Part shown: positions 1 through 37,625 of the stretch, in pieces
How the letters are laid out: each line of letters begins with the position of its first letter
Numbering within the stretch: position 1 is the stretch's first letter
Assembly (NCBI GenBank): GCA_014800815.1
Contig: JAAVFI010000003.1
Coordinates: 1 to 37,625 of the forward strand
Length of the DNA: 37,625 nt
Source: Bacteroidales bacterium
Lineage (GTDB): Bacteria; Bacteroidota; Bacteroidia; Bacteroidales; Muribaculaceae
Direction of reading: 5' to 3'
Translations under genes and position numbers: made by a program
Notes under the pieces: generated by a model
Databases searched by the model: none
The model's input: the letters and a program-made list of their open reading frames with translations, nothing else
Told to the model about the DNA's origin: nothing

Positions 1-1344
1 ATCTGTGAGAGCGCGGTGCATATCCTCGTCGGTAGCATCGGGATTGCCTAAGAGAAGGTTAGATCTGACTGTGCCACTCATCAGGGTATTACCCTGGGGT
101 ACATAGGCAATGTTGCAGCGCGTATCGGGCGATGCCTTGGCTGAGGTGGTGGCGTCAAACAGCTCTACCGATCCTTGCTGCGGGTCGATGAGTCCGAGGA
201 TAAGACGGAAGAGTGTGGTCTTGCCCGCCCCTGTCGGACCGAGTATCGCCACTACGGTATTCGGTTCAAATGTATGGGTAAACCTGCTTATCGCAAGACG
301 GTCGGCGCCGGGATATGCAAAGTCCACTCCGCACATCCTCACTCCGACGGGCAATTTTAGATGGACGGGGTGAGGGTGCGGCTCGGTATCCATACCAAGG
401 AGACCGAGGATGCGCTCGACCGACGTCATGGTCCTGACAAAAGACGGAATCTGCCGGCTGAGTTCGACCGTAGGCCGCTGCACCAACGATACGAGTTGCA
501 GAAAAGCCGTCATAACTCCGAAGGTCACTGCCCCGCTCTTCAAGCCGAAGACACTCCATGCGAAGACCAAAGCGTAGCCCAACGCAAACCCGACCTGAAC
601 TGGAAGTCCGGCCGATAGCGAGCGGCGTGTACGGGTCATGGTAAGAGTCTGAACGGCGCCCGAGAGACGACCGTATCCTTCGGCAACATAGCCGATGCTT
701 TGCATTGCTTTGAGCATGTGACGGTGGCGCAGATGCTCCTGCAGATATTCCTGAGAACGGCTGTCGGCCTCGCGCAGAGCGGTGTTGACAGGGCGCAGGC
801 GGCGCACATAGTAGCGGCTCACAAGCAATACCAGAGGCATGACAAGCACGAGTATCGCTCCCAGACGTATGTCAAGATACATCAGATAAGCGAGCGCTGC
901 GGCGAGCTGTACCAGGGTGATAACGGTATAGGGAATATCGCGGCACACCATTCCGCTCACAGTGGCGGCATCGTCGGTGATTCGAGAAGAAATGTCGCCG
1001 CTGTGCATGTCGCCGTTACCGGCCATGCGTGTGTTCAGGGCATGATTGAACAGCGTAGCTCTCAAACTATTGCGCAGACGTACCTCATTGCGGTTCTCTA
1101 TCTGCATGGTAGCCGAACCGAGCGCAAGCTGCATGAGCGGGCATGCAACCATTAGCACCACCCACAAAGTCATGGAGCCGTCGGCTTGCCCGGTGGCAAT
1201 ATCGACAAGGTGCTTCGATACCCATACCAGAGCAAGGGCAACGCAGGCACGGATTATACCCAGCATGCTTTCGAGGACAATTGAAGCGCGGGCAGGGCGC
1301 GCAGCTTCATAGAGCCAGCGGAGACATCCTTTTACCGATTCCAT
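1..1344 (-). CDS. ABC exporter, fused membrane and ATPase domains (MsbA/peptide-exporter type), 3' end outside window
   Basis: Half-size ABC exporter that would work as a homodimer in the inner membrane. Translation begins MESVKGCLRWLYEAARPARAS and continues through a six-helix exporter domain (roughly residues 15-300), then an ATPase domain with Walker A GPTGAGKTT and a Q-loop region YVPQGNTLMSG. It stays open to base 1, so the LSGGQ signature, Walker B and stop codon are not visible. The ATG at 1344 overlaps the end of the preceding S24/S26-peptidase-like gene by 13 bp, implying translational coupling. No N-terminal C39 peptidase domain is present. Substrate is unknown: it could be a lipid-linked glycan (no Wzx flippase is visible in the operon) or a processed peptide, given the neighbouring peptidase and the PqqD/kinase cassette upstream. 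The exporter family is secure; the substrate is inference. Confidence 0.9.
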   Translation of the reverse strand, partial: MESVKGCLRWLYEAARPARASIVLESMLGIIRACVALALVWVSKHLVDIATGQADGSMTLWVVLMVACPLMQLALGSATMQIENRNEVRLRNSLRATLFNHALNTRMAGNGDMHSGDISSRITDDAATVSGMVCRDIPYTVITLVQLAAALAYLMYLDIRLGAILVLVMPLVLLVSRYYVRRLRPVNTALREADSRSQEYLQEHLRHRHMLKAMQSIGYVAEGYGRLSGAVQTLTMTRTRRSLSAGLPVQVGFALGYALVFAWSVFGLKSGAVTFGVMTAFLQLVSLVQRPTVELSRQIPSFVRTMTSVERILGLLGMDTEPHPHPVHLKLPVGVRMCGVDFAYPGADRLAISRFTHTFEPNTVVAILGPTGAGKTTLFRLILGLIDPQQGSVELFDATTSAKASPDTRCNIAYVPQGNTLMSGTVRSNLLLGNPDATDEDMHRALTD

Positions 1345-1787
1345 AACCTTACCATATATAGAACGGGCTTACGCAGAGGGCGCATTGCAATCCATGCAGC
1401 TGCTGCGAGTCTTTCGCGGCGTGCCGACTGAGAAACTCTACGCCCGTTGCGTATTATTGTCACAGCCTTTGCCACGACATCGCCGAGAGTACATTTCTCC
1501 ACAGCCACAAGATTGGCGTCACCCATAAGCGTGAGCTCATCGCCATGCACCTTATAAACACGATGCAGCACGCACTCCCCGTGAGGGGGAATACATGCTG
1601 CAACGATATCGCCTTTCGATATATCGCGGGGCGCCGACAATACTACTGTGTCGCGTCCCCCGACAATGAAAGGATACATGCTCATACCCGATGGCACAAA
1701 ACTTATCTCCGACCCCTCGGCACAAGCCGTACCGAGGGTGTCGAAGAAGTCTTTATTATTCAGCCGAAGGGGTGTTGGTGAGATCAT
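1332..1787 (-). CDS. S24/S26 signal-peptidase-like protein (151 aa)
   Basis: Small serine peptidase-like protein. The first half carries the signal-peptidase Ser motif in SFVPSGMSMYPFIVGGRDTV; the second half has LHRVYKVHG followed by LMGDAN. In SipW/ER-type signal peptidases a His-Arg-Val/Ile motif takes the place of the bacterial catalytic lysine, so a Ser/His arrangement (Ser before Met in GMSM, His in LHRV) is likely. No clear N-terminal membrane anchor is seen; a hydrophobic stretch near the C-terminus is only marginal. ATG 1787 lies inside the end of the upstream large lipoprotein gene (overlap about 32 bp); ATG 1793 is an alternative. The stop overlaps the ABC exporter start. Related small S24/S26-like proteins occur beside PqqD, nucleotidyltransferase and HprK-like genes, suggesting it processes or modifies an exported peptide; this role is inference. 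Confidence 0.8.
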   Translation of the reverse strand: MISPTPLRLNNKDFFDTLGTACAEGSEISFVPSGMSMYPFIVGGRDTVVLSAPRDISKGDIVAACIPPHGECVLHRVYKVHGDELTLMGDANLVAVEKCTLGDVVAKAVTIIRNGRRVSQSARRERLAAAAWIAMRPLRKPVLYMVRLWNR

Positions 1788-4700
1788 TGGCATCAAGAGT
1801 GACTTCCAGGTCGGTGATATCTTCGTCGACCACGAGGAATACGGCGCTGAAAGGAGCAACGGTACCCTTTGACATCTCGCTGTAGGCACCGTCTGAGTAC
1901 TTCCATACGCTGACTCCGGGATTGTTCAACTTGAACTTGGCCACATCAATGTATGAGAGGAAGGGGTTACCGAAGAGGAATTCCTTACCGGGAGTCTCGC
2001 GGAGCAGGTCGACATACTGCACGGCTTTACCATTGAAATTGTCGGTCCAAAGGCGGCCGGTCTGAGTAGAACGATTTATAGTACCTGTAGCCATGAGAGG
2101 CTGACCCTCAGCATCGAAGTAGGTGTACTTACTGTGACTCTTGGGGAAGTAGAGAGTATATTCGCCCTCGTCGCCGGCTTTACCCACACGTACTGCAAAA
2201 CCCTGGTAGGGTGCGTAAGTGTCGGTGAGAGCATTGAAGGTACGGCTCCAATCGGTAAACTCTCTATCTGTCAGGCCGCGCGACATGGTGACGATAGCAG
2301 GAATGGTTTCGTCCCAGAATCGCTGATAGACAGTGGGATTGACGCGCTTTTCGGCATAATTCTCGGCAGTAAGAGGTTTGAAATATTTCTCGAAGTCATC
2401 GATTTTGAGAGTCCACGAGGGATTGACAAACATATCGCCTGTGATAGTAGCCTTGAGGGGCGACGACATCAGGTGATAGTCGCCCGCTTTGAGTGCGACA
2501 TCGGCAAATACGCTACCTGTGTATTTGAGGAACTGCTGGCCGGCGAGTACTGCGCCTGCCTCGAAGTGAATCGACTGGCAGCGATAGTCGCCCTTTGCAT
2601 CGAGGACGGGATAATCGTCTATCTCGGCAGGTATAATCACGTTGGTACACTCCCAGGGTTCACCATTGGTCCAGTTGTCCCAGTTCTTCCAGTCCTTCCG
2701 GTCTGCGGGTTCCACTGCCTTACCTGTCCAGGTGGTCTGATAGGGGTGAAGTCTCAGAGTGACAGGGAAACTCTCGATTTGGCTCTGACCTTCAGTTACA
2801 AGGAGGCGGAGAGCATACTCGCCTGCATTTTCGCTTTTGCTGAAAAAGTCAAGGAAAGTTTCTTTGTCTTTGTCTTCACTTTTAACGGGAACAAGATATC
2901 CCGCATCGTTCATTGTCACATCGAAGTAATTAGTTCCTTTATTGTCTGTCACTTCAAGAGTGTAATTACCGTCGACGGCTTTTTCTACAAGAATTTCAAG
3001 GTCGTCGCTTGCGCATATATCCTTGGCCGAAAGCTTAAGTTCGGGCTTCCAAGTTTCCTCTAAATCTTTATCTTCGAAACAGTCGGGCACACCGTCGGCA
3101 TTCGCATCCGAACGGCTGAATATACCGCAGATATTAAAGCCCTGTACATCAACACCACTGCCAAGTATCAGATCAAGGCCTACGATATCGCCCCTACTTT
3201 CAGTAGGAATGACCTGAAGATAATTATACTCATCCACTCCGAGAGTTACGTTAACGGCACCACCTGCCGTTTTGTCCTCGTAAGATCCGTCGGCATAATG
3301 CACTCTTAATTGCTGAACACCAATTACACCAGCCACGCTAACCTGATTGTGGAGAATGAATCCGACCGGAGTCCCGGCCTTTATAGGATCGAATTTTGTG
3401 TTGATGCTTATCTTTTGAGCTACACCGGCAGGCACGGCAACAGTAGCATACGAATCAAGACGACCGTCGAGCATATTGCCAAGATTTGAGATAGTGACAC
3501 CGGCACCGACCCCGGCGAAACCATCCACTGTGGCAGTCGCACGATAGTTGCCCGCATTGAGGAGTTCGACACACTCCTGACCGGGGTCGGGACACTTGCT
3601 ATCAGCTTCACGGTCGAGGAAAGCGTAGTATACGTCGACATACGTACCCACCTGCGCCTCAAGCAGTCCGGTGTTATGGAGCTCTATCGCATAGATAGGC
3701 GTATTGGCGGGAACAGTGACTGACAGACGAACTCGAGGTGTAGTCAAGTCTTTGATAAGACTGACATTGACACCGCCGGAAACACCTTCCACAATTGTCT
3801 CACCACCTTCACCAATAACTCGTATAGTATAGAAATTGAGGACATCGGCACCAACCGCACCATTTTCTTTATTCACCACAAAACCTACACGGGCTTTACT
3901 ATTGCCCGTATTATATATTGCAGTGCCGTCTTCTTTACGAACACCTAAAAGACCTTGTACTTTTATTAGACCTACTTCAAGAAGGCTTTTAAATCTAAGG
4001 GCATCTGTTACATCTTTATTAACCACATTACCTAAGTCACCTTCAAGGGTCTTTCCCGGAATCCAAAGGGCTGCAGCATTATCTGCGGGGAAATATGCCT
4101 CAAGTCCGGAGAATCCCTCGCCATTGACAATGGGATCGTTGCAAGTCTTTGTAGTTCTTACACGGCGTGTAATAGTGGCATATTCTACGTGGGTTTCGGT
4201 GGTTTCACCGTTTTCAACTACCCATGTGCCTTTCACTACATAGTTACCGGGGGCATACATACCCTCCACAGCCCAGTTGCCTTTGCCGTCAATATCCACC
4301 GCTGTAGCCTCGGGGGAAGGGCCGCTGACTACTTCGTAAGTAACCTTACCCTTATCAACTGAAGGCAGACGATAGTTGGGAACATAGACAGTGGCATTTG
4401 TAAGTGCGAAATATGATGTTGCATCAGGCTCAACGGGCTTGCGGACATAAGCATAGTGTACAGTGCCGCCACCTACAGTTACTTTCAAACCGGAAAGCTC
4501 GAATTCTACACCGCTACATGGTTTGTTCACGGTCATACTGTAATACAGGTCGCTGCCGCTTGCAAGACCAAGTCCGACAATATCGGTGGACGACATTACA
4601 TCCATTACATTGCCGTTTTCATCGAATGTTCGGAGGATATAGGTAGCACCGGCACCGATTTCCAGCAGCGAACCGTCGGTGACATAGAATCCGACTTCAC

Positions 4701-5595
4701 TGCCGGGATCAACTGTTTCACCGAAGTTTACTCTCCAGCGTCCGGCTGCAATCAGGCCGAAGCCGGGACCGTTGTTGAGGTTGTCGTCGATAAGTTTTGC
4801 CTCTTGGATTGAAGTGTCGGAAGTATTGGTGCTGCACTTGGGGAACGTAGACTTGATGACGGGTTCGATAGCAGTCTCGCCTACGAAAGCATAGTACACT
4901 TCAAGGTTATCCTTAAGTACATCGGCGTTAACACCGCCGTTCGCGAGACAGATTTCATCGAACTTCTTTGAAAATTCGGCCTCAAGAGTGGTGAGCGAAT
5001 TTTCAGTTCCGACAGTTACGTTGCCCAGACCGAGACCGAGCAGATTGCTGGAAGTGGTGACTGTCTTACGCTCCTGCTCTTCGCCGAGATAGTAGGTGAC
5101 GAGTACAGCCTGCTTGAGAAGGTTCAGGTTGAGCACACCCGATTCGTTGGTCTTAATTACGAAACCGGCTTTCTGACCTCCTGAATAAGTATAGTTAAGG
5201 TCGCGTACAGCTACAACGCTATTGTAGGCGACTTCGGCACCGACACCCTCGCCACGAACGTTAGCAGAGTTTTTAAGGTCGGTATCGGTGATTTTGGAAA
5301 GGTCGTCTTCGTAAGAGCCTACAGAAACAAGCGAGTGCATGAGCTGGTCGACTATACGACAGGGGCCGACCAGAGGTACACGGCGAGTAGCCTTCCATGT
5401 ACCGTCTTCCTGAGGTATAAGACCGGCGTTCTTGTCAAATTCAACGTTCTGATATAAATCGCCGCGCGAGGCCGATGAATAGCCGCCCGGGAGAAGGTCG
5501 TCGTCGCTGCACGATGTCAGCATCAGAAGACCGGATACGGCAGTCAGGGCCGAGAAACCCATGACTGCCTTATTTAATATATTTCTGAATTTCAT
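1756..5595 (-). CDS. Giant modular surface lipoprotein / adhesin-like (1279 aa)
   Basis: The N-terminus has a lipoprotein signal ending LLMLTSC with Cys29 followed by Ser-Asp-Asp-Asp, the type of acidic stretch that directs lipoproteins to the cell surface in Bacteroidetes. The body contains about four degenerate beta-rich modules, three of which end in a recognisable V.VYYAF or VHYAYV strand (near residues 233, 383 and 657); the fourth ends near residue 823. A calcium-loop-like DANADGVPDCFEDKD follows near 835. Near 970-1030 is a block rich in Trp (DWKNWDNWTNGEP, then VIIPAEIDDYPVL) seen in large extracellular Bacteroidetes proteins. No enzyme motif is evident. It follows the OmpA-family gene by 27 bp and precedes the S24/S26-like gene, in the polysaccharide operon. 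I infer a surface adhesin or matrix component, possibly binding the co-encoded glycan or the OmpA partner. Exact family not recognised. Confidence 0.85.
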   Translation of the reverse strand: MKFRNILNKAVMGFSALTAVSGLLMLTSCSDDDLLPGGYSSASRGDLYQNVEFDKNAGLIPQEDGTWKATRRVPLVGPCRIVDQLMHSLVSVGSYEDDLSKITDTDLKNSANVRGEGVGAEVAYNSVVAVRDLNYTYSGGQKAGFVIKTNESGVLNLNLLKQAVLVTYYLGEEQERKTVTTSSNLLGLGLGNVTVGTENSLTTLEAEFSKKFDEICLANGGVNADVLKDNLEVYYAFVGETAIEPVIKSTFPKCSTNTSDTSIQEAKLIDDNLNNGPGFGLIAAGRWRVNFGETVDPGSEVGFYVTDGSLLEIGAGATYILRTFDENGNVMDVMSSTDIVGLGLASGSDLYYSMTVNKPCSGVEFELSGLKVTVGGGTVHYAYVRKPVEPDATSYFALTNATVYVPNYRLPSVDKGKVTYEVVSGPSPEATAVDIDGKGNWAVEGMYAPGNYVVKGTWVVENGETTETHVEYATITRRVRTTKTCNDPIVNGEGFSGLEAYFPADNAAALWIPGKTLEGDLGNVVNKDVTDALRFKSLLEVGLIKVQGLLGVRKEDGTAIYNTGNSKARVGFVVNKENGAVGADVLNFYTIRVIGEGGETIVEGVSGGVNVSLIKDLTTPRVRLSVTVPANTPIYAIELHNTGLLEAQVGTYVDVYYAFLDREADSKCPDPGQECVELLNAGNYRATATVDGFAGVGAGVTISNLGNMLDGRLDSYATVAVPAGVAQKISINTKFDPIKAGTPVGFILHNQVSVAGVIGVQQLRVHYADGSYEDKTAGGAVNVTLGVDEYNYLQVIPTESRGDIVGLDLILGSGVDVQGFNICGIFSRSDANADGVPDCFEDKDLEETWKPELKLSAKDICASDDLEILVEKAVDGNYTLEVTDNKGTNYFDVTMNDAGYLVPVKSEDKDKETFLDFFSKSENAGEYALRLLVTEGQSQIESFPVTLRLHPYQTTWTGKAVEPADRKDWKNWDNWTNGEPWECTNVIIPAEIDDYPVLDAKGDYRCQSIHFEAGAVLAGQQFLKYTGSVFADVALKAGDYHLMSSPLKATITGDMFVNPSWTLKIDDFEKYFKPLTAENYAEKRVNPTVYQRFWDETIPAIVTMSRGLTDREFTDWSRTFNALTDTYAPYQGFAVRVGKAGDEGEYTLYFPKSHSKYTYFDAEGQPLMATGTINRSTQTGRLWTDNFNGKAVQYVDLLRETPGKEFLFGNPFLSYIDVAKFKLNNPGVSVWKYSDGAYSEMSKGTVAPFSAVFLVVDEDITDLEVTLDANDLTNTPSAE

Positions 5596-5622
5596 TTATC
5601 TGTGATTGTGATTGGTTGGTTC

Positions 5623-6873
5623 TTAATCGATGATTGTGATGATAACCGAACGGCTCAGCTGAGGATCATCGAAGTACATATTGTCTACACCACCTTTGTC
5701 GTCGAGTTCGAGCTGCGATGCGGGCACACCATACTGCTCGGTGAGTACCTTGAAGACATTCTCCGAGCGGTGCTTGGCAAGCCACTCGTTGCGCTGAACG
5801 CTACCGGTGTACTTATCGGCATAGCCGGTGACAAGATAGCGGGTGTCGGGAGTAGCCTTCATCATCTCAGCCACAACCTTGAGATTGACAAGTTCGCGGT
5901 TTACAACGTCTACCTTGTCGATGACGAAGTTGACGAGATAGGGGAAGGTGACTACTTCTTTGAGAATCTCGGCAATATTTACATTCTGAGTCTCTTCCTT
6001 GACCGGCATATTGCGCAGACGATTGATTTCCTCGTTCAGCTCCATTATCTTGGTCTGATTATACTGATTGTAGATAGTGGTGCGCTGCGAAGCACGGTCC
6101 CAGCCGCGACGCTTGAAGTAGTATGTAACGCCGACGTTAAACGACACGTTCATATCAATAAGATTCTCCTTGCCTTCTTTGGCGTGAGTATTGTCGCTGT
6201 AGCCGTCGTAGGTGGTATCATAGAGAAGTCCGCGCAGCTTAAAGTCGAGCGACCACGCCTTGGCGGGAGTGAAGAAGTGACTGTACTGAAACTCGACGTG
6301 CGCGCTGAGTTCGTTGGCCGAGCCATATGAGAGTCCGAGGTGGTGAGTGATACCGAGGCCGGCGCCGGCAATGAACTGATTCATGAGGCGTGGAGAATTA
6401 TCGTTCTCGTAGCCGTAGATGAGGCGCGTTACGTTGAATTTGGCACTTACCGAAATATCCCACCACTTGATGTTTTCGAGCCAGTAGCGGTTGCCGTTCT
6501 TATCGTAGAGTTCGGGACTCTCGCGTGTAAATACACCTGTGTCCACACTCTTGTGGCTCTTGGAGCGGAAGCCGGTATAGTTTACTTCAACACCGAAGCC
6601 GGGGAGGAACCACTTACCCACACCAATGTTGAACTGAGGTGTGAGTCTGTTGCTGAAACTGCCGGTGTGCTTGTCGCCAAAGAAGGCGTTTATACCGCCG
6701 TCGACAGTCGCATACCAGTTATTTCTGAATGGGTTCGACAGCACCTGGTGTGGGTTTGCCGATACTTCGTATGTCTCAACCATAGTGAAGGTCGAGTCGG
6801 GCTCGTTCTGAGCGACTGCCGAAGAAGCAGCTGTCACAGCCGCCGCAGTCAGTAATATCTTTGAATACTTCAT
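5623..6873 (-). CDS. OmpA-family outer membrane protein (416 aa)
   Basis: Signal peptide MKYSKILLTAAAVTAASSAVA, then a beta-barrel-like region (about residues 45-265) with alternating aromatic strands, a short charged helical linker around KIMELNEEINRLRNMP, and a C-terminal OmpA-like peptidoglycan-binding domain (about 305-416). The latter shows the expected order: VNFVIDKVDVVN, then YLVTGYADKYTGS, then NEWLAKHRSENVFKVL, then the GV..SQLE tail. It probably anchors the outer membrane to the cell wall. It is 3 bp after the fimbrillin/PI-PLC-like gene and 27 bp before the giant lipoprotein, so the three are likely a co-made envelope set. It resembles OmpA proteins that partner Bacteroidales fimbrial or adhesin components; the specific partner is inference. 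Confidence 0.9.
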   Translation of the reverse strand: MKYSKILLTAAAVTAASSAVAQNEPDSTFTMVETYEVSANPHQVLSNPFRNNWYATVDGGINAFFGDKHTGSFSNRLTPQFNIGVGKWFLPGFGVEVNYTGFRSKSHKSVDTGVFTRESPELYDKNGNRYWLENIKWWDISVSAKFNVTRLIYGYENDNSPRLMNQFIAGAGLGITHHLGLSYGSANELSAHVEFQYSHFFTPAKAWSLDFKLRGLLYDTTYDGYSDNTHAKEGKENLIDMNVSFNVGVTYYFKRRGWDRASQRTTIYNQYNQTKIMELNEEINRLRNMPVKEETQNVNIAEILKEVVTFPYLVNFVIDKVDVVNRELVNLKVVAEMMKATPDTRYLVTGYADKYTGSVQRNEWLAKHRSENVFKVLTEQYGVPASQLELDDKGGVDNMYFDDPQLSRSVIITIID

Positions 6874-6876
6874 TGC

Positions 6877-8784
6877 TTACTTGAGATCGATGATGAATTT
6901 ATAGTTGCAGTCGATAACGGTCTGAAGCAGAACGTCGCCGTAGACCTGATTGAGATCGTTATCGAATGCCTGGCCGGCAAATGGAATCATTACAATACCG
7001 GCGCAGCCGGTCGACTCATCATTGCGGGCTGAGGCAAGATGCTTGGCTACGTCAAGGTTAAGGGCTTTGTCGATGTAGTACACCTGGCTAAGTGCTGACG
7101 AACCGTTAAGGCTACCATCGTCGATATTCCATTTTTTACTTGAAATTTTGATATCACTGATATTACTTGCCCGGCTTATATTAGTAGTATTAATATAATG
7201 ACCGGATCCAGAATAGCTATGGGCAACATTATGGATATTATTATCACTTCTCTTTTTAAATACGAGAACGCCAAGTTTTCGAGCAGCCTCTACGGTTCTC
7301 GCATCTAACTTTAAACGCATTCGCTCAAGGTTTATTGACTCATTCTCATCAGCAAAGGCACATTCTTTGCCAAACCTATCATCTTCTGTCCAATTTTTTG
7401 TAAAATCTGAGTTTTCAGCGTTTCCATCACCCCAGACCATTACAAATTCCGTGCGGTTGCCAAATTCATCGAGGTTGTCTTTAAGGAAATCGGCAACAGC
7501 ATTGCGAATCTCAACCCACTTCGACTCATCTGCTTTGCACATGTCGAGAACGCGGACACCGGCACGCAGCCAGCGTGTGACATCGGCACCAGTAGTACCG
7601 GCATCGCACTCAGCACCGGGAAGTGAAAGACGAGTCATATACATATTGCCGGGAAGATTCTTCATCCAGGCATTTCCGAGATTGCGGTCGGGGTCGAGAT
7701 TGGGAAGATCAATGTCGATACGGCCCTCTTCGATCCAATCCTTATTGGGGAGTTTTACTACGAAGTCGTATGCTCCGGCAGTGTGAATCTTTACCTTTGT
7801 GCCTTTCATATCATCGCCTTTGACCGGCGGGAGGAAAGCCATAAGGCTGAGCGATTCACCCTCGTTGAGCATAACGTAAGGGTCTGCGCCATTGTCAATA
7901 CCTACATATACGGCCTGGGGGCAGTCTTTGATGAGATCGTTACCGAGCTTGCCACCTTCAATATTGTAGTGATTAGAAGCTCTTGTAAGGTCGTAGGTAA
8001 ATGTCGGTTTGCTGTTATTACCGTGCTGCAGACGGTTGGGCATGATAATGCTCACACCGGTTATCTTCATACCGTTGATGATACCTGTACCTATTTCGTG
8101 GTCGTCGCTATGAGCATGGATATGCACGTCGAGGGTAGTCATTATCGGGTTGAAGTGGAGAAGAACGTGCTGACCGGTAGGCACAACGGTGTCGCGCGCC
8201 ATAAGGTAAGCGTTCTTCATGTCGGGAATGGTAGTGTACTCTCCGGCAGCAGACTTCGTATTTACGGAGACACGCTGGTTGGTGAGATAGTACATTTCAT
8301 ATTCCACCGATTCCCCATTGGGGTTGTGGCTATGCCTGCGGCTCAAAGGGTAAGCACCGGAGAATGTAAATACTTCGGTATCATCGAATTTATCGGGCCA
8401 CTGCAGAGGATATTTATCCTTCAACGTGAGATTGGCATGGTAGTCGTGTCCGTCGACTATAGATACTGAATATCCGGCTGCGACATTACCGGTCTGATAC
8501 TGAGCTTGGCCAAGCAAGTTGGTTCCTGTCTGAGCCTTAGCCTTGTCGCTGAAGAGGTGTATCTCATCGGCGTCTAACCAGTCCATCTGATACTTATCGT
8601 CGTCGGTGTAGTAAGTTCGGGAGCCGGGAGTTGCCGCTACACTGAAATCTATCGCAGCCCCGGGAGTAGCAGGTACTGCCGACGGGCGTATAGGTTCGTC
8701 TTTTTCAGAGCAAGCGCCCACGGCTATCGCAGCCAGCGGCAACATTGCTACTGAACATTTACGTACTAAACTATTAAATAACAT
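6877..8784 (-). CDS. Fimbrillin-like lipoprotein with PI-PLC-like C-terminal half (635 aa)
   Basis: Lipobox AVGAC with Cys25 followed by SEKDEP marks a surface lipoprotein. Residues about 45-370 match the fimbrillin (Mfa-like) pattern: IDFSVAATPGSRTYYTDD, a Trp-Asp-Asp/Glu hinge (MDWLDADEIHLFS), and strands with FTFSGAYPL and ITGVSIIMPN. From about residue 378 the sequence instead resembles the X domain of phosphatidylinositol-specific phospholipase C: MTRLSLPGAECDAG, then WLRAGVRVLDM, then EIRNAVADFLKDN, then TEFVMVWGDGN. The usual PGTHDS histidine is replaced (PGAECD) and the second catalytic His is not seen, so it is probably a non-catalytic binding module. It sits between a 59-aa small protein and the OmpA gene. 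The lipoprotein and fimbrillin-like calls are fairly secure; the PI-PLC relation is by motif only. Confidence 0.78.
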   Translation of the reverse strand: MLFNSLVRKCSVAMLPLAAIAVGACSEKDEPIRPSAVPATPGAAIDFSVAATPGSRTYYTDDDKYQMDWLDADEIHLFSDKAKAQTGTNLLGQAQYQTGNVAAGYSVSIVDGHDYHANLTLKDKYPLQWPDKFDDTEVFTFSGAYPLSRRHSHNPNGESVEYEMYYLTNQRVSVNTKSAAGEYTTIPDMKNAYLMARDTVVPTGQHVLLHFNPIMTTLDVHIHAHSDDHEIGTGIINGMKITGVSIIMPNRLQHGNNSKPTFTYDLTRASNHYNIEGGKLGNDLIKDCPQAVYVGIDNGADPYVMLNEGESLSLMAFLPPVKGDDMKGTKVKIHTAGAYDFVVKLPNKDWIEEGRIDIDLPNLDPDRNLGNAWMKNLPGNMYMTRLSLPGAECDAGTTGADVTRWLRAGVRVLDMCKADESKWVEIRNAVADFLKDNLDEFGNRTEFVMVWGDGNAENSDFTKNWTEDDRFGKECAFADENESINLERMRLKLDARTVEAARKLGVLVFKKRSDNNIHNVAHSYSGSGHYINTTNISRASNISDIKISSKKWNIDDGSLNGSSALSQVYYIDKALNLDVAKHLASARNDESTGCAGIVMIPFAGQAFDNDLNQVYGDVLLQTVIDCNYKFIIDLK

Positions 8785-8818
8785 TTGTTTGTGAAAATGA
8801 TTGATTGCTATAATATTT

Positions 8819-8998
8819 TTATTCCCACTCGAGCTCGTCCTGACTGTAGGTCTGGCCTTCTTTCTGTCTTTCGATGTTGATGTGACGGTCCTTGTGATCG
8901 GGGCCTTGCTCTTGCGTTACGCTTGTAGCGCAGATACCGCTTTCAAGTTCGACGGTGATACGCGCCGTAGCGGGTGTTTCATAGATTTTCTTTTCCAT
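8819..8998 (-). CDS. Small conserved-looking protein, 59 aa
   Basis: Reading the minus strand from ATG at 8998 gives a 59-residue protein beginning MEKKIYETPATARITVELES and ending DELEWE before TAA. It has no signal peptide or membrane helix, one Cys (in GICATSV) and a strongly charged, acidic C-terminal half. Its form (Met-Lys-rich start, Tyr-Glu-x-Pro, then a beta-strand-like VTVELESGIC) matches a type of short protein I recall as common beside fimbrillin-like and polysaccharide genes in Bacteroidales, with no assigned function. It lies 9 bp after the Wzc-type kinase gene and 34 bp before the fimbrillin-like gene, in the same operon. It could be a regulator, a chaperone, or a substrate for the PqqD/kinase cassette; none of these is shown. 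Confidence 0.7.
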   Translation of the reverse strand: MEKKIYETPATARITVELESGICATSVTQEQGPDHKDRHINIERQKEGQTYSQDELEWE

Positions 8999-9007
8999 TT
9001 GTATGGT

Positions 9008-11413
9008 TTATTTTGTAGTTATATTTTCGTTGTTATTGTCTTTCTTTTTCTTGCGGCGATGCTTGCCTTTTTCGCTGCCGTAAGTATAACCATAGCCGTA
9101 GCCATAGCCATATCCGTAGCCATAAGAACCGTATCCGTAGCCATAGCGCTTGGAGAGGGGCGCGCCGTTGAGCACGAGGGCCATATTGCGCAGCTTACGC
9201 TCGGTGTAGAGCGATTCGATATCCGGTATCTGACGGCGGTCGAGGCGCCCGATACGTGCCACAAAGATTGTGATATCGGTTATTCGGTTTGCAATAGTCG
9301 CATCGGCTATGATTCCGACGGGGACATTATCGGCAATGATGTAGTCGTATGACTGACGGAGCTCGTCGATAAGTTTGTCGAGACGGTCACTCATAAGAAG
9401 CTCGGAGGGATTGGGAGCCACGGGGCCGGCGGGGATGAAGTCTATACCATCGTCGAGGTGGCGGATGATGTCGGCCAAAGTCTTTGTGTGGTCGGCAAGA
9501 TAGTTGGTGATACCTGTGCCGTGTACGTTGAGCTGGCGGCTGAGAGTGCCCTTGCGAACGTCGAGGTCTATCATTATCACGCGTTTGCCGGCGGCCTCAA
9601 GTGTCTGCGAGAGATTGCGGGATATGAATGTCTTGCCCGCGCCCTCGTTGAACGATGTGAAGGTGATTACCTGCAGCGGGTGTCCCTGAGGAGCCATAAA
9701 CGACATATTGGTGCGCAGTATGCGGAAAGCCTCCGATGTGATTTCGGAAGTATCGGTGTCGTCGCGCTTATCGGCATTGGCCACGGTCTTGTCAAAGGGA
9801 ATTTCACCAAGGAGCGGCACACTGAGCTTACCCTCTATTTCCTTGCGTCCGTGCACCTTGGTGTCGGTGAACAGTCGGAAAAGGAGGATGACTGTCGGGA
9901 TAAGGAGTCCTGCGAGGAACCCGAGAAGGAGGTAGTGATTGCGCGACGGAGCAATAGGGCCTTTAGGGCCGTGCGCGCGGTCGACAATGCGGGCATTGTT
10001 ATCGGCCATGGCCTGAGAGAGCGCGTTTTCCTCGCGCTTGTTGAGCAGGAACATATAGAGCGACTCTTTTATCTTCTGCTGGCGCTCTATAGAAATAAGT
10101 GTTCGCTCTTTGGTAGGAATCGAAGCTGTACGGGCCTGAGTCTGACTCTGGTGGCTCAGAGCCGACTTGCGCTCTACCTGCAGGTTGAGTATGATATTGT
10201 CTACCGAGCGTAGTATCGACTGGCGGAGCGCATGGAGCGTGAGGTCCATTTCTTCGAGCACGGGGTTCTCGGAACCGCTGTCGTCTGCAAGACGGTCACG
10301 TTTGAGCTTGATTGAGTTGTATTTGGCTATATCGCTGTCGATGCCCGAGCCTTCGAGGCCGGTATTTGTAGGCATGTATTCGCGAGCCTTTTCGGGGTCG
10401 TTGATATAGTCGCGGATATAGTTGGCCCACTGCAGACGGGTGTCAAGCCCTATGATTTCGTCGGAATATTTCTGAGTCTCGCCTTCGTAGCGGTTTGCCG
10501 TGCTTCCGAGGTCGACAATGCGATTGGTCTGCTTGAACGATTCGAGGTTATCTTCGACGTTGCCGAGCTCATTCTCGATGATTATCAAGCGGTCGTTGAT
10601 AAATTCGGCGGTATTTACCGCAATCTGGTTTTTATCCTGAATTGCCTGCTCGTTGTAGAGAGCCACAAGAGTTGTGAGCACGTCGGCGGCACGGAGCGGG
10701 TTGGTATCGCGCAGCGAGAGGTTGAGAATCGAAGCTTCATCCTCTTCCTGACGGATGCCGAGGTTGGCGAGGAAGCCGTCGACAGCACTGCTCAGAGGTA
10801 TTTTGACTACGCGTACAGGCTCGTTTTTCCAGCGTGCAGAGAAGTTGGGAGTAGCATGCAATACTATAGCCTCGCTGCCGAAACGCATGGTATCGCCGAG
10901 CGCGATATTGAACTCGTCTGCTTCAGCCTTAAGGCCGCTGATGTCGGATATATGTACCGTCTCTGAGCTTATGCCGGTGACAGTAAACGCGAAACCGCGC
11001 TCGGGGAGCACCTCGTCCATAGTCACCGACACGGGCGACAATGAGTAGAGGTCGCGGCGGCGCAGACCGTCCTTATCGCTGTATATTACGTCGGCGTTGA
11101 GGCGTGTCACCACTTCTTCCATAAGGTCGAGTGAGCGGAAGTGGAGAATCTCGTTGGCGACATTGATTTTGTTGATATAGCTGTCGAAACGATCAAGACC
11201 GGCCGACATGGTTTTGTTGGCAGGATCTTTGATAATTACTGTAACCGATCGGAAGTAAATATCGGGCGACGTAGCATAGCGGTACCATGCCAATGCCGTG
11301 CACACGAGTACCGATATCAGAAACCACTGCCACTTGGAGAGGAGGTAGTAGAAGATATCGGTAATGTTTATTCCCTGGTCGGACTGTGACTGATTGTTTT
11401 TTGAAATAGCCAT
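9008..11413 (-). CDS. Wzc-type polysaccharide co-polymerase and tyrosine autokinase (801 aa)
   Basis: Inner-membrane co-polymerase that controls polysaccharide chain length and couples synthesis to export by cyclic tyrosine phosphorylation. Order: Wzz-like N-terminus with a first membrane helix near residues 31-50, a long periplasmic coiled-coil region, a second helix (HYLLLGFLAGLLIPTVILLF, about 485-505), then the BY-kinase domain with Walker A FNEGAGKT (about 590), Walker A' VIMIDLDVRKG, and Walker B-like YDYIIADN. The C-terminus is a striking Tyr-Gly run (residues 757-779, about eleven Tyr) followed by a Lys/Arg/Asn-rich tail; this is the autophosphorylation cluster. Walker B here reads ADN rather than the usual DTPP. 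It starts 24 bp after the Wza-type gene, the usual partner. Confidence 0.95.
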   Translation of the reverse strand: MAISKNNQSQSDQGINITDIFYYLLSKWQWFLISVLVCTALAWYRYATSPDIYFRSVTVIIKDPANKTMSAGLDRFDSYINKINVANEILHFRSLDLMEEVVTRLNADVIYSDKDGLRRRDLYSLSPVSVTMDEVLPERGFAFTVTGISSETVHISDISGLKAEADEFNIALGDTMRFGSEAIVLHATPNFSARWKNEPVRVVKIPLSSAVDGFLANLGIRQEEDEASILNLSLRDTNPLRAADVLTTLVALYNEQAIQDKNQIAVNTAEFINDRLIIIENELGNVEDNLESFKQTNRIVDLGSTANRYEGETQKYSDEIIGLDTRLQWANYIRDYINDPEKAREYMPTNTGLEGSGIDSDIAKYNSIKLKRDRLADDSGSENPVLEEMDLTLHALRQSILRSVDNIILNLQVERKSALSHQSQTQARTASIPTKERTLISIERQQKIKESLYMFLLNKREENALSQAMADNNARIVDRAHGPKGPIAPSRNHYLLLGFLAGLLIPTVILLFRLFTDTKVHGRKEIEGKLSVPLLGEIPFDKTVANADKRDDTDTSEITSEAFRILRTNMSFMAPQGHPLQVITFTSFNEGAGKTFISRNLSQTLEAAGKRVIMIDLDVRKGTLSRQLNVHGTGITNYLADHTKTLADIIRHLDDGIDFIPAGPVAPNPSELLMSDRLDKLIDELRQSYDYIIADNVPVGIIADATIANRITDITIFVARIGRLDRRQIPDIESLYTERKLRNMALVLNGAPLSKRYGYGYGSYGYGYGYGYGYGYTYGSEKGKHRRKKKKDNNNENITTK
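9077..9145 (-). repeat. Hexanucleotide repeat encoding the Tyr-Gly tail of the Wzc-type kinase
   Basis: Tandem 6-bp units (plus strand ccgtag / ccatag / ccatat variants) encode alternating Gly and Tyr with one Ser and one Thr interruption. The unit is a multiple of three, so slippage would add or remove phosphorylatable tyrosines without breaking the frame. Confidence 0.8.
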
Positions 11414-11437
11414 TATATATAGTTATATATCTGCTTA

Positions 11438-12232
11438 TTATCTACGGAATGCCCAGATTGCCGATACTCCGAGCGATGCAATGCTTACGATAAACGATGA
11501 AATCTGCCAGCCGCGGTTTTCGCGCTCTTTACTCTTGTACTTGGGCTCGACATACACTATATCGTTGGGCTTGAGATAGTAGAAGGGAGAATCGAACATC
11601 TCGCGGCTCGTGAGGTCGTGCTCGAGTACCATGCGTTTGCCGTCGACTTCGCGTATCACTTTCACATTGGTAGTCTTGCCGTTGGGAAGCACATCGCCGG
11701 CATTGGCTATTGCTTCGAGGAGAGTCACGCGGTCGCCGTCGACAGAGAATGTGCCGTTTTTGGCCACGGCACCCATTACGGTGTACTTGAAGTTGAGCAA
11801 GTCGACCGATACTTGCGGGTCTTTAATATAGTCGCCGTCGATAATCTTCTCACGTATTATATCGGCTATCTGTGTGAGGCGGAAGCCGGCTACATGTATC
11901 TTGCCGAGGACGGGGAATGTAATATCGCCGCGCTTGTCTACACGGTAGCCGGTTTCGGGTGTCACTCCCGAGCCGGTAGTGGATACGTCGCCTTCGGCAT
12001 TGATGCTCACGGCGCTGTTGCGCACATTGAAGGGCACGGCGAGTTCGGGCTTGCGACAGCTCACCGTAATGGAAAGAAGGTCGTTGGCCTTGACGATAGT
12101 TTCGTTGTCGGCCTTAAACGTATAGGCCTGTGTTGGTTCCATGTCGGCAAGATAAACGATGTCCTTGCTCTGCTTGCATGAACTGAGTAGCATCAAGGCT
12201 GCAAGTATGATGTATAATGTCGGTCTTAACAT
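11438..12232 (-). CDS. Wza-type polysaccharide export outer-membrane lipoprotein (264 aa)
   Basis: Forms the outer-membrane channel for export of the glycan made by this operon. Signal peptide with lipobox LLSSC (Cys19). Residues about 40-125 are the Poly_export domain (ANDLLSITVSCRKPELA, then GYRVDKRGDITFPVLGKIHV, then IREKIIDGDYIKDPQVSVDL), followed by one SLBB/beta-grasp domain (about 130-230: VMGAVAKNGTFSVDGDRVTL, then LKPNDIVYVEP). The last about 20 residues (SFIVSIASLGVSAIWAF) form a hydrophobic helix, as in other short Bacteroidetes Wza homologs. It lies between the HprK-like kinase (6 bp gap) and its Wzc-type partner. Confidence 0.94.
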   Translation of the reverse strand: MLRPTLYIILAALMLLSSCKQSKDIVYLADMEPTQAYTFKADNETIVKANDLLSITVSCRKPELAVPFNVRNSAVSINAEGDVSTTGSGVTPETGYRVDKRGDITFPVLGKIHVAGFRLTQIADIIREKIIDGDYIKDPQVSVDLLNFKYTVMGAVAKNGTFSVDGDRVTLLEAIANAGDVLPNGKTTNVKVIREVDGKRMVLEHDLTSREMFDSPFYYLKPNDIVYVEPKYKSKERENRGWQISSFIVSIASLGVSAIWAFRR

Positions 12233-12238
12233 ATCGGA

Positions 12239-13117
12239 TTACTTCGAAAGTCTTGTAAGATTGGTTTTACATATCAGGGCTGCTTCGGTGTCGGGTCGGC
12301 ACTCGAAGTAGCCGACGGGCACTGTCTCGCAGATTGCTATGAGATTGGAGTGCAGCTGTTCGAGCAGAGCGCTGTCAGCCTTGACAGCCGAGCACGAGGG
12401 GAGAATGGTGACGAATGCCTGCACTTGGTCAAGATGATGATACCTGTTGGCAGGCGACTGGCTGAGCCGGACAATTCCTCCCAACGGGTGGCACTCGTTC
12501 TTATAGCACGGTGTCTTGCCCGACCAAGGCGAGCCGCAGACCACGGCATTGTTTTCACCGACGACCACAACGGGGTTATCGTCGTTAAGGAGCTCCGAGC
12601 CCTCGAAGGCGTTGAGCCACAGCGAAGCATGCGTGCTCTTACCCGTTCCGCTCTTGCCGATGAACAGTTGAGCTTTACCGCCGAGGACGACCGCAGATGC
12701 GTGTAGCGACACTCCGCCGTGCGGTATAATTGCCTGTGAGAAGAGTATATGAAGCATCGAGGAGAGAGCCGCAGAGCTGCAATTGTTGCCTATAAAGGCT
12801 TCGGCACGGGTAAAACGGGTGTCGAAGGTGGCATAGTGGAGAGGGCCGCAGGCATATCGCACCGTGAGCAGATAGCCTTCGGTAATACGGTATAACCGGC
12901 AGTAGCCGAACTCGTTTACACTCTCCTCAAGCACATTCAGCCCCTGCACGTCTGGCTCGGCATCGAGGGCGCTGACGGTAACAGTCAACAGAGGCTCGCT
13001 ATGCGAATCGGCACTCGCAAAAGGAGCGAACGAAGGCAGCAGACTTTCTGCCGACATTCCTGCGGGGAAGTCAACAGCGATATCAAAACCGGCGATTGTG
13101 TATGAGCTGCGTTTCAT
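12239..13117 (-). CDS. HprK-related serine kinase-like protein (292 aa)
   Basis: P-loop kinase of the HPr-kinase superfamily, but not the sugar-uptake regulator itself. Walker A is FIGKSGTGKSTHASLWL (about residues 150-166), followed by LLNDDNPVVVV as the Walker B-like strand and CGSPWSGKTPCYKNECHPLGGIV, which matches the loop conserved in HprK-related proteins. The N-terminal about 130 residues are a poorly conserved domain. Similar kinases occur with PqqD-like proteins in 'HprK-related' systems of exopolysaccharide loci and as tailoring kinases in some lasso-peptide clusters. Its ATG overlaps the stop of the nucleotidyltransferase gene by 4 bp. It probably phosphorylates a peptide, protein or glycan intermediate; the substrate is unknown. 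Confidence 0.85.
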   Translation of the reverse strand: MKRSSYTIAGFDIAVDFPAGMSAESLLPSFAPFASADSHSEPLLTVTVSALDAEPDVQGLNVLEESVNEFGYCRLYRITEGYLLTVRYACGPLHYATFDTRFTRAEAFIGNNCSSAALSSMLHILFSQAIIPHGGVSLHASAVVLGGKAQLFIGKSGTGKSTHASLWLNAFEGSELLNDDNPVVVVGENNAVVCGSPWSGKTPCYKNECHPLGGIVRLSQSPANRYHHLDQVQAFVTILPSCSAVKADSALLEQLHSNLIAICETVPVGYFECRPDTEAALICKTNLTRLSK

Positions 13118-14184
13118 CTGTTGAGTGAGCGGGTGATAAGTTGCCAGAGCGTTGAAGCCGAGTGGCGAGGAGTGTACGGAAGGAGACGTAAGTTGTTGCG
13201 AAGCACTACATTGAATGTATCGGAAAGCTTGCTTCCTTTGCGGGTATGGAGCCCGAAGTTGCCGCCACCGAACACTATGCTTGCCAGGGGGCGCGAGTCG
13301 ATGTGGCTGAAACTACCCGGGACTAAGTCGGCCGTCATTCCCAGGTAGTCGCACATGAACGAATGGAGCAGATTGTTCCAGCGTGTCAGACCCGCATCTT
13401 TATACAGGTGCTGCAGTGCCGATATTTCTTCCGGCATACCTTGTATTTTGCTGTATGCTACCGCAAGATCACATATCTGTCGCAATCCTATGCCGAAGCA
13501 AAGTGCATGGCGCAGTATATGCAGGTTGAGCATGAGGATGTTGACACTCGGCACCGGCATCATGGCGCTTACAGATTGCGAACCTGCGATTGCGTAAGGT
13601 TCGAAACAGTCGCTACCGAGACCGTCAATGAGGTGGCGCACACGTCGCGGCTGCATGTCGAACATCGAGGGATGTATCTCTACGATTTCGCCATTGCAGC
13701 GTGTGAGATAACTGCCGTCCGGCATAAGCTCGACCTTGCCGCAAGACTCGCTCAGGAGCTCAACACATCGGCTCATATCTCCCGTACGGGGGAAATAGAG
13801 GTCTATGTCGCCACACTCACGCATCAGCGGCTCGGGATAATACTGTGCCACAGTCTGACCCTTGAGCACCACGGGGATGATTCCTGCTGCATTGAGCCTG
13901 CTGCAGACCGACGCCAACGCGCTGTTCATCTCGCGGTTGCGGCGCTCTATCATGGCAGCGTTTGCACCCCAACGGGCCAGCATACCCATGTCGGGCATCA
14001 GTGTGTCGGGAACGGCTGAAAGCCCCTCGAAGCACACACCGGCAACGGTCTGACGGACAGCGAGGTCGAACACTGCCGGCCACTCGTCGCGGCCAAGATG
14101 CCCGAAATCACAGGCCGTGTCGCCCCACAGTGCTGCCGAGAGCAGCCTGCTCAGAGTAACTGTTGCCACCGAATCTGCCTTCAT
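13114..14184 (-). CDS. Nucleotidyltransferase-family protein (NTP_transf_5-like, 356 aa)
   Basis: The middle section has the family's pattern: GIIPVVLKGQTVAQYYPEP followed by RECGDIDLYFP, where Asp-Ile-Asp is the metal-binding pair of a polymerase-beta-like nucleotidyltransferase. The C-terminal half is helical (SVNILMLNLHILRHALCFGIGLRQICDLAV), typical of PF14907-type proteins. These are uncharacterised but repeatedly found beside PqqD-like and HprK-like genes in polysaccharide and peptide-modification loci. It overlaps both neighbours by 4 bp (PqqD-like upstream, kinase downstream), implying stoichiometric co-translation. Activity (nucleotide transfer to a peptide, protein or sugar) is inferred from fold motifs only. 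Confidence 0.85.
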   Translation of the reverse strand: MKADSVATVTLSRLLSAALWGDTACDFGHLGRDEWPAVFDLAVRQTVAGVCFEGLSAVPDTLMPDMGMLARWGANAAMIERRNREMNSALASVCSRLNAAGIIPVVLKGQTVAQYYPEPLMRECGDIDLYFPRTGDMSRCVELLSESCGKVELMPDGSYLTRCNGEIVEIHPSMFDMQPRRVRHLIDGLGSDCFEPYAIAGSQSVSAMMPVPSVNILMLNLHILRHALCFGIGLRQICDLAVAYSKIQGMPEEISALQHLYKDAGLTRWNNLLHSFMCDYLGMTADLVPGSFSHIDSRPLASIVFGGGNFGLHTRKGSKLSDTFNVVLRNNLRLLPYTPRHSASTLWQLITRSLNR

Positions 14185-14444
14185 TCAATCAGGCCCATGC
14201 TTTTCCACTGCCCGAGTTGAGCTTCAACATCGGCACGCGCCGTATCGCGGTCTACATCATACTCTGCTACAAGTGCGTCGGCAAGAGCCCGGGCATCAGT
14301 CGCGTCGTCGAGATGCTGCCAGATGAAGGCTGCCGTGGCATTCATGCTGTAGACGTCGGCGAAATTGAGAGCCTTACCCTCGACAGAAACGAGCAGATAT
14401 CTGTTGCCGCACTTCCGGAGTGAAATATTGCACGTTTTCTTCAC
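14181..14444 (-). CDS. PqqD-like peptide-recognition protein (87 aa)
   Basis: A standalone winged-helix PqqD-type protein. It shows the strand pair NRYLLVSVEGKALNFADVYSMN, then NATAAFIWQHLDDATDARALADALVAEYDVD, then a final helix with DVEAQLGQWKSMGLIE. PqqD-like domains bind leader peptides and present them to modifying enzymes. The start is GTG at 14444, 3 bp after the stop of the glycosyl-phosphate transferase; no better ATG fits the family length. It overlaps the nucleotidyltransferase gene by 4 bp. This is the strongest sign in the operon that a ribosomally made peptide or protein is modified here. No radical-SAM partner or lasso cyclase is present in the window. Confidence 0.88.
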   Translation of the reverse strand: MKKTCNISLRKCGNRYLLVSVEGKALNFADVYSMNATAAFIWQHLDDATDARALADALVAEYDVDRDTARADVEAQLGQWKSMGLIE

Positions 14445-14447
14445 TTC

Positions 14448-15119
14448 TCAGAATTGTTTGCCCGAGAGGATTGAGTAGACGGTAAGCCACACAATCTTGA
14501 TATCGGTCCAGAGGTTGTGCTTGTTTAGATATTCGAGGTCCATTTCAAGACGTGTGAGCATCTTCTCCATAGTATCGGTGTAGCCGTTATACAAGGTCGC
14601 CATAGAAAATACGCCGGGACGCATCTTATAGAGCTGACTGTAGCGGGAGTCATGCTCCATGATTTTGTCTATGAAGTATTTACGCTCGGGGCGATATCCT
14701 ACAAAACTCATGTCGCCCTTGACAACGTTCCACAACTGGGGGAGTTCGTCGAGATGATGCGAGCGGATAAAGGAGCCGATGCGTGTGAGGCGATCATCTT
14801 CCTCCTTGCAGAGCAGAGGAGTACCGTCCGACTCCGAGGTCTGCTTCATGGAGCGGAATTTATAGAGTGTGAACGGATGACCGTGGTATCCGATGCGTTG
14901 CTGCTTGAAAATGACGCTGCCGCCGTCTTCGCGTTTTATGGCAGCGTAAATAAGCAGGTACAGTGGCGAAAACACGACCATTCCAGTCATCGCGAGAATC
15001 ACATCGAAGATGCGCTTCAGGGTCGCGTTCAGCTTGATTGGTGATTGGTTGGTGTCGTCGCATATCAGCCCATGCTCTATGGATTGACTGCTGAACACCA
15101 TCTTTAGCATTTCTTCCAT
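14448..15119 (-). CDS. Polyprenyl-phosphate phosphoglycosyl transferase (initiating sugar transferase, 223 aa)
   Basis: Transfers the first sugar-1-phosphate to undecaprenyl phosphate, starting the repeat unit on the cytoplasmic face. It is the short monotopic type: an N-terminal re-entrant helix (RIFDVILAMTGMVVFSPLYL, about residues 36-55) preceded by a short cytoplasmic segment, then KQQRIG, LYKFRSM, RIGSFIRSHHLDELPQLWNV and GDMSFVGYRPE, all hallmark motifs of the bacterial sugar transferase family. The acceptor sugar cannot be told from sequence. ATG at 15119; the 83-bp gap to the upstream glycosyltransferase is one of the longer intergenic spaces in the operon, but no consensus promoter is seen in it. 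Confidence 0.95.
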   Translation of the reverse strand: MEEMLKMVFSSQSIEHGLICDDTNQSPIKLNATLKRIFDVILAMTGMVVFSPLYLLIYAAIKREDGGSVIFKQQRIGYHGHPFTLYKFRSMKQTSESDGTPLLCKEEDDRLTRIGSFIRSHHLDELPQLWNVVKGDMSFVGYRPERKYFIDKIMEHDSRYSQLYKMRPGVFSMATLYNGYTDTMEKMLTRLEMDLEYLNKHNLWTDIKIVWLTVYSILSGKQF

Positions 15120-15202
15120 TATAAATCTTAAAAACTGTTTTCCTAAGGATTCTCTTATGTGATTTTCTTTAGTGATTTTTGTTTATTAGTGCTTATTATA
15201 TA

Positions 15203-16324
15203 TCAGTACCTATTGTTCAATACGTTTTCATAAATTGTCTTACAGTCGTCAATCATCTTTGACTTTGTAAACATCTGTTCATAACGATTGCGGGCACGCT
15301 CGCAGAAAGCATTGTAGGTGCTTGTATCGGTGCATATATCCAGAATAGCGCCTGCGAGCGCCTTCGGGTCATCTGTACTTACATTAAGGCCGGATACGCC
15401 GTGAGCATTCACCCAGGGCACACCCGAGCCGGGTATTTTTGTGGCGACCACAGGTCGGCCTGCCGCCATAGCCTCAATCTGGACTATCGCGAAGGCTTCG
15501 GTCTTGAATACGCTGCTGAGGCAGAATACGGTGCAGGCTTCGAAATAGGCGCCCAGCTCTTCTCCGGAGATGAAGCCGGGGAGATACACGCGGTCGGAAA
15601 GTCCGAGACGGTTCACCTGCTCCTCAAGTTCACCTCTGAGCGGCCCGTCGCCTCCTATTACTATCGCATAATCATCGGGGAGCATCGTGGCGGCCTCTAT
15701 CAGATTGCGAAATCCTTTGTAGGATACGAGGCGGCCGAGCGAGAACACTATCTTGCGTCTACCGTACCGATCCTTAATTCTTTGGACAGCTTCCGTGGTG
15801 GCCTTCATACGGTCTACACCTATAGGTAGTGCCACGCATTTATGTGCTTCTTGCTTCAGTGACGGACTTCCGGCGAGATATACAGGAGAGGTGCCGATGA
15901 TAAGATTGGCGCGCTTTATGAGCCAGCGCTGGAGCGGACCGTATAGCCTGAGCATCTTACGCTGACGCAGGATATCGCTGTGCCAGTGCAGTATCACTTT
16001 GCCACGATAGCCCGACAGCTTCAATGTCAGAGCCGCCATAGGGTCGGGGTGGTGCACATGTATTATGTCATAGTCGCTGCACCGCTTCCTCAACTCGGAT
16101 ATCATAGAGGGCGAAATCATGGTGGAGGCTACTTTGACCCATGTACGGCAACCTATGATATTACCACGAGGCGTGAGGTTGATTTTACGTCCTTTCCCGT
16201 CGATGAGCGCACACAACATGTCGCAGTCGACACCTTGCTTTGAGAGCCCTTCGGTGAGGTCGTACATCACTTTCTCCACACCTCCGCGTATAGGATAGAA
16301 TTTACCTAATTGGAGTACCTTCAT
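15203..16324 (-). CDS. Glycosyltransferase family 4 (373 aa)
   Basis: GT-B glycosyltransferase. The acceptor-side loop GKFYPIRGGVEKVMYDLTEG is at the N-terminus; the C-terminal donor-binding domain has FSLGRLVSYKGFRNLIEA, VIGGDGPLRGELEE and the E-x7-E motif EAFAIVQIE followed by AMAAGRPVVAT. The start at 16324 (MKVLQLGKFYP) fits the family exactly; an upstream ATG at 16438 would add 38 non-homologous residues inside the preceding gene. It follows the GT4 gene ending at 16348 by 23 bp. Donor and linkage unknown. Confidence 0.92.
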   Translation of the reverse strand: MKVLQLGKFYPIRGGVEKVMYDLTEGLSKQGVDCDMLCALIDGKGRKINLTPRGNIIGCRTWVKVASTMISPSMISELRKRCSDYDIIHVHHPDPMAALTLKLSGYRGKVILHWHSDILRQRKMLRLYGPLQRWLIKRANLIIGTSPVYLAGSPSLKQEAHKCVALPIGVDRMKATTEAVQRIKDRYGRRKIVFSLGRLVSYKGFRNLIEAATMLPDDYAIVIGGDGPLRGELEEQVNRLGLSDRVYLPGFISGEELGAYFEACTVFCLSSVFKTEAFAIVQIEAMAAGRPVVATKIPGSGVPWVNAHGVSGLNVSTDDPKALAGAILDICTDTSTYNAFCERARNRYEQMFTKSKMIDDCKTIYENVLNNRY

Positions 16325-16347
16325 TATAATTTGCGGCAAACCTTTCT

Positions 16348-17592
16348 TCAAGGTTTGCGTATTAGTTCGTCGTAGAGTTCTAAATAATTGTTGTATCGCT
16401 CTTCTTTTCTGAAATTGTCGAGCGCAAACCGGCGGCACGCATCGCTGAACGCGTATCTGCCTGCCGAGCCTATTTGCCTTACGGCGGAGAGCAGACCTTG
16501 CACATCGCCCTGCTCTACTATTGCTCCGCCCGTGGTGCCGTCTATGGATTCGACGCTACCGCCTGTTCGGTAAGTGACCACGGGAGTGCCACACGACATA
16601 GCCTCGAGATTGACGGTAGGATAATTATCCTGCCAAGTGGGATTTACAAATGCTGTCGCTTCAGAGTATAGCTCGGCGAGCTGCCCCACATCGGAGGTAC
16701 GTTCTATGGAGCGTATCGATGCGGGTAATCGGCGTGCTGTATCGCTATCAACACCGACAAGCACTATTACCTCATCGTCAGCGAGTAAGCGGGACATGGC
16801 AATGAAATCATCCAGTCCTTTTTCTCGACTCCAGATACTTGCCAGGCCAAGTATTATTTTTTTATCATCACTGATACCGAGAGCCTTGCGCACTGATGTA
16901 TTTCGTCGCGGGCTGAATACATCGGTATCTATACCATTGTGAATCACCTGCATGGGATAGTCCTTAAGGAACGAACTGCTAAGCTCGTCCTTCATCCACT
17001 CCGATACAGGAATGATAGTCATGCGGTCTACAGGCAGGGAAGTGAAGGCCCTGCGCTTGTCTATGAAATTGCGGCGCGAACGATCCACGAAAATACTCCG
17101 CGGGAAAGCTCCGTGTTGCGGGCAATCGTGACACTCTTCCTGCCAGCGGTTGCACCCTATATAACTGTAGTAGTAGCAATGACCGGTAAAGAGCCAGCAA
17201 TCGTGTACGGTCCATATCACTTTGGCACGGCTGTGGCTGAGGTAGTCGAAGAGCACGCGGTAGTCCAGGAAGTAACCGTGGATATTGTGAATATGCACTA
17301 TATCGGGGTCGATGTCACGCAGTTGCTCTACAAAGCGGCGCGTAGCCCGTGTCGAGGCAAGGCCATGACGGTCGGCCAGACGTGTGGCCAGCCCGTGAAG
17401 AGCGGTGCTGATACGATTGCCCACAGGAATGGTCTCGGTGGTGCAATTCATCATACCATCGCGACCTCGGCTGTAGGCGCAATAGTTTTTCCAACCGTTT
17501 TTCTCCGCCAAAGCTCCTATCTCCTGCATGATTCGGCCGGTGGAAGTATTTGTTCGCAGTACGGGATTTATCTGTACAATCTTACCTTTCAT
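16348..17592 (-). CDS. Glycosyltransferase family 4 (WcaC-like, 414 aa)
   Basis: GT-B enzyme of the subgroup common in Bacteroidales capsule loci, recognisable by MKGKIVQINPVLRTNTSTGR at the start and by the DIVHIHNIHGYFLDYRVLFDYL and VIWTVHDCWLFTGHCYYYSYIGC segments with a Cys-rich insert (CNRWQEECHDCPQHG). The C-terminal domain has LGLASIWSREKGLDDFIAM and DNYPTVNLEAMSCGTPVVTY. Its ATG overlaps the upstream GT4 stop by 4 bp. Sugar specificity unknown. Confidence 0.92.
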   Translation of the reverse strand: MKGKIVQINPVLRTNTSTGRIMQEIGALAEKNGWKNYCAYSRGRDGMMNCTTETIPVGNRISTALHGLATRLADRHGLASTRATRRFVEQLRDIDPDIVHIHNIHGYFLDYRVLFDYLSHSRAKVIWTVHDCWLFTGHCYYYSYIGCNRWQEECHDCPQHGAFPRSIFVDRSRRNFIDKRRAFTSLPVDRMTIIPVSEWMKDELSSSFLKDYPMQVIHNGIDTDVFSPRRNTSVRKALGISDDKKIILGLASIWSREKGLDDFIAMSRLLADDEVIVLVGVDSDTARRLPASIRSIERTSDVGQLAELYSEATAFVNPTWQDNYPTVNLEAMSCGTPVVTYRTGGSVESIDGTTGGAIVEQGDVQGLLSAVRQIGSAGRYAFSDACRRFALDNFRKEERYNNYLELYDELIRKP

Positions 17593-18722
17593 TCAAGAAC
17601 TTTCTCAAAGAGATTCATCCACATCTGCATTACTCTCTCTTCCGAGAAGCGGTCTGCGACACTCATGGCCCGCTTGCCAAGAGCGGCACGCCGGCTATCG
17701 TCGGACATGAGAGCCAATATGCTTTCGGCCATAGCGTCGCTATCGCCGTCGGACACTATCAGGCCGTCGGAGTTATGAGTTATTATGTCGCGCGGACCGC
17801 ATTTATAGTCAAAAGTCACCACCGGCAGCCCGGCGCTCATTGCCTCTATCATCACCATAGGGAAGCCCTCGTAGTGCGAGGTCATTACAAGCATGGAACT
17901 TGTGGCGTATTCGTCGGCGATTCTGTCGGTAGGGGCGTTGAGAGTAACGCTGTCGGTCAACCCGAGCTGACTTATACGGTCGGCAAGCATATCTTTCCAC
18001 TCGCCGCGTCCGAAAATATCAAGCGTCCAGCCTTCCGAACGCTTGTCGGACCGCACTTTGGCCCACACGTCGATAAGGCGGTCAAAACTTTTCTGATAGT
18101 CGAGGCGTCCGACTGCTATCACGCGCTTGGCCGTGCAATTGCTGTGCGCTGCCGAGATCAGTGCAGCGTTGGGTATCACCTCTATATTGGTGAGCGAGCC
18201 CCAATAGCCCCGGTCTTCGTCGGTAAGTACCACAAAGCGGTCGAACCGTCCGGCAAGCTTGCTGTCGGTACGGCTGCGGAGCCGGTCGAGAAGCCCTGTA
18301 AGACCCGTACGTCCATACTGCAGCCTGAAATAGCGGTTGAAGTGCAATTCGAGAATCTTTCGGCTACCGTCCTTTATCGACGGAATGAACGAAGATTCCG
18401 ACGGGTAGAGCGACACCGTGATATCGGGGCGCTCCTGCATGAGCAGTTCGGTAAGCCGACGGCGATGCAGACTGCGCTTTCTTATATAAGATGGTATGCG
18501 TTTGTACAGAGGTATAAACTTATCGTCGGTGTAATTTATACCGAGATCAACAAGACGTACTCCTTCAGGAAATTGGTAGAAGGGAGCACGACCGTTCTGA
18601 TCAGTTGTTACCACCACTATCTCCCAATCGCGGTTGCGACTCATCCACTCAATCTTATTGAGCAGAACACGCTCCATTCCTCCGGGATTGTAAAGCGAAC
18701 AATGACAGTAAACAATCTTCAT
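17589..18722 (-). CDS. Glycosyltransferase family 4 (377 aa)
   Basis: GT-B enzyme: N-terminal YCHCSLYNPGGMERVLLNKI acceptor loop, then VIAVGRLDYQKSFDRLIDVW, DIFGRGEWKDMLADRI and the E-x7-E motif EGFPMVMIE followed by AMSAGLPVVTFDYKCGPRD, the form typical of the subfamily that includes poly-glycosyl and N-acetylgalactosaminyl transferases in capsule loci. Overlaps both neighbours by 4 bp (Wzy-like gene upstream, GT4 downstream). Donor not predictable. Confidence 0.92.
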   Translation of the reverse strand: MKIVYCHCSLYNPGGMERVLLNKIEWMSRNRDWEIVVVTTDQNGRAPFYQFPEGVRLVDLGINYTDDKFIPLYKRIPSYIRKRSLHRRRLTELLMQERPDITVSLYPSESSFIPSIKDGSRKILELHFNRYFRLQYGRTGLTGLLDRLRSRTDSKLAGRFDRFVVLTDEDRGYWGSLTNIEVIPNAALISAAHSNCTAKRVIAVGRLDYQKSFDRLIDVWAKVRSDKRSEGWTLDIFGRGEWKDMLADRISQLGLTDSVTLNAPTDRIADEYATSSMLVMTSHYEGFPMVMIEAMSAGLPVVTFDYKCGPRDIITHNSDGLIVSDGDSDAMAESILALMSDDSRRAALGKRAMSVADRFSEERVMQMWMNLFEKVLE

Positions 18723-20041
18723 GCAGATATTACCTCCCGTTCAAATTCTTCTTCGCCCGGCATATAATCTTCATTTTCTTTACGCGATATGCACAGGAAA
18801 GGGGCAAATACTACAAACAAGTCACTTGATACTTTAAACCACTGTATCAGATTCAATACAAGGATAAGTATAAACATCCATTTGAATAATGGAAAGCGCC
18901 AACAACAGATCTTACATACCCTTATAAAATACATTATTAACAGGCAGAGACCGACAAGCCCGAAATAATAGATATAACGCAGGTAGCCGATATCGGTACC
19001 TTTGTAATAGCCATGATAGTCAGGCCCTACATAGAAGGGGTCGAAGGTAGCCAGCGTATCATCGTTAGGATTATTGAAAAAACCGTCGCCGATGAGCCAC
19101 GTCCTCAGATTATCGGGCCACACGACCATGCTCCTCAGAATATCGTTGGAGTGGGTCTGCCAGTGGCCGTGCTCGACAAGAGAGAAGAAGCCTTCGAAGC
19201 CGAAACGTATATTCTCACGTGCTCCGGCGTTGGTATTATACAATATTATACATACTATCACAGATATGAGTGATAACATAAACAGTTTGCCCATAATACC
19301 TCTTGATGAGACTTTCACAAACAGCGATCGGAATAGAAGATAGACTGAACCTAAAATCACACCGAATACCGTTGAGCGCGATATGAAGTCACCTATAATG
19401 GCTATTATAAATATGGCGGCTATATAGATATACTGATTAATCGAACTATCGTCTATACTCATCAATACTGTTGCCATAAGGATCACTGCCGCGAATCGAA
19501 AACCCGCCACATCGAGCGAGCAGCCGATTCCGTGAAGTCGCGATGATCCTGCGGTATTACCCATATATCCCTCTCCGCCGAAAGTTGCAGTATGCCAGTT
19601 CTCTGCTACCGGATTGCTATCAAAGAGCAATGCGAGAAAGCACTGCACCACACACACGGCTATCAGATAATTCACTGTAAGCGGTACTGATACCCCGCCA
19701 TGTACAGCTTTGATGAGCGTAATCACGGCGTATGCACCGCCAAGCCATACCCACATCGACATGAAGTAGGCCGCGAAGGTATTGTCGGCGGTATTATTTA
19801 ACGCCATACTCAGCATCGCTATAAGCGAAATACCGAAGGCATAGAGCGAAAGCACCAGAAAATCGCGGTCGATAGCCCCGTCGTGTTTCTTAATCAGACT
19901 GTAGGCGAGACACAGCAGCCCTACCACGGCAAGCAACATCTTTGAGTTGGCAGCCGGAAGCATCATCGGGACAAACGGAAAGAAATAGCAGCTCGTCACT
20001 ACCACAGTCAGCGGGACAAGTATGAGTTTCGAAGCTGTCAT
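18719..20041 (-). CDS. Wzy-like O-antigen/capsule polymerase, multi-pass membrane protein (440 aa)
   Basis: About ten to twelve hydrophobic helices (for example MLLAVVGLLCLAYSLI, AVITLIKAVHGG region, IYIAAIFIIAIIGDFISRST, YFGLVGLCLLIMYFI, MFILILVLNLIQWF) with one long extracytoplasmic loop between about residues 270 and 350 (GFEGFFSLVEHGHWQTHSND through DPFYVGPDYHGYYKGTDIGY). This layout, with low overall conservation, is that of Wzy polymerases and O-antigen ligases; position inside the operon among glycosyltransferases favours polymerase. It would join repeat units in the periplasm. Overlaps both neighbours by 4 bp. Confidence 0.85.
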   Translation of the reverse strand: MTASKLILVPLTVVVTSCYFFPFVPMMLPAANSKMLLAVVGLLCLAYSLIKKHDGAIDRDFLVLSLYAFGISLIAMLSMALNNTADNTFAAYFMSMWVWLGGAYAVITLIKAVHGGVSVPLTVNYLIAVCVVQCFLALLFDSNPVAENWHTATFGGEGYMGNTAGSSRLHGIGCSLDVAGFRFAAVILMATVLMSIDDSSINQYIYIAAIFIIAIIGDFISRSTVFGVILGSVYLLFRSLFVKVSSRGIMGKLFMLSLISVIVCIILYNTNAGARENIRFGFEGFFSLVEHGHWQTHSNDILRSMVVWPDNLRTWLIGDGFFNNPNDDTLATFDPFYVGPDYHGYYKGTDIGYLRYIYYFGLVGLCLLIMYFIRVCKICCWRFPLFKWMFILILVLNLIQWFKVSSDLFVVFAPFLCISRKENEDYMPGEEEFEREVISA

Positions 20042-21021
20042 CTGTATATCACTCCGTATATTATCTTCTGTATAATCATGTTATATGCCATATTGACCAC
20101 CGACAGGCCATGTGCGGCACTCCACTGAAGCAGGCGTGTCCGCAATGCCTGATAGCTGTTAGTCATTATGTATCTATCCGCCTCCTGATACCAATCTTTC
20201 CACAGCGCTATATCGCTGCGACGACCTGTGAACAGGAACGGCAGCTTGACATTCAGCTTGAACCAGGCCAGTTCGCGTTCGGAGACCTTGGCTCTAAGAG
20301 AGGCGCACACATCGGCAGTATTTGTTTGCAGTTGCTCGAGATGAGCAGCCGAATATTGCTTGGTGAGAGCGCCTGCATTTGTACGCACATAGTGGTAGTA
20401 CGCTTTCGGCAGATGCCTTACGCCGCGAGCAGCGGCAAGCAACTTTATGATAGTCATATCCTCACCCATGGCAAGTCCCTCAGGGAAAAGAATGCCCGAA
20501 TCGGTGTAGAGTCGGCGGGATATAAGTTTATTCCACACATTATATTTTATCTCACCCGCGAGAGTAAGGGTGAGCGCCTCGGCAGGAGATGTGGCTGAGG
20601 GTTCACGCATGAGCCGCGAGCCGGAGTCGAAGGTCAGATACCAGTCGGCCCACACAAAGTCGGACCCGGAGACTTCGGCAATAGCATACATGCTTTCGAG
20701 CATCCCGGCGTCGGCATAGTCGTCGCTGTCCCAGTGAAATATGTATTTACCCGTGGCGGCAGCCAGGCCCGTATTACGAGCGGCAGGCAGCCCTCGGTTC
20801 TCATCGTGGGTGAGTATCTTCACACTTCCCGAACGTTCGGGGTAGCGGCTCACCACTTCGCGTACAATACGCATACTGGAGTCGGGGGTGCAGTCGTCAA
20901 CGAAGATATACTCAACCTCATCGAGGGTCTGCGTCATCATCGACTCTACGGCACGTTCTGCAAAGCGTTCGACACCATAGACGGGAACTATTACCGATAC
21001 TTTTATTTTACTTTCCGCCAT
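20038..21021 (-). CDS. Glycosyltransferase family 2 (327 aa)
   Basis: GT-A enzyme: VSVIVPVYGVERFAERAVES, EYIFVDDCTPDSS, NRGLPAARNTGLAAATGKYI and the metal-binding HWDSDD near residues 95-100. The C-terminal third (YYHYVRTNAGALTKQYSAAH onward) is the helical extension common in Bacteroidales GT2 enzymes. Overlaps the upstream GT2 gene by 19 bp and the Wzy-like gene by 4 bp. Confidence 0.93.
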   Translation of the reverse strand: MAESKIKVSVIVPVYGVERFAERAVESMMTQTLDEVEYIFVDDCTPDSSMRIVREVVSRYPERSGSVKILTHDENRGLPAARNTGLAAATGKYIFHWDSDDYADAGMLESMYAIAEVSGSDFVWADWYLTFDSGSRLMREPSATSPAEALTLTLAGEIKYNVWNKLISRRLYTDSGILFPEGLAMGEDMTIIKLLAAARGVRHLPKAYYHYVRTNAGALTKQYSAAHLEQLQTNTADVCASLRAKVSERELAWFKLNVKLPFLFTGRRSDIALWKDWYQEADRYIMTNSYQALRTRLLQWSAAHGLSVVNMAYNMIIQKIIYGVIYR

Positions 21022-22031
21022 TTCTTCAATCGCTCCATCAATCGGTCTTTGACATACAGCAGACGCACTCCAAGGCGCGGCGCAGGATTGATGAAGATTT
21101 TATATTTGGTGTCGATATTCGCTTCAATGAGACGCCTATGCACTCGATCGTGAAGTTCATTGATATGCAGCCGATTGATAAGCTCTTTGCGTGAGACGTA
21201 AAAATGACTCTTAGCAAGTGTCTGCAGCATGTAATAATACATCATTACAGATAGTTTTCTGTAATATGCACTCTGAAGAGGCTCTGCTATCTTGGTGCTG
21301 CATTCATAAAGTAAGTCAGAAAGACGAGCCAGACACACAAGCTGATCCTCACGCAGAGAGAAGGCAAGTGAACCGGCACGATGGCGATACAGATACATCA
21401 CCTCATCAAGATAACCGCATCTCAATGGATTAATCAGAAGACGAGTAAAGAAATCAGTCTCTTCCATATACGTCAGTACTTCCTTAAAACGTAAGTCGCG
21501 GATCACGTCTTTGTCTATCAAATAAAGCCAACAGAACCACTCACCGTCGATAGCATACTTTATAAGTTCTAAGTTCGTCAGCACGCGATCGGTAAGTAGT
21601 GACTTATCTTTCGTGACTATACTCAGTGGTTTGAGATTTTCATCAACTTGACGACACTCAAATCGTACCAAGTCGAGCTCGTACTTTGTGGCATAGTCCA
21701 CGAGTTTTTTTATGCAGTCGATATCGCAAATCATATCGTCGCTGTCGCAAAACAGCAACCATCGACCCGAGGCAGCATCAATCCCGGCATTACGCGCCGA
21801 AGAAATACCTCCGTTTAGCTTATGTATGACAGAGACATTCCCGTAGCGCGATGCGTAAGCATCACACCTGGCACCTGAACTATCAGTGCTGCCGTCGTCT
21901 ACGAGAATTATTTCCAAGTCATCGTATGACTGACTCACAATAGATTGTACACATTCATCGAGCCACTTCTCCACATTGTATACCGGCACAATCACCGATA
22001 CCAATCTTTCAGTCCTTTGCCTATTAGTCAT
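21003..22031 (-). CDS. Glycosyltransferase family 2 (342 aa)
   Basis: GT-A enzyme: VSVIVPVYNVEKWLDECVQS, LEIILVDDGSTDSSG, NGGISSARNAGIDAASGRWL and the metal-binding FCDSDD. The C-terminal half is helical, ending in basic residues (RLLYVKDRLMERLKKWRKVK) that may touch the membrane. It is visibly more AT-rich than the genes downstream, as is the adjacent GT32, consistent with the exchangeable glycosyltransferase section of a capsule locus. 2 bp after the GT32 stop. Confidence 0.93.
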   Translation of the reverse strand: MTNRQRTERLVSVIVPVYNVEKWLDECVQSIVSQSYDDLEIILVDDGSTDSSGARCDAYASRYGNVSVIHKLNGGISSARNAGIDAASGRWLLFCDSDDMICDIDCIKKLVDYATKYELDLVRFECRQVDENLKPLSIVTKDKSLLTDRVLTNLELIKYAIDGEWFCWLYLIDKDVIRDLRFKEVLTYMEETDFFTRLLINPLRCGYLDEVMYLYRHRAGSLAFSLREDQLVCLARLSDLLYECSTKIAEPLQSAYYRKLSVMMYYYMLQTLAKSHFYVSRKELINRLHINELHDRVHRRLIEANIDTKYKIFINPAPRLGVRLLYVKDRLMERLKKWRKVK

Positions 22032-22033
22032 TA

Positions 22034-22792
22034 TTAAGACTTTGCTTTGTTGAGAACTTTATTGTAAAGCCGAGTACAGGTTTTGACAAAATTCGCTCCC
22101 ACTATCCTGGATATAGAGTTAATCAATCTAACTTTCAATGGCAGCCAACTTTCTGCATAATGGTGAATACTTCGCGTATTTTCAGTAATCTTCAGCTCTT
22201 TAGTATTGTAATCAATCGGGCAGAAATAATCTTTAGGATATATCCTTACCCCTTGTACTTCTTGTATCCCGGATATATTTTTGAGCCCTTTTTGAATCAA
22301 TAAATCTGTTGTGTATTGAACAACATTCTTGATATTAAAAGAGCCGTCAGAGTCTTGGAAATGTAGATTTTCGTACATGTCAAGAATGTCTTTATATAAT
22401 TCCATTCCGGCAGTGGCTCCAAGACCTAACCCGGGAGCTACTCCCAAAGAACACTCTGTCTCAGTAGGGCAAAATTCATTTTCACACCCCATGAATGCAC
22501 CCTCTCCGACAATATCCTTCATCGATTTTATGACTTCAACATCGGTGTCAAAATATAATCCACCATACCTATACAATACCCAAAATCGAGCATAGTCACT
22601 TACAAATGCATATTTTTTTGCCTTATATGCCTCAGCACAATACGGAATAATATTTACATCAAAATTTGATTCATTCCACTGTTTAATTTCATAATCAGGA
22701 AAATATTTTTTCCATGAGTCAATGCATTTCGTGGCTAATGCAGGAAGTTTTTTCCCTCCGAACCAACAATAATGTATAGTTTTTGGAATCAT
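22034..22792 (-). CDS. GT32-type glycosyltransferase (capsular sugar transferase with DxD, 252 aa)
   Basis: Begins MIPKTIHYCWFGGKKLP, the diagnostic opening of this family, then ALATKCIDSWKKYFPDYEIKQWNE, KKYAFVSDYARFWVLYRYGG and the metal-binding YFDTDVEV. Usual length is about 240-260 residues. An upstream in-frame TTG at 22810 would overlap the UpxY-like stop, but ATG 22792 gives the standard N-terminus. The gene is AT-rich compared with the rest of the operon, suggesting separate acquisition. It is the first enzyme gene after the antiterminator. Confidence 0.92.
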   Translation of the reverse strand: MIPKTIHYCWFGGKKLPALATKCIDSWKKYFPDYEIKQWNESNFDVNIIPYCAEAYKAKKYAFVSDYARFWVLYRYGGLYFDTDVEVIKSMKDIVGEGAFMGCENEFCPTETECSLGVAPGLGLGATAGMELYKDILDMYENLHFQDSDGSFNIKNVVQYTTDLLIQKGLKNISGIQEVQGVRIYPKDYFCPIDYNTKELKITENTRSIHHYAESWLPLKVRLINSISRIVGANFVKTCTRLYNKVLNKAKS

Positions 22793-22802
22793 GCTGATGT
22801 AC

Positions 22803-23834
22803 TCATTCAAAAGATTTGAGCGGCAACTCGGGGTAGCTTAGTCTGATACCCTCGAGCTCCACCTCAATATCAAGGTCCGGCCGGATTTCGGCAATTCCTA
22901 CGATAACTTCTTCAAAATCAGCTATAAGCTCTTTAAAGCCCACGCTGTGATAAGTGTAAAATTTAGAAGGCACAAATGCTCCGATATGCCTCAATACACT
23001 CAGACAGACGGCCGCAGCCTGCTCATAGTCGTGTCGGAAGCGGAGCGTACGGGCACGTCCGAGCCACGAATCGAGGCTGTTGGCGATTGCCATTGCATCT
23101 ATCTCGCAATCAGCGTGGAAAAACACTTTACCAACTTCTTTATCGATAGGAGTGAGAAGCTCTTCGTCTTCAACGTCGCTGTCTTCCGTAGCCTTCTTCT
23201 CTGCCACATACTCGCTTGCATTCACAAAGTTATCTTTGTGTATACCGCTTATAGCCACGCTGATATTGCCCATACTTGTCACCAGACAACGGTCGCGGTG
23301 CAGGCGCACCACATAACCCTCAAGCCCCTCAAGCGCACCCGACAATATTCGGATATAGGGCTTGCCGTCGGCGTAATACTCGATTGGCTTGACGAGGAAA
23401 CGAACTTTGCGTTCATCAAGTGACGACAGCCTCATAAAAGCCTGCATCTCCCTGTTGGTGATTTTTGCAGCCCTGCCGCTTGTATAGTCAACGGCAAGAT
23501 GCAGCCACGGTAGCCTTTCGGCAAGAAAGCGTTTGACCTCGGCAGGATTGCCATGAACAAATATGAGGCCTGAAATAGTGGGCCGGACCGATTTAGACAC
23601 TCCCGCTTCGTTGCGGACATACGTTACAGTCGAATGAACATAGGTCTCGAATCGTTCTTTGAGAATCTCCTCTACTCTCGCCAACTTCATCTTATGGGCG
23701 AAAAGAAACACCCACGGAGTAGCGGAATCACTTGACACCGGCGTATAACGATCCTTAGGAGAAAGCGAAGTATCCCCTAAGATTCTTTCGGCACTTGTGG
23801 CTACAGAGCAAGAACCTGAGCTATCCAGCGACAT
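22803..23834 (-). CDS. UpxY-type NusG-like transcription antiterminator with long C-terminal extension (343 aa)
   Basis: First gene of the polysaccharide operon. Residues about 38-130 match the NusG N-terminal domain of UpxY proteins (PWVFLFAHKMKLARVEEILK, TISGLIFVHGNPAEV); about 145-180 is a KOW-like segment (YIRILSGALEGLEGYVVRLHRDRCLVTSMG). UpxY proteins load on RNA polymerase in the 5' leader and prevent early termination of the capsule operon that encodes them. Here a further about 150 residues follow, starting with an acidic stretch (KKATEDSDVEDEELL) and then a helical domain; longer UpxY relatives with such a tail exist. No UpxZ-like inhibitor gene follows. ATG at 23834; the leader upstream carries the invertible promoter. 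Confidence 0.9.
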   Translation of the reverse strand: MSLDSSGSCSVATSAERILGDTSLSPKDRYTPVSSDSATPWVFLFAHKMKLARVEEILKERFETYVHSTVTYVRNEAGVSKSVRPTISGLIFVHGNPAEVKRFLAERLPWLHLAVDYTSGRAAKITNREMQAFMRLSSLDERKVRFLVKPIEYYADGKPYIRILSGALEGLEGYVVRLHRDRCLVTSMGNISVAISGIHKDNFVNASEYVAEKKATEDSDVEDEELLTPIDKEVGKVFFHADCEIDAMAIANSLDSWLGRARTLRFRHDYEQAAAVCLSVLRHIGAFVPSKFYTYHSVGFKELIADFEEVIVGIAEIRPDLDIEVELEGIRLSYPELPLKSFE

Positions 23835-23945
23835 TGATTCCAGCGACTGCTATGTTATTTGTTAACTGGCTGTTTACAAAGTTTATAATCACCATTTCAA
23901 ATAACTGTTTCAACGCATTACACGCTAATTTACGTTCTTTTTCCT

Positions 23946-23967
23946 ATCTCTAACTAAGAGATTTGGA
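23946..23967 (+). repeat. Left inverted repeat of the invertible element (22 bp)
   Basis: Exact reverse complement of 24127-24148. Contains the dyad ATCTCT-aacta-AGAGAT. Confidence 0.93.
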
Positions 23968-24084
23968 ATAGCAGTAACTTATTAAATGTCTATGTGTTAT
24001 ATCGGAGGAGGGGATTCCGTTTGCTAAAAATTAATAAATGAATTTATTTTAACAATCATACTGAAAAAATTTAACTCATATATA

Positions 24085-24116
24085 TTTGGCTGACTCAATT
24101 TATTTCCGTAATTTTG
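24085..24116 (+). promoter_or_regulatory. Bacteroidetes-type promoter inside the invertible element
   Basis: -33 box TTTG at 24085-24088 and -7 box TAATTTTG at 24109-24116, 20 bp apart, match the Bacteroides sigma-ABfr consensus (TTTG, 19-21 bp, TAnnTTTG). Expected start of RNA is about 24123. In this orientation transcription runs into the 3' end of the MFS gene in antisense. The minus strand of the enclosed segment has no TAnnTTTG match. Confidence 0.8.
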
Positions 24117-24126
24117 TAATCCTGAA

Positions 24127-24148
24127 TCCAAATCTCTTAGTTAGAGAT
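24127..24148 (-). repeat. Right inverted repeat of the invertible element (22 bp)
   Basis: Exact reverse complement of 23946-23967. Its dyad extends outward to 24126-24154 (12-bp arms, 5-nt centre), which the left copy does not share. Confidence 0.93.
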
Positions 24149-24181
24149 TTGGATAAAACATTCCCCCATTACGTAATACAC

Positions 24182-25330
24182 TCAACGGTTGCGCTCAAAG
24201 CGCAGATACAGTACAAGCAGAAGCACGCATCCCGTGCCGATAAAGGGCATGCCGACCAGAGAAACCGACCGCAGACCCCAGCCCGCCGAAAGCACAGCTC
24301 CACCAAGGAACGCAGCCACGGCATTGCCGGCGTTATACGCAATCTGGATACATGCGGCACCCAAAAATTCGCCACCTCGCGAATAGCCTACTATAGAGGA
24401 CTGCAACGGACTTCCCGAGCCGAAAAGTACTGCCGTACCGGCCATCATAAGTACGACCGCAGCCCACTGACAGGATCCGAACAAGAAGAAAAGAATCAGA
24501 ACGGGAAGCCCCGCCGCCTGAACGGAACATGCCACTGCGGCAGGCTTGAAACGGTCGCTGAGACGTCCGGCCATAAGATTACCGCCCACCATACCGGCTC
24601 CGGCGAGCACCATGAGCCACGAAAGGTCGTCCTGCGTAAATCCGCTCACCCGTGTCAACTGCGGGTCGATATAGCTGTACCAGCAGTACAGACCTATCTG
24701 ACCGAAAAGCACACCACCGAAAATAAGCCAGGGCGGCAGTGTCTTCAGAAAACGGAACTGAGATTTAAACCCATGATTTTCCAACGCAGGGAGCGCCGGA
24801 ATCCACATTCTCAGAGCTATAGCGGTCAACGTTCCGCAGATACCCACGATAAGAAAAGCCAGTCGCCAACTGAAATTATTGGTAAGGAACGTACCGGCGG
24901 GCACTCCCACGAGGTTGGCCACGGTCATGCCGGCAATCATATACGCCACTGCCCTCACCTGTTTGCCTTCCTCAGCAATCTTCTGTGCCACAATAGCTCC
25001 CACGCCGAAGAAGCATCCATGCGGCAGACCCGACACAAAACGGAATGCAAAGAGCGAACCAAAGCTCCACGCCGCGGCAGCACACAGGTTACCAACGGCT
25101 ATCAGCACGCCGAGTATCACCATTAACCGACGCAACGGCAGGTTGCGGGCAAACAGCAGCAGCACGGCACCTGCGCACACGCCAAGTGCATAAGCCGAAA
25201 TCAAATGTCCGGCCTTCGCCACATCTATTCCCAGCCCCTGTGCAATCTCGCTGAGAATACCCATCATAAGAAACTCGGCAATTCCTAACGAAAACGTACC
25301 CATTGCCAAGGCAAACAATCCTTTATTCAT
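24182..25330 (-). CDS. MFS transporter, AraJ/sugar-efflux-like (382 aa)
   Basis: Twelve-helix major facilitator of the drug/sugar-efflux DHA type. Starts MNKGLFALAMGTFSLGIAEF, the characteristic helix 1 motif (GTFSLGIAEFLMMG), followed by LISAYALGVCAGAVLL, SGLPHGCFFGVGAIVAQK, and a second half beginning ENHGFKSQFRFLKTLPPWLIFGGVLF. Length is normal for the family. Substrate unknown; AraJ-type members export sugars or drugs. It reads toward the invertible element, 33 bp beyond it, with its own likely promoter upstream. Confidence 0.9.
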   Translation of the reverse strand: MNKGLFALAMGTFSLGIAEFLMMGILSEIAQGLGIDVAKAGHLISAYALGVCAGAVLLLFARNLPLRRLMVILGVLIAVGNLCAAAAWSFGSLFAFRFVSGLPHGCFFGVGAIVAQKIAEEGKQVRAVAYMIAGMTVANLVGVPAGTFLTNNFSWRLAFLIVGICGTLTAIALRMWIPALPALENHGFKSQFRFLKTLPPWLIFGGVLFGQIGLYCWYSYIDPQLTRVSGFTQDDLSWLMVLAGAGMVGGNLMAGRLSDRFKPAAVACSVQAAGLPVLILFFLFGSCQWAAVVLMMAGTAVLFGSGSPLQSSIVGYSRGGEFLGAACIQIAYNAGNAVAAFLGGAVLSAGWGLRSVSLVGMPFIGTGCVLLLVLYLRFERNR

Positions 25331-25374
25331 CGTATCGTACCGAAGAGCTCACATATTCAGTCTCTTCCATGCCG

Positions 25375-25408
25375 CAAAATTACTCATAAATTTCCATTTT
25401 CGCTTAAA
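25375..25408 (-). promoter_or_regulatory. Probable promoter of the MFS gene
   Basis: Minus-strand -7 box TAATTTTG at 25375-25382 matches TAnnTTTG. The -33 position has TTTA at 25405-25408, 22 bp away, one mismatch and slightly wide. Predicted leader of about 40 nt to ATG 25330. Confidence 0.45.
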
Positions 25409-25411
25409 GTC

Positions 25412-26431
25412 TCACCCTCTTATGATAGTGAATGTCATATACGCGATATAAAGTAATACGAGCAGGCTTCCGAATATACGCCCTATCGACTTGTTTTTCG
25501 AGAGCAACGGTACAAGCCATATCAAGGCCGAAGCCCCTACAAGCGTTATGAAATCGACAAACCCTATAGAGTCGGCTTTTAGCGGTACCACCGTTGCACT
25601 CAATCCCACCGAGAGCAAGGCGTTGATCACACACGAACCCACGATATTGCCAAGCGCAATGCCGCTTGCGCCTTTAATAGCGGCAGTCAAAGACGTGACC
25701 AAATCGGGCAACGCATTGCCTATCGCCACAACGGTCAGTGCCACAAGACCCTGACTCATACCTACTTTCAGAGCCAGCCCGCTTGCGCCGTCGACAACCC
25801 AGTTACCGCCCACAACAAGCGCAACAAGTCCGGCGGCAATCATCACCCATGAGAACCATTGCTCTTGCTTCAGGCATGACAATTTCTCCGAGACAGCCGA
25901 CTCGGCCACATCTCCGGCAGGCTTATTATCAGTCGGTTCAGGCGCGGAAAGAGGCCTCTCTCTACGTGAGTTCAGAATCATAAACCACATGTAGAATACG
26001 AATATCATAATGAGCATTATGCCCGCCGTACGGTTCACAATATTGTGCGTCGTGCTGTCGAAAAGTACCGTATCTCCAGCCACCCACAGCGCAACCGATG
26101 ATATCAGGAGGATAGGCAGGTCCTGATAACGCAGCTCGGCACTCACCTTCAACGGGCGCACAAGACCCATAACACCCACAACCAAAAGCAAATCAAAGGT
26201 ATTCGACCCTATCACCTCGCCCACAGGCATCGCCGACTCGCCGTGGAACGCCGACTCAACGCACACCACCATATCGGGCAGAGTGCTGCCGAGAGCAACC
26301 ACCGTAAGCCCGATGATAAGGTTCGACACCTTGAATCTTTTAGCCACAGCTACAGCTCCGTCGGTCACATAATTGGCGCCCGCCACAAGGAGGCCCAAAC
26401 CTATAAGTAAAAATAGTATGTCGTGCCACAT
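25412..26431 (-). CDS. CaCA-family sodium/calcium antiporter-like protein (YrbG type, 339 aa)
   Basis: Inner-membrane cation antiporter with two inverted repeats of five helices. The first alpha repeat is LIIGLTVVALGSTLPDMVV, the second LVALTVVAIGNALPDLVTSL, each followed by GEVIGSNTFDLLLVVG or GNIVGSCVINALLSVG. The cytoplasmic loop between the halves (about residues 155-190) is hydrophilic. The cation-binding acidic residue is Asp in both repeats (LPD), where YrbG-type proteins generally have Glu in at least one (TSLPE). Start MWHDILFLLIGLGLLVAGAN at 26431 is standard; an upstream ATG at 26500 adds a non-family extension. Likely Na+/Ca2+ or H+ exchange; ion not certain. Confidence 0.9.
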   Translation of the reverse strand: MWHDILFLLIGLGLLVAGANYVTDGAVAVAKRFKVSNLIIGLTVVALGSTLPDMVVCVESAFHGESAMPVGEVIGSNTFDLLLVVGVMGLVRPLKVSAELRYQDLPILLISSVALWVAGDTVLFDSTTHNIVNRTAGIMLIMIFVFYMWFMILNSRRERPLSAPEPTDNKPAGDVAESAVSEKLSCLKQEQWFSWVMIAAGLVALVVGGNWVVDGASGLALKVGMSQGLVALTVVAIGNALPDLVTSLTAAIKGASGIALGNIVGSCVINALLSVGLSATVVPLKADSIGFVDFITLVGASALIWLVPLLSKNKSIGRIFGSLLVLLYIAYMTFTIIRG

Positions 26432-26558
26432 AAGCTTTCGGGTAAGTAAGTCTTGTTCATTACTTTTTATGAACGTCGACCGACGCCATACAGTTCTCAC
26501 TCAGCAGCATTTTATGGCGGAGGACAATGTCAGACAGAAATACCTGTTGGTTGAATTT

Positions 26559-28073
26559 TTAACTGATAACTTGGTATTTCTGCAATCTACTTGTGGGCTT
26601 GTCCGGTATTGTCATTTGGATTCTTGTTCCTATAAGTGGATTAAGATAACGCTCTCTAAAATTTCTATTATTTTTAAATCCACAATAGGCTGCTATTTCA
26701 GCTAACGAGCGAGGTTGATTGCAGAACTCAATTATTTTCTCTACAATAGTATTATCAATTTGACTTGTGCGCTGACTTGTGCGCTGACTTGTGCGCTGAC
26801 TTGTGCGCTGACTTGTGCGTTGACTTGTGCGTTGACTTATGCCCTGACTTGTGGGTTGACTTGTAGGTTTCGACAAGTCAGATTCTTTTGTTGCATGAAC
26901 ATTGACACGAAATGCAGTAATGGCATCCACATCAAATTTAGCAGGAGGATTACCGTTATCCTTTAACATCTCTTGCACACGGGTAACGCCTCTATTGAAT
27001 TTATTGACGTACTTCATAACCCTCATGGCTTCTGCCACAAGAGGATTGCGATAGTCATTTACCGAAGGAAAATTCTCCGGACGAGCCTCGCCATACAGAC
27101 CTCCGGCATTCATCACTTCGATGTAGTCATCAAACTGATACAGACGAATTGGCATATTCGCTTGATAATCCCTGTGCATACAAGCGTTCATCAGCAATTC
27201 GCGGATTGCACCTTCAGGGTAATTCCATACAGTTCTTTCCCTAAAGAGTGATTCAGGCACGGGGCGCTGGGTTATGATACCGTCACGCACAAATGATTCC
27301 AATGTTGGGAGCATCTTATATAGAGGTCCTGCAAACTGGCGTTCATTGAGAATATCACCTCCTTTGTCTTTCCCCGCAAAACGCACGAATTGCACATAAT
27401 CACCCAGAAGAAAATAATTGGGATTCTTTCCGAAAAGAATTATTCCGGCGTAGGTAGGGCAATCATTTTCTCTGTCATATAAGTGTATTGAGGCAAGCTG
27501 CTCCTTGATGTCTCGCTTATCGTTAGTAAGAGTCTCCTCATCAAATGCCATCGGAAGATACTTGGATTTGATGTAATCAATATCCAAATCCTCCAGTTTG
27601 GCACTGAGACATGGTGTGGCATCAAATGTTGCCATGAATGAGCAACGCCTTTCGGCAAGTATCCTTTCTTCCGCTTCTGTAGCAATATCTCGTCTTGGAC
27701 CGATACGAATAAATACCCTGCCACGATAGCGGACGGGTGGCAAGTCAGAAGGGCGTACCTCTGTAACCAACAGATCTCCTTCAGGATAAGAGAAGCGTTC
27801 AACGGACATTGTCGGCAAAGGTAGTATATTGCCGTCAGAGCGTATTCCTGCAATCTTTTTCAGCAGAGCATCATCAACTTTCATCCCGGCAATAGACCCA
27901 TCGTCATTTGCACCTATAATCAAATAGCCATTCTTGCGAGAAGCCGGCATATCATTGGCAAACGCACAAATGGCCTCACAAAACTTGTCCATGTTGCCTG
28001 TACTCGTGGTACGTTCCACTCGATATGATTCCGTAGACTTCAACAAGTCCAAAACTTCTTCTTTAGCTATCAT
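26559..28073 (-). CDS. AlbA_2 / RecG-like ATP-binding transcriptional regulator (504 aa)
   Basis: Soluble regulator-like protein, often annotated as putative helicase or Schlafen-AlbA_2 protein. Residues about 10-130 form the AlbA_2 domain (ESYRVERTTSTGNMDKFCEA, then KNGYLIIGANDDGSIAGMKV), about 280-390 a GHKL-like ATPase region (YPEGAIRELLMNACMHRDYQ, then IEVMNAGGLYG), about 400-437 a Ser-Gln-Arg-Thr repeat linker coded by a 12-bp tandem repeat, and about 445-504 a winged-helix-like end (IIEFCNQPRSLAEIAAYCGF). Note the ESYRVER variant of the usual E...EFK motif. It is solitary; target unknown. Such proteins are sometimes linked to phage defence or mobile elements, but nothing adjacent supports that. 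Confidence 0.85.
   Translation of the reverse strand: MIAKEEVLDLLKSTESYRVERTTSTGNMDKFCEAICAFANDMPASRKNGYLIIGANDDGSIAGMKVDDALLKKIAGIRSDGNILPLPTMSVERFSYPEGDLLVTEVRPSDLPPVRYRGRVFIRIGPRRDIATEAEERILAERRCSFMATFDATPCLSAKLEDLDIDYIKSKYLPMAFDEETLTNDKRDIKEQLASIHLYDRENDCPTYAGIILFGKNPNYFLLGDYVQFVRFAGKDKGGDILNERQFAGPLYKMLPTLESFVRDGIITQRPVPESLFRERTVWNYPEGAIRELLMNACMHRDYQANMPIRLYQFDDYIEVMNAGGLYGEARPENFPSVNDYRNPLVAEAMRVMKYVNKFNRGVTRVQEMLKDNGNPPAKFDVDAITAFRVNVHATKESDLSKPTSQPTSQGISQRTSQRTSQRTSQRTSQRTSQRTSQIDNTIVEKIIEFCNQPRSLAEIAAYCGFKNNRNFRERYLNPLIGTRIQMTIPDKPTSRLQKYQVIS
26761..26868 (-). repeat. Nine 12-bp tandem repeats inside the AlbA_2 gene
   Basis: Nine consecutive 12-bp units (plus strand tgacttgtgcgc and variants); the first four are identical, units 5-6 differ by one base and 7-9 are more divergent. 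They encode repeats of Thr-Ser-Gln-Arg in the linker before the winged-helix domain. The gradient from identical to divergent units suggests recent expansion at the 26761 end. Unit length is a multiple of three, so copy change keeps the frame. Confidence 0.95.
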
Positions 28074-28209
28074 ACTGATTTGTTGGATTTCAGACCGTAA
28101 AATTAAGAAAAATCCGTGAGATATGGAAGTTTTGGCAATGAATTAACGATACCTGATAAAAAAGCATATAAGATTCCCTGCCGGCACCTCACTTATCGCC
28201 AATTATTTG

Positions 28210-28217
28210 TACCTTTG
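28210..28217 (+). promoter_or_regulatory. Probable -7 promoter box of the MBOAT gene
   Basis: TACCTTTG at 28210-28217 matches TAnnTTTG. No clear TTTG is seen 19-21 bp upstream. Predicted RNA start near 28224 leaves a leader of about 30 nt to ATG 28254 and argues against the upstream ATG 28116. Confidence 0.5.
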
Positions 28218-28253
28218 CACTTTATTGAAACGAAATCGGAGCCGATATCTTTT

Positions 28254-29774
28254 ATGTTGTTCACCGACATTATTTTCCCGTTCTTCATGGGGTGCTTTTT
28301 CTGCATCTACTGGTTTGCATTGCGGAACTCTCTGCGGTGGCAGAATGTGTGGCTCCTCAGCGCGAGTTACCTTTTCTACGGGTGGTGGGACTGGCGCTTC
28401 CTGATTCTTATCATCCTCACTTCCGCATCAACGTTCTTTTCTGCGATTCTATTCGAGCGTTCGAGGCGGAAATGGTTGATAACGGCCAATATAGGGTTCA
28501 ATCTCGGTATTCTCGTCGTCTTCAAATACTTCAACTTTTTCAGCGAGAATATCACGCGCCTGTTCTCCCTTGTCGGTATTAATCTCGACTGGTTTACAAT
28601 CGATGTGCTCCTCCCTGTAGGCATCTCTTTCTACACATTCCAGGCAATCAGCTATTCGGTGGACGTACTTCGCGGCGACATCCGGCCCACCCGCAATGTC
28701 GTGGGATTTTTCACCTTCATAGCTTTTTTCCCGCAACTCGTGGCGGGGCCAATCGAACGTGCCGGCTCTCTGCTTCCTCAGATTCTTAACCCGCGCCGCT
28801 GGGACTATCGTCGTGCTGTAGAGGGACTTCGCATGGTGCTATTCGGGGTATTGAAGAAGGTGTGCGTTGCAGATATGCTCGCTATCTATGTCGACCGTAT
28901 TTTCGATGTCGACGAGCCTATGACAGCGGTGCGGGTACTGACGGGAGGCATACTTTTTACCTTGCAGATTTACTGCGATTTCTCGGCATACAGCGAGATA
29001 GCCCGCGGTGTGGCACGCCTGCTCGGCGTAGAACTCATGGCCAATTTCCGCTTCCCGCTCTTCTCGCGCAATATCCTGGAATTCTGGCAGAAATGGCACA
29101 TATCGCTCATGCTCTGGTTTCGCGACTACCTCTACATTCCGCTCGGCGGCAATCGCCGAGGTAAATGGCGTACGGCTCTCAACTTCACTATCGTATTCCT
29201 CCTCTCCGGCCTATGGCATGGTGCGGCATGGAATTTCATACTCTGGGGTGCCTTCTGGGCGGTGTGTTATGTGGTAGGTAAGTTTATCATCGGCCTGCGC
29301 CGTCCCGCGCATCCTTCCACCTGCGCGGATCTCCCCGATATGGCGCTGACTTTCGGCGTTGTAGCCGCAGGATTCTATATTTTCAGATGTAGCGATATGG
29401 CTCAGGTATGGAGCGGCGTGTGCTACGGGTGGGTGTTCATTGCCTGCTTCCTTTTGCTGTGGGGAGCATTGCGACTGCTCACTCCTCTCATCGTACGCTT
29501 CCCCACCCTCCTTCCCGCCGCATTTTCGGTTGCGGCGATTGCCGCAGTAGCACTTCGCTGCGCAACAGGGCATTGGCCGGTATTCCTGAAATTCTGGTGG
29601 GTAGCGGCGGCTATCACGGTGTTTATTATCGAGTGGATTGGCCGCAAGGAAGATTATCCCTTTGCCCTTGTGCCCCGGAGGAGACTTCCGCGCCTTGCTC
29701 TCTACTGGACAATGGCTGCAATGATTCTCCTTAGCGAACCCACCGACATGACTTTCATTTATTTCCAGTTCTGA
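28254..29774 (+). CDS. MBOAT-family membrane O-acyltransferase (AlgI/DltB-like, 506 aa)
   Basis: Multi-helix membrane enzyme that moves acyl groups (usually acetyl) across the membrane onto extracytoplasmic polysaccharides. Hallmarks: SYLFYGWWDWRFLILI near the N-terminus, VLLPVGISFYTFQAISYSVD, FFPQLVAGPIERAGSLLPQI, WHISLMLWFRDYLYIPLGGN and the catalytic-His motif LLSGLWHGAAWNFILWG. Start MLFTDIIFPFFMGCFFCIYW at 28254 is the family's usual opening. The region after about residue 400 has extra helices. Paired with the SGNH-like gene 7 bp downstream, as in AlgI/AlgJ-type O-acetylation systems. The acceptor could be the operon's exopolysaccharide or another glycan; not shown. Confidence 0.93.
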   Translation: MLFTDIIFPFFMGCFFCIYWFALRNSLRWQNVWLLSASYLFYGWWDWRFLILIILTSASTFFSAILFERSRRKWLITANIGFNLGILVVFKYFNFFSENITRLFSLVGINLDWFTIDVLLPVGISFYTFQAISYSVDVLRGDIRPTRNVVGFFTFIAFFPQLVAGPIERAGSLLPQILNPRRWDYRRAVEGLRMVLFGVLKKVCVADMLAIYVDRIFDVDEPMTAVRVLTGGILFTLQIYCDFSAYSEIARGVARLLGVELMANFRFPLFSRNILEFWQKWHISLMLWFRDYLYIPLGGNRRGKWRTALNFTIVFLLSGLWHGAAWNFILWGAFWAVCYVVGKFIIGLRRPAHPSTCADLPDMALTFGVVAAGFYIFRCSDMAQVWSGVCYGWVFIACFLLLWGALRLLTPLIVRFPTLLPAAFSVAAIAAVALRCATGHWPVFLKFWWVAAAITVFIIEWIGRKEDYPFALVPRRRLPRLALYWTMAAMILLSEPTDMTFIYFQF

Positions 29775-29781
29775 CACGCCG

Positions 29782-30849
29782 ATGAATCCCGTTACTCGCT
29801 CAATACTCCGATTCACAGTACGAGCCCTACTCACGGCTCTCCCGGTGGTACTCGTCGCCGTAGCTTTCTACATAGTCCGAGACCCCTTCAAGGTGGTACG
29901 TAGCTACGATAACTATTTCCCCGACCCCGTGGCGAATCCTGCACGTGTCGGACTGAACAAAGGAGTGGTGTCGCTCGACTGCTATCTGCGCAACAGTGCC
30001 GAAGACTCGTCGCAGCCTATAAACGCGATAATTTTCGGTTGCTCAGTATCTTGCTACTACGATGCCGACGAATGGGCGTCGATACTGCGCGACAAGTACG
30101 GCGACAGCATCAACATTCGTGCCATGCACTTTGATTCGTCTTCCGAGACTCCTCAGTCGCTCGCCCGCAAAGTGGCTTTTCTGGCAAAGCGACATGCTCT
30201 CCCCGACTATGCGCTCATAGTCCTCGATCCGATAATCCTCGCCGGCGACGACAACGACTCTCCATATACTATCGAACCTCCGGCCTTAGAACCCGGATTG
30301 GCCCACTTTCTGAAATTCCATTACACCATTTTCCGCGCGGCTACAAATGCCGACTTCCTCAAAAGCCTGATTTACGCCGACATTACGGGGCAACCCGGCA
30401 GCATAGGCCATAATCCCATTTTTGAGGGGCAACCAATTGTCCACGACCCACGCACAAACCAGGAAAGTATACCGCTGTGGGACTCTATCATCGCCGCCAA
30501 TCCCGAGGAATTCTACAACACTTACCCACTCATCCCACCGACCGACACCGTCACGGTGTCAGCCCCCGTTCTGACAGAAGCTAAAGTCAAGGCCTTTACA
30601 GAGATAGCGCAGAATCTCAGTGCGAAATCCACCGACTTAAAAGTAATCGTTTCGCCCAACCGCCGCGGCGTAAGCCTCTCTCCCGTCGACCTGCAGACTC
30701 TTCAGAATCTTTTCGGCGCCGACCATGTTTTCGACTTCTCGGCATCTCACGCCCGAGACCTCCGCACCGACACCCTGCTCTACGACAACACCCACTATCG
30801 GCCGCCCTTCGCTTCCCGACTCATGCACTCAGTCTATCGTGCCGAATAG
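29782..30849 (+). CDS. SGNH-hydrolase-like membrane-anchored partner of MBOAT (355 aa)
   Basis: One N-terminal membrane helix (ALLTALPVVLVAVAFYIV) then an extracytoplasmic domain. FGCSVSCYYDADEW carries a candidate catalytic Ser in Gly-Cys-Ser, and DNTHYRPPFASRLMHSVY near the C-terminus gives a DxxH-like Asp/His pair. This Ser...Asp-x-x-His layout is that of AlgJ/AlgX and DltD-like acetyl transfer partners. It starts 7 bp after the MBOAT stop and should be co-transcribed. It probably completes transfer of the acyl group to the glycan. The pair call is strong, the catalytic residues less so. Confidence 0.8.
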   Translation: MNPVTRSILRFTVRALLTALPVVLVAVAFYIVRDPFKVVRSYDNYFPDPVANPARVGLNKGVVSLDCYLRNSAEDSSQPINAIIFGCSVSCYYDADEWASILRDKYGDSINIRAMHFDSSSETPQSLARKVAFLAKRHALPDYALIVLDPIILAGDDNDSPYTIEPPALEPGLAHFLKFHYTIFRAATNADFLKSLIYADITGQPGSIGHNPIFEGQPIVHDPRTNQESIPLWDSIIAANPEEFYNTYPLIPPTDTVTVSAPVLTEAKVKAFTEIAQNLSAKSTDLKVIVSPNRRGVSLSPVDLQTLQNLFGADHVFDFSASHARDLRTDTLLYDNTHYRPPFASRLMHSVYRAE

Positions 30850-30922
30850 TAGGCGAAGACTCAGCGCAGAAGGTCGAAAGTAATCATTACATCTGAGACA
30901 TAACGAGCTGATTTAGCGAGCT

Positions 30923-31365
30923 TTACAAGCCCAGTAGGGGGGGGGGGGGTAAGGATGTTGTGTCACCTACGATTTCACCGGTCATAGTGACTATGGCAAA
31001 CGGCGGTTTATGTGGCGAGAACACACTGTTCCCCTGACCTTTCCACTGATATTCATCGAGGCCGAGGAGGTTCAGCAACGTCGGATATATGTCTACCTGC
31101 CCCAACACTTTGTCATCGCGGCCGGGGATAGTAGCATCTGCACAACTATCATCACCGATATCTGTACCCACACGCGGCGAGAAAGCATATACGGGAGCAT
31201 CAGTACAGTGGCCGCAAGAAAGTTTATGGGATAAAGAACCAAGTCGGACAACCCGCGAAAGGTAGAGTCGACACTCCACACCACAACGAAATATAGCAAA
31301 GAAGCCGCCATGCCGAGCCATAGCACTCCGGAGCGACTTCGGAAAAAGTCTTTGACCATTGACAT
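30923..31365 (-). pseudogene. Internally deleted LTA-synthase/alkaline-phosphatase-superfamily sulfatase gene
   Basis: Reading from ATG 31365, the first part gives an N-terminal membrane region (FFRSRSGVLWLGMAASLLYF, then LYPINFLAATVLMLPYMLSR, then VQISVMIVVQMLL). At about 31150-31110 this frame turns into nonsense, while a second minus frame gives the C-terminal part of an LTA-synthase-type sulfatase (IPGRDDKVLGQVDIYPTLLN, then LLGLDEYQWKGQGNSVFS). The several hundred residues that should lie between, including the metal-binding and catalytic Thr/Ser region, are missing. The 3' end runs into a 13-G tract and a stop at 30923. A large internal deletion with frameshift is the simplest reading. 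An assembly error is possible but would need to drop over 1 kb. Confidence 0.75.
30937..30949 (+). repeat. 13-base poly-G tract
   Basis: Thirteen consecutive G on the plus strand (poly-C in the coding direction of the sulfatase remnant). Such tracts slip easily; here it lies in dead coding sequence, so no phase-variable gene is evident. The length may also be uncertain from sequencing. Confidence 0.95.
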
Positions 31366-31576
31366 GTATCTATTTTCCCAGCCGGTGCTTCTACCCATAT
31401 ACATTAAGTAAGTCTTGTAAATATCTCACATAGAATTCTTTAAGATTTTCTATGTCGTCAACCCAAAGTGCTATATGGTCTATTCTCATAATGTCCTGAA
31501 AATCATTTAATCAGCCTACCGCCTGGCACTGCCGATAACCCGGATGCAAAATTACGAAAAAATTTTTGACATCTAA
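31366..31576. other. Non-coding stretch next to the decayed sulfatase gene
   Basis: AT-rich sequence after the start of the sulfatase pseudogene. I see no supported gene. Together with 30850-31365 and 31577-31740 it forms a roughly 900-bp scar containing only gene remnants and a terminator. Confidence 0.5.
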
Positions 31577-31678
31577 CGATCTAACATAGTACGAGTAAGT
31601 GTATTTAGCGGAAACACTGACGGCTCGGACACCACCGAATACACCGCAGGCAGCTACAAAGTAGAACTCAACCTGTAA
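31577..31678 (+). pseudogene. 3' remnant of an unknown plus-strand gene
   Basis: An open stretch without a start codon ends ...SDTTEYTAGSYKVELNL then TAA at 31676-31678, 8 bp before a strong terminator hairpin. The polar, strand-like end resembles the C-terminus of a secreted beta-sandwich protein. The 5' part is missing (an in-frame stop lies at 31574). Family not recognised. Confidence 0.4.
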
Positions 31679-31686
31679 AAATACTC

Positions 31687-31738
31687 AAACTCACCTGTGT
31701 CAGTTCAACGACGAAACACAGGTGAGTTTGTTGTTTTT
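31687..31738 (+). terminator. Strong bidirectional intrinsic terminator
   Basis: A perfect 14-bp stem, 31687-31700 with 31716-31729, 15-nt loop, followed by GTTGTTTTT on the plus strand. On the minus strand the stem is followed by GAGTATTTTTA. It lies just after the plus-strand remnant and just downstream of the transglutaminase-like gene, so it can end both. Confidence 0.9.
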
Positions 31739-31753
31739 AGACGCTATTCAATC

Positions 31754-34408
31754 TTACTCAACCGAGTTGAGGATGCGTGCGAGGGTCTCGCCGAGGTTTA
31801 TGGAATACCCTTGGCTTTTGAAGATGATGCGGTTGAAAGAGTCGGCTACTATGAAGGCGGGGAAGTCGGACGATAGCGGTGAGGGCAGTTCGAGACCCTC
31901 CTGTATGGCTTTGGCTATACTACCGTCGTCGGCTCCGAACACTACATTTGACGGGAGGTTGCCGTAATCGCTTATGCGGAAGCGGGAGGCGGTATCAGCG
32001 TCGGGGAAGAGAATCAAGAATGTTCGGCCCGTGGCGCCTACTTCCTCGGCAGCTGCGGCTATATCGTTGAGGGCATGCGCACTTGGCTCGTGTCCGGGCA
32101 TAACTATGCCGAGAACGTAGTAGCCGCGTCCAGTAGTGGTGAGAATGGAGCGATTGTCGCCCGTCTGCAGTCCGTCGGGAGTGAATTCAAGAGGTGTGTA
32201 TAGCATCTCGGCATCGAGCGAACCGATTACCTGCAGCGCATTGGCATCACTACGCACGGTAAGAGGCACGGCGGTAGTGTCGCCGGGTTCGGATTTAAAA
32301 AAGCTCACGCGCGAGAGCACGCTGCCGTCGGCCATCCGCTGACCGGTGACAAGCATATATTGGCCCGGCTGCAGGGGCTGACGCCTTGAGTTGATTGATT
32401 CGAGAGTCTCGAAATCATCAAATTCCATAAGCTGTGGCACGGCATCTACAATCTGAGAGACGGTGAACTGGGAGTAGTATTTGGGACTACGTCCGCCGAG
32501 GTCAGATTCATTGTCAATCTGCAGAATACCTTTGGCCCGGAGGTCGGTATCGGCTGATGCCTCTTGATTGAATCGCACATCAATCCATTGGCCCGCAGCG
32601 TCGGCAAACTGGGTGACGCCGCTCACGGGGTCGATACGCGCCGGCACACCCAGGCTGCGGCATATAGCCACGAATGCTATCGAGCGGTCAAGCGGAGTTG
32701 CTATACGGTAGTCAAGGGTTGAAGTGGCGGATTGACGGTAGCCTTCGGGATTGAAAGTCAGGCCGGGAGCGATTATATCCGAGAGGTGTTTCTCCAGGAG
32801 TCGTGGATCAGCGCCGTATTCACGTTTCTGCTTTTCTGTAAGATTGCTCAGTATTTCCCTGCGGAAAGGCCTCAACATCTCGTTGGCGACGCGCGGATTG
32901 AGCACGTATTGCGTATAAAGGTCTGAGTCAGCGCTGTCTGCGGTATAGTCCATTTGGTCGGCAAGCACATCGGCAGTGATGTCGTGCAGGTCTTTTTCGG
33001 CAATCGCTCCAAGTAGGGCAACGGCCTTAGTGCGTTGAGCAGGCGGGGTTTCGCGCAGAAATTTTTCTATTACTGCATGGTTGCCGCGAGACTTCACAAG
33101 CAAGTCCCCTGCCCTGCCGTCAAGCTGAAGTTCACGGCATATCCCGGCAGCCTGCTCGGGAGTGACGAATGTATTGACGTATGCAAGGCGGATGCTGTCC
33201 TCAACGGCCTTCCTGCGGTCATTCTCAGCCATTTGGCCGGCAGTTACCGCGGGCGTATTTCCTCCGGGCTTCGGGGGCACGATGTCGAACTCGAGAGTGC
33301 CGGTAAAATTGCTGTCTTTGTTGAGCACTATCCGCAGGGTGTCGCCGGCGGTTAACTTTTCAAGATTGAACAATTTACCGTCGGAGGCCCAGGCCACCAT
33401 GTCGCCGCGGCCCGATGTAAACTGTGCACGGCCGTCGCGGTCGGTTTTCTTTGTTGCCAAGGGGTAGAACTCGGCATAGTTGTAGAGTGAGAAACGCACA
33501 GTTGCGTCTTCAACAGGCTTTCCCTCGCGGTCGGTTACATAGACGGTGGATATCTCTGTAGGAGCATAGTTTTCAGTAACGTTAATGATAGTTGATATCG
33601 GTGTTACGTCAAGCTGCTCCTCGGGTCCGTCGTACGCCCCTGCAACTTTGGTGGTCATGAGCATGCCGCGCGAGGCCGGAGCATTGAACCATGCGAGATT
33701 CAGCACCGCCTCGGGTTCGCAGGCACCGAGAAAATACCACCGGCCGTCGGCCCAGGCTTCCACCCAGGCGTGATTGTCGTCGGTATGCGCCCAGCGCGGG
33801 GTATAGACCTGGCGGGCCGGGATACCGACACTGCGGAGAGCCGCCACGGTAAAGGTAGACTCCTCGCCACAGCGCCCCAAAGCATTGCAGACGGTGGCTA
33901 AGGGCGAACTTGTGCGCGAGTCGGAGGGTTGATAGCTCACTTTCTCGTGGCACCAATGGTTTACCTCGAGAATGGCATCTTTCATCGAAAGATTCTGCAC
34001 AAGCGGCTTGAGTTCTTCGTAGAACACGCGGCGCGAGTCATCAAGATTCTCATTATTAACCCTCACGGGAAGCACGAAGTGGCGCCACTCGCGGTCGGGA
34101 ACGGTCGCGCCCCACGGCATTTCATCGGCAGCGCGCAAGGCCAGACGGGTATTCTCAAGGAAAAAATCGGTGGTATAGTCGACCACGTCGGGAGTGGCGA
34201 GATAGGCATAGAGAAATTTCAAAGCCTCCTGCTCACTCGCCTCAAGATTCGTCGGAATTGCAAGCCTTTCGGCGATTTCGGGCTGCAATTTCAGGCGCCG
34301 GTTATAGTCATTCTCAGCATCGGGTGTAAGTATAGTCCGCGCTTGCACGCCGGAGATCGCCAATGCCATGCAGAGCACTGCAGAGATAATATTTCGAGTT
34401 GGTATCAT
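31754..34408 (-). CDS. Secreted transglutaminase-like (peptidase-fold) protein (884 aa)
   Basis: Signal peptide (MIPTRNIISAVLCMALAISG, cleavage near VQA-R). A transglutaminase-core domain follows: ALGRCGEESTFTVAALRSVG with candidate catalytic Cys180, GIPARQVYTPRW, and DDNHAWVEAW with His213; the third residue is unclear because the usual Asp position reads GACEPE. About residues 280-350 are a carboxypeptidase-regulatory/CNA-like beta domain (VYVTDREGKPVEDATVRFSL). The C-terminal part includes a second short transglutaminase-like stretch (AFVAICRSLGVPARIDPVSG) and a thioredoxin/redoxin-like end (FLILFPDADTAS..., FIVADSFNRIIFK). Likely periplasmic or surface peptidase or amidase. 7 bp after CutC, third gene of the GH29 operon. 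The start is ATG 34408; GTG 34411 is just upstream. Confidence 0.88.
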   Translation of the reverse strand: MIPTRNIISAVLCMALAISGVQARTILTPDAENDYNRRLKLQPEIAERLAIPTNLEASEQEALKFLYAYLATPDVVDYTTDFFLENTRLALRAADEMPWGATVPDREWRHFVLPVRVNNENLDDSRRVFYEELKPLVQNLSMKDAILEVNHWCHEKVSYQPSDSRTSSPLATVCNALGRCGEESTFTVAALRSVGIPARQVYTPRWAHTDDNHAWVEAWADGRWYFLGACEPEAVLNLAWFNAPASRGMLMTTKVAGAYDGPEEQLDVTPISTIINVTENYAPTEISTVYVTDREGKPVEDATVRFSLYNYAEFYPLATKKTDRDGRAQFTSGRGDMVAWASDGKLFNLEKLTAGDTLRIVLNKDSNFTGTLEFDIVPPKPGGNTPAVTAGQMAENDRRKAVEDSIRLAYVNTFVTPEQAAGICRELQLDGRAGDLLVKSRGNHAVIEKFLRETPPAQRTKAVALLGAIAEKDLHDITADVLADQMDYTADSADSDLYTQYVLNPRVANEMLRPFRREILSNLTEKQKREYGADPRLLEKHLSDIIAPGLTFNPEGYRQSATSTLDYRIATPLDRSIAFVAICRSLGVPARIDPVSGVTQFADAAGQWIDVRFNQEASADTDLRAKGILQIDNESDLGGRSPKYYSQFTVSQIVDAVPQLMEFDDFETLESINSRRQPLQPGQYMLVTGQRMADGSVLSRVSFFKSEPGDTTAVPLTVRSDANALQVIGSLDAEMLYTPLEFTPDGLQTGDNRSILTTTGRGYYVLGIVMPGHEPSAHALNDIAAAAEEVGATGRTFLILFPDADTASRFRISDYGNLPSNVVFGADDGSIAKAIQEGLELPSPLSSDFPAFIVADSFNRIIFKSQGYSINLGETLARILNSVE

Positions 34409-34415
34409 CACTTAC

Positions 34416-35177
34416 TTAACAGTTTATTGCATAAGAGTTTATAGCCGCACGCAATTGCGCCACAATATTAGAATCGGTGACAAGGCGGCTGCCGTCTGTA
34501 GCATCTGCCGCGCCCATTGAGGCATTGCCGGTATAGGTCATTGACGACGGCTTCAGGCTGCGGGCCGATGCGTGAAGGTCGTCGGCATGCGATGTGCTGA
34601 GAATTTCAAGGGCATTCGCCGGCGAAACACCCGCTCCGGCCATGATTCTGATTCGTCCTGCCGCCTGCTCGTGGAGTCGGGCTATGAGCTCCGCACCGGC
34701 CAGGGCAGAACTTTGCTGCCCCGAGGTAAGGATTCGCGAAAAACCCATATCAATTATCTGTTCGAGGGCCTCGAAGGGGTCGGCGAGCACGTCGAAAGCT
34801 CGGTGAAATGTGTTCTGCAGCCCTTCAGCCTTGGCAAGCAAACGGCGGCAGGCGTGCGTGTCGATACGTCCGTCGCGGGTCAAAGCGCCGATGACTATAC
34901 CTGCCGCTCCCGCTTCAACGGCGGCCTCGGCATCACGCTCCATTACCTCTATCTCAGAAGAATCATACACAAAATCGCCCGCACGCGGACGCAGGAGCAC
35001 ATTGGTGCATATCCTTTCGGTTGCAAAGCGGGTTACTCCAATCGAAGGAGTCAGCCCTCCTTCTGCCAATCCCGAACACAATTCTACACGGTCGGCACCG
35101 CCCTCCATGGCAGCGAGAACTCCAATCGGGTCGCCGGTGCATATTTCGAGAGTGATATTACGCTTGGGCTCAGTCAT
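34416..35177 (-). CDS. cutC: CutC-family protein (253 aa)
   Basis: TIM-barrel protein of the CutC family, named for copper homeostasis though its role in Bacteroidetes is unproven. Diagnostic segments: LEICTGDPIGVLAAMEGGAD, RVELCSGLAEGGLTPSIG, NVLLRPRAGDFVYDSSEIEV, GIVIGALTRDGRID, FHRAFDVLADPFEALEQIID and ILTSGQQSSA. Length is normal. ATG 35177 overlaps the GH29 stop by 8 bp; an upstream TTG at 35189 is less likely. In Bacteroidales cutC is often beside glycoside hydrolases, so a carbohydrate-related function is conceivable. Confidence 0.95.
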   Translation of the reverse strand: MTEPKRNITLEICTGDPIGVLAAMEGGADRVELCSGLAEGGLTPSIGVTRFATERICTNVLLRPRAGDFVYDSSEIEVMERDAEAAVEAGAAGIVIGALTRDGRIDTHACRRLLAKAEGLQNTFHRAFDVLADPFEALEQIIDMGFSRILTSGQQSSALAGAELIARLHEQAAGRIRIMAGAGVSPANALEILSTSHADDLHASARSLKPSSMTYTGNASMGAADATDGSRLVTDSNIVAQLRAAINSYAINC

Positions 35178-36471
35178 GACGCAGTTCAATAATATAATCG
35201 GTTTCGTCGGGGAGACGGTCGAGACGAAGCGTCACACCGTCTTTACCTCTGGTATACTTCACTTTACGCGATTTATCGCCGAATTCAAAAGCCTCCTTCA
35301 CCTTGCCCGTAACAGGCACGAAGATATCCGTCGATTCAGGAGTGAGCACATGCACGAAAGTCCGTCCGGCCCGACGGGTAGATGTACCCCAGTCAGCCTC
35401 AAACGTGCTTCCCTCTGTACCATAGATAGTTTCGCCATATTTACGCATCCACTCGCCAATGTCGTGCAGACGTTCGAGCGCCGCAGCCGGCAACTGCCCG
35501 TCGGGTTGCGGACCGACATTTAGCAGAAGATTTGCGCCCTTGCCGGCAGTTTTCACCAAATCGCGGATGAGCGTTGCAGAATCCTTATAGTCAGTATCTT
35601 TCACGCGATAACCCCACGAACCGTTCATAGTATTACAGGTCTCAAGCGGCAACCGACTGATTTCCTGCGACGAATATCCTGCAGTATTCTCACCCGGGCG
35701 GTCACGCTCGAAAATCTGAATATCCTCACCCGGGAAAACATCCTCATGGTGATTGTTGCCCACCATACAGCCCGGCTGCAGAGAGTGCACCAACGCGTAT
35801 TGCGAAGGAAGCTGCCAGTCAAACGGCACCGAGTCGGAGTCGTGGTCCCAGAAACCGTCGAACCATATAGCGCGTACCGGCCCATAATTAGTAAGCAGCT
35901 CAGTGAGTTGGCGGTCCATAAACCCGCGATACCCGTTCCAATCATAGTGCAGACTGTCGAGGTCGGGAGTGTGCCCCGTACGTCCGCGAGGATAGTCAGT
36001 GCGCGTCCAGTCGATATGAGAATAGTAGAGATGCAACTTCAGATCATTCGCCGCACAAGCCTCAGCCAGCTCCTTCACCACATCACGCTTAAACGGCGTA
36101 GCATCCACAATATTATAGTCACTCTCAGCAGTATCCCACATCGAAAAACCGTCGTGGTGGCGGGTCGTGAAGCACACATATCGCGCACCCGAGTCGCGAA
36201 TCGCCTCAGCCCATTGCCCGGCATCAAAATTTGCAGGATAGAATCCCCCGGCCGCCTTGGCATATTCATCTGCCCGCGGCCCATAGTTCAGATACCACTC
36301 ACCCTGCCCGAACATCGAATAAATGCCCCAATGGATAAAAATTCCGAATCGGTCAGCGGCAAACTCGCGTTGCGACGCCCTGACAGCCTCCGACGGCACA
36401 TACTCCTCCGCCGGCGCAGCCACCGCTGACAACGACAATAAAACACCTACAATCAGTCCTATATATCTCAT
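35170..36471 (-). CDS. GH29 alpha-L-fucosidase (433 aa)
   Basis: Secreted or periplasmic exo-fucosidase removing terminal alpha-L-fucose, probably from mucin or other host glycans. Signal peptide MRYIGLIVGVLLSLSAVAAP. Catalytic-domain motifs: FGIFIHWGIYSMFGQGEWYL, RYVCFTTRHHDGFSMWDTAE, LHLYYSHIDWTR and PVRAIWFDGFWD, whose Asp is the expected nucleophile; then GKGANLLLNVGPQPDGQLP. A C-terminal beta domain (about 350-433) completes the usual length for single-domain members. First gene of the operon with CutC and the transglutaminase-like protein, driven by the promoter at 36505-36536. Whether it prefers alpha-1,2 or alpha-1,3/4 linkages cannot be told. Confidence 0.95.
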   Translation of the reverse strand: MRYIGLIVGVLLSLSAVAAPAEEYVPSEAVRASQREFAADRFGIFIHWGIYSMFGQGEWYLNYGPRADEYAKAAGGFYPANFDAGQWAEAIRDSGARYVCFTTRHHDGFSMWDTAESDYNIVDATPFKRDVVKELAEACAANDLKLHLYYSHIDWTRTDYPRGRTGHTPDLDSLHYDWNGYRGFMDRQLTELLTNYGPVRAIWFDGFWDHDSDSVPFDWQLPSQYALVHSLQPGCMVGNNHHEDVFPGEDIQIFERDRPGENTAGYSSQEISRLPLETCNTMNGSWGYRVKDTDYKDSATLIRDLVKTAGKGANLLLNVGPQPDGQLPAAALERLHDIGEWMRKYGETIYGTEGSTFEADWGTSTRRAGRTFVHVLTPESTDIFVPVTGKVKEAFEFGDKSRKVKYTRGKDGVTLRLDRLPDETDYIIELRHD

Positions 36472-36504
36472 AATGTGTGAATTTATACTTATCGCTTAAT
36501 AGTG

Positions 36505-36536
36505 CAAAAATACACCAAAGTATCCGAGTATCCAAA
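36505..36536 (-). promoter_or_regulatory. Bacteroidetes-type promoter of the GH29-cutC operon
   Basis: Minus-strand -33 TTTG at 36533-36536 and -7 TATTTTTG at 36505-36512, spaced 20 bp, fit the consensus exactly. Predicted leader of about 28 nt to ATG 36471. Confidence 0.75.
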
Positions 36537-36746
36537 TTTCAACGGAGTAATGGCATGAATTTCATCTTGCGTGAAAGCATAAATAAAGCGACTGACAAGT
36601 TTGATTATCAATCGCTTATAGTTAATTACGTAAGAGGCATATCACATCTTAATTCCAATCTATTATCTTACCGATAAGTTGATATTAGTTGAGATAATTA
36701 GGCAAGACAATTCTTGTCTATTCCAAATTTCCCGTGGTTAAGCTAT
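36537..36746. other. Intergenic stretch between GH29 promoter and terminator
   Basis: AT-rich, with no supported gene and no further clear signal. With the flanking promoter and terminator it makes up the 470-bp gap 36472-36941. Confidence 0.5.
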
Positions 36747-36794
36747 AAAAAAATGCCAGCCATACAAACAAATTATCCTTGTTTGCATGGCTGG
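36747..36794 (-). terminator. Intrinsic terminator, minus strand
   Basis: Hairpin with 16-nt arms (36756-36771 and 36779-36794, one A-C mismatch) and a 7-nt loop. On the minus strand it is followed by CA and seven U (36753-36747). It ends transcription coming from the RhuM side before the GH29 promoter. Confidence 0.85.
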
Positions 36795-36824
36795 GTATTA
36801 TTTGCTTAAATGGTTGGGAGAGGC

Positions 36825-36884
36825 TCAATACCCCTCCTCGTTGAAGAAAAGGCTAATCACTGTATTTCGGTTAGTTAGCTTAAT
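36825..36884 (-). pseudogene. Possible 3' gene remnant before the terminator
   Basis: A 19-codon open stretch without a start ends NTVISLFFNEEGY then TGA, 31 bp before the terminator hairpin. It looks like the C-terminus of a lost gene whose terminator remains. Too short to identify; could be chance. Confidence 0.25.
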
Positions 36885-36941
36885 TTATCAGTAGTAAGGC
36901 AAGCAAATTAAGCGATGAAAGATGCTGAATCACCTCATGAA

Positions 36942-37625
36942 CTAATTCTTGGATTTTCCTTTATTCTTGGTTTTGGCGTTTATGGCCTTTATCGTATCAA
37001 GATAGGCCCGCTCCACCGGGGAAAGTTCCCGGACTTGAAATTTGCGATATTCTTCACGCGCTTTATCCATGGCCTGCTGATGGCTGACAGAGCCGGGACC
37101 ATTCAGCAGTACTTCACCGGTAGAAGATAGTATCGAGTCGAGTTGCTTCTCATAATCTTCCATATACATCGGGCGACGACGCATTGCCTGAATTTCGGCA
37201 AAATCAAAGTATCCGGAAACAAGATTGTTGAGAATCTTCAATTCGTTCTCACTAAGATAATTCTTGGCTACCTGAGCATCGCGGAGAGTAGGATGATCCC
37301 CCTTGAATGAGGTCAGCCCCATCATCGGCGCATCCGCATTGGCACGTTTGTAAATCACCTCAGCCGCAGTATTGCCGTGAGCCGCAAAATGAAGTTTATT
37401 CTGCACAATCTTGAAGAACTCAACCGAAATCTCCGAACGAGGGTCATAATCTACCGCCGTGGCATATAGGTCAAGTACCTGCCGATACATCACCTTTTCA
37501 GATGATCGGATGTCGCGGATTCTGTCGAGCAGTTCACGCCAATAAGCACCACCACCATTCCCCTTCAGCCGCTCATCATCCATGGTAAATCCTTTGATAA
37601 TGTACTCCTTTAGCCGCTCGGTAGC
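36942..37625 (-). CDS. RhuM-family protein, C-terminal part (5' end outside window)
   Basis: Open from the window edge: ATERLKEYIIKGFTMDDERL, then AYWRELLDRIRDIRSSEKVM, YRQVLDLYATAVDYDPRSEI and GLTSFKGDHPTLRDAQVAKN, the strongly conserved C-terminal region of RhuM (COG3943) proteins, which carry a Bro/Kila-N-type DNA-binding-like N-terminus. An internal ATG at 37583 is not the start, because family-conserved residues precede it. The tail is basic (NAKTKNKGKSKN). RhuM genes often travel in genomic islands or within type I restriction loci; whether that is so here lies beyond the window. Function is not established. Confidence 0.88.
   Translation of the reverse strand, partial: ATERLKEYIIKGFTMDDERLKGNGGGAYWRELLDRIRDIRSSEKVMYRQVLDLYATAVDYDPRSEISVEFFKIVQNKLHFAAHGNTAAEVIYKRANADAPMMGLTSFKGDHPTLRDAQVAKNYLSENELKILNNLVSGYFDFAEIQAMRRRPMYMEDYEKQLDSILSSTGEVLLNGPGSVSHQQAMDKAREEYRKFQVRELSPVERAYLDTIKAINAKTKNKGKSKN

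Follow-up and report, generated by a model that had tools for sequence, protein, structure and literature searches.

The locus analysed here raises the question of whether a short segment in front of a long surface-polysaccharide gene run is a promoter that can be inverted and, if so, which enzyme inverts it and how far its control extends. The window, i.e. the whole stretch of 37,625 bases that was analysed, contains a 22-bp inverted repeat without mismatch (23946-23967 and 24127-24148) that encloses 159 nt, just as an earlier note on this DNA had described, and a scan of the entire window revealed no other perfect inverted pair of 18-mers lying 600 bp or less apart. A search of the genome for other copies, which the note had proposed as a check, was run with 301 bp around the repeat (E 0.001) and returned none besides this pair; the exact 17-base site occurs twice in the genome, both times at this locus. 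The ATCTCT/AGAGAT dyad that had been seen inside the repeat is present, although its size was understated: the right site is a full 29-bp palindrome (24126-24154) with 12-bp arms and a 5-bp core, ATCCAAATCTCT-tagtt-AGAGATTTGGAT, and the left site keeps the inner half, its outer half being weak or degenerate. The elements of the putative switch and its right-hand neighbour are the following:

23946..23967, plus strand: left inverted repeat and putative recombination site, with the 17-mer ATCTCT-aacta-AGAGAT at 23946-23962
23968..24126, plus strand: predicted invertible segment, 159 bp, with a layout like that of other switches of the genus
24085..24088, plus strand: -33 element TTTG, from the sequence
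24109..24116, plus strand: -7 element TAATTTTG, 15 nt inward of the right 17-base site, directed away from the operon (OFF)
24126..24154, no strand: right putative recombination site, palindromic, containing the 22-bp repeat arm 24127-24148
24182..25330, minus strand: MFS transporter (PF07690)

The segment contains one full match to a Bacteroidetes-type promoter, located on the plus strand, where TTTG at 24085 is separated by a spacing of 20 from TAATTTTG at 24109. A second TAnnTTTG without a fitting -33 element lies deeper in the segment on the same strand, a small correction to the claim of exactly one consensus promoter. The opposite strand of the segment has no TAnnTTTG and the promoter, as assembled, is directed away from the operon and antisense into the 3' end of the MFS gene; the first two of these observations had been made before and both stand. 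Inverting the segment in silico moves the end of the -7 element to 23978 and leaves 144 bp between it and the UpxY-like gene's first base; a distance of about 140 bp had been given earlier. The most likely interpretation of this layout is that the promoter is invertible and has been assembled in its OFF state.

The repeat had been credited with a sequence of its own, which turned out not to be so. Of the 49 genomes examined in the genus, 31 contain the exact pattern ATCTCT-N5-AGAGAT, against one of 49 for the reversed-pattern control; in the family the pattern is present in 100 of 198 genomes, representing 22 of 30 genera (reversed control, 9/198). A stricter pattern with four extra bases was present in 10/49 genomes of the genus and, in a 393-genome sample of the order, in one of 387 genomes outside the family, as a single site; this pattern misses all five family relatives in the order sample besides the own genome, and the order-wide and family-wide patterns are not like for like, their counts not being directly comparable. 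A scan of named genomes for the full palindrome yielded 15 stretches, labelled as Porphyromonadaceae (six), Muribaculaceae (three), Bacteroidales (two), Bacteroides sp. (two), Clostridium sp. (one) and Rhodobacteraceae (one); going by these labels, the host family is presumably Muribaculaceae. Spread of the sites by phages was considered and rejected, the 26 stretches in viral contigs that exactly match a 16-base pattern being close to chance by our own estimate, made without a control.

The 75 exact sites in 57 retrieved loci of the genus gave 38 switches, with 164-299 bp between the site starts; the number of pairs is 39, because one site takes part in two of them. Nineteen of the 75 exact sites had no partner; for six of these a contig end is no more than 200 bp away, and the others may be chance matches. 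A TAnnTTTG near one of the sites and directed outward is present in 38 of 39 segments (37/38 switches) and ends 12-15 nt inside the site, whereas 300 mononucleotide shuffles, examined over the same test range of 5-25 nt inside the site, averaged 1.3 and never exceeded 6; the exception, switch L151, has no promoter at the usual place. The 20 distinct segment lengths favour a period of about 11 bp (P 0.006, jitter), too weak an indication of helical phasing to be relied on, given the related loci and the chosen period.

The two sites of each switch are further tied together by their cores. When partners were picked by the arms alone, at a distance of 100-350 bp, the core was the exact reverse complement in 17/17 cases with no arm mismatch, 14/14 with one, 8/13 with two and 0/16 with three, and none of the arm-chosen partners carried the core in direct orientation. 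The 38 switches display 28 different oriented cores (25 when core and complement are merged); thus the core varies among loci, yet within each of the 38 switches it is exactly reverse-complementary. Tyrosine recombinases require matching overlaps, and if strands are exchanged across a short overlap, cores matched within pairs are just what is needed. The stronger proposal that cores are strictly private to a switch was discarded, a shared core being found in 3 of 29 same-genome switch pairs, more often than in pairs between genomes (10 of 674).

The own genome encodes five proteins matching PF00589, four of them above the cut-off. One, located on contig C28 (29886-31097 of G000:C28, 404 aa) and hereafter called the C28 recombinase, possesses Arm-DNA-bind_5, Phage_int_SAM_5 and Phage_integrase domains, its best NCBIfam matches being the XerA, XerC and XerD models, far below cut-off; two of the other PF00589 proteins are presumably of the XerC/XerD type. 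It shares 54% identity over 417 aa with a switch-adjacent recombinase of genome G014 and 75% identity over a 146-aa fragment that adjoins a site in G019. Residues R253, K279, R352, H375 and Y384, which we take to be the catalytic ones, are invariant in seven aligned sequences, its own included. For nine distinct relatives of this enzyme, a matched pair of sites lies no more than 600 bp from the 3' end of the gene. In a set compiled blind to the sites, comprising the 30 best-matching recombinase loci, 26 of them with at least 300 bp of downstream sequence, a switch was found downstream in 6/26 and no matched pair nearby in 20/26. Across genomes, switch pairs occur in 23 of 37 with the recombinase and in 2 of 12 without it (Fisher P 0.008). 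There is no site within 600 bp of the C28 gene itself, which is unlinked to the switch on contig C3; its link to the switch in its own genome therefore rests on homology. About 57 bp separate the end of the C28 gene from that of a convergent neighbour, by its look presumably a UDP-sugar dehydrogenase gene. Taken together, these data indicate that the C28 tyrosine recombinase is likely the enzyme of the switch.

A fixed promoter or regulator-binding dyad, in which the repeats are repressor operators or parts of hairpins and nothing flips, would be in keeping with the palindromic build of each site, which may allow dimer binding or hairpin formation, and two such sites could serve looping. It would leave unexplained that cores varying from locus to locus match within pairs as reverse complements and never directly, that tyrosine recombinase genes adjoin nine switches, and that related switches have been assembled in both orientations. 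Among the 25 switches with a single clear target, the promoter points toward it in 10 (ON) and away from it in 15 (OFF), a mixture that a fixed promoter would not produce; the remaining 13 could not be scored, having a target on both sides or neither side or a promoter not in place. Eight switches, including that of the window, precede a UpxY-like gene (called by NCBIfam in L102, L103 and L160 and by alignment A3 in the others), two of them ON (L103 and L160) and six OFF (the window, L102, L104, L161, L167 and L169). Moreover, a contig end is found within 60 bp of 4 of the 75 exact sites, against 0.62 expected (P 0.004, from rounded contig counts), an excess that mixed orientations in a sample would cause. 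In G060, two contigs are broken at sites with complementary cores (G060:C46:39 and G060:C49:8998), as expected if the segment between them is present in both orientations. A non-flipping dyad is considered very improbable.

An Mpi/Fin-type serine invertase as the enzyme of the invertible promoter would suit the equal segment size, 183-186 bp in B. intestinalis, and the same class of target genes, as described in the available text of PMC8375218. This genome, which is rated 99.89% complete, has no match to the serine recombinase family PF00239, whereas 10 of 14 control genomes do, and the repeat contains neither ARACGTTCGTN, the Mpi motif, nor GTTCGTTTAA, the motifs given in the same available text (PMC8375218). 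With one mismatch allowed, ACGTTCGT has 24 matches in the window versus 30 expected by chance, the nearest (23932-23939) lying outside the repeat. With no serine invertase found and the motif missing, the Mpi-type enzyme was rejected as a candidate, and we regard this explanation as scarcely credible. Somewhat less remote, although still unlikely, is that a different tyrosine recombinase encoded in the genome serves the promoter, or that the promoter is now locked OFF for want of a recombinase acting on it, a reading which overlaps the preferred one in that both call the segment an invertible promoter. The number of PF00589 proteins and the lack of a site adjoining the C28 gene would fit it, as would G060 (99% complete), where a switch pair is present and the best relative of the C28 recombinase is only 30% identical; on account of this genome and of G010 (77% complete; switch present, best relative 27-28% identical), other recombinases may serve such sites. 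Against it, only the C28 protein is close to the site-adjacent recombinases of G014 and G019, and its gene is intact with the catalytic residues kept. The earlier view of an invertible promoter caught OFF is thus supported by the matched pairs, the fixed promoter place, the two orientations and the adjacent recombinases, and we consider it highly probable that the segment is flipped in trans by the C28 recombinase, a flipped state that would drive the operon at least from UpxY to Wzc, with UpxY presumably aiding the polymerase.

The operon lies to the left of the switch on the minus strand and starts at 23834. The operon and the genes that may extend it are listed here in the order of the window:

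1756..8784, minus strand: a co-directional trio encoding a 635-aa protein that matches no family, an OmpA-like protein and a 1279-aa surface-type protein, possible operon members
9008..12232, minus strand: Wza-like exporter and Wzc-like autokinase (Pfam, NCBIfam)
12239..14444, minus strand: PqqD, NTP_transf_5 nucleotidyltransferase and kinase-like gene (PF05402 E 7e-19, PF14907 E 5e-29)
14448..15119, minus strand: initiating sugar transferase Bac_transf (Pfam PF02397, E 5e-60)
15203..22810, minus strand: glycosyltransferases and polymerase-like membrane protein (Pfam for the first, 22034-22789; the remaining labels are presumed from the look of the sequences)
22803..23834, minus strand: UpxY-like antiterminator, first gene, with C-terminal extension (NCBIfam NF033644, residues 55-199; alignment A3)

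From UpxY (22803-23834) to Wzc (9008-11413) this co-directional run, which includes the glycosyltransferases and Wza, comprises 14 genes, and no intergenic gap in it exceeds 83 bp. A further full TTTG/TTG-TAnnTTTG match directed into this stretch was not found; no NCBIfam match was obtained for 18722-20041. The first gene product matches NF033644 with E 4e-14 and a score of 52.9 bits, where the curated cut-off is 100, and has no Pfam NusG or KOW match; it is very likely a divergent member of the UpxY family. Pfam detected no recombinase-like domain in it, and its structure model was poor (mean pLDDT 41.7). Its C-terminal extension (window 22803-23234) has about 140 residues with only an insignificant Pfam match; one guess is a fused UpxZ-like inhibitor. 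The PqqD, NTP_transf_5 and kinase-like genes (12239-14444) sit within a capsule operon; the kinase-like gene has no Pfam match, and weak NCBIfam matches (TIGR04249, TIGR04352) are far below cut-off.

The earlier note had extended the reach of the switch beyond the glycan genes to the PqqD/kinase cassette, adhesins and an ABC exporter. Control of the PqqD/nucleotidyltransferase/kinase genes is likely, owing to the tight 14-gene run and the lack of another full promoter facing it. For the putative adhesins and the ABC exporter such control is less certain: Wzc is separated from the three genes that follow by a 223-bp gap, although this gap has no TAnnTTTG on the operon strand. Beyond the gene for the 1279-aa protein, an exporter gene, presumably of the ABC type, runs off the contig.

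According to the preferred explanation, the C28 recombinase, acting in trans, would bind the ATCTCT/AGAGAT arms of both sites, and strand exchange across the matched 5-base core would flip the 159-bp segment. In the assembled orientation the promoter would fire away from the operon; once flipped, transcription would start about 140 bp before the UpxY-like gene and drive at least 14 tightly packed genes as far as Wzc, UpxY presumably helping RNA polymerase through the long operon.

Several relatives have, directly after the switch, a gene whose product unites a UpxY-like part with a recombinase-like one; the cases are L094 (genome G014), L151 (G045), L183 (G064) and L079:

L094:10072-11427, plus strand: UpxY/recombinase-like fusion (NF033644, Phage_int_SAM_5)
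L151:3438-4910, plus strand: UpxY/recombinase-like fusion (NF033644, Phage_int_SAM_5)
L183:1242-2630, minus strand: UpxY/recombinase-like fusion (alignment only)
L079:1883-3262, minus strand: UpxY/recombinase-like fusion (NF033644)

The C-termini match NF033644 with E values of 4e-13 (L151), 1e-14 (L094) and 2e-15 (L079), all below the curated cut-off, and the N-termini match Phage_int_SAM_5 in L094 (E 6e-10) and L151 (E 9e-12), with no match in L183. A profile of the fusion N-termini aligned with active recombinases with an hhalign probability of 96% (E 1.5e-9, 205 columns). The catalytic residues are not kept, as seen when the alignments were compared by eye, and the recombinase-like domain is, by this measure, catalytically dead. 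A query with one fusion matched in 32 of the 198 family genomes, where at least four matches cover the UpxY half only and one the recombinase-like half only; among 21 re-located genes, nine, including one that is a UpxY half without the other part, are directly preceded by a matched pair of sites, and L094 and L079 add two more cases. No relative of the fusion protein was found in viral contigs, and no UpxY-recombinase fusion is named in the parts of the literature available to us. As a tentative and, taken as a whole, rather doubtful proposal, the site could be read twice: an active recombinase would flip the promoter there, and in relatives carrying the fusion the dead domain would hold UpxY at the site, which in the ON state lies at the transcription start, so that polymerase would be loaded with UpxY in the ON state only. 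The matched core would then serve as an address, stopping most switches of the same genome from recombining with each other. Such tethering, if true, would explain how an operon-specific antiterminator finds its operon.

Switches of similar build precede other genes in many relatives, and one type of recombinase probably flips them. At L108 (6279-6473) the switch lies between two divergent capsule-export gene sets, with Wza/Wzc-like genes on both sides as labelled from their sequences, and a flip would activate one set while silencing the other. Another member of this switch family, at L101 (7153-7343), is found beside a DUF4007 gene, a large ATPase gene and a PAPS-reductase-like gene (genes 7332-14001), which may form a phase-variable locus for phage defence. 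A single site grammar, consisting of fixed arms, a locus-specific matched core and a fixed promoter place, would allow phase-variable loci to be listed from sequence, among them capsule loci, regulators and possible fimbria and defence loci, the last two labels being partly our assumption. The present analysis also singles out one candidate recombinase, in a family, presumably the Muribaculaceae, that is little studied genetically. Muribaculaceae are called dominant in the mouse gut in the available text of PMC6381624, and no report on invertible promoters or invertons in this family was found in the portion of the literature that could be consulted.

Among known systems, those closest to the window switch are found on two plasmids, pMMCAT (NZ_CP072253.1) and one of Phocaeicola massiliensis (OY726003.1), whose recombinases are, over the full length, 48 and 51% identical to the C28 recombinase, respectively. 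Both carry two tandem matched repeat pairs behind the recombinase, as their sequences reveal here, and both differ from the window in having this gene beside the switch, whereas in the window's genome it lies on another contig. The arms of the P. massiliensis sites are as in the window, with one mismatch per site, and the cores, TTTCA and CCGTA, differ between the pairs and are matched within each; the pMMCAT sites differ, being nearer to TTCTCT/AGAGAA, although like in the window UpxY, glycosyltransferase, Wza and Wzc genes lie beyond the repeat pairs. On the Bacteroidaceae plasmid loci L222 (4235-4773) and L221 (5354-5942), one recombinase is followed by a tandem of putative switches whose cores are matched separately in each.

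Of the published systems, seen here in the available parts of the papers, the Mpi-type capsule promoters of B. fragilis and B. intestinalis share logic, segment size and target genes with the window and differ in their serine recombinase and repeat (PMC8375218). The IP-ARG-1 to 3 classes, at resistance and glycan loci on mobile elements of human-gut Bacteroidales, have the invertase directly upstream, a TTTG/TAnnTTTG promoter and often upxY next, with two adjacent invertible regions in class 2; the invertase of pMMCAT is placed in the invertase tree of the same paper, whose available text does not describe matched cores (PMC8748976). In hCom2, UpxY genes are enriched as regulatable neighbours of inverton groups 126, 136 and 137, group 126 having a family of tyrosine-type invertases nearby in a non-regulatable orientation, and the string "Muribac" is absent from the main text (PMC11892184). 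In the available passages of PMC8748976, PMC4747536 and PMC11892184, the matched-core rule across many loci, drawn here from the data, is not described. In B. fragilis, a single tyrosine recombinase, Tsr19 (BF2766), flips a neighbouring and a distant promoter, IVp-I and IVp-II, controlling exopolysaccharide and surface proteins according to the available text (PMC4747536), a system likened to the window switch by its description and not by repeat or recombinase sequence.

The window feature fits the Bacteroidales Tsr type in its short inverted repeats, a segment below about 300 bp and one TTTG/TAnnTTTG promoter, and the own genome encodes a tyrosine recombinase with arm-binding, SAM-like and catalytic domains that is related to site-adjacent ones; a recombinase adjoining the switch, a usual and not a defining trait of the type since Tsr19 acts on a distant promoter as well (PMC4747536), is lacking here, the C28 gene and the switch being on different contigs. 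Given the likeness of pMMCAT, the P. massiliensis plasmid and the published Bacteroidales systems, the window switch, judged by its sequence, adds one more to a known type, its closest counterparts being the tyrosine-recombinase switches of Bacteroides such as those of pMMCAT.
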